This document shows positions 1 through 64,000 of a stretch of 64,000 nucleotides of DNA, piece by piece; the stretch's first letter is position 1, and every line of letters begins with the position of its first letter. The stretch comes from Chionoecetes opilio (taxonomy: Eukaryota > Arthropoda > Malacostraca > Decapoda > Majidae): NCBI GenBank assembly GCA_016584305.1, contig JACEEZ010019099.1, forward strand, positions 72,229 through 136,228. The letters are read 5' to 3'. Position numbers and translations under genes: made by a program. The notes beneath the pieces were generated by a model, which worked only from the letters and a program-made list of their open reading frames with translations, was not told the origin of the DNA and ran no database searches.

Positions 1-203
1 ACTTACCTTCAGCCTTTTAGATCTGAAGCGTTGTTTTCTTGGCGGAGACTTGTCTTCTTTTGAGAGGTCGCCTTTTTTCTTTCTAGATTTTTTAGCTTTC
101 CTTGTACCAATCTTTTCCATTGTCTAATATTTTCTGAAGTCAAACTACGGAGGTAGAGTGACTGATCCCCACAAACGATTAAAACAGCTGATGTTATGAT
201 GTG

Positions 204-1086
204 TAAGGCCGTGTCACACGAGCGATATTTTCCGGCATCTTTTGTTATTTTGCTACCAAAAGATGCCCGTAGTGGTGGCAAAAAGTGCGCGTGTTGTCAC
301 ACGGCGTTTCGGCTACGAGCATCTTCCTACCAGAGTAGCGAAGATCTGTATTCTTCTATCTTAGCTACTCTACTTCTACTGGCATTTATGAAATGTCCTT
401 CCCTCTTCACATTTCCCTTGATAACCATAAATAACCTACTCAAAACCTTACTTGTATTCCTAAATCAAGTAAAAATAACACACATCATATTATCCCAGTT
501 TCTGTAGTAAAAAAACACGCAGCCTATTAAATATCTGTTTATCAACATTTTCCGTCATTACTTCTCATCATCAACTCAAAACTTAACTATATATCTAAAT
601 CATACGTAAAAAAATCTAAATAACACGCATGTACCATATCATGCACGTGTCTTGTATATATAATGTTAAAAAATCTATTTATTTATCCTACCCTACTCTA
701 CCAAACACTTTATTTTCCTCCTCTCATCTTTATTTTTCTCCTCTCATCTACACCATATTACTATTACTATACAAAATTATACAGCTATATTCCCTATATA
801 GCTACAGCACTTATTTTCCTTAAACATATCACATAGAGATGCTACAGCATCTCTTGACCACCCAAGATTGGTCATTTCTCTTTATTTCATTGAAATGTGT
901 AGTTCGTACAAGTCTTGCGTGGCGTCGGCTGCTCCGAGATGTAAACAAAGATGCCGGTTCTGGTGGCAAGAGAACGATCATGCGCGACTCCGCGTTTGCT
1001 ACCAAAAGTTGCCGGTATCAGGCGTCAAATGGTAGTAGCAAAATACCAAAAGATGCCGGAAAAGTGTCCGTGTGATCATGGCCTTA
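204..1086. mobile_element. MITE with Harbinger-like terminal inverted repeats
   Basis: The left end (from 207, GGCCGTGTCACACGAGCGA) and the reverse complement of the right end (to 1083, GGCCATGATCACACGGACAC) match. The inner parts of both arms also match: the segment that reads CCGGCATCTTTTG on one side recurs inverted near 1040-1060. The flanks are TAA on the left (204-206) and TTA on the right (1084-1086), which fits the TWA target of PIF/Harbinger elements if one copy has mutated. The centre (about 330-840) is AT-rich and holds no credible coding sequence. Further copies of the ATGCC/ACCAAAAG motif near 940-1060 look like internal duplications of the arms. It is non-autonomous. The superfamily is inferred from end sequence and target only. 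Confidence 0.6.
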
Positions 1087-2021
1087 AGCTGATCTATCCC
1101 TAAATACAGCTAAATACATATGGGTCCATAAATACGCGTCTGAGATACGTGCTTCAGCAGGCTTTATTTCTTTTTCATCGAAGAAAAAGAAAAAGTGGAG
1201 AGACTTTATGATTGTATAAAGTAAACTTTTTTGTTTTATTTTTATTCATTTGATTTTATTGCTAATTTTCATATTATAATTTTTGATGATTGTCAAAAAT
1301 CCCTACGTTCTTAAGAATTTTGCCTGGGCGTCCATACGTCCCTACGCCCTTAAAAAATTGTCAAAAGTCCCTACGTTTAGGGACATGTCCCTACGTTTGG
1401 CAACACTGCCCTTCACGCCCAGATCTTTCCTTTGTTATAACAAATCGTCTGTTGTTAGTCATGAAATCAGGAAAAGTAACTGAATATGCCAAATGAGTTA
1501 GTGGACAAGGATACTAAACAGGTCATATCTATAAAAGTGTTTATATTCACTAAAAAAGCGTCTAATGTTACCCAAATTACAATAGAAAATTGACGTTCTG
1601 GGCCTCAAGGGGTTAAGTTGTAGAAATGCCCCGGGCTAGATTTGCCCCCAGCATCACTCAACACGAAATTTTCGAGTGCCAGCAGCGTAATGCGCATTAC
1701 GCTGCGCATCGTAAAGCCTAGTGTGGACGGGCCTTCAGAGGGCCGCAGGTTGCACAGGCTTGCTGTAGATGTACGCAGTGAAGAACTGGACAACATATTT
1801 TCTTGGATTCAGTGGTGACAGCGGCATGAGAGGCAGAGACCCTGTATATACTATGGATACTGAATTATGCGTTATATTAAATATGTATAATGAATAGTAC
1901 ATAGTAACAATATGAGTATTTTTATGATTGAATTTTTTTTTCTTTCGACAAATAAAAACTTTCAAGTTTGTGTTATATTCTGCGTTTGCACATACTATTA
2001 TGTCATATTTTGAAGGTAACT
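1087..2021. other. Non-coding stretch, no gene seen
   Basis: No credible coding region. Positions 1283-1400 carry a short internal repetition (several CCCTACG-containing segments). Positions about 1406-1496 are a dispersed repeat that recurs around 7829-8495, where it is split by a MITE. The rest is AT-rich and unremarkable up to the piggyBac TTAA at 2022. Confidence 0.5.
1406..1496 (+). repeat. Uninterrupted copy of a dispersed 90-bp repeat
   Basis: The segment beginning CCCTTCACGCCCAGATCTTT and running through CTGAATATGCCAAAT is found again at about 7829-7888 plus 8456-8495, where a 567-bp MITE splits it. This copy therefore serves as the empty-site reference for that insertion. Its own origin is not clear. 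Confidence 0.65.
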
Positions 2022-2025
2022 TTAA

Positions 2026-5000
2026 CCCTTTATCGGCAACGAACCATTTTCGATAATTTAAGTGGGCGTCTAAAATGGCGCCCGTGTGCCTCTCCATGAA
2101 GCGGTAGAATTGTTGTGATTATTCCCAGCCAATCAGCGAAGGCCAAACTACGTCACAACAAGTGACGTCATGGCGTCGAACCACTCAGCTACGGCCCAGA
2201 GCGTCTAAAAAATCGGTCTTCCTTCAGGAGTCGCATAGTGTGGATCTGCGCCCCTACCAGTCTCACGCCCACGGCCCTAACTTCGTCAATAACAATGGTA
2301 AGTTCACGAAACACACACATTATATAGATGAATATTTGTACTAAATGTTGAGATAAGTGTCGTTTGCATAGGATTTATAGAAGTTAGTGAATTTATTGCT
2401 TGAAAAATGGTGACACCATATTGGATCATAAGCCTTATTCACCTAAGACTAGGGCAAGTGATGGTATGCCTGTACATGATCATACGCCCTAAACATCTAA
2501 AAGTTTATATCAAACAGAAGTCACCATGTATAGACATACGTCTGATACGTCTAGTAAGCCATACATAGGTATGATTTTACAAATAACGCATTGAAACATA
2601 AGACAATAGTACTTAGTAGTGCATTGGATGTTGCCATTTGTTTGTATAACATTATACAGTGATCCAGTGATATATTTAAGCTATTTATATAAATATATAA
2701 GCTATAAAAAAATGTATGTGTGATTTTGGTTAGTTTTATGACCTTTCACCAGTTTTATCATACTTATATTGCAATTTAGACTGCAAACAGTCTTATCATA
2801 CTTATATTTGCATTGCAAACTCTGTAAACTAGTGTATTGATGTACCTTTTCTTTTGCAGCTGTCTGCACATTTGTTCTACAAAAAAAAGGAGACTGACAC
2901 TATTGTGCCAGCCCACCCAGCCATTAGTGATGATGAGGGGGGCACCGATGAGGACGACGATGACTTGGCAGACCCTGACTACATCCCAGTCTCCCAAACC
3001 ATGGATGCTGCAGGCCCGAGTGATGAGGGAGCCTCTGCTAAGAGGAAGTGCGTGCGGCCTTCAGTGGAGGTGCTTGAAGACGAGGAGGACGACGATGACG
3101 ACCAGCCAGCACCACAAACGAAGAAGTCTGCCAGGAAAAGGAAGCCAGAAGCCAGGCCAACCACGTGGACCAAGATTGACTTGAACAGCACAGCCCTGCC
3201 TGAGTACCAGCACTCTTCCCCCTGATTTCATTGAAACTCCTTTCCAGTACTTCAGCAGGTACTTTAGTTCCGAATACATAAAGTACATAGTATACCAGAC
3301 CAACTTATATGCAACACCAAAGGATGTCAACACCAGCTTCACCACCAATGAAGACGAGATCATGAAGTTCGTGGCCCTACTGATCTACATGGGGATTACT
3401 GACCTGCCCTCCGTTGATGATTACTGGGCAATGGAGACCAGGGTCCCTAAAGTGGGAAACCTTATGTCATCAAAGAGATTCAGGCTGCTGAAAAGGATGG
3501 TCCACTTCAATGACAATAGTCAGATCCCTGGCACCATCGACCGATTCTACAAGATCCGGCCGCTGTTCAGTTTTCTGAATACTACCTTCAGAACTGAGAC
3601 ACAGACCCCCAAGCAGTCTGTGGACGAGGTAATGATTGCCTACAAAGGCAAAAGAGCTGGCAACCTGAGTCAGTACATCAAGAACAAACCAGACAAATGG
3701 GGTTTCAAGCTGTTTGCCAGGGCTTCTGAAGATGGCTTCATCCACGACATGGTGCTCTACCAGGGGAAGACTACACTGGAGGCCCATGGTGTCCCCCTGA
3801 CACCTAATAAAGAAGCCATGGGTTCCACCAGCAAGATAGTTTCTGTCCTGGCCAGCACCATGTCCTGCTCCACCACCACTGCCATCTTCGCAGACAACTT
3901 TTTCACCAGCCTGGAGATAATTCGTTACCTCAAGGACATGCACTGCAGGTACACAGGGACAGCCAGGGACAACCGGATAGGCAAGCCTCCAGTCAAGGCC
4001 ATCAAGGAGATGGAGAAGAAGGCTGTCCCTCGTGGTACTTGTGATTATGTCACTAGTGACGATGGGATCCTGGCCCTCAGGTGGAAGGACAACAGGGTTG
4101 TCACTCTGTTGTCAACAGACATGGGGGTGGATCCCATGTCCTCTGTCTCCCGGTATTGTAGTGACACCAAGAGAAGGAGGATGTGAGCTGTCCTGCTCTC
4201 ATCAAGAGCTACAATGCCAACATGGGGGGCATTGACAAGAGCGACATGCTGGTCCACCTCTACCGCACCCCCATGAAGGCCAAGAGGTGGTACATGCGAT
4301 TGTTCGCATATGCCATCGATCTCAGCATCACCAATGCCTGGCTTATCTACAGGCGGGACTGCAAGGCTCTTGCTGAGACTGGGTTGCCACTGAAGAACTT
4401 CAGGATCCAGGTGTTCAGAGGTGCCAGCAGCCAAAGACCAGCCACATCACGACCCCGAAGAAGCTTGGCAACTCCAGGCATCCTCAACACCACTGTCGAT
4501 GTCCCCACGCCTGTCAGGGGACACCGTAGTCATATTCCAGATAACTCTGTGAGGTTTGACCTGACCTTATTCCATGCCCCTATCTACACCAGCCGCCATA
4601 TCTGCAAGTTCTGCAGCAAGAAGGGGCACATCTTGAGATCAAACGTGCTCTGCAGTGTCTGCAAGGTACACCTGTGCCTCAATGCCGAGCGTAACTGTTT
4701 TATAAAATATCATGAGAGAGTTGCCTAAGTGCCTGGAGTGGAGTGGACTGGACTAGAACTTGTCAAGTGTGTGATATGTGTAACCAACTGCCAGTATAAA
4801 GATCTAAGGAAAAAAAATTGTATAAAATCAGAATTTTTTTTATTTTTGTATTTTTATACTTTTTTATAATATATAAGTAAATGTTCCTTGAACAATATAT
4901 GTTTCAATATTCCAGTATTCAAAATGTTTATATGTACACTTGTTGGAATTTTTGTTAACTTATACCGGCGAGGAACTGTTTATGGTAATTTCTTTGACCT

Positions 5001-5133
5001 AGATTTGCAACATAAAATTGCAATTTTTTCAAAAAATCACATGAGTAAAAAAGTCTTGTAATATCTTCAATTAATGATATCAGGTATTGAAATTTTGAAT
5101 TTCGGAGTATTTCTATGAGTGCCCGATAAAGGG
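2026..5133 (+). mobile_element. piggyBac-type DNA transposon, both ends visible
   Basis: The left end is TTAA (2022-2025) followed by CCCTTTATCGGCAAC. The right end is TGCCCGATAAAGGG, ending at 5133; its reverse complement CCCTTTATCGGGCA matches the left end. TTAA targets and CCC-starting TIRs are typical of piggyBac. The right flank reads TCAT rather than TTAA, so that target copy has mutated or the end was altered. The element is 3.1 kb and carries the transposase remnant described at 2860-4728. There are AT-rich non-coding stretches on both sides (2300-2850 and 4730-5120). Non-coding 2300-2850 is probably an intron: a GTAAGT donor lies at 2298 and a pyrimidine-AG acceptor ends at 2859. Confidence 0.85.
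2860..4728 (+). pseudogene. piggyBac transposase, two frameshifts
   Basis: Three consecutive reading frames make one transposase. The first (to about 3225) is an acidic N-terminal region with Asp/Glu runs and basic patches. The second (about 3215-4186) is the catalytic core, with the first aspartate in VDEVMIAYKGKR and the second in IFADNFFTSLE. The third (4183-4728) has the third aspartate in GGIDKSDML and a C-terminal Cys-rich zinc-binding domain (CKFCSKKGH, then CSVC and a final H). All three DDD residues are therefore present. Frame changes near 3190-3225 and 4165-4190 break it. An upstream exon at 2162-2297 may supply the start, but joining it at the GTAAGT donor does not give the right phase, so the real start is unresolved. 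The product would cut and paste the element at TTAA. Domain identity is clear; the gene is inactive as read. Confidence 0.9.
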
Positions 5134-5137
5134 TCAT

Positions 5138-6322
5138 ATATTATACTTTCAAATCTTATTTTTTTACTATGAATGATCACATGTGTTTTCAATATTATTT
5201 GCCTTTGCTATGTAATATCTGAGGAACTAAGAGGGAAAACCGGGTACGCGCCACCCCAGCCACAAACGGAGTGACGTATACCATTGTATTCCCCAAAGCC
5301 TATTCTACCAGTACAATAAGTACTACCAATATATGCAGGCATATATTGGTAAACAATATGTTCTCAATGAGGTTACAAATCACGTTTTATAGAGGGTAGT
5401 TGACCGAGCGCACTGCTACTGATGGCCACTACTCCCTAGCATGGCCATCAGGTCCCTTTGTGCTAAATAACCAGTCAGTAAACCGTTATAGTTTTGCAGT
5501 CTCTTCACTCAAGCCCTGATCCTTGGAAACCAACACCAGGTCCGGTTTTCACACTGGAGTGAAGTCGATGTTACCATAGTAATCATGTTAAAACGCGCAC
5601 TTATTGTCAGCTGCCTGTGTGTGATACCCAGAGTGAGAGGAAAAACCAGGCGAGTGCCACACAGCAGCAAGTGACTGTCTCTGGCTACTCAAGTCACGCT
5701 ATTTTACGCTCCGAGGATTACAATGATTGTTATGGTGGTTCTGCGGGAAAGTACATGCGTTTAACTATCTCCTGACAAATGTTTGACACAATACGTTTTA
5801 AGGTTGGCTTACAATGACGCGTTGTGGAGAAGTATTAATAGGCTGCGGGCGATAGTTGTCTGACAAGTGGAGAAAAACGGTGTAATTGTTCATTTTCTTT
5901 CAAAATGCCATTGATTATCCATCTCTACGTATTCTAACCTACACGTAGATATTTTAAGCTATACAATAAAGAAAAAAACAACAGAATGTCTTCTTTGGTT
6001 GAAAAGATATGGCATTTTGAAGGTTCAAAAACTCTAATAGCGTTTTTCTCCGTGTTCTATCTGTGGCGCTTGCCTGGTTTTCCCTCTCGCGGCCTCCTGT
6101 GTTTGTTGCATGTATTACGAAATAAAATCCATAATGAAAGGGATGGAAATATAATAGTCAGGAGCTACTGAGTGCACACGCCGGGAATGTCGTGGGGGAA
6201 TAACGGTCATTATATAAGCATTCAACATGTATTTCTGGTCGCTATATGAGTTTAATACAATAATTGTTGTGAGTGAAGGTCATGTGATTATAATCCATTT
6301 CTATCACACACTGTCATTCTAA
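5138..6322. other. Non-coding stretch with a weak inverted repeat
   Basis: No coding sequence is recognised. A segment near 5637-5661 (GGAAAAACCAGGCGAGTGCC) recurs inverted near 6060-6087 (TGTGGCGCTTGCCTGGTTTT), which suggests a decayed foldback or MITE of about 450 bp. A related segment (GGAAAACCGGGTACGCGCCA) lies at about 5235-5255. No target duplication was found. Confidence 0.4.
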
Positions 6323-6323
6323 A

Positions 6324-6345
6324 GGCCGGTTCCCATCAGCCCGCT
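6324..6345 (+). repeat. Left terminal repeat of Harbinger element 1
   Basis: GGCCGGTTCCCATCAGCCCG follows a TAA/AAA-like target just before the nuclease gene whose ATG is at 6451. GGCC(C)GGT-type ends are shared with Harbinger element 2 at 16892. No matching right end was found down to 15.6 kb, so the 3' boundary of this element is lost or lies beyond later insertions. Confidence 0.55.
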
Positions 6346-7093
6346 TGTACGGCCGCCGTTGCCGCTCACCGCACAAAAATGACGTCACATAAAAGACGGC
6401 CGCACCGTGCGGAATCAGTTGGCTGCCGCCTGGCGCCGTCTTTTGTAAACATGGCCGCGCAGCTGAGAGACATGGATGATGAGGACCATTTATATCTTGC
6501 TGCCGCTGGTTTTATGCAGGCAGCTGGGTGTGCAGATAGGCCAGTGAGGAGGAGGAGAAGGGTATGGTCACGCCAACTACTTCTTGAGAGGCCCCTTCGT
6601 GGTGAACACAAGGTTCTGATGGAGATGGAAAAGACGACTGACCCAACATCATTCCATGGGGCATATAGAATGACCCCAGCCACCTTTGACGAGCTTCTGG
6701 CGCTAGTTGGCCCCCACATTATGAAGCAGACCACCAACTTCAGGGATCCTGTGGGTGTATCAGAGCGCCTTGGAATTACACTAAGGTATGTTGATTTTAA
6801 TTCCTAAAATATTGGAGTATTGGTGTAGTTTTGTACAATGATTAATGAACAGCAAGTAGGTATGATTGTCCCAGTGTCCCCATGTTATAGAACTCGCTAT
6901 TGGAAGTATTTTGAACCCCTACATCACGCCGTCGTTAGTCAGGGCAATAAGCCCCACTTATTAATGAGGTACCTAGAATGTCGCCGACGTCGGCGAGTGT
7001 TACAATTTTTCACTTCGGCGAGTGTTCCTATTTTCGGCGACAGTTCCGAGGCTGAAACTTAGTTTTCGACAAAGGTTTTGATGTGCTTTTAAC

Positions 7094-7821
7094 CAAAGGT
7101 GGGCACCGAACCGTTAATCCGTTAATCGTTAATTAACGAAGTTAACATTTTCGTTAACGATTTAACTTTTAAGTTAACTTTGGAAATCATTATCGGACTA
7201 ATTAACTTCCGTTACATTTAACTTCCGTTAACTCAAGTCCGCTAACCCAAAAATTTCATAAAAATCATATGCATCTCATGAACAAAATGGAGAACGAGAA
7301 GAGGAAAATTTTAATTATGTACTATATATCGTGTTTTTCATTTTTTTATTTTTATTTGCGGCCACTTTATCAATATTTTTTTTAGTTTAATACTAATATT
7401 GTTTCATTTAATTTTTTTTTCACTCTTTTCTGGCTCTAAAAGCCTTAAGAACCTAAAACAGGGCCAAAACTATGAAATCTGCCTTTTTTAGTTTTTATTT
7501 TAAAGTTAAAACTATAAAATCTGCCTTTTTTTTTTTTTTACTCTAAAGCACAAACAAATATAGTTTTTGGGTTCTAAAGCCCTTAAAAATACCCATAAAG
7601 GCTGATTCTATAGTTTGGGCACTTTTCAAAGATGTTTTTAGGTGGTTTTAGAGCAAAAACAATTTTTTTTTTCTAGAATAAAAATTAACGTTAACGGTTT
7701 ATCGATAACTTCCGTTACATTTTTAAAGAATTAACTGATTAACGGTTATCGAAGTTAATTTTTTGGTTAACGGATTAACGGTTAACGAAGTTAACTTTTT
7801 GATTAACGGCGCCCACCACTG
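7094..7821. mobile_element. hAT-type MITE, 8-bp target duplication
   Basis: Exact 8-bp direct repeats CTTTTAAC flank the element at 7086-7093 and 7822-7829. The ends are CAAAGGTGGGCACCG and, inverted, CAGTGGTGGGCGCCG, of the CAG(N)GGTGGGC type common in hAT elements. The interior is built from many GTTAAC/CGTTAA-rich short repeats near both ends and an AT-rich centre. There is no coding capacity. It sits in the Harbinger-1 nuclease intron. Confidence 0.9.
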
Positions 7822-7888
7822 CTTTTAACCCCTTCACGCCCAGATCTTTTCTTTGCTATAAAAAATTATCTGTTGTTAGCCATAAAAT

Positions 7889-8455
7889 GGTATATTTATA
7901 GGGTTTGCCCATACTCTCCCACTTCCCCCAAACAAGTTTGGGGACCTGTGGTAATGCACGGTTTTCGGGTAGGGAACAAAATGATGTGTCGGAAACCCGT
8001 AATTAAAGAGTTATGTAGGGGGATAAAATTCCCTAGATCTAGGGTAATTTCCTTATATCTAAGATAAATTTGTCTAACAAAATTTAATCTAACCTAGCGG
8101 GGAGCTTGACCGATAACCTAACCTAACCAAATTTAACCTAACCTAAACAAATCTAACCTAACCTAACCAAATCTAACCTATACCAAATCTAAGCTAACCT
8201 CCTAGCTGGGGGTTGGGGGGTTCTCGACAGTTCGGTCATCATTCTGTGAGGATCGTCAGGTTCACACGTCTCTGGACTCAGAAGAAATCCAATGAATTTT
8301 CCCAAGATTTGGGGAATTTTTTCAACACCCATAACTCAAAAACTATGTGGTTGCGACGCATATTTTGTACCCCAGCCAAATATCCCGCATTGCCCCAGGT
8401 CCCCAAGCTTGTTTTGTGGGAGAGGGGGAGTATGGGCAAACACTAGAATAATACC
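7889..8455. mobile_element. 567-bp MITE with 8-bp target duplication
   Basis: CATAAAAT occurs immediately before (7881-7888) and after (8456-8463). The inverted ends begin GGTATATTTATAGGGTTTGC and, from the right, GGTATTATTCTAGTGTTTGC, and both continue with CCATACTC. Removing it restores the dispersed repeat seen uninterrupted at 1406-1496. The centre (8085-8200) contains several CCTAACCTAA runs. An 8-bp target suggests hAT, but the GGTAT ends are not typical, so the superfamily is left open. Confidence 0.85.
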
Positions 8456-8493
8456 CATAAAATTACGAAAAGTGACTGAATATACCAAATAAG

Positions 8494-9060
8494 CAGAGGT
8501 GGGCGAGAGCGATACCTAGTGCGATACTATCGCACCGCCAAAAAAGTATCGCAGTATCGCAAAGCATAGCAAAGTAGCGGAGTATAAGTATCGCAACTTA
8601 AGTACCGCTTAAATTTTCCGCGATACTTTGACTACCTTAAACAAAAGTTTTTCAGCGGCAATGCGCATAGATTTGGCGTGGAGTTTAAAAATAAATAAAT
8701 TACAATGTTTTAATAATGTTCAAATAAATTACAATGTTTTTAGGCACATAGTCTGTGTTTGGTGGGCCGAAGGCCCACCAAACACAGACTTCGGCCCACC
8801 AAACACAGACTATGTGCCTAAACTGTAGTTTAAGTAAAATAGCTCTTTTTTTTGGCTAATACAGTGTTTTCTTAGGTAGCAAAATATCGCAAAGCTAAAT
8901 TTTTGGTATCGCAGTATCGCTGCGATACTATCGCTTTAAGAAAAAAAGTATCGGTAGCGGAGTATCGCAGTATCACGTATCGTTTTAAGAAAATCCGAAA
9001 AAGTAGCGGAGTATCGCGTATCGAACTAGCGGGAAAAAAGTTTTAGTGTTCTGGGAAAAG
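8494..9060. repeat. GTATCGC-rich repeat, probable broken hAT-type MITE
   Basis: It starts CAGAGGTGGGCGAGAGCGAT, a hAT-like end, and is full of short GTATCGC / GCGATAC units in both orientations at both sides (8510-8620 and 8885-9025). I could not find the matching right terminus, so the 3' limit is approximate. It lies in the same Harbinger intron. A perfect palindrome sits inside it at 8741-8820. Confidence 0.5.
8741..8820. repeat. Perfect 31-bp-arm palindrome
   Basis: Arms 8741-8771 and 8790-8820 are exact reverse complements, beginning TAGGCACATAGTCTGTGTTT. The 18-bp spacer is itself a partial third copy of the arm. A related GGCCGAAGGCCCACCAAACA segment occurs at about 16672-16691. It could extrude as a cruciform, or be the collapsed remnant of a small TIR element. 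Confidence 0.85.
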
Positions 9061-9361
9061 CAGAAATTGTTGTGTCCAAAAATTAAATAGCTTTTATTCT
9101 TCTTTTTCATATATTACCAGTGGAAATGCCTAAAATTTCCACGTCGAATAGAACCTAAAATAAAAGGTGTACTCTTATTAATGAATAAATATATATTTTA
9201 CAGGTATTTGGCTACAGGCATGAGCCAGAGAGATGTGGCGCGGCACTTTTGTGTGGGACGCGCCACTGTGTGTAAGATCATCCAGGAAGTGTGTCAGGGT
9301 AGTCACCTAAGAAATCCCTGGAATGCTGCTTGTAAAGAATATTAGGTATTTCCTCACAGTA

Positions 9362-10788
9362 TTTGCCACATCCCCATATAGCTGAAGTTGGTGCTGACGG
9401 ACTATGCAGGTAATAGGCCTTGATTCAGTCTCACGGTGCAATCACTGATTTGACGCGTAATCATCCCAGCGATACCCCATGATTCTGCGAAGACACTTAT
9501 TACCAAAGGCATCGATTCGTCTTTTAAAGTCGCTATTTAGTGTCCATGTCTCACAACCATAGAGTAAGACAGGGATCACAAGCGACTTGAAGATCCAATT
9601 TTCCATATTCCATATTCCATAACACCATGGGCTATGCCAATCCGCCGTAAGACTTTTTGACGTGACCCGCCGTCATTATGGACTGCGCTACCAAGGTATG
9701 TAAAACTTTCCAAGATCGCACGCATGAACAGACTGTACTGTTTCAACTAGTAAGCCTCCAAACACCTGGACCTTAGTCTTAAGCCAGGAGACCTCAAGTC
9801 CCAAAGGCTTTGCCTCCTCGTGCAGCGCCTCAAGAGCCATCACCAGGACCTCCAGCGACTCAGCAATGATTACTGCATCATCGGCAAAAACAAGATCAGT
9901 GATCTTGGTGTTGCCGACGGATGCTCCACAATCACTTTGATCTACAACCTTGTCCAATACCCAGTCCATACAAGTGTTGAAAAGTGATGGGGCAAGGACG
10001 CACCCTTGCCTCACTCCTGTATTAACAGGAAAGAAGCTGGATACACCTGCCCCACACTTCACAGCACCCTCAGTCCCAGAATACAGACTAGTCATCAAAC
10101 CAATAGTCCTTGCAGGAATCCTGCGAAGTCGTAGAAGATCCCAGAGTGACTCACGATGCACTGAGTCAAACGCCTTCTTGAGATCAACATAGGCTGCAAA
10201 CATCCCCTGTCGAAACTCACGTCGGCTATCCACCAGGACACGAAGCGCTAGGATACGGTCTGTTGTTGACATACCAGGCGTGAACCCAGAGTGCTGAGGT
10301 CTCTGATGCTTCAGCAGATGACTGCGGATCCGTGTCAGCAATAGATGGGCAAGCACCTTGCCTGGCGCGCTGAGCAGTGTAATACCGCGGTAATTGTTGC
10401 AGTCCTGACGATCCCCTTTCCCTTTCCAGATAGGGTCGACCAGCCCCCTTTTCCAGTCAGGAGGAATGGTACCTGATTGCCACACGGCAGTCAGGACAGC
10501 ATGCAACCCGCGGATCATGGCTTCACCCTCAGCTTTGAGGAGCTCCGCACTGATATTACAAACACCAGCTGCCTTTCCACCCCTCAACTTTGCTACAGCC
10601 TCTCTGACTTCGTCAAGAGAGGGTGCGGTTTCGTCAATGGGAGGATCGGGATCCACTGCCTGTAACCCAGTGGTGTGAAGCTGCTCAATTGGAGGGTCCA
10701 CCGTGAACCACTGCCCAAAGTACTCAGCCCAACGAGCCATCTGCCCATCCATGTCCGACACGAGGCACCCATCTGCTAAATCCCATTA
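9362..10788 (-). mobile_element. RTE-like non-LTR retrotransposon fragment, copy 1
   Basis: The same reverse transcriptase sequence recurs at 58611-59553. This copy keeps more of the RT domain but has a damaged 3' part: 9595-9700 differs from the other copy by replacements and deletions, and the last roughly 240 bp before the 3' end are missing. Its 5' side is cut by a foldback element inserted at 10791. It interrupts Harbinger element 1 downstream of nuclease exon 2. Confidence 0.75.
9688..10761 (-). pseudogene. Non-LTR reverse transcriptase (RTE-like), partial
   Basis: A continuous frame covers most of an RT domain. It shows NNYRGITLLSAPGKVLAHLL, the first catalytic aspartate in AAYVDLKKAFDSVH, GVRQGCVLAPSLFN, and the second aspartate pair in LVFADDAVI. 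It then runs into the thumb (SWLKTKVQVFG) before breaking. The N-terminal endonuclease and the C-terminus are absent, so it cannot retrotranspose. It would copy element RNA by target-primed reverse transcription. Assignment to the RTE group rests on overall RT wording and on the TGA-type 3' tail of copy 2; another CR1-related group is possible. Confidence 0.85.
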
Positions 10789-10790
10789 TA

Positions 10791-11335
10791 CAGTCGGCGC
10801 AAAAAAACTTTGGACGCCCAAAAAGTTGGGGCGGGAATAACGTTCTTAGCTGTTTTGACAATTTCGGTGGGAGCGATTAAATTTTTTTACGTTTTTTGTA
10901 TATCTGGCAGTGTATTAGGGTTTCTGCTGTAGATTCCTCGCTCCTGGCCGCTCTGTATCTTCCAAGTCATCATAGGAAGAGGTTGTTGTGTTTGGTTCTC
11001 CAACCTTCCTACACCCCCATTTGCCCCTCCATCTTCTACCGCCTTCTCCAGGTCTAATAAAGCATTATGCCGGGCAAATGAAGGCGGTAGAAGATGGAGG
11101 GGCAAATGGGGGTGTAGGAAGGTTGGAGAACCAAACACAACAACCTCTTCCTATGATGACTTGGAAGATACAGAGCGGGCAGGAGCGAGGAATCTACAGC
11201 AGAAACCATAATACACTGCCAGATATACAAAAAACGTAAAAAAATATAATCGCTCCCACCGAAATTGTCAAAACAGCTAAGGACGTTATTCCCGCCCCAA
11301 CTTTTTGGGCGTCCTAAGTTTTTTTGCGCCGACTG
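10791..11335. mobile_element. Foldback element with TA target (Tc1/mariner type)
   Basis: Two arms of about 260 bp (10791-11055 and 11071-11335) are near-perfect reverse complements, separated by a short spacer containing TAATAAAGCATTATG. The ends are CAGTCGGCGCAAAAAAACTT and its inverse. TA flanks both sides (10789-10790 and 11336-11337), the Tc1/mariner target. Reading frames on the two strands give almost the same peptide because of the palindrome, so they are not genes. Confidence 0.9.
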
Positions 11336-12030
11336 TAGATCATCTGGATGCCCCAAAAAGATAAAAAAGAAAAAAAGTTTTGAAATTTACAATTGTTTTT
11401 TTACAACATGTACAAAATATTTACAAATTTTCATTAAACAAAAATTTAAAGAATTTACAATAAGTACAAAAATTTACAAATTTTGCAAAAAAGTACAAAA
11501 ATTTACAAAAAACAAAAAATGATTAGGAGAATTTACAATTAGTCACGATGTTTTTTCATGAAGGCATCCAGATGTTCCATTTGATTTAGCACTGCAGATG
11601 ACCGAAGGTTTTCGTCTTTGAGTTGCATGATTTGGTCAATCATATAAATTCCAAAACCCTCAAGTCAGCCTGCCCTGCTGTCTTGCAGCTGACCCTTTCT
11701 CAAACGCTTCTACAAACCGTAGCTTCCAAGAAGAGTCATCACTTTCCTCCCTTGATTTTCTCTTCTTGGCAGACGTCCGGGCCACCAACGCTGGCATGGC
11801 AAAGGCTTCACCAGCTTCTGCCGGCGAGGCAACCTGTGCCAGGCCCGTGTCTGCTTCGATGACGTGTCTGAAAATAAATTTCAATATATAGAAATTTAAT
11901 AACACAAACATAATATATTCAAAAGAGGAGGTGCTTGAGGAGGAGAGCTTGTATCTAAGTATTGACAGATACAAGATATCTAACACAATAGAAGTACATT
12001 TAAATTTCAGCACTAGTAATATAGCACGGT

Positions 12031-12180
12031 CGCCTCTGTGGTGTAGTGGCTAGCACGACTGGCTACGAAGATGCGTGTCCTGGTTCGAATCCGGGCCAGG
12101 GCAAGTCGGCGGCCAGCCAAAACAAGCTGTTCTTCCCTCTTCCTATAGCTTCCTCCCTTTCCGGGTTGAAATTATTGTGC
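12031..12180 (+). mobile_element. tRNA-derived SINE head
   Basis: The segment has a tRNA-like body: an A-box region GGTGTAGTGGCTAGCACG, a loop CTACGAA and a perfect B-box GGTTCGAATCC (near 12081-12092), followed by GGGCCAGGGCA. The T-arm folds well and the D-arm fairly well. The acceptor stem (GCCTCTG against the 3' side) and the anticodon stem do not pair properly. A tail of about 70 bp unrelated to tRNA follows. This fits the promoter head of a tRNA-derived SINE rather than a working tRNA. Confidence 0.6.
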
Positions 12181-12336
12181 TGTACTTACATCTCTATGTT
12201 GTTTGATCCGTCAGAAGAGTGACTCGTGGACGGTCCTGAGGACTCTATGGAGGGTTCCAGGAAGCTACTTCCCCCGCTGAAAAAAAATACAGAAAAGATC
12301 ACGGAATGCGACAAAATATAACTGCCTATGAAAAAA

Positions 12337-14352
12337 ATATCGGTAATAATGGACGAGGACTTCGCGGTCGTTTTCAGAGACACCGACAATTTTTCCCTGG
12401 CCTACAATAGGTGCTTTTTCTAATGGAGATAGTTTTATTTTCCGGAAACCCATATTTAGAAATAAAATAAAATAAATTCATCACCGAATTCTATGGTCAC
12501 GGTGTCCAGTAAAACCACTGTATCTCTATCAGAAATAGCACTAAAACTTGGCCGGGAAAAATTTGTCAGGGTCTCAGATAACAAGGAAGTAATTGAATAG
12601 AACATACCTAACCTAACCTTATAGGTTTTAATGAAACCTAACCTAACCTTTACCGCTAAGTATGGTAATAATAGACGAGGACTTCGCGTTCGTTTTCAGA
12701 GAAACCGACAATTTTTCCCTGGCCTACAATAGGTGCTTTTTCTAATGGAGATATGTTATTTTGCGCAAACCCATAAAACATCACCGAATTTTATGATACC
12801 ATTTCCATTAAAATCACTTAATCTCCATCCAAAGACTACTCTATACTGGACTTGCTACTCGTGCCCCGCGCCAACCCGCCCATGACCAGTGGAGGCCAGT
12901 TTTGCGATTCCTGCCATTTTAGAACATCACCCCTATTTCCCTTCCTAAGGTTTATCAGTATATATGATATACCGTTATCTTCGAAACTGTTTGTTCTATA
13001 ATATTATCAAATAAAAAACAGTAAAATACACTAAAGAAATGCCATTATGAGAGAGTGAAGAAATATGCATGACCTCAATATATTCTTAAATTCTTCGCCA
13101 TTTAATATTTTGCGAGAAAACATTTTAGATGCTAGCGATAGAAAGAAGCGGATTTTCATTAGCTTTCCATTGATATATTTCGTTTTCTGATAAATGAATT
13201 ACCACCATGCCTAAATTAGCGTTAACTAAAAAAATAACATCATCAATCGTATCGGCAAGTAAAAAAGTGTTCCATGAATACAGTAGACTATGGCATATCA
13301 GTATAAATGATACACTGTTATCTTCGTGAATGTTTGTTCTATAATATTATCAAATAAAAAACTGTAAAATACACTAAAGAAATTCCATTATGAGAATCTG
13401 AAGAAATATGCATGATCTTATATTCACTTAAACTCATCGCAATTTGATATTTTGCGTGAAGACTTTTTACATGCAACATATCAATAGAAGCGGAATTTAA
13501 TTGGCTTTCCATTGCTATATTTCATTTTCTGATAAATTAATTAGAACCATGCATACATTAGCGTTAACTAAATAAATAACCTCATCCATCGGGTAATTAT
13601 CCCGATAGATGATGTTATTTTTTTAGTTAACGCTAATTTATGCATGGTTATGATTCATTTATCAGAAAACAAAATATAGCAATGGAAAGCTAATGAAAAT
13701 CCGCTTCTTTCTATCGCTAGCATCTAAAATGTTTTCTCGCAAAATATTAAATGGCGATGAGTTTAAGTGAATATTAAGTACATGCATATTTCTTAACTCT
13801 CATAATGGCATTTTTTTATTGCATTATACTGTTTTTTATTTGATAATATTATAGAACAAACATTTACGAAGATAACGGTATATCATATATACTGATAAAC
13901 CATAGGAAGGGAAATAGGGGTGATGTTCTAAAATGGCAGGAATCGCAAAACTGGCCTCCACTGGAAATAGCCCAAAATGAGTAGCAAGTCCAGTATAGAG
14001 TAGTCTTTGCTCCATCATAAATAGCACTAAAACTTGGCCTGGAAAAATTAGGAGTGTCTTATAGGTTTTAATGAACCCTAACCTAACCTTATAGGTTAGT
14101 ACCCTTAGTTAGCTTTAGTCACCTTAGTTAACCTTATAGGTATACATAGTGCTTTTCTGATGGAGATACAGTGTTTGTAACGGAAACGGTACCATAAAAT
14201 TCGGTGATGATTTTTTTTATTTATTAATTTTTTTTAATGGGTTTGCGCAAAATAAAACTATCACCATTAGAAAAACCAACTCTAGTAGGCCCGGAAAAAA
14301 TAGTCGGTGTCTCTGAAAACGACCGCGAAGTCCTCGTCCATTATAATCAAAT
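12337..14352. mobile_element. 2-kb foldback built from nested inverted repeats
   Basis: The outer arm beginning TAATGGACGAGGACTTCGCG (about 12350) recurs inverted at about 14345. A second, direct copy of the same arm starts near 12658. Inside, 12840-13220 is the reverse complement of about 13620-14030, with a third diverged copy at 13230-13570 and a palindromic centre around 13585-13605. CCTAACCT runs occur at 12607-12650 and 14080-14100. No transposase is visible. It shares its end family with the MITE at 15974-16567 and lies in the intron of the MADF pseudogene. Confidence 0.7.
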
Positions 14353-14943
14353 TATCTTCAGATTTGTTTTAAGAATGTCAAGAGTGCATTTTCATTCCAT
14401 CACCAGGTATCTGAAAAGAATAAACGGAGTATGCCCATAAATGATTACAAATACTTACGAGCGATGTTGTCCTGCTGCGTTGCATAGCAGGGCGTCCAAA
14501 ATTGGGAAAAGATACCACTTGACAGTGGCAACATCATCAGCCCCGTAACCACTCGGTCGAGCCTTGGTGGTGACCCTCCTCATCCGGACATACCTGTCTC
14601 TGAGGTAGGCCCACCTCTTTTTACAGTCCTCCGCTGTAACAAAGACCAAAATATCAGATGTTGATGGAATTTTAATATTTTGATGGGCACAGCATAAGTA
14701 TGCAGTTTCACTTTAAGAGGCAGTATTGCTTGAGTAGGCATACATATTTTGAACAACACCTTTATGTTCTTTTTCATGTTTTTTGAGAACTGTTCGACGT
14801 ACCATTCATGTTCAGCAAATTTGCTATAGACGTCCAATATTTCTTTTCAGTGCCACGTCTTAAGTTTTCCTGAGCAGCATCGTAGAGCCAAGGGTACTGG
14901 CCCACGGTGTGATCAGCTTCTCAGCCTGCTCCTCGGTCCAATT

Positions 14944-15790
14944 CTGGAAAATAGTAGTACATTAGGAAACGTAGTGACAAGGTGAATATATGTTCAAACA
15001 CAAATGAATGACTTGACAAATAGTTTTTGGAGTGGGGGATAAGGTTTCATTTGCACTAAGGTTTTTACGTTTAATTTTGATGGTTCTGAACAGGGTTTTT
15101 ACCATATTCATATCATGGATGGATAAATTAGAGAGCTCTGCACCGCCAAGATACTAACGGCACGATAATAGTTAATAGAGTTAATGGTACGCTCGTCTAC
15201 CGGTATCTAGTCCCCGTCGCCGAGAGTTCCGCTGCAATTTTGGTAAATTTATACTCTTACCAATATTAACCATATTTCTCTACATAATGGGAGTATGGTT
15301 TCTTTACAAAAATGGATTCTGAGAATTTTCTTTCCCAGAGAATCCATTGCAAATCACTACTTTCGGAGATATAAAATGTTGGAAAATATGCAATTTCAAC
15401 CACACCCCCTAATGACCAATACTCTCCTGAATGTAGAAACACGGGAAAAATTTGATTAAATGTATATTTTGGGCCCACTGAAATTTTCCCAACTTCAAAA
15501 AATTAAAACTCGCCGAAAATAGGAACACTCGTCGAAGTGAAAAAATTGGAACACTCGCCGATGTCGGCGACAATTCCAGGTACATATATATCTAATATAT
15601 GACTTTAGTGTTTATGTATACCTAACCTAACGGAAATCTAACCATTACCGTCAGCGAGAGTACCAAGTTGCGTTGGGATGAAAATTTGGTAGAGGGACGA
15701 GAGTAATATAAACCTTTCTTTGCAGCAAACAGTGGTTCATATTAAAATATCAAATATTATTCAATGCACTGTATCCACAGAGGTTATATA
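14944..15790. other. Non-coding stretch with one dispersed inverted segment
   Basis: No gene is recognised. Positions about 15495-15585 are the reverse complement of about 6967-7045 (both contain GTCGGCGAGTGTT and TCCTATTTTCGGCGA), so one repeat family bounds the 7.0-15.6 kb interval in opposite orientation. A weak hAT-like start (CAGTGGGGGAAAACTGCGGG) appears at 15794 without a partner. Confidence 0.45.
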
Positions 15791-15973
15791 CAGTGGGGGA
15801 AAACTGCGGGGAGGCCTGGGGGGCACGTGCCCCCCATTTCCGGGCGGGTCCCTCATTTGAATGACTAGATAAATATGTAACTGAGAAAAAAAAACCAATT
15901 GTTTAATCTAAGATTTATAATCATAATGGATTTATAAAAAACATGATAAATAGTTATATGTAAATGTAGGGTT

Positions 15974-16567
15974 ATAATGGACGAGGACTTCGCGGTCATT
16001 TTCAGAGACACCGACTATTTTTTTTGGCCTACATAAGGTGTTGTTCAAAGGAGATATTTTTATTTTGCGCAAAACCCCATAAGCAAAAAAAAAAAAAAAA
16101 AAAAACTTTTTTTATGGTACCGTTTCCATTAAAAACACATCTCCATCAGAAAAAGCACAAAAAACTTGGCCGGGGAAAAATTTGTCAGGGTCTTTTAGGT
16201 TTTAATAAAAACCTATAAAGGTTAAGTTGGGTATATTTTGGGGTTTAAAGATTAGGTTAGGTATACTTTGTGGTTAAGATTAGGTTAGGTTTATTAAAAC
16301 CTATAAAAAGGTTAGGTTAGTTTCATTAAAACCTAAATTCCCCTGACAATTTTTCCAGGCCAAGTTAGTGCTTTTCTGATGGAGATATTTGTTTTTTTAA
16401 TGGAAACGGTACCATAACATTCGGTGTTTTTTTTTTTTTTTTTTTTTTTTTAAACTATGGGTTGGCGCAAAATAAAACTATCTCCATTAGAAAAAGCACC
16501 TATATAATTATCGGCCAGGAAAAAAGTCGGTGTCTCTGAAAACGACCGCGAAGTCCTCGTCCATTAT
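15974..16567. mobile_element. MITE sharing ends with the 12.3-kb foldback
   Basis: Its TIRs are TAATGGACGAGGACTTCGCG at the left and its reverse complement ending CCATTAT at 16567. Conserved subterminal parts follow on both sides (TTTCAGAGACACCGAC, AATGGAGATA-type segment). The interior has poly-A and poly-T tracts (16085-16105 and 16428-16451) and several GGTTAGGT runs. The target duplication is ambiguous. It is non-coding. Confidence 0.7.
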
Positions 16568-16577
16568 TACCAAATGC

Positions 16578-16885
16578 ATCATATATATATATATATATAT
16601 ATATACTAGCCGCAAAGCCCCCCTCCGGGCGGACTTTTGGCTAGCTCCTGCGGAGGGCTAGGGTTTGGTGGCCGAAGGCCCACCAAACACGGACTCTCCA
16701 GATAGCCCCTTCAAATTTTTCCCTGAAATCATGGATGTAGAAATGTATGTATTCCCCCCACCCATTCACTCACCCTTTACCATCACCCCCCACTATTCCC
16801 TCCCCCATCACCCCCCACCCATTCACTCACCCATCACCCCACACCCATTACCCATCACCCCACCCATTCATTACCCATCACCCTA
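16578..16885. repeat. TA microsatellite and C-rich simple repeat
   Basis: A (TA)n tract lies at about 16578-16606. After a short segment related to the 8.75-kb palindrome, positions 16750-16880 are an irregular CCCATTCA/CCATCACCC-type simple repeat. Apparent reading frames here are only Pro/His/Ser translations of this repeat. Confidence 0.8.
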
Positions 16886-17353
16886 ATTTAAGGCCCGGTC
16901 ACACTGGCCTTCGCGGGCGCATCGCGCACGTCTCAGGGCCCGAAAAATTTTGTGAACGTGAAGCAAGCGCTTTTGGACGCATCGGGTCGTGATATGGACG
17001 TGATCCACCCGCGCCACAGGGCTAGAACAATCACACGCGGCATACGGTTTTGGATTTCCAAAAATCGAGGAGCGCGGGTGACCTCGGGTGGCACACGTGA
17101 TAAAGACGTGGTTAAGACGCGTTTAGACGTGGTACAGACGTGCTACGGCCGCGGTAAGTGCGTGGTTACACGCGTTTACCCGCTAACCTTTAGCGGGTAA
17201 TCGGGGTTAATGACGGTCATAGCACGGCTGTACCGTGTCTGTTCCGCGTGTTTTCACGTGCATTTGCGTGTGTAGCGCGGGTATCTGGGACCTATATATT
17301 GGGGTCGATTTGCCAAGCATTCACACTCCTGTTTCTGACGTGGTTTGGTTGAA

Positions 17354-18495
17354 CATGGACCGTATTGACTCGTCTTGATGCGATGCAACAGCATATGAAC
17401 CAGGCGTTACATGCCATCAGTACATCGTTGATAGACGAGAAGAAGACGGCTGAGGAGGAGGGCGGCCCGGAGCATATGGGTGCGAAACTGGATTAGCAGG
17501 AGACCTGAGCATGGCCTGTAGATGCTAATGGTGGAGCTCCGAATGAAGATCCAAGGCCTTCCAGAATTCATGAGAATGCCACCTGACATTTTTCGATGAA
17601 GTTGTGGAGAAAACTGAGACAGCCCTTTACCAAGAAGACCACCCACTGGCGAGCACCCCTTGACCCCAGGCCTGAAGGTTGCCTCACCCTGAGGCACCTT
17701 GCTTCTGGCGCCAAGTACCGTGACATGCAGTATGGCTGGAGGGTGCTCCAAACACCATCAGTATAGTGGTGCGTGAGGTGTGTATGGCCATCGTCGACGA
17801 GTACCGTGAGGAGCTGCTCAAGCCACCACAGAACGATGAAGATTGGCGTCAGATCACCGATAATTTGGGTGAGAAGGGGGAACTTCCACATGTAATTGGT
17901 GCAATAGGACGGCAAGCACGTTGCCTGTAAAGCTCCTGCCAACATGGTTCGACTACTACAACTACAAGGGGTTTTTCAGTATCATCCTCCCCGGCGGTCG
18001 TCACATGACTACAAGTTCATGTGGATAGACGTCAGCGGCAAGGGTTCAAAGTCTGATGCCCACCTTTACAATGCAAGTGTTTTGAGAGAGGCTCTCGAGA
18101 AGAAAAGACATTGCTTTGGATTCCACAGCCTGATCCTATCCCAGGTGACACAGAGGAGTCCCCTTTTTTCTGGTGGGAGATAATGCTTTCGCACTCCGGA
18201 CCTACATGATGAAGCCGTACATAACAAGGAGATGACCAGGAAGCAGAGGATCTTCAAAATATAGACTCTCGCGAGCCCGAAGGGTGGTGGAGAATGCGTT
18301 GGCCCTACTAGCGAATCGTTTCAAGTTCTCTGTCGGGCCATGTTGCATGAAGCGGACACTGTGAGGCTCCTGGTCAAAGACATGTGTAATCCTCCACAAC
18401 CTTATGAGGTCACGTTACCCGGTGATGCAGACCGACTGGTGGATGTGGAGGACCAAATGGAGTGGTGGTGCCTGGTGCCTGGCGTGCCGGCATGA
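17354..18495 (+). pseudogene. Harbinger DDE nuclease (HARBI1-like), heavily frameshifted
   Basis: Family landmarks appear in order across several frames. They are an N-terminal segment (ATGGACCG at 17354), TLRHLASGAKYRDMQYGWRV near 17685-17745, DGKHVACKAPAN at about 17908-17945 with the first catalytic aspartate, and YKFMWIDVSGKGSKSDAHLY at 18010-18070 with the second. These are followed by GDNAFALRTYMMKPY near 18178-18225 and RLSRARRVVENALALLANRF near 18265-18322 with the catalytic glutamate. The DDE set is therefore recognisable, but at least five frame changes and several stops make it inactive. Its partner gene is at 19328-21024. Confidence 0.85.
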
Positions 18496-18619
18496 ACCTT
18501 GAGGACACGAAACCCGACCGATTACCAGGGAACAACAGAGACTTCAAGATAGCCAAGGCTCAGAGGAACCTCCTCAGGAATGGTGCAACTCAACTGCTGG
18601 AAGTGTTCCATGGCAGGTG

Positions 18620-19327
18620 ACCCTGCTCCTACCCCCCCAGCGAGGGCCAAAAAAATAGCAGTGTAATATTTTGTTTTTGGCATAAAAATATTAATAGTCG
18701 CCTCACTTGTTGTTTACTTAGTCCTATTTTCTCTCAGCTTTATTATTTTAATATTATTGTTTTTATTCATTCATATTATTTGAGTATTTAACCCTGGAGA
18801 GGTACCCCTAGACAGAAGTGTCCTGCGTGTTGCACAAAATCATTTTTTTTGCTAAACAAGGTTTATTTTATTGTTTAATTCATTCATTAAACATAAAAAA
18901 TATAATTCAATCTTCATTTTCCTTCTAGGTAAAATTAAAATTTTGTTTGCGGTACCGTTCCCGGGGGTTTTTTTTTCCTTTAAAAAAGGGTTTTTTTTAT
19001 TTTTTTAATTCATTTATTAAACATAAAAATATAAATTTAATCTTCATTATCCTTAGGTAAAATTAAAATTTTGTAGCGGTACCGTTCCAGGGTTAATATT
19101 AAGAAAATATTATTATTACTATAGAAAACCTATGAAAGACAGTAAAGTTAAGGGAATGGAAAACAAGCATATGAATATTATACAATTATTTATTGCAAAA
19201 ATAAAAAAATAATACTTATTTCAAAATAACTAATAACTAATAAAAAAACAAAAAAAATAAAATTAATATACATATAAAAAAAAAATAAAAAAAAATACAT
19301 ATAAATTATACATTCAAATACAGGTCA
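18620..19327. other. AT-rich spacer between the two Harbinger genes
   Basis: Apart from the TTAA MITE at 18792-19092 this is AT-rich non-coding sequence between the convergent nuclease and Myb-like pseudogenes, with poly-A tracts around 19240-19300. No gene is seen. Confidence 0.6.
18792..19092. mobile_element. 301-bp MITE with TTAA target (piggyBac type)
   Basis: TTAA at 18788-18791 and 19093-19096 flanks ends CCCTGGAGAGGTACC and, inverted, CCCTGGAACGGTACC. The interior is a roughly 100-bp unit present twice (AATTCATTCATTAAACATAA and following), ending each time in GCGGTACCGTTCC. It is inserted inside Harbinger element 2. Confidence 0.85.
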
Positions 19328-21024
19328 TCACAGGTCATCATTAGTCTTGGAGGGTATGGGGATACGTTCCAGTCCTCCGCAATGCTGGAGCCCAGAACCT
19401 TTCCGACTGATTCCGCGAGTCCCTAGACCGGGGCAGGTGTCGTGAGTGGCTGGGGGGGGACGGGGACTGCTGGGGGTGCTGGCCACCCCCATACTGCAGT
19501 TGGGACTCGGGCAACCTGGCATGTGAAAATACTGCTGGCTGTAGGTGGGTGGTGTTATGGCGGACTGTTGGGAGGTAGAGGCCTGCTGGGTTGTGGGCTG
19601 TTTAGGGGCCCGGTCCAGCCCCCGATGTAGAGGACCCCGTGTGTCGCCGATGCACAATGTCGACTATTTTGGGCGTGCATCACCTGGTACTCCCCAGGGG
19701 CAGAAACGCAGGGTGTCGGACACAAACCTTATAAAGGCCTCCCAGTGACTGGGGCTGAGACCTCTCCCCCAGCAGCCTCTCCAGCAGTGCCTGGTTGGCC
19801 TTCATGGTGGATCGGAGGTCCACCATCCATTCCTCTTCTTGCCTCTCAGTGCTGGAGTCTTCCTCTTACGGCGGGTTGAGGCCTGCTCCCCGCTGCTGCC
19901 ACTCCATGTCCTCCAGGATGTGGCTTCCCCGGAGTCATGTGGGTACTGGCCTGGGAGGTCTGGGCGTCAGGAGATGGGGCACGGGGCAGGTTTACAAGGG
20001 TGTCCGGGGACATCAGTGGGCATGGAACCTGAAACAGATTAAACATTTACAGATTAAACATTTGTTAATATAATGGCATAGACAATTACATATTTATATT
20101 TCTGGGAATTAAAAAGTAAAACTTACTAAATAAATCTAAAACAATAATGTTAAACGCAAATTAATAAATAAGTAAAACGTAAAGGATAGTATCACAGTAA
20201 AATAATCTTAATTTAAAGAATTTATGTAACAGCATTGTATTACTGAACCCTCTTTTAAGCAAAATTTGGCATTAATTATATCCTCGGCTTGAAAGTCTTC
20301 CAATTTTGTACAAAATTTGAGATTCTTTCAAGTTTTGAATATATGAGATGTACTTACTTTTTTAAAGGCGATGTTCTCAACAAACCCCCTTGTCCCTCTC
20401 CGTCAACATCTTGGTTGCCTGGCCACTGGTCCTCTTGGACAGCTTAACATACCAGTCCTTTACGTTTTTCCACCCGTTCTGGAGGTTTTCAGGTGATCCC
20501 CAGCTCCTGGCCTTCATCTCCCACGAAGCTTTTCCTGTGATAGCTTTGGTTACTGCGGAGCCACAGGTAGGTGTTTGAATGAAGCCACTCCACCAGATCC
20601 TGCTCCGTTGTGTCGGGGAGACTCCAGCCTTGCTTCGGAGCAGCATCAGCCTTCTTCTTCCCCTTGCCCTTCCGTCTTGGGCACCGGTTGCTGCTGCTGC
20701 TTCCTCCTCCTCCTCCCTCCTCCCCTCCTCATGGGGGGGAATGAGAGGCATCAGGCATCACCAGAGGCTCCTCCTCCTCCTATTGTGGAGTGGAGCTGTG
20801 GCAGCTGTGGCAGCTGGGGAGCTGTGGCAGCTGTGGCAGCTGTGGCAGCTGTGGATCACCCCTTTAAAAGATGTTTCCTCCTCCTGATGAAATGCAGCAG
20901 GACTGGCCTCCACCTTGAAGTAGCATCTGAAGTAGTAGCTGGATGCACCTGCGCAGGGACACCTGGTGGCCTCTTGCCCTTTGGGGGCGGTTTCTAGGGG
21001 GGAACTTTGGGAGCCATCTGTCAA
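19328..21024 (-). pseudogene. Myb/MADF-like partner protein of Harbinger element 2
   Basis: Minus-strand exon 1 (21024 to about 20377) begins MTDGSQSSPLETAPKGQEAT and runs through a CHS tripeptide repeat. After a frame break it reaches a helical DNA-binding domain (SPENLQNGWKNVKDWYVKLS and GQATKMLTERDKGVC) typical of Harbinger Myb-like proteins. An exon 2 acceptor (TTTCAG) lies at about 20030. The exon encodes a Pro-rich region and then, in broken frames, EAFIRFVSDTLRFCPWG at about 19740-19690 and a low-complexity Gln/Pro/Ser tail ending at 19328. The protein would bind element ends and recruit the nuclease. Frame breaks near 20755 and 19800 inactivate it. Confidence 0.7.
20793..20850. repeat. 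9-bp tandem repeat inside the Myb-like gene
   Basis: About seven copies of CAGCTGTGG, some variant, run in tandem and are read on the minus strand as a Cys-His-Ser repeat. Slippage here probably caused the adjacent frame break. Confidence 0.8.
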
Positions 21025-21639
21025 AGTCTGGGAGTTTTTGAGAGTGTGATACTGTTGGTGTCTGGAGCGAGTATGAGTTCTACCGCCTGCCCTGGCTCCT
21101 TATATACCCGTGTGGGGCCGTGGTACCCACGCGCATACCTGTGATTGCCCGCGAACGGCCCCCCCCTTCACACGTGGACCAGCCCCGATGTACACGTGAT
21201 CAACCCCTGGTTCAGGCGTGATGCAGCCCCGGTTACCCCCCCAAAGCCTGTGACCACGTGGAGCTTTTCCCGCGCTTACACGCGCTCCAGCCGCGCTCAC
21301 AGCGGACAGGACGCGGAAACAGCCGCCAGCGTCTGTTCCGCGGGCTTACCACGGGTACCCACGTGTAAGCCATTTTCACCACGTGGAACAGCGGGTAAAA
21401 ATTTTGTGGGAATTTACTCGCGCTGCAGACGCAAAAATGCCTGTGGACCGGGCCTAAACCCTACATCAAGGTTTTCCCCAATTCTCGAACCCACTTTTTT
21501 CACAATTATCGCTTTAAAAGGCGCTAAAAAAAGAAAAAAAAAGTGATCGGATCATCTCATACTGGGCTTAAAACCTTCCCCTGGTCAACCCGGTTCCAAA
21601 AATGTGCCATATGAGGTGATTGCGCCACGGGGGGCGGAA

Positions 21640-21692
21640 CCTATACCACACACACACACAGACAGACACAGACACACTTTCGCTTATATATA

Positions 21693-21749
<57 letters not shown>

Positions 21750-21750
21750 A
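21640..21750. repeat. CA/GACA and TA microsatellites
   Basis: A CACACA/GACAGACA tract (about 21648-21678) is followed by a long (TA)n tract to about 21747. They sit between the end of Harbinger 2 (21454) and the duplicated MADF exon. Positions 21458-21640 hold no gene. Confidence 0.85.
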
Positions 21751-21754
21751 ACAT

Positions 21755-21990
21755 AAAGGTGATGTTCAATATATGTATGCCTACTCAAGCAATACTGCCT
21801 CTTAAAGTGAAACTGCATACTTATGCTGTGCCCATCAAAATATTAAAATTCCATCAACATCTGATATTTTGGTCTTTGTTACAGCGGAGGACTGTAAAAA
21901 GAGGTGGGCCTACCTCAGAGACAGGTATGTCCGGATGAGGAGGGTCACCACCAAGGCTCTACCGAGTGGTTCCGGGGCTGATGATCTAGC
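21755..21990 (+). pseudogene. Inverted duplicate of a MADF exon and its intron
   Basis: This is a near-identical, opposite-strand copy of 14760-14535. It includes about 110 bp of intron, the TTGTTACAG acceptor and the exon reading CKKRWAYLRDRYVRMRRVTT. Homology stops at about 21990 within the exon, where it abuts the zinc-knuckle ORF on the other strand. Because the intron is retained it was copied at DNA level. Confidence 0.85.
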
Positions 21991-23276
21991 CGCTTCAGGG
22001 GTGGTAACAGGGGCAGTGATATTAGGAGTCACGTCAGTACTCCCACACCTATCAGTAGGTGTATCTTTACGCAAGTCCATCCCCTCCTGCTCAGCAATGG
22101 AGATTTTAGCCGGAGGGACGCCCACTGACTCTAAGGACTCATTGGAACTGCGAGTTCGCTTCTGAGACTCCTTATTAGGATGGGTTTTTGGGAGCCTCTT
22201 AGAGGAGGAGTCACTATTGTCATTTTTCCCGTGTGCGGCATGCACTACACGAGAGGTGGTTGGAGGCTCATTATGAGAGGAGTCAGCAGACTCCACAGAA
22301 TCGCAGGTCAATAGCGAGAACTTATTATTCACTCGGATGGATTGATTAGGTTTAAGAGAATGTGGTGGTGGAACTGCAGCAGGCTGATTAGGAGTCTTAG
22401 TTGAAGAAGCAGCAGCCATCGCGGATGCGTAGGTCCTGCTTCCACCCCCGCCTGCTTGTCTGTGAGAAAGTTCTCTTCTGGCGCTCCCAAGACTGATAAA
22501 TTGGGAGTTGGCCAACTGTAAGATGTCTTCTTCTAATTTGTATGTTCCACACTGTCGAGAACTCGGTGGGTGAGCATCACGGCAGTGGAAGCAGTAGGGG
22601 GTTGACTTACAGTCAGCTGTGTCATGAGATCCCAACGCCGAGCAGCAACCACAGCGAGGAGAGGATTTACAAAACTTATTGCCGTGGCCGAAGCCGTAGC
22701 ACGCATAGCACTGCATAGGGCGGTCGTTAAAGGCTTTTATCCGTATTGACTGGGGACCGATCCTGATGTAATCGGGGAGACCTGATCCGTAGAACGTGAA
22801 AACGAGCATGTTCTTGCTCCCTCTCACTTTTGATACCCTCTGAACTCTACTTGGGCACATATTTAGTATTTCTTCTTCTGAGAACTCATATAGGTCGTAG
22901 TTGTAGACTACGCCTTTGCTAAAATTGAACTTTGGATGAGGTTTGATGGATTCAAAATAGCCGACAGAGGTGATGGGCATGTGAAGGAGCATCTGAGCCT
23001 GGGTAAGGTCCTTGGCTCGGATTAGAACTCCTCTGCCATACTTTTTCAGATGGCCTTCTGGGATGTTTCCAATTTCTTTTTCGAGAAATCGAGCCGCTGG
23101 AAAATTTCCTCCATTTTCCTTGTAATATGCCACGAACCAAAAAGGGGGTTTAGGGTTTGGGGGACCGTTTTTGTAGAATTTGTAGTGTCTTGGAAGTTTT
23201 TTAGAACGTATTCCTCGGGGTTTTCTGAAACTTTGACAGAGCGAAGAAGTTCGGCTCTAAAAATGTTTTTCCCCAA
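21910..23276 (-). pseudogene. ORF1 (gag-like) of a Jockey/CR1-type retrotransposon
   Basis: The main frame (23133 to 21910) encodes an RNA-binding ORF1 protein. An N-terminal region resembles an RRM-like fold (KGVVYNYDLYEFSEEEIL, then RIGPQSIRIKAFNDRP). Three zinc knuckles follow: CYACYGFGHGNKFC, CGCCSALGSHDTADC and CFHCRDAHPPSSRQC. After these comes a long Ser/Pro/Thr-rich tail. The last 20 or so residues (downstream of 21990) are antisense of the MADF exon copy, so the true C-terminus is lost. The upstream continuation (23276-23046) is in another frame, with homopolymer-type errors. Such proteins package element RNA. The expected RT ORF is not next to it. Confidence 0.8.
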
Positions 23277-25020
23277 TTTTCATGCTGTGGCTTCTTTAAA
23301 GGGGCAGTTTGTTGCGCCGCCCTCCCGGGGAGAAAAAGGTTTAAAACACCTATTCGTGAGGTCATTGCCATCAAAAATCATGGGGGATGCGGCGAATCAC
23401 CCCATACGCCATGAAAATTCTTTTTATTGCTCTGAAAGGGCCCGGGCCTGGGACACGTTGGACAAAAAGCAAGGTGCCCAAACGTAAAGTCCCCCCTGGG
23501 GCCGGGCTCGTTCCCCAACCCCCTGTCTGCGCCCCTTTGATGGGGGGGACCCCCAAGACCGGGGAGTGAGGAGGAAGGGGCGGCTGCCCGCTTCGTGCCA
23601 CGTCGGGCCTGGGAAAAGGGGCCCCGATTGGGAAAGGGCAAGGATCCAAAAGGGAAAAAAGTCGAGAACAACGGGGGCGTCCCGGGGGAGGCAGGCCGGG
23701 GTAAATTTTTTAGCTTGATTCATATACGTTTTTTACTTTAAATTCCCCATGCCCCCACCCACCACGGAGCCCAAAGAGGGGGAAAACTTTCTGTTGGGAA
23801 GGACCCCACCCAACGCTCCCGGGGGGAGCGGGGAAGTATTAAAAGCTTTTGGTTTGGGCTGGTGTTTGGTGGGGGCCGCCGGCCGATGCCGGGGGGCCCC
23901 CCTAGGGAAAACCCCCACTTGGCCCTAGCCAAAAGCATTTACCCCGATTATCCGCGGGGCCACACTGGACCCCCCGTCTTTACCCCAACCCCCTACCAAA
24001 GGAGCGTGGGTTTCCCCCCGAAGGGGAAAACAACTCGCCCCGCGGGGGACTTTAACTTCCCAGAAGAGGGGCCCCCGGGGGGGAATATACGGGGGGCGCC
24101 AAAGCACGGCCAAAAACCCCTGGGGGGGGAGTGTGAAGTTTAAAAGGGAAAAAGTGTGAGAAAGGAAGAGAAAGGGGTTTACCGGGGCCAGAATTTGCCC
24201 CAAGAAGGAGAGAAAGGGGGGGGAAAACATAAAAAAGGGGGACTCACCGGAAAGGGTCCCCTCCCAGGGGCGAAAAGGGGGGGGCTTGGGCCCCGAGGGG
24301 GCCCACGGCCACCGAATCAAAAAAGGCGGCAGGCCGCCCCCTTTGGTGGCGCCGTCGACCCCGCTTCCCAAACCCCGCGACCACAAAGGTAAATCCCCAC
24401 AAACGGGGTAACCTTGAAAAAGGTTGGGAAACCCTTTCCCCATTAAGCAGAAATTTTCAAGGGACAGTAAAAACCCAGGGCTTTTTTTTTCTTTTGGGGG
24501 GCAAACTTTCACGATAGGCTTTTTAAATTTGCAAATAATAACATACTGGGTGCAAAACTTCATCTTTGAGTTGCAGCAACACCGCACCTATACCTACCTT
24601 TTCACATGCATAAACCTGAATGGAAAAAGGCTTTAAAAGTCTGGCAATCCCAAACACGGGGACGGGAGGTTAAGAGTGATTTTATTTTTTAAAATCCCTT
24701 TTACAAGTTTCAGTCCAGATTATTTTTCTTTTGGGGTCCAAAGTCTTTTTAGAGGAGCAATACCGGGGAAGTTCTTAAAAAAACGTCTTAAAAACCTGCC
24801 TTTCCAAAAAAAACGTCTAAGAGCTTTTCTATTTTTTGGGGACCCGGGAAGTCTTTGGGAAAAGCTAAAAACTGTGGCGTGAGGGCTACTACTCCTTGGC
24901 CTCCCAAATGCCCCTAATACATAAGAGTGGCATGACCAAATTCACTTTGCCAGTTGATAGTAAACTTATCTCCTTAAGGGGTAAAACGGGCTACGTAGTT
25001 TTTCTGTATTTTCCCTTTCC
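23277..25020. other. GC-rich homopolymer-laden stretch, no gene
   Basis: The sequence is full of CCCC, GGGG and AAAA runs, and the many long frames in all six directions are low-complexity artefacts. No domain could be recognised. The run style matches 25.0-29.4 kb, where comparison with cleaner copies shows the sequence to be error-rich, so this stretch should be read with caution. Confidence 0.55.
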
Positions 25021-25029
25021 ATGTTTTTC

Positions 25030-25650
25030 CGTCACCAGGAATCACCCAAAAATACGGACCCCCCCAGGCAGCCAAAGGGGTCACTCTGTTCTCCCCCTTT
25101 GGAACCACCTGGAGCAGATCGGGGGGGCCAAAAGGAGTCCCTTATACGGGCGTCCCCCGGCGTCAAAAAAAAGCGGTGTTTGGGCTTTGACTCTTCTACA
25201 AGGGGACTTGATAGTGCCGCGAAAAAGGGTCCATTTCGAAAACAAACTGGGGCCTGCCCCCAATCCAGTAAGCCCAAAATCCGGGGGCAGGGGAAAAGAG
25301 CTCCCTAGTTAATCGTTGCTTTTGGGAAAGTCTGTGCCTTCGGTGGGAAACCCATCAGGCTTTTCTCCCAAAGTGCAAGGCGACGCCCAAACGCTGTACT
25401 GTGTTCCCTAAGCTGTTCTTAGGAGATAGTCAACTTCTTCCTTAAAATCTTTGCTTTGACGGGATCACTCTATAGGGTGCTTGCAATGGGTGTCGCCCCG
25501 GCGTAAGGTGACATTGTTTTTCAGTAATTTACAGGCGCCGGGACGTCACGAAACAGCAGCGAAACTCCTTCAGCAATTCAGCTATTTTGGGGTCTGCCCT
25601 TTGTACCCTATCCCCGTGGTTGACCGGGCCTTTTGCAAAATAATTGTAGA
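25030..25650 (-). pseudogene. Gypsy reverse transcriptase fragment (copy A, minus strand)
   Basis: Positions 25340-25650 match the minus-strand RT start of copy B (37441-37720). Beyond that, broken frames read VPLVEESKPKHRFF-like sequence near 25200-25170, which corresponds to the palm region of Gypsy RTs. Copy A therefore keeps more RT than copy B, but almost every codon run is interrupted by small insertions and deletions. It lies in opposite orientation to the integrase that follows. Confidence 0.6.
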
Positions 25651-25689
25651 TTGTGTTAGCCCTCTTCCAAAAACTACACGGTAACCAGT

Positions 25690-26215
25690 ATTTTTAACTA
25701 AAAATGTTTTTCAACACTAGGTACCCAGAACTATCCCGCTCAGGAATACACTAAAAGAATTATAAAGGCTTTGACTAAACTTTTTCGCTCCCTTTGGGTA
25801 TCCCAAATAGGTAAATCCGACAGGGAAGTAACTTCATTTCGGGAAATTTTCCCAACAGTAATGTATGAGTTAGGCTTTAAAAATAATATTTGGCTATGCT
25901 TTATCACCCTCACCCCAAGGAGCTTTAAAAAAGGGTTTTCATCGACTTTTAAAGCATGCTCGGGAAATTTTGTATGGGGAAAAATAGGGTTTTGGGATAA
26001 GAATTCATTTTTTGTTTGCTAAAAGGGGACTGCCCAAAAAAACTCTAGGTTTCATCCTTTTCAATTGTTTTTTTGGCCATAAGGAGAACTCCTTTAACTG
26101 TGCTGAGGAAAGCTGATGAAGACAGATTAATTTTCCACTTTCTGGCTATGTAGTTTTCCCAAAAGATTCATCAAAACTTGCTAAATAGTAAGGCAACCAT
26201 AAGGGGGGCGGAAGG
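25690..26215 (+). pseudogene. Gypsy integrase fragment (copy A)
   Basis: It aligns base for base, with many indels, to the integrase of copies B (37830-38330) and D (53766-54256). No continuous frame survives. It is identified only through those copies. Confidence 0.65.
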
Positions 26216-26219
26216 AATG

Positions 26220-27800
26220 TTCCAAATTAGAAAAATCCTGTGCAGGAACATCTGGGGACACGGGAGTCGGGCCCCAAATTGGATTTCCAGGAGATGATGT
26301 GTCCTTGTAGGAGAAAACCTATCCCTCTATTTTTGCCCCTATCTATCATACTTTAAAAGGATTTTGCTGCTCAAAACACACGAATCCAAAATGTCAAACA
26401 CCCAGCCTGTCGACAAATGAGTTGTTTGTTTACACACTCCTGCCATCAGAGTTGGGGTGGATTCCCATTCCTACGTAACAAAATTCCTTTGCTGGGCACA
26501 ACGTATGGGACAAAAAATTTTCCCCTCTACCGGGCTATCTGGTTTGCAACCACAGTAAAACCCTTTTAAATTTTGCCCTTTGGGCTTTTGGGGTTGGGAT
26601 ATGGTACTGAGTAAAAACACCTTAAGCCATCCTAGCCCCCAGCACTATCTGGAAAAAAACCCCCATCACTCCTGAGAAACAAAGGGAAGGAAAAGTGGGA
26701 GCATAAATTGCGCATAACCAACTACGGGGAAAAAACAAAAAAAGGAAAAATTCCATCCCCAGATGGGGTAAAAAAAGCGGGTTGGAGGGAGTACCCAGCT
26801 CGGGCCCATTACACTTTTCAATCCTGAAACACTTTGTTTAGCTGTCTCTCCCGGGTGAATTTTATGCGGGTACTAAACAGATTAAACACAGTCTCATCAC
26901 TTGCCCGGTTCACCCCCCTTAACAACTTGCAGAGAGGAGATAAAATTTTCTCTGCCATATAGAAAGGTGTGACAAAGCTGAAAGTTCGGACCTCACTAAA
27001 AAACGCCTCATCCTGTCGGTTACGTGCAACCTTCATCAGGACTTAAGGACACTTGGGCCTGCCTATGAGGGTTTGTCAGGATTTTCCAAACCTGCTGAGT
27101 GTCGTTTTCTCACGGCCCTTTCTTCTATCGCACATTTCACTAGGGGAAAAGAACTTTTCCTTTGGGCCTTCACTCCTTTTCCCCCTAGAACAATTGCAAG
27201 CACGGGCCCCAGGGACCCTGCCCCCCGGGGGCAAAACCATCATAGAGCCAGCAAGCAACTCCCACAGATTTTTTGGAGATCCCCCAAAAAAGGGGCCATT
27301 TCCTTTATTATTGCACTCAACTCGTTTCAGTGAGGACATTACGCCCAGTCAATCTAGGCATGTTGAAGCTGGGAATGCTGTGAAAAACCGTGCTTGCTGG
27401 CCTGGTTCACTGGCATTTGCAAAAATGCCAGGTTGGAGGCAGAGTTGAAGAGATAGTTCTGTTGCGTGTCCCTTTTTGGAACCCGTCATTGATGCCCTTT
27501 CCCTGGGTCAATGTTTGGGAACATCATCCACAGGTTCTTGAGAGGGGGGATCCTATGGGGGGTTTCATCATATCCAGGAGCTTGGAGCCCCTGGTATAAC
27601 TGGGGACCATCAAACCACACTCTTCCCAAAAAGGGGGGGGGATCACTACCTGTTTTTCCAGCAATGATGCAGTTCTACGCCATGCTGAGATAGCTTCCCC
27701 TTTCACACCCACTGGATGTCATTCTAAGTCTTGTTGCCTTATCCAGCCCAGAGGGAAACACCCCTAAAGTGCAGTGACTGGATTTTGGGGCCCCTCACCC
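26220..27800 (+). pseudogene. Endogenous viral L-polymerase fragment (copy A)
   Basis: This is the same viral segment as copies B, C and D, broken by numerous small insertions, deletions and homopolymer expansions. The HR-containing part lies around 27515-27540. It shares the TAG nonsense codon (27454-27456) with B and D. Only short frames are left. Function and domain content are described under copy D. Confidence 0.75.
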
Positions 27801-27829
27801 ATCCATGGAAAACCCAGGGAAACCCTCAG

Positions 27830-28230
27830 CGCAAGCCTCCAAGTCGAGCAGATAAGTACTCTCTCTCTCTCTCTTTCCTTTGTGTTTTGGTCTTAATTTA
27901 AGTGTTCTTGTTTTGTTTCAAGTAATGTTTAAGTTTGCTTCTTTGCCAAACCCTCCCAAAAACTTTGCAAAGGTCTGTGTATTTTTTATTGTGTTATATT
28001 TCGCTATTTGTATTTCTATTATTACTGGTGTCGGGTATAGGTTTGGGGATTCTATAAGTGTTGCCATGATATTTAAAGTTTTTAAAATTTTTCAATATTC
28101 TCTTTTTCTATAATATTTTTCCTTTTAAAGAATCGGTAGTTTTAACGAAGGTCCATTTTTTAATGGGCCCTTTTTTTGTTTATGTAACAACACCCAGGGG
28201 TTTTAACATAAATTGGGGGGGTATCCGGGT
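27830..28230 (+). repeat. LTR end and primer binding site (copy A)
   Basis: It matches the LTR regions of B and D, with indels. The PBS-like motif at 28214-28229 reads TGGGGGGGTATCCGGG, and a gag-start-like ATGCCGATTTTGTCAGC follows at 28271. Upstream is the CTCTCTCT tract that ends the L fragment in every copy. Confidence 0.6.
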
Positions 28231-29398
28231 TTAAAAAAAAAAAAATTCTAAAATTTTTTGCCTTTTAAACATGCCGATTTTGTCAGCTACTTTTGTGGGA
28301 AAAACCGGTATTTCCCCGCTTTTTCGCTGCCAGCGAGGGCTTGACGTCCGTGCAAAAGGGACCATAGTTTTGCGTTTTCTTTTGTTAGTAATAGCGCGTT
28401 TTTGTGACGTTCACCCCCCTATTCAGCCATCTATACCCTTCCAGGGTGGTTTGATGCTCGCAAAATCATCGAATGGCCCCCCCAGTCCCATTTTTAGGGC
28501 CCGGGGGTGGGGGATCGAGTGGGCGGTACTGACCCGAAAGGAGGCGGGGCGTCCTTTTACACCTTTTTGTCGTCGTCCGCCTTTTAGCGGTGCTGAAAAT
28601 TACAAAAACCACGCCTTGATACTTAAGTTTTTTGGCGGGCATCATGCTGTTTTGTCTTATCAGCAGCACAGAAGCCTGGGCGTCTTCCCCCTACTGTATG
28701 CGCATGCGCCCGTTCCCCCACCTTTGTCCCCGGTCCTGCTCTCTGTTTAGCCCGGGCCGGGGCCAAAATGCCTCGCAAAAAAAAGTGGCCGCCCAGGAGT
28801 ACCGTCCAGACCGGGCCAGAGCATACGCGAAACGCGCTATAAACAAAGGCGGGGTGCCCTCATAAACAACGCTGGTCACACGACACCGGTCCCCCTCCAC
28901 CTACGTGTGTAGTTTCTGTCATTACGCCACTCGTATAAAGCTCAAAATCAATTAATACTTGTGCTTGAGTTTTGAAAGTATATTTCTTTCTTCACCATTT
29001 TTTTTTTATAAAAATGATTCAGAAAATTCTTTTTTATAAATTTTTCAAGCTGAACTTCAAATGTACCTTAACAAGGAAAAATTTTACCGTGTGCAAAAAT
29101 TGTACCCGAAAGGCCTTTTTTTAAAATGTAGGGGCCCTAGCCCCAAAGTACAATTTGGTACAATGTACCGCAGGTGGCAACCGTAAGCGATTTTTTGAAT
29201 ATTTTTTCGTAAAAAAAAACCGTTTGCCGGGAAAGTATTAAAAGGCTGCAGCAAATGTGGGGGAAACAATGTTCCATAATACCAAGAACCGATTTGTCGA
29301 AAAACGTTTGGAGGGGAAAACATCCGGTTTTAACAGGTTTTCCCCGTGTATAACAGATTTTAAATTTCCCTTGATAAATGACCTATAAGTTTGTTTTT
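28231..29398 (+). repeat. Shared block S between LTR and tandem repeat R (copy A)
   Basis: It corresponds to 40481-41015 plus 45745-46450 in copy B and to 56377-57620 in copy D. No gene is recognised. In the cleaner copies it contains a TATA-like CGTATATAAGG and the first partial monomer of repeat R near its end. Confidence 0.6.
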
Positions 29399-31066
29399 TA
29401 AGGCTTTACCGGAAAAAAAAAATTCCAGAAAAAAGGAAAATTCAACATGCCAGAACTGTTGCGAAAAAGAAATATACATTTTTCAAAGTAGAATACCATT
29501 CCTGCAGAAACGCTCTCCATCAAGACATAAAACAATGTTAGACGCATAAAAGATAGATGTATGGTGCATCAATAAGCTGCTGGTAATTGAACGGCACAAG
29601 GGTGTGCAAAATATAAAAACTATCTCTAAAATCTGTATAATACATATATAAGTAAAAAAGAAATGGATAGATGCTTAGGGTAGATTTCGTTGAACTTAAC
29701 AAAAAGTATTCATGCCATTTTTGGTCTAGGATCAATAGTTTCATGGTAAAAAAAATAGGGAAACGCTATAAATGTAGTGTTCTGACCATTTCAAGGTGCC
29801 AAAAGTTTGGTAGTTTGATTTTCATACAGACGTAAAAATTCTCTAAATACCAATTGTACATCTTGCGAAGAACGATAATAAATTGTTCTATATATTTTTT
29901 TCACAACCCTGCCAGTCAAAAAACAGTTGTGAAGTGTTTTTTTTATAGTAAAGAACGCATTTCCCGTATATATACGGGAAAAGTCACAGAAGCAAAGTTG
30001 TAGAGCTCCAAAAATCCTGATTTAAACTTGTTCCAAATCCGCTCTCAGTCCAGTATCTAGACCGCCAAATGTCAAAAACAGTTTTGTGCACGGCAACTGT
30101 GTGCAACTGCAACGTGCACACCGTAACCCACAATTTTACACACTTTATATATCAGTGATATATTATATATTATTATATATATCAGTGATCTTGGTGTTGC
30201 CGACGGATGCTCCACAATCACTTTGATCTACAACCTTGTCCAATACCCAGTCCATACAAGCGTTGAAAAGTGATGGGGCAAGGACGCACCCTTGCCTCAC
30301 TCCTGTATTAATCATCATGCTGATCTATAATTTTGATTCAGGGGTCTGTATTTCTTTAGTAAGTTTTTATGGGGACTTGCAAGCGTTTTTTTTCGGCAGT
30401 GGTCTCTAGTTCAAGACTCGCCAGGAGCTACTTTTTTGTCCATCGTCGAGTAGCCGAAGACACCCACAATCCCACATGCCTCCACATCAACCTCACCTCC
30501 GACTGCAAGTGTGGCAGAGGGCACCAGGGGGAAGCTTAAGCCTCAATTAATTACATGTGTCACTCAACAAATCCAGCCTGCGACACCACGGGCGAGGGCC
30601 AGCCATCTCATCCTTATAGAAATAACATATAAGGCCAACCACCTGAGGCCTCAAGGAAGATAAAAGTTTAAAGGCGCTACAAGTATAAAACATGACAAAA
30701 ATAATACTAAGAAAATAAATATAGGGTAGAGTCAAAAGCGTTTCGTCTCATCAAGTCTCCTCTAACTGACTTTCAAGAGAGAGAGAGAGCTCGCACGCGT
30801 AGGTACATCTAATCTCTGAGATGGACACTGAAAGACTGAAGCGCCTTTATTCGATAAAAAAAAAATACGTTAGCCGTGGAATGTATCATTACGAGGCTGC
30901 GGAAAATGGGGGGAAGCAATGTTTCCATTATATCTCAAGAACCGTATTAGCTACGAGAAAACGTTATGGAGGGAAAAAATCTAGATTTCAACAGGCTTCC
31001 CTGTTCCCTGTGGTATAAGCAGATTTAAATTCCATTGATAAATGACCGAATTAAATTTGTTTTTAA
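29399..31066 (+). repeat. Tandem repeat R, monomer A1
   Basis: This is a 1.7-1.9-kb monomer present two or more times after each amplified segment. This copy has lost its middle: near 30170-30185 it jumps into the last roughly 130 bp of an RTE insertion (30181-30307), whose right flank TTAATCATCA (30308-30317) is the same junction as in copy D at 59554. Small open frames on both strands are identical between monomers only because the DNA is nearly identical. A microsatellite site and the palindrome CCCGTATATATACGGG (29963-29978) are included. Confidence 0.75.
30181..30307 (-). mobile_element. RTE fragment trapped in monomer A1
   Basis: It is near-identical to 59427-59553 of the RTE insertion in copy D and to the matching part of copy 1 at 9.9-10.0 kb. 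Sharing the same 5'-truncation point and target (TTAATCATCA) with copy D shows it is the same insertion event copied by duplication, then internally deleted here. Confidence 0.8.
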
Positions 31067-31518
31067 AGTAATCGTCCAGACCATTTCATCATCCCTGATT
31101 TAATGCAATCAAATCATAGCCATTAACGAGTATATCAACAATACGTCGTCGCTTTTTGCATCCAGTCAGCCGTTTTTAAATAATCCGCAATCAAAATCTG
31201 CAAATTCCCCGAGTTCTCAAAACACTCCAGACGATGCGGCCAAATCAAGTTCAGGCTCGGTGACGTAGCAAAAGGCAGCGCTCTCCCCGCGAGTACATTC
31301 ACTCAGATACTCTCTCCCCTTCCTTTCCCTGCTCTCTCTCTCTCTCCTTCCTTTCCCTGCTCTCTCTCTCCTTTCTTTCTCTCTCTCTCCTTCCTTTCCC
31401 TGCTCTCTCTCTCCTTTCTTTCCCTGCTCTCTCTCTCTCTCCTTAATTCTTTTCTCTCTCGTGGAGGATGGAGGAAGAGGAGGGAGAAGAAATAATGAAA
31501 AAGAAAGAAAGGAGAGAA

Positions 31519-31549
<31 letters not shown>

Positions 31550-31556
31550 GAAAGGA

Positions 31557-31628
<72 letters not shown>

Positions 31629-31694
31629 AGAGATGAGAGAGAGAAAGGAGAGATGAGAGAGAGAAAGGAGAGATGAGAGAAGGGAAAGGAAAAG

Positions 31695-31747
<53 letters not shown>

Positions 31748-32000
31748 AGGGAAAGGAAGGAGAGAGAGTATCTGAGTGAATCTGCGCGCGGGGAGCGCTG
31801 CCTTTTGCTGCGTCATCAATAACAGTCCCTGTTGCCCTGTAGCCCTGTTGGAGGGAAGAATTTTTTTTTCGCGCGCTTTTTACAAATGTCGTGTTTTTAC
31901 GGAAATAAGGCCTGTAAATCAATTATTTTTGGTGGATTAGGTGTTTTGAAGGTACATTCAACATAAGTAGGCAAAAAAAATATGGGTCTGGACGATTACT
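31067..32000. mobile_element. 934-bp MITE with TTAA target and long CT/GA tracts
   Basis: TTAA flanks both sides (31063-31066 and 32001-32004), and the uninterrupted site is seen in other monomers. TIRs AGTAATCGTCCAGACC are perfect for 16 bp. A second inner inverted repeat (GGCAGCGCTCTCCCCGCG near 31275 and its inverse near 31790) encloses a CT-rich tract (31310-31460) and a GA-rich tract (31500-31760), which are complementary to each other. The long Ser/Leu and Arg/Glu frames here are translations of the tracts, not genes. Confidence 0.9.
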
Positions 32001-32255
32001 TTAAGGCATATTACCCGAAGAAAAAAAATCCAGAAATCAAGGGAAAATTGCATAGTAGGTACATGTGTAAAACTCTTGCGGATAAGAAATGTAAATTTTT
32101 CAAAGTAGAATACCATTCATGCAGAAACGCTCTCCATCAAGACATAAAACAATGTTAGACGCATAACAGATAGATGTATGGTGCATCAATAAGCTGCTGG
32201 TAATTGAACGGCACAAGGGTGCGCAAAATATAAAAACTATCTAAAAATCTGTATA

Positions 32256-32300
<45 letters not shown>

Positions 32301-34133
32301 TAAAAAAGAAATGGATAGATGCTTACGGTAGATTTCATTGAACTTAACAAAAAGTATTCATGCCATTTTTGGTCTAGGATCAATAGTTTCATGGTAAAAA
32401 AATAGGGAAACGCTATAAATGTAGTGTTCTGACCATTTTAAGCTGCCAAAAATTTGGTAGTTTTATTTTCATACAGACGTAAAAATTATTTCAATACCAA
32501 TTGTACATCTTGCGAAGAACAATAATAAATTGTTCTATATATTTTTTTCACAACCCTGCCAGTCAAAAAAACAGTTGTGAAGTTTTTTTTTTATAGTAAA
32601 GAACGCATTTCCCGTATATATACCATACGGGAAGTCACAGAAGCAAAGTTGTAGAGCTCCAAAAATCCTGACCTATACTTGTTCCAAATCCGCTCTCAGT
32701 CCAGTATCTAGACCGCCAAATGTCAAAAACAGTTTTGTGCACGGCAACTGTGTGCAACTGCAACGTGCACACCGTAACTCATAACTTTACACACTTTATA
32801 ACATAAAATGTATTACATACACACACGGGATATGTAGTAACAGTACCCGATGGACGAATTGGTTACGTGGCAAACAAATATAACTCGTCACAGGCAGTCT
32901 GTCTCTGACTTCTTACTCATGTCCGTCTTCTAGTGGAATAGTGACACTATTTCTTACGGCATCAGTCTTCCGAACCCATCCAGTTGGAAAGACCATGTCC
33001 CCGAGAACGACTGTCCCTTGCATGTACTAAAAAGACCAAAGTTGAACCAGACTGTGAACATGGTGAAGGTAAATCATTATGAAAATAATAAAAGATAAAT
33101 AAGGTTTTATCCTTTTGTCATGCTTAATCATCATGCTGATCTATAATTTTGATTCAGGGGTCTGTATTTCTTTAGTAAGTTTTTATGGGGACTTGCAAGC
33201 GGTTTTTTTCGGCAGTGGTCTCTAGTTCAAGACTCGCCAGGAGCTACTTTTTTGTCCGTCGTCGAGTAGCCGAAGACACCCACGTCCCACATGCCTCCAC
33301 ATCAACCTCACCTCCGACTGCAAGTGCGGCAGAGGGCACCAGGGGGAAGCTTAAGCCTCAATTAATTACATGTCACTCAACAAATCCAGCCTGCGACACC
33401 ACGGGCGAGGGCCAGCCATCTCATCCTTATAGAAATAACATATAAGGCCAACCACCTGAGGCCTCAAGGAAGATAAAAGTTTAAAGGCGCTACAAGTATA
33501 AAACATGACAAAAATAATACTAAGAAAATAAATATAGGGTAGAGTCAAAAGCGTTTCGTCTCATCAAGTCTCCTCTAACTGACTTTCAAGAGAGAGAGAG
33601 AGCTCGCACGCGTAGGTACATCTAATCTCTGAGATGGACACTGAAAGACTGAAGCGCCTTTATTCGAAGAAAAAAAAAATACGTTAGCCGTGGAATGTAT
33701 CATTACGAGGCTGCGGAAAATGGGGGGAAGCAATGTTTCCATTATATCTCAAGAACCGTATTAGCTACGAGAAAACGTTATGGAGGGAAAAAAAACTAGA
33801 TTTGAACAGGCTTCCCTGTTCCCTGTGATATAAGCAGATTTAAATTCCATTGATAAATGACCGAATTAAATTTGTTTTTAAGGCATTTTACCCGAAGAAA
33901 AAAAATCCAGAAATCAAGGGAAAATTGCATACATGCGTAAAACTCTTGCGGATAAGAAATATAAATTTTTCAAAGTAGAATACCATTCATGCAGAAACGC
34001 TCTCCATCAAGACATAAAACAATGTTAGACGCATAAAAGATAGATGTATGGTGGGTGCATCAATAAGGTGCTGGTAATTGAACGGCACAAGGGTGCGCAA
34101 AATATGAAAACAACATGGGTTCACCAAAGGTAA
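32001..34133 (+). repeat. Tandem repeat R, monomer A2 plus terminal partial copy
   Basis: The monomer runs to about 33883 and is followed by a partial one that stops at 34133 after GGTTCACC, the same stop point as in copy D (63352). It contains a (TA)n tract (32260-32298) that is longer than in A1. It keeps the uninterrupted RTE target (about 33124-33145). The 78-codon frame described under B is frameshifted here. Confidence 0.8.
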
Positions 34134-34389
34134 ATCATTAGGCCGCGGGCTACCGGGGGTCCGCATGTACTCTACTTTGTTGGTATTTTTTTGTTCCTTG
34201 GGGTGTCCTCGATGAGAAAAACGATGTTAACAAGAAAAATATAGGGATGAACTTGATGTTAACACCCCTTATTGATGGGTACCCACCCTCGTATCCGATT
34301 TTTTGCTATTTGCGGTTTTGTTTAGCGATTACCAGTTTCATTTGGCAGTGCCGTATTTGAGTCCAGTTGTAGATACCAGGAGATGATGT

Positions 34390-35515
34390 ATAGATACTAG
34401 CTCATCTGGTACAACACTCAGATTCCTGGCAAGTTGCTGAGCTGTTGGTGGCCAGTGACTGGGTCAACTTCTTCGACTTCAGGAATCCTGAAGAACAAGT
34501 ACGAGAAATGCAGTATCTCAGTGACACACGGTGGTGGTATCGGGCCACCTCTTGCGACAACACTTTATTGAGTTTGGAATGCATGATAAGACGATAAGAC
34601 TCCTAAAAGAGACTTCTGCAGATGATAATGGATCTCGAGCTGTACTCGCTCGAGGTATACTTGTGCAGATACACGCAAAATTTGTTTACTTACTCCATTT
34701 TTTCTCAGAAATTGTAGGAAAAAGTAATGAAGTATCACAGCAGCTACATGACAAACAAGCATACCTAGGAAAAGCAGTCAAGTTCATTTCATCACTCAGC
34801 GAAGATTTAGCTGATATGCGAAACTCCAACCTGATCAAGCATTACTATGAGAAGGTTAGTGAACTCTGTAAGAAATGCAGAATTTTACCATTAATGACTC
34901 GAAGAAGAAAACGTTGATAACTTGATGAATTCATCGTGCTGGAAACAACCGGTCAAAGATCTGACTCAAGTTACGTGCAGCACATCAGCATCTTGTATGT
35001 ATCTTGATCAGACTGTTTGATTAGCGAATTAGACCGTCGTTTCTCCAAACAATCACGCATGTGCGATTTACTGTGGTATTTCAGCTCTGACATTCTTGTC
35101 TGAAGAAAATTTGAAAACATTTGTAGTTGCATACTCACTACTCAGTCAATCAAAGTGATTAAAAACATGAGATACCTCTAGTGACAAAATTACTCATGAA
35201 AGAACCTGAACAACCTACATCAATCGCACAATGCCTCACATTCATATGTCCTTACAAGGCTGCATTTGACTGTTTGTACAAGTTATTGTTGATAGCCGTA
35301 ACTCTTCTTGTTACCAGCGCTTCATGTGAGAGAAGTTTTTCAAAAATTAAATTAGTGAAAACATTTCTCAGAAATTCTATGACAAGACGACAGACTGAGT
35401 AACATCGCACTATTGTCGATTGAAAGTGCACTCGCTGAGGGAATGGATTTAGATTGCTTTGTTTATGAATTTGACAGTCGACATGATAATCGTAAGATTA
35501 ATCTGCACTAAATAT
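34390..35515 (+). pseudogene. hAT transposase, C-terminal half, broken
   Basis: The frame 34531-34917 corresponds to the central helical part of hAT transposases of the zinc-finger MYM/TTF-like group (a tract preceded by TRWWYR-like sequence at about 34525). The frame 35181-35402 contains the hAT dimerisation domain, TLLVTSASCERSFSKIKLVK, continuing past a stop into NIALLSIESALAEG-like sequence and a final EFDSRHDNRK-like tail. Several stops and frame changes separate these. The DNA-binding N-terminus and terminal repeats were not found. Confidence 0.8.
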
Positions 35516-35559
35516 GTTACTGCCGAATGAAAATCGTATCATCACCATTGTGTCTAATG

Positions 35560-36300
35560 TGGTATTTACATAAGAACATAAGAAAATAAAGAAGCTACAA
35601 ATTAAGAGGCCGCGAGACCTACACGAGGTAGTTCCTGTTACATAACACTACAGACATCCACCTTTCATCCCCATCCATGAAATTATAAATTCCTCCTATT
35701 AAAGCTCCCTAATGACTCCGCACTAACTACCTGTCTACTGAGTCCTTTCCAATCATTTACCATCACATTTGTGAACCAGTTTTCCCTATTTCTTTTTTAA
35801 ATCTACGCTTTTACAGCTTGAATCCGTTACTTCTTGTTCTACCCTGATTACTAGCCCCAAGAACTTTTTCTACATCCCTTTTATTGTATCCCTTTAACCA
35901 TTTAAAAAACTTAAATCAAATCGCTCCTTACTCTAAGCCTCTCGAGTGAGAGTATACATTTAATAGCTTCAATCTCTTCTCATCACTAAAGTTATGCTTT
36001 CCCTGTATCATTTTGGTCATCCTTCTCTGCACTGATTCTAACAAGGCTATCTATATCCATCCTATAATACGGAGACCAAAACTGAACCATCGGACCTGTC
36101 TAGGTGAGGTCTGACTACAGCCAAATAAAGCTTTAGAATAACCTCAGCACTTCTACTTATAACACTCCTGGTAATGAATCCTAACACCCTATTAGCTTTA
36201 TTTCTAGCCTCAATACATTGTTTCCTAGTTCGGAGGTCTGAGTTCATCCTCACTTCCAGATCTTTCTCACCTTCTGATCTTTTCAGCGATACGTTGCGTC
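35560..36300 (-). pseudogene. CR1/L2-like reverse transcriptase, C-terminal part
   Basis: The minus-strand frame 36253-36062 reads EARNKANRVLGFITRSVISR, then AEVILKLYLAVVRPHLD. In shifted frames (36050-35700) come RRMTKMIQ and DEKRLKLLNVYSL, and then the weakly conserved tail typical of CR1/L2/Jockey-type RT proteins. Only the region after the RT palm remains, so it is a 5'-truncated, decayed copy. Confidence 0.75.
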
Positions 36301-36309
36301 TACGTAGGT

Positions 36310-36520
36310 GTGGTCTGACTAGTCACTAAAGCCAAATAAAGCTTTAGAATAACCTCAGCACTTCTACTTTTAACACTACTGGTAATAAATCCTAACACCC
36401 TATTAACTTTATTTCTAGCCTCAGTACGTTGTTTCCTAGTTTGGAAGTCTGAGTTTACCCTCTTTTTCTTTTTGAACTGCCAGATATTTCTCACGTTCTG
36501 ATCTTTTCAGCGATACATTG
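36310..36520 (-). repeat. Second partial copy of the CR1/L2-like tail
   Basis: It repeats about 36110-36295 with roughly 90 percent similarity by eye (EARNKVNRVLGFITSSVKSR). It could be a local duplication or a second insertion. Confidence 0.7.
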
Positions 36521-36619
36521 CGTATTGTGTATCTATTACCAGGATTATCCATTTGCATGTCCACGTCTGAATACCATAGCTATTCGTCTACATTATATTC
36601 AACGTATGGGGTTATAGGT

Positions 36620-36862
36620 GGTACCCGGACAGTTTGCCTACGGACAATTTGCCTACCGGACAGTTTGCCTACCGGACACTTTGCTAACTAACTAACCTAA
36701 CCTAACCTAACCTAACCAAGGTAAAGAAAATTTTTCCTGTGGAAACACTGAGGCAAAGTGTCCGTAGGCAAAGTGTCAGTAGGCAAATTGTCCGGTAGGC
36801 AAAATGTCCGGTAGGCAAACTGTCCGTAGGCAAACTGTCCGGTAGGCAAACTGTCCGGCCAC
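36620..36862. mobile_element. Small foldback with 10-bp target duplication
   Basis: GGTTATAGGT flanks both sides exactly (36610-36619 and 36863-36872). Each arm is an array of 16-17-bp units (GTAGGCAAACTGTCCG and variants), three to four units on the left and about seven on the right, in opposite orientation. The centre contains four consecutive CCTAA units (about 36694-36717). A 9-10-bp target suggests a MULE-like or FB/Galileo-like mechanism; no protein is encoded. Confidence 0.8.
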
Positions 36863-36872
36863 GGTTATAGGT

Positions 36873-37440
36873 ACATAATACATTTCTGTCGATGCGCATT
36901 GTAAAAAATTGCCATATTTTTTGCATCTTAATTGTTCAGTAAGTTTGGTATTATGCTTATTGGTCAATGCGTTTTCTTTTCAATAAAACGTACCTGAGAG
37001 CATGAATTTTCACATTTCCCGTTACGATTATTATACTCACCAGCAGAGAAAATGGATCTGAGAATCTCAGATGAACTTACGTTTATTTCTTTCCGTGTTC
37101 TTTCATAAATGCCTTTTTTTTATTATAATATTTGTTGGGGCTGACTGAATATCACTTAAATAGTCTAACATATCCCTTCATAGACCTCAGATTGACCCTG
37201 TTAATTAAGTGCTCAACTTTCAAAACTGTCTATGGTGCTCACAGCGCGGCTGCCCCCCAGTTACAGACTCTCCAAACTTCTGTTATGCCCTCCTCCCTCC
37301 AACATTTACCTTGGCCCGAAGATGGCCCCCCCAGTTTTTTAGTGCTAGAAACGCCACTGCTGTTCACTGCCCTCACTGAACTGAGCAGACAATCGAGTGG
37401 CTTCCTGAAGATGACGCTGACTCTACCTACTCCCGGGTGA
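36873..37440. other. Non-coding, nothing recognised
   Basis: AT-rich sequence up to about 37130, then mixed sequence without a recognisable domain. It does not match the sequence upstream of RT in copy A, so the duplicated segment in copy B begins at about 37441. Confidence 0.5.
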
Positions 37441-37720
37441 CTACCACATTCGGTAGGAACCATCAGGCTTTTCTACCAAGATGCAAGGCGACGACCAATC
37501 GCTGGTACTGTGTTCCACTAAGCTGTTCTCTAGGAGATAGTCAACTTCTTCCTTCAAAATCTTGCGTTTGACTGGACTCACTTTATAGGGTGCTTGCTTA
37601 ATGGGTGTCGTCCCTGGCAGTAAGGTGACATTCTGTTTCAGTAAGTTAGAGGCGCCTGGTACGTCACGAAACAGCAGCGTAAACTCCTTCAGCAATTCAG
37701 CTATGTCTTGGGTCTGCTCC
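37441..37720 (-). pseudogene. Gypsy reverse transcriptase N-terminal fragment (copy B)
   Basis: The frame 37695-37441 contains the classic approach to the RT domain of Gypsy polyproteins: TTPIKQAPYKVSPVKRKIL, then EEVDYLLENSLVEHSTSDWS and CILVEKPDGSYR. It stops there, at the edge of the duplicated segment. It lies head-to-head with the plus-strand integrase, an arrangement shared with copy A. Confidence 0.85.
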
Positions 37721-37826
37721 TTTGTACCCTATACCCGTGGTTGACCAGCCTTTTAGCAAAATAATTGTAGATTGTGTTGGCCCTCTTCCATAAACTAGCA
37801 CAGGTAACCAGTATTTATTAACTATA

Positions 37827-38330
37827 ATGTGTTCAACTACTAGGTACCCAGAAGCTATCCCGCTCAGGAATATCACTGCAAAGAATGTAGTAAAGGCTTT
37901 GACTAAACATTTCGCTACCTATGGTATCCCAAATAGTGTACAATCCGACAGGGGAAGTAACTTCACTTCAGGAATCTTCCAACAAGTAATGAATGAGTTA
38001 GGCATTAAACAATACTTGGCTACTGCTTATCACCCTTAGTCCCAAGGAGCTTTAGAAAGGTTTCATCAGACTTTTAAAGCAATGCTCAGGAAGTATTGTA
38101 TGGAGAATAATAGGGATTGGGATGAAGAAGTTCATCTTATGTTGTTTGCTATAAGGGACTGCCCAAATGAAACTCTAGGTTTGTCCTTTTCAATTGATTT
38201 TTGGCCATGAAGTGAGAACTCCTTTAACTGTGCTGAAGGAAAGCTGGCTGAATGACATGATTAATATTCCACTTTCTGACTATGTAAGTCAGTTCCAAAG
38301 ATGTCATCTAACTTGCTCAATAGTAAGGCA
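37827..38330 (+). pseudogene. Gypsy integrase, C-terminal half of core (copy B)
   Basis: The frame begins with TTRYPEAIPLRNITAKNVVK and carries the second catalytic aspartate (VQSDRGSNFTSGIF). After a stop at 38037-38039 come the catalytic glutamate context GALERFHQTFKAML and the segment before the chromo/GPY part (FDHEVRTPLTVLKESWLN-like, shifted). The zinc-binding N-terminus and the first aspartate are missing. The viral L fragment follows immediately. Confidence 0.85.
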
Positions 38331-38334
38331 ACCA

Positions 38335-40080
38335 TAGCTGGGCGGAAGGAATAGTTCCAATTAGAGAAATCCATGTGCAGGAACATCTGATATGGACACA
38401 GGAGTCGGGTCCCAAATTGCGACTTCCATGCAGAGTGGTGTGTCTCTTGCAGGAACAACCATATCCCCTCTAGTTGGTCCTATCTATGCATACATTGAAG
38501 GACTTGCTGCTCTAATACACGGAATCCAGAATGTCAGAAAACCCAGCCTGTCGACAAATGAGTTGTTGTGTTACACACTCCTGCCATCAGAGTTGGGTGG
38601 ATTCCCATTCCTAACTGTAACACAATTCCTGTATGATGGGCACAAAGATATGGTGACATAAATTTTTGCCCTCTACCAGGCTATCTGGGTTGCAGAGCCA
38701 CAGTATAGACCTTTAATTGCTCAATTAGTGGCTTTTAGGTTGGATATGGACACTAAGTCAAACACTCTACGAGCCATCCTAGACCCCAGCACTATCTGTG
38801 TAAAAACTCCCATCACTCCTGAGCAACTAATGAAGGCAAGTGTGGAGCATGAATTGCGCACTAACCCAACAACTATCAGGAACAAACAAATAAAGGAAAA
38901 AATGTCCATAGCTCCAGATGTGGTAAGAAAGCAGGTTGTGAGGGAGCTATCCAGACTCAGGCCATTACACTTATCCATCCTGCACACTTTGTTTGAGCTG
39001 TCACTCCCTGGTGAAGTTATGCAGGTACTCAACAGATTCGATTCAACACAGTCTCATCATTTGTCCGGTTCACCCACCTTAACAACTTGCAGAGAGGAGA
39101 TACAACTTTCTCTGACCATATAGAAAGGTGTGACAAGCTGAAAGTTCAGGACCTCACTAGAAGACGCACTCATCCTGTCGAGTTACGTGCAACCTTCATC
39201 AGGACTCTAATGGGGACCCATTGGCCTGCATATGAGGAGTTTTGTCAGGAGTTCCAATACCATGCTAAGTGTACGTTTTCTGCACGGCTGTTCTTCATAT
39301 CGCACATCTTCACTAGGGGAACAGAACTTGTCCTTGGTCCATTCACTCCTTCCCCCATAGAACAATTGCAAGCACGGGCCCCAGGCACCCTGCCCCCCAC
39401 TGGAGCAACACTCATCATAGAGCCAGCAAGCAACATCCCACTAGATTTTGTAGAGATCAACACAACAAGAGGACCATTTCCTTTATATATTGGCAGCTCA
39501 ACTCGTGATTCAGTGAGGACATTACGCCTAGTCAATCTAGAGCATGTTGAAGCTGGAAATGCTGTGAAAGACCTGATGCGTGTTCTGGCCTGGTTCACTG
39601 GCATTAGCAAAGATGCCAGGTTGGAGGCAGAGTTGAAGAGATAGATTCTGTTGCGTGTCCCTTCTTTGGAACCTGTCATTGATGCCCTTACCCTGGGGTC
39701 AATGTTTGGCAATATCATCCACAGGTTCTTGAGCAGGGGGGATCATATGGGGGCTTTCATCATATCCAGGAGCTTAGAGTCCACCTGGTATAGACTGGTG
39801 ACCAACAAAGCCACACTCTTCCAACAAGGGGGGGATGATCACTACCTGTTCTTCCAGCAAGTGATGCAGTTCATACATGCTATGCTGAGAGTAGCTGTCC
39901 CCTTTGCACACCCACTGGATGTCATCATCAATAGATCTTGTTGCACTTATCCAGTCCCAGAAGTGGAATTCACCCTTAAAGATGCAGTAGACTGGGATTT
40001 AGGGCCCATCACCACATCCATGGAATACCCAGGAATCCAGTCAGCGCAGAGCCTCCAAGTCGAGCAGATAAGTACTCTCT
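38335..40080 (+). pseudogene. Endogenous viral L-polymerase fragment (copy B)
   Basis: Open pieces are 38392-38661, 38728-39123, 39087-39644 and 39651-40157. Breaks are a TAA nonsense near 38657, a 5-bp insertion near 39040 and the TAG at 39642-39644 shared with A and D. Same domains as copy D: the end of the RdRp (LLPSELGGFPFLTVTQFLYD) and the PRNTase with YIGSST and the HR pair. It is a decayed viral fossil and makes no complete enzyme. Confidence 0.85.
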
Positions 40081-40480
40081 CTCTCTCTATCTTCCTTTGG
40101 TGTTTGGTCTTAATGTTAAGTGTTCTTGTTTTGTTTCAAGTAATGGATAACCAGTAATGTTTAAGTAATGTTTAAGTTTGCTTCTTTGCCAACCACTCCC
40201 AAACACCAAAGGTCTTGTGTATTATTTATTGTGTTTATATGTTCGCTTATTTGTATTTCTATTATATATGCTTGGTGTCGGGTATAGGTTAAGGTAGTTC
40301 TATAAGATGTATGCCATGATATTTAAAGTTATTAAATTTGTCAATATTTTCTTGTGCTATAAGTATTTCCTTTCAAAGAACTCGGTAGTTATTAACGAAG
40401 AGTCACATTTTCAATGAGCCTTGTTTTGTTTATGTAACAACTACCCTAGGGTTGTAACATAAATTGGGGACGTGTCCGGG
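40081..40480 (+). repeat. LTR end, PBS and gag start (copy B)
   Basis: The LTR ends GGTTGTAACA and is followed four bases later by the PBS-like TGGGGACGTGTCCGGG (40465-40480). A short A-tract and an ATG at 40521 open a short gag-like start (MPEFCLATFVEKP). The exact LTR start is not determined because the L fragment precedes it in every copy. Confidence 0.65.
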
Positions 40481-41015
40481 TTTAAAAAAAAAAAAATTCT
40501 AACATTTCTTGCCTGTAATCATGCCTGAGTTTTGTCTAGCTACTTTTGTGGAAAAGCCGTGTCATTTCCCGCGCTTTTCGCCTGCACAGCGAGGGCTGTG
40601 ACGTCACGTGCAAGGCACCTATAGTTCGCGTTTTCTTTTGTTAGTAATAGCGCGTTTTCGTGACGTTCACCGCCCTGGTTCAGTCCAGTCTATACCGTTC
40701 CAGGCTGGTTTGATGCTCGCTAAAATACATCGAGACTGGCCCCGTCCCATTCGTCGTTCCTATTGGCTGGGGGATCGAGTGGGCGGTACTGAACTGAACT
40801 GGAGGCGGCAGGCGTCCATCTTGTCAACATCCTTTTTGTCGTCGTCCGCCTTTTAACCTGTGCTGAAGACTTTACAACTACCACGCCTGTGATACTTTAG
40901 TCTTATGGTCGGCCATCATGGTGTTTCATGTCTTATCAGCAGCACGAGAAGCTCCTGGTCGTCTTCCCCGCTGACTGTAGTGCGCATGCGCCAGTTCTCC
41001 CCACACTAGTCCAAT
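40481..41015 (+). repeat. Shared block S, left part (copy B)
   Basis: Near-identical to 56377-56910 of copy D, it begins with the gag stub and then non-coding GC-rich sequence (ATAGCGCGTTTTCGTGACGT). The Academ-like element at 41016 splits it; the rest continues at 45745. Confidence 0.8.
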
Positions 41016-42857
41016 CAGGGGGGGAGATGCTGAGAAGTGCCATAGAGGTAAGGCGAAAAGAGCGCTTTACCGGTCTTCAGGCGCTTTTGTAACAGGCCCG
41101 GCTAAGGCACCGGCTCAAGGCTATGTACAGTCGATATTTCAGGTGCTTTTGCTCTGCCATACACCTCCAAAGCGTGGGTGTGGTCCGAGAATCCTACTAG
41201 CCAATCACGCTGCCTGTCTGAGCGCTGTTTAGGCAGCTTCGACCAATCACAAGGCTTGAACACTTCAACACCAAAACAAGAATTTTAGTCCCTCCCTCAC
41301 CTCTGCAATAAGGCAACGCTCGCCCTGCGGCCCGCCGAAAACTGTTTGTCACAAGTATGACATTCATCACAGGTTTTGACCATTTATATATTTTTGCATT
41401 GGGACGTGCCACACACACATACCATGATAATCGGAAAACTGTGGTGATTCCGAGACTATGAGTGAAAATTTAATGCAAGCAAAAGTACAGGAGTAAGGAG
41501 GAGTTGAATAAAAAAAAGGGGAAAGAAAATAAATGTTTATACACTATCTCATTTTGCTCTCACTATCTTATTATAGGTATAGTTTACTGTAATTTTTATA
41601 CAGTAATGATATGCACTAATGTCTCGTGAAGATGATGGTATGTTCAGTTGTCCTAAATATCATCTGGTAATATGATAATACCGTATAATAGTGCAACATT
41701 TTTGTGCGTGCGGAGCACCCTTGGTGACATTTGTCTAGTCGCTTTGCCCGCCGCCCGCCCGCCCGCCCGCCAACCAACACACAACACATTTTTATCGCCA
41801 GCATATAAGCTTATAAAAACACCCTATAGTGCCAGTGCCGCGTTTAGTCTTTCACGATCAATTCATACACACCTTGCAACACTATTATACGTAAACACCA
41901 ATTGTTACGTTGTAGGAACTGAAACAAGGCTGTATTTGCCTTATAAACAGAAGATGAATGTCTGTCAAAGGCCAACAGAAAGCTCACTAAGTCAGGGTCT
42001 GACCATGCCTTATTTTCAGCGCCTTTAGGGGTTTGCCACTAAGGCAGCAATCTCGACTGAGCATATGTCCAGTCAAAATATGAATGGACCCACCACAATT
42101 GCAATAGAAACGAAGTTATATTTTTCTGAAAACCTTGATGCCTACTGAATATCTGCCCAAGATTATACTTAAATATTTTGAGTGGAACATGGTTTTTCAG
42201 GTCATTTGCGTTTTGGTTACTTTTTCGGACTACCGCAATAATTGGAAATTAAATATACGACAATATCACTCTTAATAATACAACAAAACAACTTTTAATT
42301 ATTTATTTAACCAGTTGTGGCCTGGTTATGGCAAATGACAACTGTCACATGCAATAATGAACAAAATATTATGCCTATCATTTTTTGCACATCAAAAATA
42401 TGGGATTAAATTTATATTTAAAATGTGACGCTTATCATTTAAACCCATTATTCTGATCCCCCCTTAGCTGTGAAATGCAGCAATTAAAAATTGATTTATA
42501 TATAGCCCCTCACCAAAAATGTATTGCTAGTCTTCTTCAGGAAACTGACATTACCCGTAAAGGTGATACCGGGTATTAAATTTGAGCTGATGTGAGTCTG
42601 GGAATTTCGTGAAAAAATATTCTTTGAGCTGAATAAAGTTCGTAATTTCTAGTACTTAATTAGTTAATAGTGAGTCAAGAAATATAGTTAGATAGGTAGG
42701 CATATACATATATAGATAATTACAATTACAAACACAAGGTCTTATATCATATAGGGGAATGTTGGGATACACTACCAAACTATGTGTACACAATGAACTT
42801 AGGTCCGTTCACATATTTAAAACGTCACTTCATCTCTTCCATGGTCACCATCATCAG

Positions 42858-44899
42858 CCAGCATCGAAAACGTCTACTGATTCGTCTGCATTTGAACAAC
42901 TACCTCTGCACAGTCCACATGCGAATGTGCAAGGCAGCCCAATTTTTCCGACAACCACAACGTTTACCACTGCAGCCACCCTTGCATGAACATCTAACAA
43001 GCTTTAGGAGATACTCTGGTGCTGCAGCGAGGTCAGAATGCACAGGGATCATCCTGGTGTCCATGATACTCCATCCCCAGTCAAGTGGATTGAGTTTTGT
43101 GTCCTTTCCATCATGAACCTGATGGAATACCCGTGGCTGTGATATTTGGAAGCTGAGCTCGTTGGCGGAAGTACCCGTGGGTGCAATGCTGTTCTTTTTG
43201 TTGTCACCTTAGCATGAAATTTTACTCTCAATTCGTTTAAATTGTCTGATGGTTTCCCTCCGTACACACAAACCATTGCTCTGTCTCCTGCAGCAATGAT
43301 CTCATCCTGTGTTGAGTATTCATTGCCGAAAATTAGGGCCGCTTGCCGGAACATATCATTGTCCTTGAACAGTTTGAGTCCATTGCCTTTGCCGATCCCA
43401 AAGACCCTTGATGTCGTGTCCGCATCCCAGGTATGCATGGATGAAGAGAATGTTTTCACACACAGTCTCACCCAGAGCCTCTCTGACTTTGCCAATGTCC
43501 AAGTATTGTCTTGGATTCAATGAACCCCTTTTCGGCTCCGACATTAAGTAGAGACTGTGCGCACTATTCTTGCTGAAATAATAGCACAGTAGTATCAACA
43601 AGTCAGTGTCTTCGCCAACAAGAACAGTGTTGGATTTTGAAGAACTACGAACTGCAGTTGTTGCTATGAGTAGGTCCGCATCTCCACTCGCATGAAGCAC
43701 TTCACAATGAGATTCTTCCAGTTTCTTACCAAGGATGTCTATGAATTGTTGCTTGTTATTCTTGTTCCGAAGAAACTCTTCCTTCTTGAGCTTGAAGGAT
43801 CCTAGGCCTCGTGGCTTGCATGATCGCCTGTCCGAGTGAGCAGATTTTTAAGTCTTTTCCTTTCCCCACAAGAGCATTTCCAGCAAAAAGCTTTAGTGAC
43901 TCTGGTAGGAACTTGGTTGCAGCATTGACAGTGGACATGTCGATAGTAGTCGGGTAATGTTCCTAATTTGAGATACCTGTTTTATGTCACTTTTAATGAG
44001 ATCAGCGGCTGTCTTGATCAGGCGCAAACTTTTCTGCTTCAGGATCACTTTCCTTTTGTTGACGATAGAAGGCCTGAAGAATCGACGATGCCACACCCCT
44101 AAATGTCACAACATTTGGTTTTCCATTCATGTCTGCAATTATGATCTTATCACCAAATTGATTGGGGAAAGGGTTTTCCTTCATGTATGAAAAAACCATA
44201 TGCATCACAGCCAGTGTCTACTAGGAAGTCCTCCATTTTCCCAATTAAATCACTAATTGTGGTTAGTTCCTCATCATTTCCTTCTAGGTACTTTGCCACC
44301 TTCAGGAACGCTTCATGTCTGATTTGGTCCTTAGGTCGACCCAACTTCTGCTTTTTGGATGAAGACGCCTCTTCCGATTGGAATTTGAGTGGTAACTGTT
44401 TCTTTGTACGAAAGTTAGTACTGCACACGTTATGGTATACCGCATCTGCTGCGTGTAGATCGCCAACAACTGCAATTCTGCTCCTCACTGTATCTGACCA
44501 ATTGTCTAATCGATTTTCACAGGCAGTCGACACATGATTTTGGAAGTCGAATGTCTTAACATGGATCAACATATGATCCTTTTTCCTCCCCTGGTACTTG
44601 TCAGGATTACCACAGAAAAGACACTGAGTTCGGTAGTCAAACGCTGAATCCAAAGAACGAAGGCACCTCCCTTTGTCTGCATCAGACGAAACATGTTTTC
44701 GCTTCAGAAAAAAGTTCAATGTCTCTCACATTACAGAACACCCTCCGGCAATCTGTATGAACTGGGCCCGTCCTGGATGGACTTGGACTTCTTCACCACG
44801 CTCACTTCCAGCTTCTTTGATCCTCGTACAACCTTTATCCGTCAGTGTACTGGTTGGATCACAGGAGAGGGGTTTCTTACAGAAGACGCAGTCACCCAT
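42858..44899 (-). pseudogene. Academ-like protein with zinc fingers, XPG/FEN-like nuclease and CXC domain
   Basis: The likely start is at 44899 (MGDCVFCKKPLSCDP), a Cys-rich N-terminus. The frame continues in 44719-44150 with a second Cys/His cluster (QCLFCGNPDKYQGRKKDH, later HNVCSTNF). It goes on through 44208-43756 with ICSLGQAIMQATRPR. The 43700-43356 piece has the two acidic motifs of an XPG/FEN PIN-like nuclease (SGDADLLIA and LVGEDTDLLILL), then LGCGHD and, in 43495-43049, the helix-hairpin motif GIGKGNGLKLF. The C-terminus (about 43000-42860) is a CXC-type cysteine domain, RCSCKGGCSGKRCGCRK, completed one base out of frame. At least five frame changes inactivate it. The nuclease role in transposition is inferred. 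Confidence 0.7.
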
Positions 44900-45002
44900 G
44901 TTGCTGAAAAGAGAGGAAACTTAGGATTACATTTGTTCCCTCTGTTTTCCGACTATAAATGTACATGTTCATATACATGTTCATACAAAATACAAATACA
45001 GT

Positions 45003-45455
45003 ATACTCTCCAAATTTTTTAAGTTAATCGGGTAAGTGGTTAACGGCCCAAATTGGTACTAATGAAATGTTAAAAAAAAATTGAAATGTTAAAAAAAAAA
45101 AAAAACTTTAAATTTAATGTTAAAAAATGTTAAAAAAAAAAAAATTTGTTAAAACTTTAAATAAAAATAAACCTTAAACAATCCTACATTAATATAATAC
45201 TCCTAACATTCACAATGACCGCAGCGTATACTCTCCAAGTTTTTTAAGTTAATCGGGTAAGTGGTTAACGGCCCAAATTGGTACTAATGAAATGTTAAAA
45301 TAAATTGAAATGTTAAAAAAAAAAATTTGTTGAAAATTTAATGTTAAAAAATGTTACAGAATTTTTTTTTGTTAAAAACTTTAAATAAAAAATAAAACCT
45401 TAAACAATCCTACATTAAATATAATACTCCTTACATTCACAATGACCGCAGCGTT
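45003..45455. repeat. Two-copy tandem repeat in the Academ-like element
   Basis: A unit of about 230 bp starting TATACTCTCCAAATTTTTTA is repeated at about 45230, each copy containing GGTTAACGGCCCAAATTGGT, A-rich tracts and CACAATGACCGCAGCG. It lies upstream of the protein start on the minus strand. Confidence 0.85.
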
Positions 45456-45744
45456 GAACTGTCCTCTGCACACCGATCAATTTCTCACTGCAAGGTCACT
45501 CCACCTCTCGTTCACGGCTCTCGTTCAATCTGAAAAAAATAATTGATCCACTCATTAGAATTGAGTATAATTTCATATATTTGTTCTGGGGATCAACAGG
45601 TTTCATAAAAATATTGTTTTGTTTCTATTGCAATTTGTGGTGGGTTAGGGGTAAAAACGCGCTAAATTGATTGGACTAATAGCGGTGGGAGGGCGTTTCG
45701 CCTTACCACAGGCGCCCTAGCTCGCTCTCAGCATCTGGCCCCTG

Positions 45745-47693
45745 GTCCTGCTCTCTGTCCTAGCCCGGTCCGGTCCAAACTGCCTCGCAAAAACTGTGGC
45801 CGCCCAGGACTAGTCCAGTCCAGACCGGGCCAGAGCGTACGCGAAAACGCGCTATAAACAAAGGCGGACTGCACCTCATAAACAGACAGCTGGTCACACG
45901 ACACCGGTCCCACTCCACCTACGTAGTGTAGTACTCTGTCATTACGCCACTCGTATATAAGGCTCAAAATCAATTAATACTTGTGCTGAGTTTCAGAAAG
46001 TATATTTCTTTCTTTTGCCATTTGTTTTTAGTAAAACTGATTTCAGAACATTCTATTTTCTGCTATATTATTCAAGCTGAACTTCAAATCGTACCGTTAA
46101 CAAGGAAAATTGTACCGCTGAATGCAAATTGTACCAGAAATGGCCTTATTTTAAAATGTAGGACCACTAGCCTCTAAATGTACCATTTTTGGTACAATTG
46201 TACCGCAGGTGGCAACACTGTGAAGCGCATTTGTTGAATATTGTTCGGTAAAAATAACCGTTAGCCGTGGAATGTATCAGTAAGAGGCTGCAGCAAATGT
46301 GGGGAAGCAATGTTTCCATAATATCTCAAGAACCGTATTTTGTACGAGAAAACGTTATGGAGGGAAAACATCCAGATTTCAACAGGCTTCCCTGTGGTAT
46401 AAGCAGATTTAAATTCCCTTGATAAATGACCGTATTAAGTTTGTTTTTAAGGCATATTACCGGAAAAAAATATTCCAGAAATCAAGGGAAAATTGCATAC
46501 ATGCCTAGAACTCTTGCGAAAAAGAAATATACATTTTTCAAAGTGGAATACCATTCCTGCAGAAACGCTCTCCATCAAGACATAAAACAATGTTAGACGC
46601 ATAAAAGATAGATGTATGGTGCATCAATAAGCTGCTGGTAATTGAACGGCACAAGGGTGCGCAAAATATAAAAACTATCTAAAAATCTGTATAATACATT
46701 ATAAGTAAAAAAGAAATGGATAGATGCTTAGGGTAGATTTCGTTGAATTAACAAAAAGTATTCATGCCATTTTTGGTCTAGGATCAATAGTTTCATGGTA
46801 AAAAATAGGGAAACGCTATAAGTGTAGTGTTCTGACCATTTTAAGCTGCCAAAAATTTGGTAGTTTTATTTTCATACAGACGTAAAAATGATATCAATAC
46901 CAATTGTACATTTTGTGAAGAACAATAATAAATTGTTCTATATATTTTTTTCACAACCCTGCCAGTCAAAAAACCAGTTGTGAATTTTTTTTTTTATAGT
47001 AAAGAACGCATTTCCCGTATATATACCATACGGGAAGTCACAGAAGCAAAGTTGTAGAGCTCCAAAAATCCTGACCTATACTTGTTCCAAATCCGCTCTC
47101 AGTCCAGTATCTAGACCGCCAAATGTCAAAAACAGTTTTGTGCACGGCAACTGTGTGCAACTGCAAAGTGCACACCGTAACTCATAACTTTACACACTTT
47201 ATAACATAAAATGTATTACATACACACACGGGATATGTAGTAACAGTACCCGATGGACGAATTGGTTACGTGGCAAACAAATATAACTCGTCACAGGCAG
47301 TCTATGTCTCTGACTTCTTACTCATGTCCCTTGTCTTCTACTGGAATAGTGACACTATTTCTTACGGCATCAGTCTTCCGAACCCATCCAGTTGGAAAGA
47401 CCATGTCCCCGAGAACGACTGTCCCTTGCATGTACTAAAAAGACCAAAGTTGAACCAGACTGTGAACATGGTGAAGGTAAATCATTGTGCAAATAATAAA
47501 ATATAAATAAGGTTTTATCCTTTTGTCATGATGCTTAATCATCATGCTGATCTATAATTTTGATTCAGGGGTCTGTATTTCTTTAGTAAGTTTTGATGGA
47601 GACTTGCAAGCGGTTTTTTTCGGCAGTGGTCTCTAGTTCAAGCCTCGCCAGGAGCTACTTTTTTGTCCGTCGTCGAGTAGCCGAAGACACCCA
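45745..47693 (+). repeat. Block S right part and repeat R monomer (copy B)
   Basis: It continues copy B after the Academ-like insertion: block S (to about 46450) and the first part of an R monomer. It holds the only uninterrupted version of a 78-codon frame (47270-47506), which includes VPDGRIGYVANKYNSSQAVY and NPSSWKDHVPENDCPLHVLK and ends at a GTAAAT donor-like site. I do not recognise it. In the other monomers it is frameshifted. The monomer is interrupted at 47693 by the next insertion and resumes at 49620. Confidence 0.75.
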
Positions 47694-49619
47694 TATTAGG
47701 ATACGCCGTATAACAAAAATTCTTTTTCTCTACTTTGGCATGCCAATTTCGTATGTAAAATGGAATTCTAAGACGATTTTATCTAGTTCCATTTTTGCAT
47801 TTGAGCAATTCTTACCATGCAAAATCTCACTTTTATATTGCACCCTTATCGAATAATGCTTAAATGAGTACGCAGTGTCCGGTTGGTCCTGTGTATTGCA
47901 TCATGCACCAATATGGGTTCCAAATGACTAGCGTGGTAAGCTCTTTCTAATCAGTTGGTTCATCAGACACTACATCACAGTGTCACAGCCTCTACGTTGG
48001 CCTAGAACGTGTCCATCATGTCCTTCTTAGACCTGAAGCAGGGCATGGTCTCCCGGTGGAGGGCCCGAGCCCGGATGAACACGTCTCTGGCCTGCTGCCC
48101 CACCACTGCTACCGCAGCCTCTGTCACCTGCTTCACGACTCTTTCGGTGCTCTGAGTGAGGATAGAGTACTCCGGAACCTCGTACGGCTTGACCAGGATC
48201 TCCTGGATCTGATCCCCGGACAATGAAACAGGTGAATGCCGGCTCGTGCACCTGGCCAGGCTGCCAGCTGATCAGTGTCTGCAAGCTGGTGGCTGACAAA
48301 TTCAGCTTGGGTGTGATGCGAGGTCTTAACACTGGTGTCCCCATACTCCTCGCCAGCCCTCGGCTTCAAAATCTGGGTCACGGCGAACCTGCGGTCGTCC
48401 TCACTCTGACTCGCCATCAGCGAGAGGACACATTCTGAGTTTGCGAACCATGCTCCTGTCCGCACGTAGAAGATCACAGCTGTTTGGACTTTCTTGGGCT
48501 GCGACCTCAACACTCTGAGCTGCGTGAGAATGTGCTTGGGGCCGTCCTCTAGTCTGTGGTGAACCTTGATGTCGTAGTAGAGTTTGAAGTACACCTGCAG
48601 GCAGTACTTGACTAGGATTTCCAGGGTGTTCAGTTCTTTGCCAGTCAGTCCATGCTTTCTGGTCCACATGTACACGAGCGACTGGGCTGTGGTGAGCCAT
48701 GTGGAGTGGGACACCTTGCCACACGAACGCCCCCCCCCCCCCCCCCCGCTTCACAGCCTGGACCAGCTGCTAGACCTGCTGGTCAGTGGACATGTTGACC
48801 AGGATATACTCCGGTATCTCCGTGAGATCTTCACCGCCTGGCACTCCTCTAAACTCTGCGTTGTACTGCATCTCATTCACGCTGGACAGCAGACTGCACA
48901 CTGGACCCTGTCAGTTTAGGTAGGCCCCGATGCTGGTGAAAGGGGGGCCAGGGCAACTCTTTCTGTGCAAACGCATATACTCCAAAGAGCTTGCCGTACC
49001 AGCATCTTCCAAAGGGGCGTAGTCCCACCCTTCCACCCGTGTTGGCCCTATTTGATCCCTTTGCGTACGATCATGATCGGTGGAGTCGAATGTCACCGCA
49101 GATCATAGAACCCTGACCACCTTAAACGCAGGCTTCTCGGTGGCACAGGGTCCTCTACAAAGGGGGCCAAAGGGTACCTTCCAGAGGGCTCCTCTGCACT
49201 GACACTGTCCTCCCTGATAAACCTTGGGTGCTTTTTTCCATAGCTACCGGGCCCCATCGCCCTGATCTTGCCCTTTCCCTCCCATGAAACCCAACCAACT
49301 ATTTTGGTACCCTGGTTAGGGTCCCCGTAAAAACAAAATTCTTTTCTAAAACTTTGGCATGCAATTTCCTATAAAAAAGGGAAATTCAAGACGTTTTTTT
49401 ATCTATTTCCTTTTTGCATTTGGCATTCTACTATCAAAATCGCACTTTAAGCTATGTTTTGCATAAAAATAAAAGTTCCATTTTTGCATGCAAAAAAGTG
49501 CTCAAAACCAAAAGTTTAAGGACAAAAACCCTTTTAAAAATTTAATTTTACATAAAAAACACCCTGCCAAAATTTGAAAAAATCTATATTTCCTTTTCAT
49601 TGGCCTAAAAGCGTACCCC
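47694..49619 (-). mobile_element. 1.9-kb insertion in repeat R, unknown type
   Basis: Comparison with intact monomers shows that R breaks after GAAGACACCCA (47693) and resumes at 49620. Both ends of the insertion carry a roughly 120-bp direct repeat (ATTCTTTTTCTCTACTTTGG near 47720 and its noisier copy near 49340), like short LTRs or a duplication. The gene at 48002-49096 lies between them. No integrase, transposase or RT is recognisable. Confidence 0.5.
48002..49096 (-). pseudogene. Uncharacterised repeat-associated protein
   Basis: The minus-strand pieces are 49096-48911, about 48900-48725, 48714-48225 and 48223-48002. They read in order: SPGPPF-type linker, EYILVNMSTDQQV, then after a poly-C tract (48730-48747) LNTLEILVKYCLQVYFKLYY, GPKHILTQLRVLRSQPKKVQ and ECVLSLMASQSEDDRRFAV, and finally YSILTQSTERVVKQVTEAAV, ending KDMMDTF. 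The composition suggests an alpha-helical cytosolic protein. I recall similar unnamed proteins repeated in invertebrate genomes but know no function. One stop and at least two frame changes, one at the poly-C tract, break it. Confidence 0.5.
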
Positions 49620-50840
49620 AAGGTCCCACATGCCTCCCCCATCAACTCACCTCCACGCAAATGCGGAGAGGCACCAGGGGAACTTAAAACCTCAATTTAA
49701 ATTACATGGTCACTCAAAATCCGCCTGCGACACCACGGGGGAGGGCCAGCCATCTATCCTTATAGAAAAAAACATATAAGGCCAAACCCCTGGGCCTCAA
49801 GGGAAAATAAAGTTTAAAAGGGGCTACAATTAAACTGACAAAAATAAAACTAAGAAAATAAATATAGGGTAAGGGCAAAACGTTTCGTCTCTCAAGTCTC
49901 CTCTAACGCTTTTAAAAGAGAAGAGAGAGCTCACACGCGTAGGTACATCTAAACTCTGAGATGGGGCACTAAAACTGAACGCCTTTTTTTTTTTCGTAAA
50001 AAAAAAAATACTTTTTGCCGTGGGAAATTATCGGGGGACGAGGGTGCGGAAAATGGGGGGAAAACAATGTTTCCATTATATCTAAAACCGATTAGCTCGA
50101 GAAAAATTATGGGGGGAAAAAATCTGTTTCAAAAGGCTTCCCTGTTCCCCGTGGGATAAGCAGATTTAAAATTCCCTTGATAATGACCAATTAAAATTTT
50201 TTTTAAGGGATATTACCCCAAAAAAAAAAATCCGAAATCCCGGGAAAATTGCATAAAACCTAGAACTTTTTGCAAAAAGAAATTACATTTTTTAAGTTGG
50301 GGAAAACGATTCCTTCAGAAACGCTCTCCCTCAAGACAAAAACAATGTTAGACGCAAAAAAATAGATGTAAGTGCTTTTAAAAAGCTCTGGTAAAATTTA
50401 ACGGGACAAGGGGGCGCAAAATATAAAATACTAAAATCTGTATATACTTATAATAAAAAAGAAATGGGTAAAGCTTGGGTAGATTTCGTTGAATTAACAA
50501 AAAATATTCATGCCATTTTTTTGGGCTAGGATCATATTTTTCATGGGGAAAAAAAGGGAAACCTATAAGTGTGTGTTTTCACCTTTTTTTGCCAAAAATT
50601 GGGATTTTTTTTTCATACAGCGTAAAAAGAATCAAAACCAATTTACATCTTTCGAAGAAAAATAAATTTTCTATAAATTTTTTTTCACAACCCCGCCAGT
50701 CAAAAAAAATGTTTTTGAAGTTTTTTTTTTTTATTGTAAAGAACGCATTTTCCCCTATATATACGGAAAAGTCACAGAAGCAAAGTTGTAGAGCTCCAAA
50801 AATCCTAACCTATACTTGTTCCAAATCCGCTCTCAAGTGT
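49620..50840 (+). repeat. Repeat R continuation (copy B), error-rich
   Basis: It resumes the interrupted R monomer and runs into the start of the next, joining copy C at about 50845 through a GTGTGTCT tract. Compared with 59700-61050 it has many single-base losses and homopolymer expansions (about 49250-50830), the same style as 23.3-29.4 kb. Confidence 0.7.
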
Positions 50841-50854
50841 CTGTGTGTGTGTCT

Positions 50855-53178
50855 GTGTGTCGACAAATGAGTTGTTGTGTTACACGCTCCTGCCATCAGA
50901 GTTGGGTGGATTCCCATTCCTACCTGTAACACAATTCCAGTATGCTGGGCACAAAGATATGGTGACAGAAATTTTTGCCCTCTACCAGACTATCTGGGTT
51001 GCAGAGCCACAGTATAAACCTTTAATTGCTCAGCTAGTGGCTTTTAGGTTGGATATGGAAACTGAGTCAAACACCCCTACGAGCCATCCTAGACCCCAGC
51101 ACTATCTGTGTAAAAACTCCCATCACTCCTGAGCAACTAATGAAGGCAAGTGTGGAGCATGAATTGCGCACTAACCCAACAACTATCAGGAACAAACAAA
51201 TAAAGGAAAAAATGTCCATAGCAACCAGATGTGGTAAGAAAGCAGGTTGTGAGGGAGCTATCCAGACTCAGGCCATTACACTTATCCATCCTGCACACTT
51301 TGTTTGAGCTGTCACTCCCTGGTGAAGTTTTGCAGGTACTCAACATATTCAACAGTCTCATCACTTGTCCGGTTCACCAACCTTAACACTTGCAGAGAGG
51401 AGATACAACTTTCTCTGACCATGTAGAAAGGTGTGACAAGCTGAAAGTTCAGGACCTCACTAGAAGACGCACTCATCCTGTCGAGTTACGTGCAACCTTC
51501 ATCAGGACTCTAATGGGGACCCAATTAGAGAGAACTGAAACTCGAGAAATGCCAGTGGTCGCTGGCAGTTTTAACTCAAAGGTTGGTCTACTGTGTTTTG
51601 GCTCCGCGACTAATATTTTTCATAATATTTATTTCGCGATAAACATTGATGCACCGCATCTGAATACCAAAAAATATAGTTCTTCTGTTGTTCTACTAAT
51701 TATATGGATGACATTCATTACGATGGAACGTTCTATAATAGCAATTTAATGCAAATTACTCGCCTCGAGTAGCAAAGCTTAATATATTTTTTACATGTAT
51801 ATTGTGGCATGTAAAATTTGGGTGATGTTCACACTGTTTTCTAAGACCGTACTGCTGCGTCTGGCAAACGCTTGTTAAAATACAATAAGCAATGCCTTGG
51901 AAAAACGAAGAATAAAGAATGCCGAAATCGGCTTGTTGCTGCGACAATGTAGGTTATAATTGTGGAGGCGACACGCCGCGGCGGGGAGTGGTGGCGGGGA
52001 GATTGTGGCGGGGAGATTGAATCAAAACATTGCCACTTCACGCGTCGACTCATTGCACTTCCAGGCTTTCTATCTGATTGATACACAATAAAAACAGGAA
52101 AATATGACTGCCTAGGTATAGATAACTTCTAAACATACGTTATTGACTATATAATATCATAGAGTAACATTTACCTCGCCTCCTCAACTATAACCTACTT
52201 GGTTATTTGGTTAAATGCATGTTTTACAGACTCAGGCTTCTATACAATATACATATAGAAGAAAATCGTTCTTAAAATTATACTTTTGTGTTTTAAGTGC
52301 AGTGGAATAAGCCCATATTTTTCTTTCAAGTTGACCAACTTTTCACCAAATTGTGAGTTAAAACTGCCAGCGACCACTGGCATTTCGGAGTTGCAGTTCT
52401 CTCTAATTGCCTGCATATGAGGAGTTTTGTCAGGAGTTCCAATACCATGACGAGTGTACGTTTTCTGCACGGGTTCTTCATATCGCACATCTTCACTAGG
52501 GAAACAGAACTTGTCCTTGGTCCATTCACTCCTTCCCCCATAGAACAATTGCAAGCACGGGCCACAGGCACCCTGCCCCCCACTGGAGCAACACTCATCA
52601 TAGAGCCAGCAAGCAACATCCCACTAGATTTTGTAGAGATCAACACAACAAGAGGACCATTTCCTTTATATATTGGCAGCTCAACTCGTGACTCAGTGAG
52701 GACATTACGCTTAGTCAATCTAGAGCATGTTGAAGCTGGGAATGCTGTGAAAGACCTGATGCGTGTGCTGGCCTGGTTCACTGGCATTAGCAAAGATGCC
52801 AGGTTGGCGGCAGAGTTGAAGAGACAGATTCTGTTGCGTGTCCCTTCTTTGGAACCTGTCATTGATGCCCTTACCCTGGGGTCAATGTTTGGCAACATCA
52901 TCCACAGGTTCTTGAGCAGAGGGGATCCTATGGGGGCTTTCATCATATCCAGGAGCTTGGAGTCCACCTGGTATAGACTGGTGACCAACAAAGCCACAAT
53001 CTTCCAACAAGGTGGGGATGACCACTACCTGTTCTTCCAAAAAGTGATGCAGTTCATACATGCCATGCTGAGAGTAGCTGTCCCCTTTGCACACCCACTG
53101 GATGTCATCATCAATAGATCTTGTTGCACTTATCCAGTCCCAGAAGTGGAATATACCCTTAAAGATGCAGTAGACTGA
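50855..53178 (+). pseudogene. Endogenous viral L-polymerase fragment (copy C)
   Basis: It starts inside the L fragment at VSTNELLCYTLLPSELGGFP-equivalent sequence, so integrase and the first roughly 60 codons of the L segment are absent. It is interrupted by an 878-bp MITE (51527-52404). The part after the MITE (52417-53178) is the longest uninterrupted L frame in the window: YIGSST near 52670, the HR pair near 52902 and a FFQKVMQF segment near 53030. Unlike A, B and D it keeps CAG at 52825-52827 where they have TAG, so it branched off earlier. Domains as in copy D. Confidence 0.85.
51527..52404. mobile_element. 878-bp MITE with AATT target, copy 1
   Basis: AATT lies at 51523-51526 and 52405-52408. 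The ends are AGAGAGAACTGAAACTCGAG and, inverted, AGAGAGAACTGCAACTCCGA; both continue with GAAATGCCAGTGGTCGCTGG. Copies B and D show the site without it. It is the same length and nearly the same sequence as 62427-63304. No gene. A 4-bp target does not fix the superfamily. Confidence 0.9.
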
Positions 53179-53269
53179 GATTTAGGTAGGACCCATCACC
53201 ACATCCATGGAATACCCAGGAATCCAGTCAGCGCAGAGCCTCCAAGTCGAGCAGATAAGTACTCTCTCT

Positions 53270-53665
53270 CTCTCTCTTCCTTTGGTGTTTGGTCTTAATG
53301 TTAAGTGTTCTTGTTTTGTTTCAAGTAATGGATAACCAGTAATGTTTAAGTAATGTTTAAGTTTGCTTCTTTGCCAACCACTCCCAAACACCAAAGGTCT
53401 TGTGTATTATTTATTGTGTTTATATGTTCGCTTATTTGTATTTCTATTATATATGCTTGGTGTCGGGTATAGGTTAAGGTAGTTCTATAAGATGTATGCC
53501 ATGATATTTAAAGTTATTAAATTTGTCAATATTCTCTTGTGCTATAAGTATTTCCTTTCAAAGAACTCGGTAGTTATTAACGAAGAGTCACATTTTCAAT
53601 GAGCCTTGTTTTGTTTATGTAACACCTACCCTAGGGTTGTAACATAATTTGGGGGCCTGTCCGGG
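53270..53665 (+). repeat. LTR end and primer binding site between copies C and D
   Basis: From the CTCTCTCT tract through GGTTGTAACA (ends about 53644) and then TGGGGGCCTGTCCGGG (53650-53665). The PBS resembles the retroviral/Gypsy type complementary to a tRNA 3' end. It is very similar to 56000-56376 and 40081-40480. The LTR 5' border cannot be set from this window. Confidence 0.7.
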
Positions 53666-53705
53666 TTAAAAAAAAAAAAATTATAACATTTCTTGCCTGT
53701 AATCA

Positions 53706-53765
53706 TGCCTGAGTTTTGTCTAGCTACTTTTGTGGAAAAGCCGTGTCATTTCTAAAAAAAGCCGT
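53706..53765 (+). pseudogene. gag start stub (copy D)
   Basis: The ATG at 53706 opens MPEFCLATFVEKPCH, like the beginning of Gypsy gag proteins. It stops almost at once: a roughly 15-bp segment AAAAGCCGTGTCA is duplicated at the deletion junction, and integrase sequence starts at 53766. Confidence 0.5.
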
Positions 53766-54256
53766 GTCACCGTATCCCGCTCAGGAATATCACTGCAAAG
53801 AATGTAGTAAAGGCTTTGACTAAACATTTCGCTACCTATGGTATCCCAAATAGTGTACAATCCGACAGGGGAAGTAACTTCACTTCAGGAATCTTCCAAC
53901 AAGTAATGAATGAGTTAGGCATTAAACAATACTTGGCTACTGCTTATCACCCTCAGTCCCAAGGAGCTTTAGAAAGGATTCATCAGACTTTTAAAGCAAT
54001 GCTCAGGAAGTATTGTATGGAGAATAATAGGGATTGGGATGAAGAAGTTCATCTTATGTTGTTTGCTATAAGGGAATGCCCAAATGAAACTCTAGGTTTC
54101 AGTCCTTTTCAATTGATTTTTGGCCATGCAGTGAGAACTCCTTTAACTGTGCTGAAGGAAAGCTGGCTGAATGACATGATTAATATTCCACTTTCTGGCT
54201 ATGTAAGTCAGTTCCAAAGATGTCATCTAACTTGCTCAATAGTAAGGCAACCATAG
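53766..54256 (+). pseudogene. Gypsy integrase, C-terminal half of core (copy D)
   Basis: It is the best-preserved integrase copy. The frame includes VQSDRGSNFTSGIFQQVMNE with the second catalytic aspartate, YHPQSQGALERIHQTFKAML with the glutamate, and FGHAVRTPLTVLKESWLNDM, which leads out of the core. The HHCC zinc finger and the first aspartate are missing because of the deletion, so it cannot act alone. Homology to integrase ends near 54240, just before the L fragment. Confidence 0.85.
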
Positions 54257-55990
54257 TTGGGCGGAAGGAATAGTTCCAATTAGAGAAATCCATGTGCAGG
54301 AACATCTGATATGGACACAGGAGTCGGGTCCCAAATTGCGACTTCCATGCAGAGTGGTGTGTCTCTTGTAGGAGCAACCATATCCCCTCTGGTTGGTCCT
54401 ATCTATGCATACATTGAAGGACTTGCTGCTCTAACACACGGAATCCAGAATGTCAGAACACCCAGTGTGTCGACAAATGAGTTGTTATGTTACACACTCC
54501 TGCCCTCAGAGTTGGGTGGATTCCCATTCTTAACTGTAACACAATTCCTGTATGCTGGGCACAAAGATATGGTGACAGAAATTTTTGCCCTCTACCAGGC
54601 TATCTGGGTTGCCGAGCCACAGTATAGACCTTTAATTGCTCAACTAGTGGCTTTTAGGTTGGATATGGACACTTGAGTCAAACACCCTACGAGCCATCCT
54701 AGACCCCAGCACTATCTGTGTAAAAACTCCCATCACTCCTGAGCAACTAATGAAGGCAAGTGTGGAGCATGAATTGCGCACTAACCCAACAACTATCAGG
54801 AACAAACAAATAAAGGAAAAAATGTCCATAGCTCCAATGTGGTAAGAAAGCAGGTTGTGAGGGAGCTATCCAGACTCAGGCCATAACACTTATCCATCCT
54901 GCACACTTTGTTTGAGCTGTCACTCCCTGGTGAAGTTATGCAGGTACTCAACAGATTCAACACAGTCTCATCACTTGTCCGGTTCACCCACCTTAACAAC
55001 TTGCAGAGAGGAGATACAACTTTCTCTGACCATATAGAAAGGTGTGACAAGCTGAAAGTTCAGGACCTCACTAGAAGACGCACTCATCCTGTCGAGTTAC
55101 GTGCAACCTTCATCAGGACTCTAATGGGGACCCATTGGCCTGCATATGAGGAGTTTTGTCAGGAGTTCCAATACCATGCTGAGTGTACGTTTTCTGCACG
55201 GCTGTTCTTCATATCGCACATCTTCACTAGGGGAACAGAACTTGTCCTTGGTCCATTCACTCCTTCCCCCATAGAACAATTGCAAGTACGGGCCCCAGGC
55301 ACCCTGCCCCCCACTGGAGCAACACTCATCATAGAGCCAGCAAGCAACATTCCACTAGATTTTGTAGAGATCAACACAACAAGAGGACCATTTCCTTTAT
55401 ATATTGGCAGCTCAACTCGTGATTCAGTGAGGACATTACGCCTAGTCAATCTAGAGCATGTTGAAGCTGGGAATGCTGTGAAAGACCTGATGCGTGTGCT
55501 GGCCTGGTTCACTGGCATTAGCAAAGATGCCAGGTTGGAGGCAGAGTTGAAGAGATAGATTCTGTTGCGTGTCCCTTCTTTGGAACCTGTCATTGATGCC
55601 CTTACCCTGGGGTCAATGTTTGGCAACATCATCCACAGGTTCTTGAGCAGGGGGGATCCTATGGGGGCTTTCATCATATCCAGGAGCTTAGAGTCCACCT
55701 GGTATAGACTGGTGACCATCAAAGCCACACTCTTCCAACAAGGGGGGGATGATCACTACCTGTTCTTCCAGCAAGTGATGCAGTTCATACATGCCATGCT
55801 GAGAGTAGCTGTCCCCTTTGCACACCCACTGGATGTCATCATCAATAGATCTTGTTGCACTTATCCAGTCCCAGAAGTGACTGGATTCACCCTTAAAGAT
55901 GCAGTAGACTGGGATTTAGGGCCCATCACCACATCCATGGAATACCCAGGAATCCAGTCAGCGCAGAGCCTCCAAGTCGAGCAGATAAGT
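54257..55990 (+). pseudogene. Endogenous viral L-polymerase fragment (copy D)
   Basis: It derives from the large polymerase of a non-segmented negative-strand RNA virus (mononegavirus or chuvirus type). The segment begins after the catalytic GDN region with IWTQESG and QIATSMQSGVS, runs through LLPSELGGFPFLTVTQFLYA (RdRp C-terminal part) and LSLPGEVMQVLNRF, then covers the PRNTase capping domain. Motifs there are VLGPFTPSPIEQL, YIGSST (residues 165-170 of frame 54908-55558), AWFTG, the catalytic HR pair (about 55634-55639) and YLFFQQVMQF. Methyltransferase and the earlier RdRp are absent. A 1-bp change near 54670, a deletion near 54836 and TAG at 55556-55558 break it. The family is not fixed. 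Confidence 0.88.
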
Positions 55991-56376
55991 ACTCTCTCTC
56001 TCTTCCTTTGGTGTTTGGTCTTAATGTTAAGTGTTCTTGTTTTGTTTCAAGTAATGTTTAAGTAATGTTTAAGTTTGCTTCTTTGCCAACCACTCCCAAA
56101 CACTTTGCAAAGGTCTTGTGTATTATTTATTGTGTTTATATGTTCGCTTATTTGTATTTCTATTATATATGCTTGGTGTCGGGTATAGGTTAAGGTAGTT
56201 CTATAAGATGTATGCCATATTTAAAGTTATTAAATTTGTCAATATTCTCTTGTGCTATAAGTATTTCCTTTCAAAGAACTCGGTAGTTATTAACGAAGTC
56301 ACATTTTCAATGAGCCTTGTTTTGTTTATGTAACACCTACCCTAGGGTTGTAACATAAATTGGGGGCCTATCCGGG
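55991..56376 (+). repeat. 3' LTR and downstream PBS (copy D)
   Basis: Sequence from the CTCTCTCT tract to GGTTGTAACA (56355), then PBS-like TGGGGGCCTATCCGGG (56361-56376). A PBS after the second LTR means another, mostly deleted, element copy once followed; only its gag start (56418, MPEFCLATFVEKP) remains. Confidence 0.65.
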
Positions 56377-57620
56377 TTTAAAAAAAAAAATATTCTAACA
56401 TTTCTTGCCTGTAATCATGCCGGAGTTTTGTCTAGCTACTTTTGTGGAAAAGCCGTGTCATTTCCCGCGCTTTTCGCCTGCACAGCGAGGGCTGTGACGT
56501 CACATGCAAGACACCTATAGTTCGCGTTTTCTTTTGTTAGTAATAGCGCGTTTTCGTGACGTTCACCACCCTGATTCAGTCCAGTCTATACCGTTCCAGG
56601 CTGGTTTGATGCTCGCTAAAATACATCGAGACTGGCCCCGTCCCATTCGTCGTTCCTATTGGCTGGGGGATCGAGTGGGCGGTACTGAACTGAACTGGAG
56701 GCGGCAGGCGTCCATCTTGTCAACATCCTTTTTGTCGTCGTCCGCCTTTTAGCGTGTGCTGAAGACTTTACAACTACCACGCCTGTGATACTTAAGTTTT
56801 ATGGTCGGTCATCATGCTGTTTCATGTCTTATCAGCAGCACGAGAAGCTCCTGGTCGTCTTCCCCGCTGACTGTAGTGCGCATGCGCCAGTTCTCCCCAC
56901 ACTAGTCCAACCTGGTCCTGCTCTCTGTTCTAGCCCGGTCCGGTCCAAACTGCCTCGCAAAAACAGTGGCCGCCCAGGAGTAGTCCAGTCCAGACCGGGC
57001 CAGAGCATACGCGAAAACGCGCTATAAACAAAGGCGGACTGCACCTCATAAACAGACAGCTGGTCACACGACACCGGTCCCACTCCACCTACGTAGTGTA
57101 GTACTCCGTCATTACGCCACTCGTATATAAGGCTCAAAATCAATTAATACTTGTGCATGAGTTTCAGAAAGTATATTTCTTTCTTTTACCATTTGTTTTT
57201 AGTAAAACTGATTTTAGAGAAAATTCTATTTTCTACTATATTATTCAAGCTGAACTTCAAATCGTACCGTTAACAAGGAAAATTGTACCGCTGAATGCAA
57301 ATTGTACCAGAAATGGCCTTATTTTAAAATGTAGGACCACTAGCCTCTAAATGTACAATTTTGGTACAATTGTACCGCAGGTGGCAACACTGTGAAGCGC
57401 ATTTGTTGAATATTGTTCGGTAAAAATAACCGTTAGCCGTGGAATGTATCAGTAAGAGGCTGCAGCAAATGTGGGGAAGCAATGTTTCCATAATATCTCA
57501 AGAACCGTATTTTGTACGAGAAAACGTTATGGAGGGAAAACATCCAGATTTCAACAGGCTTCCCTGTGGTATAAGCAGATTTAAATTCCCTTGATAAATG
57601 ACCGTATTAAGTTTGTTTTT
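56377..57620 (+). repeat. Shared block S (copy D), uninterrupted
   Basis: This is the cleanest copy of the block linking the LTR element to repeat R. It has the empty Academ site at 56905-56915, CGCGCTATAAACAAAGGCGG, and a TATA-like CGTATATAAGG at 57121-57131. From about 57430 there is a partial first R monomer (CGTTAGCCGTGGAATGTATC). No gene recognised. Confidence 0.7.
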
Positions 57621-58607
57621 AAGGCATTTTACCGGAAAAAAATATTCCAGAAATCAAGGGAAAATTGCATACATGCCTAGAACTGTTGCGAAAAAGAAAT
57701 ATACATTTTTCAAAGTAGAATACCATTCATGCAGAAACGCTCTCCATCAAGACATAAAACAATGTTAGACGCATAAAAGATAGATGTATGGTGCATCAAT
57801 AAGCTGCTGGTAATTGAACGGCACATGGGTGCGCAAAATATAAAAACTATCTCTAAAATCTTTATTATACATATATAAGTAAAAAAGAAATGGATAGATG
57901 CTTAGGGTAGATTTCGTTGAACTTAACAAAAAGTATTCATGCCATTTTTGGTCTAGGATCAATAGTTTCATGGTAAAAAATAGGGAAACGCTATAAATGT
58001 AGTGTTCTGACCATTTCAAGGTGCCAAAAGTTTGGTAGTTTGATTTTCATACAGACATACAGATTTTTATAGTAAAGAACGCATTTCCCGTATATATACG
58101 GGAAAAGTCACAGAAGCAAAGTTGTAGAGCTCCAAAAATCCTGATTTAAACTTGTTCCAAATCCGCTCTCAGTCCAGTATTTAGACCGCCAAATGTCAAA
58201 AAGTTTTGTGCACGGCAACTGTGTGCAACTGCAACGTGCACACCGTAACCCACAATTTTACACACTTTATAACATAAAATGTATTACATACACACACTGG
58301 GGATATGTAGTAGCAGTACCCGATGGACGAATTGGTTACGTGGCAAACAAATATAACTCGTCACAGGCAGTCTATGTCTCTGACTTCTTACTCATGTCCC
58401 TGTCTTCTACTGGAATAGTGACACTATTTCTTACGGCATCAGTCTTCCGAACCCATCCAGTTGGAAAGACCATGTCCCCGAGAACGACTGTCCCTTGCAT
58501 GTACTAAAAAGACCAAAGTTGAACCAGACTGTGAACATGGTGAAGGTAAATCATTATGAAAATAATAAAAGATAAATAAGGTTTTATCCTTTTGTCATGC
58601 TTAATCA

Positions 58608-59564
58608 TCAATCATTGGGGGCATACGCCGGGGGGCGCGTCGCCTCGCCCACCCTACGACGCCACTCCCGGGGGTCACCACGCGCGAGTTCCCATGCAGC
58701 CTCCTTTCCCATACCAAGCAGCTCTCGACAAGAAACATCAACTTGCCCCAGCCACGAGCCTTGTGGGCGCCCCCTTGACCTCCTCCACGCCGGATTGTCT
58801 CTTACAGATACAACCCGATGGGAAGGATCGGTTTCAGGGTAGCGTGCCACATGCCCATATAGCCGAAGTTGGCGCTGACGGACTATGCAGGTAATAGGCC
58901 TCGATTCAGTCTCACGGTGCAATCGCTGATTTGACACGTAATCATCCCAGCGATACCCCATGATTCTGCGAAGACACTTATTGCCAAAGGCATTGATTCG
59001 TCTCTTCAAGTCACTATTTAGTGTCCATGTCTCACAACCATAGAGTAAGACAGGAATCACAAGCGACTTGAAGATCCGGATCTTTGTCCTCCTGCACAGG
59101 TACCGACAACGCCAAATACTCCCGCTGAGCGAGTCCATAACACCGTGGGCTATGCCAATCCGCCGTAAGGCTTCTTGACGTGACCCGCCGTCATTATGGA
59201 CTGCGCTACCAAGGTATGTAAAACTTTCCAAGATCTCAATGTCCTCGCCACACGCATGAACAGACTGCACTGCTTCATCTAGTAAGTCTCCAAACACCTG
59301 GACCTTGGTCTTGAGCCAGGAGACCGCAAGTCCCAAAGGCTTTGCCTCCTCGTGCAGCGCCTCGAGAGCCATCACCAGGACCTCCAGCGACTCAGCAAAG
59401 ATTACTGCATCATCGGCAAAAACAAGATCAGTGATCTTGGTGTTGCCGACGGATGCTCCACAATCACTTTGATCTACAACCTTGTCCAATACCCAGTCCA
59501 TACAAGCGTTGAAAAGTGATGGGGCAAGGACGCACCCTTCCCTCACCCTTGTATTAATCATCAT
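58608..59564 (-). CDS. Reverse transcriptase C-terminal part (RTE-like), open
   Basis: An open frame of about 315 codons, 5'-truncated inside the RT palm. The first few residues come from target DNA; the element begins near VREGCVLAPSLFNACMDWVL. It retains LVFADDAVIFAESL, the thumb (SWLKTKVQVFGDLL), YLCRRTKIRIFKSLVIPVLL, LYGCETWTLNSDLKRRINAF and a C-terminal CIVRQRQLRLYGHVARYPET region. The stop TGA (58608-58610) falls in the tail/target junction, so there is essentially no 3' UTR. It lacks endonuclease and the first catalytic aspartate, so it is a dead end despite being open. Confidence 0.8.
   Translation of the reverse strand: MMINTRVREGCVLAPSLFNACMDWVLDKVVDQSDCGASVGNTKITDLVFADDAVIFAESLEVLVMALEALHEEAKPLGLAVSWLKTKVQVFGDLLDEAVQSVHACGEDIEILESFTYLGSAVHNDGGSRQEALRRIGIAHGVMDSLSGSIWRCRYLCRRTKIRIFKSLVIPVLLYGCETWTLNSDLKRRINAFGNKCLRRIMGYRWDDYVSNQRLHRETESRPITCIVRQRQLRLYGHVARYPETDPSHRVVSVRDNPAWRRSRGRPQGSWLGQVDVSCRELLGMGKEAAWELARGDPREWRRRVGEATRPPAYAPND
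58611..59553 (-). mobile_element. RTE-like retrotransposon, 5'-truncated, copy 2
   Basis: TTAATCATCA duplicates flank it (58601-58610 and 59554-59563). The 3' end (left, minus strand) reads AATGATTGATGATTAA, a TGA-type tail as in RTE elements. The same junction in copy A (30308) shows that the insertion predates the A/D duplication. Monomers A2, B and D2 have the empty site. Confidence 0.85.
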
Positions 59565-60310
59565 GCTGATCTATAATTTTGATTCAGGGGTCTGTATTTC
59601 TTTAGTAAGTTTTTATGGGGACTTGCAAGCGGTTTTTTTCGGCAGTGGTCTCTAGTTCAAGACTCGCCAGGAGCTACTTTTTTGTCCGTCGACGAGTAGC
59701 CGAAGACACCCACAATCCCACATGCCTCCACATCAACCTCACCTCCGACTGCAAGTACGGCAGAGGGCACCAGGGGGAAGCTTAAGCCTCAATTAATTAC
59801 ATGTGTCACTCAACAAATCCAGCCTGCGACACCACGGGCGAGGGCCAGCCATCTCATCCTTATAGAAATAACATATAAGGCCAACCACCTGAGGCCTCAA
59901 GGAAGATAAAAGTTTAAAGGCGCTACAAGTATAAAACATGACAAAAATAATACTAAGAAAATAAATATAGGGTAGAGTCAAAAGCGTTTCGTCTCATCAA
60001 GTCTCCTCTAACTGACTTTCAAGAGAGAGAGAGAGAGCTCGCACGCGTACGTCTAGTCTCTGAGATGGACACTGAAAGACTGAAGCGCCTTTATTCGATA
60101 AAAAAAAAATACGTTAGCCGTGGAATGTATCATTACGAGGCTGCGGAAAATGGGGGGAAGCAATGTTTCCATTATATCTCAAGAACCGTATTAGCTACGA
60201 GAAAACGTTATGGAGGGAAAAAATCTAGATTTCAACAGGCTTCCCTGTTCCCTGTGGTATAAGCAGATTTAAATTCCATTGATAAATGACCGAATTAAAT
60301 TTGTTTTTAA

Positions 60311-60588
60311 GGCAAATTACCCGAAGAAAAAAAATCCTGAAATCAAGGGAAAATTGCATAGTACATGCGTAAAACTCTTGCGGATAAGAAATGTAAATTT
60401 TTCAAAGTAGAATACCATTCATGCAGAAACGCTCTCCATCAAGACATAAAACAATGTTAGACGCATAACAGATAGATGTATGGTGCATCAATAAGCTGCT
60501 GGTAATTGTGATTCTGGTAATTGCGCAAAATAGTAGGGTACGCAAAGTAGGGTGCGCAAAATATAAAAACTATCTAAAAATCTGTATA

Positions 60589-60659
<71 letters not shown>

Positions 60660-62422
60660 TAAAAAAGAAATGGATAGATGCTTAGGGTAGATTTCGTTGA
60701 ACTTAACAAAAAGTATTCATGCCATTTTTGGTCTAGGATCAATAGTTTCATGGTAAAAAATAGGGAAACGCTATAAGTGTAGTGTTCTGACCATTTTAAG
60801 CTACCAAAAATTTGGTAGTTTTATTTTCATACAGACGTAAAAATGATATCAATACCAATTGTACATCTTGCGAAGAACAATAATAAATTGTTCTATATAT
60901 TTTTTTCACAACCCTGCCAGTCAAAATTTTTTTTTTTTTTTTTATAGTAAAGAACGCATTTCCCGTATATATACGGGAAAAGTCACAGAAGCAAAGTTGT
61001 AGAGCTCCAAAAATCCTGATTTAAACTTGTTCCAAATCCGCTCTCAGTCCAGTATTTAGACCGCCAAATGTCAAAAACAGTTTTGTGCACGGCAACTGTG
61101 TGCAACTGCAACGTGCACACCGTAACCCACAATTTTACACACTTTATAACATAAAATGTATTACATACACACACTGGGGATATGTAGTAGCAGTACCCGA
61201 TGGACGAATTGGTTACGTGGCAAACAAATATAACTCGTCACAGGCAGTCTATGTCTCTGACTTCTTACTCATGTCCCTGTCTTCTACTGGAATAGTGACA
61301 CTATTTCTTACGGCATCAGTCTTCCGAACCCATCCAGTTGGAAAGACCATGTCCCCGAGAACGACTGTCCCTTGCATGTACTAAAAAGACCAAAGTTGAA
61401 CCAGACTGTGAACATGAAGGTAAATCATTATGAAAATAATAAAAGATAAATAAGGTTTTATCCTTTTGTCATGCTTAATCATCATGCTGATCTATACATT
61501 TTGATTCAGGGGTCTGTATTTCTTTAGTAAGTTTTTATGGGGACTTGCAAGCGGTTTTTTTCGGCAGTGGTCTCTAGTTCAAGACTCGCCAGGAGCTACT
61601 TTTTTGTCCGTCGTCGAGTAGCCGAAGACACCCACAATCCCACATGCCTCCACATCAACCTCACCTCCGACTGCAAGTGCGGCAGAGGGCACCAGGGGGA
61701 AGAAGCTTAAGCCTCAATTAATTACATGTGTCACTCAACAAATCCAGCCTGCGACACCACGGGCGAGGGCCAGCCATCTCAGCCTTCTAGAAATAACATA
61801 TAAGGCCAACCACCTGAGGCCTCATGGAAGATAAAAGTTTAAAGGCGCTACAAGTATAAAACATGACAAAAATAATACTAAGAAAATAAATATAGGGTAG
61901 TCAAAAGCGTTTCGTCTCATCAAGTCTCCTCTAACTGACTTTCAAGAGAGAGAGAGCTCGCACGCGTACGTCTAGTCTCTGAGATGGACACTGAAAGACT
62001 GAAGCGCCTTTATTCGATAAAAAAAAAATACGTTAGCCGTGGAATGTATCATTACGAGGCTGCGGAAAATGGGGGGAAGCAATGTTTCCATTATATCTCA
62101 AGAACCGTATTAGCTACGAGAAAACGTTATGGAGGGAAAAAATCTAGATTTCAACAGGCTTCCCTGTTCCCTGTGGTATAAACAGATTTAAATTCCATTG
62201 ATAAATGACCGAATTAAATTTGTTTGTAAGGCATATTACCCGAAGAAAAAAAATCCAGAAATCAAGGGAAAATTGCATAGTACATGCGTAAAACTCTTGC
62301 GGATAAGAAATGTAAATTTTTCAAAGTAGAATACCATTCATGCAGAAACGCTCTCCATCAAGACATAAAACAATGTTAGACGGATAAAAGATAGATGTAT
62401 GGTGCATCAATAAGCTGCTGGT
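60311..62422 (+). repeat. Tandem repeat R, monomer D2 and start of D3
   Basis: It is a second full monomer (to about 62228) followed by the beginning of a third, cut by an AATT MITE and then ending at 63352. It has the longest (TA)n tract of all monomers (60592-60657). The RTE target at about 61470-61495 is empty. Small frames as in the other monomers. Confidence 0.8.
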
Positions 62423-62426
62423 AATT

Positions 62427-63304
62427 AGAGAGAACTGAAACTCGAGAAATGCCAATGGTCGCTGGCAGTTTTAACTCAAAGGTTGGTCTACTGTGTTTTG
62501 GCTCCGCGACTAATATTTTTCATAAATTTATTTCGCGATAAACATTGATGCACCGCATCTGAATACCAAAAAATATAGTTCTTCTGTTGTTCTACTAATT
62601 ATATGGATGACATTCATTACGATGGAACGTTCTATAATAGCAATTTAATGCAAATTACTCGCCTCGAGTAGCAAAGCTTAATATATTTTTTACATGTATA
62701 TTGTGGCATGTAAAATTTGGGTGATGTTCACACTGTTTTCTAAGACAGTACTGCTGCGTCTGGCAAACGCTTGTCAAAATACAATAAGCAATGCCTTGGA
62801 AAAACGAAGAATAAAGAATGCCGAAATCGGCTTGTTGCTGCGACAATGTAGGTTATAATTGTGGAGGCGACACGCCGCGGCGGGGAGTGGTGGGCGGGGA
62901 GATTGTGGCGGGGCGATTGAATCAAAACATTGCTACTTCACGCGTCGACTCATTGCACTTCCAGGCTTTCTATCTGATTGATACACAATAATAACAGGAA
63001 AATATGACTGCCTAGGTATAGATAACTTCTAAACATACGTTATTGACTATATAATATCATAGAGTAACATTTACCTCGCCTCCTCAACTATAACCTACTT
63101 GGTTATTTGGTTAAATGCATGTTTTACAGACTCAGGCTTCTATACAATATACATATAGAAGAAAATCGTTCTTAAAATTATACTTTTGTGTTTTAAGTGC
63201 AGTGGAATAAGCCCATATTTTTCTTTCAAGTTGACCAACTTTTCACCAAATTGTGAGTTAAAACTACCAGCGACCACTGGCATTTCGGAGTTGCAGTTCT
63301 CTCT
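62427..63304. mobile_element. 878-bp MITE with AATT target, copy 2
   Basis: AATT at 62423-62426 and 63305-63308; the empty site is GGTAATTGAACGG in other monomers. It is nearly identical to 51527-52404. Contains a GC-rich GGCGGGGAG tract near 62880. No gene. Confidence 0.9.
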
Positions 63305-64000
63305 AATTGAACGGCACAAGGGTGCGCAAAATATGAAAACAACATGGGTTCACCCACAGTCTATAACGGTCATCCGACGCGCAGGTTGGGGGTGGGGCTT
63401 AATGACGTCACGCGATCCAGGTGACGATACAGTGATACAGTGTGTACTCGCGGTTGCCACTCGGTGAAATTATGAATGATTTAATCATTATCTTTACTAG
63501 TAATGGAACATTGCATTTCCTTATAACAACACAATTGGTATTAATGGACATGTTATTTACCAAATAAGCAGTACATGAAAACAGCATGGATGTAATAAAC
63601 AATACAGTAAAAGGCTAAGTGGCATTGTGTTGGGGCGGGGGAGGATGTAACACGTGACTCTGACACGTGACTCAGCTGGCGCAGCCTAGTCCCTCCTTCC
63701 TCCTCCGCCCCAACACGATGCCACGTAAGCCGGCCACACACACACCGGCGCGGCCTGTCCGGCCGCCAAAAAGTGGCGGGGCATCGTTCGCCGGACGAGA
63801 CCCACACACACACCGGCCGCCTCATGAAAATATACAGTACACGTCGGACCACCATGATGACAACATGAATCCGCTGTCCGAAAATGACTTGTTGGTGATG
63901 GCTGCATGTGCAGCCATATATAATACCTATATGTAATACGTCATACTATATATAATACGTCATATATAATACCTATATTATTATAAATACAATTATAACT
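63305..64000. other. End of repeat R and unique flank
   Basis: R ends at 63352 after GGGTTCACC. Then follows mostly non-coding sequence. A GC-rich inverted repeat (GTGTTGGGGCGGGGGAGGA near 63628 and its near-inverse near 63700-63716) encloses repeated ACGTGACTC words. A plus-strand frame 63667-63936 ends SENDLLVMAACAAIYNTYM; it could be a first exon of a transposase gene, but I cannot name it. The last 60 bp are ATAATAC/CATATA-type simple repeat. Confidence 0.4.

Follow-up and report, generated by a model that had tools for sequence, protein, structure and literature searches.

A negative-strand virus polymerase fragment joined to Ty3/Gypsy pieces in Chionoecetes opilio, probably multiplied by local segmental duplication

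Fragments of negative-strand virus genes have been described in crustacean DNA, and the consulted part of PMC4573495 counts seven duplications after insertion among these endogenous viral elements (EVEs) and reports no signature of transposition-mediated insertion. The mosquito NIRVS treated in PMC5497376 are enriched near Ty3/gypsy elements and many of them are duplicated; in the text consulted, template switching by a retrotransposon reverse transcriptase is called likely, and one viral insertion is found inside a full-length Pao-Bel element. A true capture is represented by Anakin, BEL/Pao elements with a captured chuvirus glycoprotein of which 13 are complete with both LTRs and all domains, and the same source, as far as its consulted sections go, counts 18 chuvirus RdRp insertions separately from Anakin (PMC7642597). 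In cereals, complex LTR insertions share an LTR; those in the consulted excerpts of PMC1950507 are element-element fusions and involve no viral gene. No LTR element with a captured L was found among the literature matches listed, which are mostly non-subscription papers, and both the segmental duplication of viral insertions and chimeric cDNA of Gypsy and virus are already in print.

The locus described here lies in a window of 64 kb from Chionoecetes opilio, by which we mean the whole stretch of DNA that was analysed. Measured against the portions of these four papers that were consulted, it resembles the crustacean Mononegavirales EVEs of PMC4573495 in that negative-strand gene fragments stand in arthropod DNA and that copies sharing a flank are read as duplication, but here L borders immediately on Gypsy pieces at either end. 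As in the mosquito NIRVS (PMC5497376), a viral fragment lies by Ty3/gypsy and is duplicated, whereas the Gypsy element is here broken and inverted. With Anakin (PMC7642597) the locus shares a negative-strand virus gene after the integrase of an LTR element, yet this gene is L and not a glycoprotein, and no complete element is present in the window. As in the cereal insertions of PMC1950507, an LTR closes one unit and the PBS and leader of the next follow, although those are element-element fusions and a viral gene is involved here. We think it probable that the locus is a non-retroviral EVE, in which L and a broken Ty3/Gypsy element, probably as a chimeric cDNA, entered by one insertion that was followed by local segmental duplication.

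Self-comparison of the window finds four copies of L, with matched stretches at 26408-27847 (unit B), 38549-40063 (unit A), 50855-53250 (copy 1) and 54290-55985 (unit C). An integrase stands upstream of L in A, B and C and is absent in copy 1, and in all four copies an LTR-like stretch and a leader follow behind L. Elsewhere in the window, the integrase-L-LTR-like unit of C is matched at 37856-40584 (A) and 25732-28323 (B). The features are as follows.

25732..28729, plus strand: unit B, a poorly assembled stretch with 225 gaps and 212 mismatches against C
37441..37728, minus strand: inverted Ty3-type reverse transcriptase start before the integrase of unit A (solved RT/RNase H E 1.9e-4; Ty3-G Gag-Pol E 5.9e-4)
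37856..41014, plus strand: unit A, with integrase, L, LTR-like stretch, PBS, leader and the beginning of the flank; 98.4% identity to C outside 10 gaps
50855..53250, plus strand: copy 1, L with no integrase, interrupted at 51523-52409 by a repeat of about 0.89 kb (self-comparison; Mononeg_mRNAcap E 8.2e-14)
53274..53752, plus strand: LTR-like stretch, PBS and leader of copy 1, to the left of unit C
53753..53772, no strand: filler of about 20 bp that repeats a neighbouring word and joins copy 1 to the integrase of unit C (join sequence)
53773..54255, plus strand: Ty3/Gypsy integrase of unit C, a fragment that lacks both ends (Pfam rve E 2.2e-9)
54256..54290, plus strand: integrase-L junction zone of unit C; integrase likeness stops before it and the L frame starts after it
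54290..55985, plus strand: L fragment of unit C, with frame breaks and stops (Mononeg_RNA_pol and Mononeg_mRNAcap matches)
56000..56360, plus strand: LTR-like stretch of unit C, one of four such stretches in the window, all of which follow an L copy
56361..56378, plus strand: PBS-like 18-mer of unit C, read in the sequence
56379..56464, plus strand: leader past the PBS of unit C, common to all four copies (BLAST self-comparison)
56465..57421, no strand: outer 3' flank common to A, B and C, matched in the window only at 28321-29206 (B) and at 40574-41014 plus 45741-46249 (A)

From about 25000 to 29200, unit B and its flank are full of short gaps, as in an unpolished long-read assembly; with 225 gaps against C over about 2.9 kb, compared with 10 for A, unit B was given little weight. 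The repeat that splits copy 1 has inverted ends and recurs at 62423-63309 with 99% likeness, and it is probably a MITE-like DNA transposon. The window also contains a transposase at 3185-4183 (Pfam DDE_Tnp_1_7, E 4.5e-53), which we take to be PiggyBac-type, and, on the minus strand at 58608-59570, part of a LINE-type reverse transcriptase (RVT_1, E 1e-12), to which the stretch at 9364-10025 is 88% alike.

The integrase of unit C lies in an open frame at 53756-54256, which gives a Pfam rve match above the Pfam cut-off and contains both motifs, QSDRGSN and GALERIHQTF. A protein search returned 12 relatives with a top identity of 71%, 11 of which carry a precomputed rve annotation, and a protein of the mantis shrimp Oratosquilla oratoria is among them at 60% identity. 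The rve core and the Gypsy relatives together identify the fragment as Ty3/Gypsy integrase. At least four of the relatives (P0003, P0004, P0005, P0010) extend beyond the end of the unit C integrase and are integrase-like there, and no L sequence follows the integrase in any of these. In the window no full gag-pol is present, and only the integrase stands in sense, as a fragment.

After a spacing of about 35-50 bp, on the same strand, follows a mononegavirus-type L stretch of about 1.7 kb that comprises the RdRp end and the mRNA-capping region. Its frame at 54284-54676 has a weak Mononeg_RNA_pol match (E 0.0012) and the frame at 54887-55558 a Mononeg_mRNAcap match (E 0.0027), both below the Pfam cut-off, whereas the frame at 55559-56065 matches Mononeg_mRNAcap above it (E 1.2e-6). 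The longer frame of copy 1 at 52357-53178, to which the Mononeg_mRNAcap value listed for copy 1 belongs, also matches solved L proteins at E 1.4e-7. The best of these matches are to chains of 1711-1756 aa, which by their length are probably those of Borna disease virus. Given these Pfam and solved-protein matches and the YIGSST and HR motifs, which were located in the L frames, the L likeness is not due to chance. The initial annotation had reported a Gypsy-type integrase with these two integrase motifs, followed within about 50 bp on the same strand by a 1.7-kb L segment with the RdRp end, YIGSST and HR, and all of this stands.

Other searches with L returned little: nothing below E 0.048 was found for the three single L frames of unit C in the solved-structure search, and the protein search gave a single relative, P0001, at 36% identity, while a second L protein search gave no relatives. 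None of these searches placed L in a viral family, the chuviruses included. In the viral contig scan, none of the three stretches matched by the L frame and none of the 11 matched by the integrase was confirmed, and the predicted structure of the copy 1 L frame (mean pLDDT 36.5) was too poor for use. L is decayed, with stops and frame breaks in every copy, and its surroundings are non-viral, consisting of Gypsy, repeat and flank sequence. It is an endogenous viral element derived from a mononegavirus-type L gene.

Behind L in unit C follow the LTR-like stretch with its PBS-like 18-mer, together about 360 bp, and the leader of about 85 bp. The 18-mer is presumably tRNA-Pro-like, and the label LTR is given for the PBS-like motif and the repeats, an LTR 5' boundary not being recognised. 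An LTR end plus PBS had initially been noted on both sides of unit C. Both stretches are present, at about 53274-53667 and 56000-56378, they are 94% alike and each ends in the PBS-like 18-mer, but the left one is the 3' end of copy 1 and thus lies outside unit C. The window holds four LTR matches, one behind each L copy, and among them none is an own 5' LTR for A, B or C, the nearest match before A being that of B, about 9 kb away; within the window, not one of the units is enclosed by an LTR pair of its own. Around the LTR start, no run of at least nine purines that could represent a polypurine tract was seen in the copies scanned (A, C and copy 1, not B). Between the end of the copy 1 leader at 53752 and the start of the integrase at 53773 lies only the short filler, and its sequence gives this join the look of a scar left where two blocks were end-joined.

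On the 5' side, the inverted reverse transcriptase start precedes the integrase in two of the three integrase-L units. No Pfam family was found for it in unit A, and its counterpart in unit B is located at 25339-25730 with 88% likeness. The composite consists of an inverted reverse transcriptase start, integrase, L, an LTR-like end, PBS and leader, without the parts that are needed for self-movement. The order Gypsy-L-Gypsy, with L in place of the element part that would normally connect integrase and LTR, accords with a chimeric cDNA produced by a Gypsy reverse transcriptase. Most likely this enzyme would have used its own RNA and the viral L RNA in turn as templates, a step suggested by the arrangement, or the two cDNAs would have been end-joined. 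The rearranged Gypsy-virus chimera would then have integrated once. The copies in the window carried outer flanking DNA along as they multiplied, by local segmental duplication, and they decayed thereafter. What counts against this reading is that L occupies the env position of LTR elements, in sense and between integrase and LTR.

It is possible, if rather doubtful, that no Gypsy reverse transcriptase was involved and that LINE machinery or break repair, for instance, brought L separately into Gypsy debris that was already broken, or next to it, with segmental duplication following as before. That the Gypsy part is already scrambled would suit such a course, the filler between copy 1 and C points to end joining in the region, and the crustacean EVEs in the consulted part of PMC4573495 show no transposition signature. 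Two informal observations speak against it, namely that the element piece between integrase and LTR is missing exactly at L and that neither poly-A nor a target duplication was noticed at the L ends.

The duplication itself is most evident from the outer 3' flank. About 950 bp of it are found in all three integrase-L units and nowhere else in the window, although A, B and C do not constitute three independent tests of flank sharing. In A, this flank is interrupted by an insertion of 4726 bp (41015-45740) and resumes at 45741. Between C and A, the two flank parts diverge by 2.24% (446 sites) and 1.97% (508 sites), L by 1.65% (28/1692) and the integrase by 1.04% (5/481), and the two copies hence continue into the same flank at like divergence, as is expected of a segmental duplication. 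Since a retrotransposed copy would land in unrelated DNA, the 3' flank shared by all three units indicates duplication and not retrotransposition. The 5' side offers the weaker comparison: upstream of the integrase, A and B agree over about 400 bp, which are entirely or largely Gypsy reverse transcriptase, and differ beyond that, and C has copy 1 at this place. The initial annotation had favoured an entry of L into the post-integrase region of a Gypsy element and copying with that element, and had named a common outer flank at all integrase-L junctions as the observation that would decide against it. With no own LTR pair or full gag-pol present, and with this common flank in all three junction units of the window, neither this proposal nor the independent insertions with unrelated flanks that it implied can be upheld here, and it is the alternative given alongside, L beside a broken element followed by segmental duplication, that matches what the window shows.

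An in-frame L stop is common to A, B and C and missing in copy 1. The shared stop and the shared flank suggest that copy 1 was the first to diverge, ahead of A, B and C. Behind the L units, a repeat family with many same-strand copies, 67-99% alike, forms a local array (29202-34111, 46250-47693, 49989-50835 and 57422-62426), and L units and repeat array may have been amplified together. The insertion in the flank of A contains open frames on the minus strand, of which one gave, beyond E 0.01, only a chance-looking family and two others gave no match.

The copy number could in part be an assembly artefact, with haplotypes or raw reads placed side by side, which we consider improbable; the 225 gaps in about 2.9 kb between B and C are of the kind that this would leave, but A differs from C by 51 substitutions, 10 gaps and the 4726-bp insertion, and copy 1 has its own insertion and its own upstream context. 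A, C and copy 1, at any rate, appear to be genuine copies.

The L copies were also compared by codon position, with short stretches at frame breaks left out and with small numbers throughout. At sites present in A, C and copy 1, the 51 copy-private changes fall on codon positions 1/2/3 as 16/13/22 (p 0.29), and the pairwise counts are 7/9/10 for C and A, 11/11/17 for C and copy 1, and 15/9/18 for A and copy 1. By codon position, these three copies thus give no clear sign of selection on L, the numbers being small, and the changes look neutral. Copy 1 and C differ less in the LTR-like stretch than in L (1/357 vs 39/1509, p 0.0036), a result that plain co-duplication would not lead one to expect. 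The same contrast is weak between C and A (2/357 vs 28/1692, p 0.15), and between A and copy 1 the LTR-like stretch is likewise little diverged (3/378). PBS and leader are more diverged, with 3-5 changes in 103-104 sites (4/103 between copy 1 and C). The low LTR-like divergence could reflect gene conversion, or it could be a chance result, given that several comparisons were made.

This divergence pattern, together with the order and strand of integrase, L, LTR and PBS, is what could be cited for an active Gypsy element that took up L after its integrase and was amplified by retrotransposition, the window holding its wrecked and later duplicated remains, but we regard this as very unlikely, as all three units in the window have a common outer flank, an LTR pair is lacking, no polypurine tract was seen in the copies scanned, the reverse transcriptase is inverted and L is without sign of selection. 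For the window, gene capture by a mobile element is rejected on account of the shared flank, the absence of an LTR pair and, in the three copies scanned, of a polypurine tract, and the inverted reverse transcriptase. That a full Gypsy lineage elsewhere in the genome has a segment derived from L behind its integrase and before its 3' LTR, and has copied it by retrotransposition, is hardly to be expected; if true, it would be the first case of an LTR element that captured part of a negative-strand polymerase.

Returning to the chimeric insertion and its duplication, which we prefer, the locus provides a clear case of a negative-strand virus polymerase fragment joined to Ty3/Gypsy pieces. It shows that the order integrase-viral gene-LTR can arise by duplicated wreckage and is in itself no proof of gene capture. 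It also agrees with the proposal that the reverse transcriptase of LTR elements helps to make endogenous viral elements, and it is possible that the L composite is a candidate source of antiviral piRNA.
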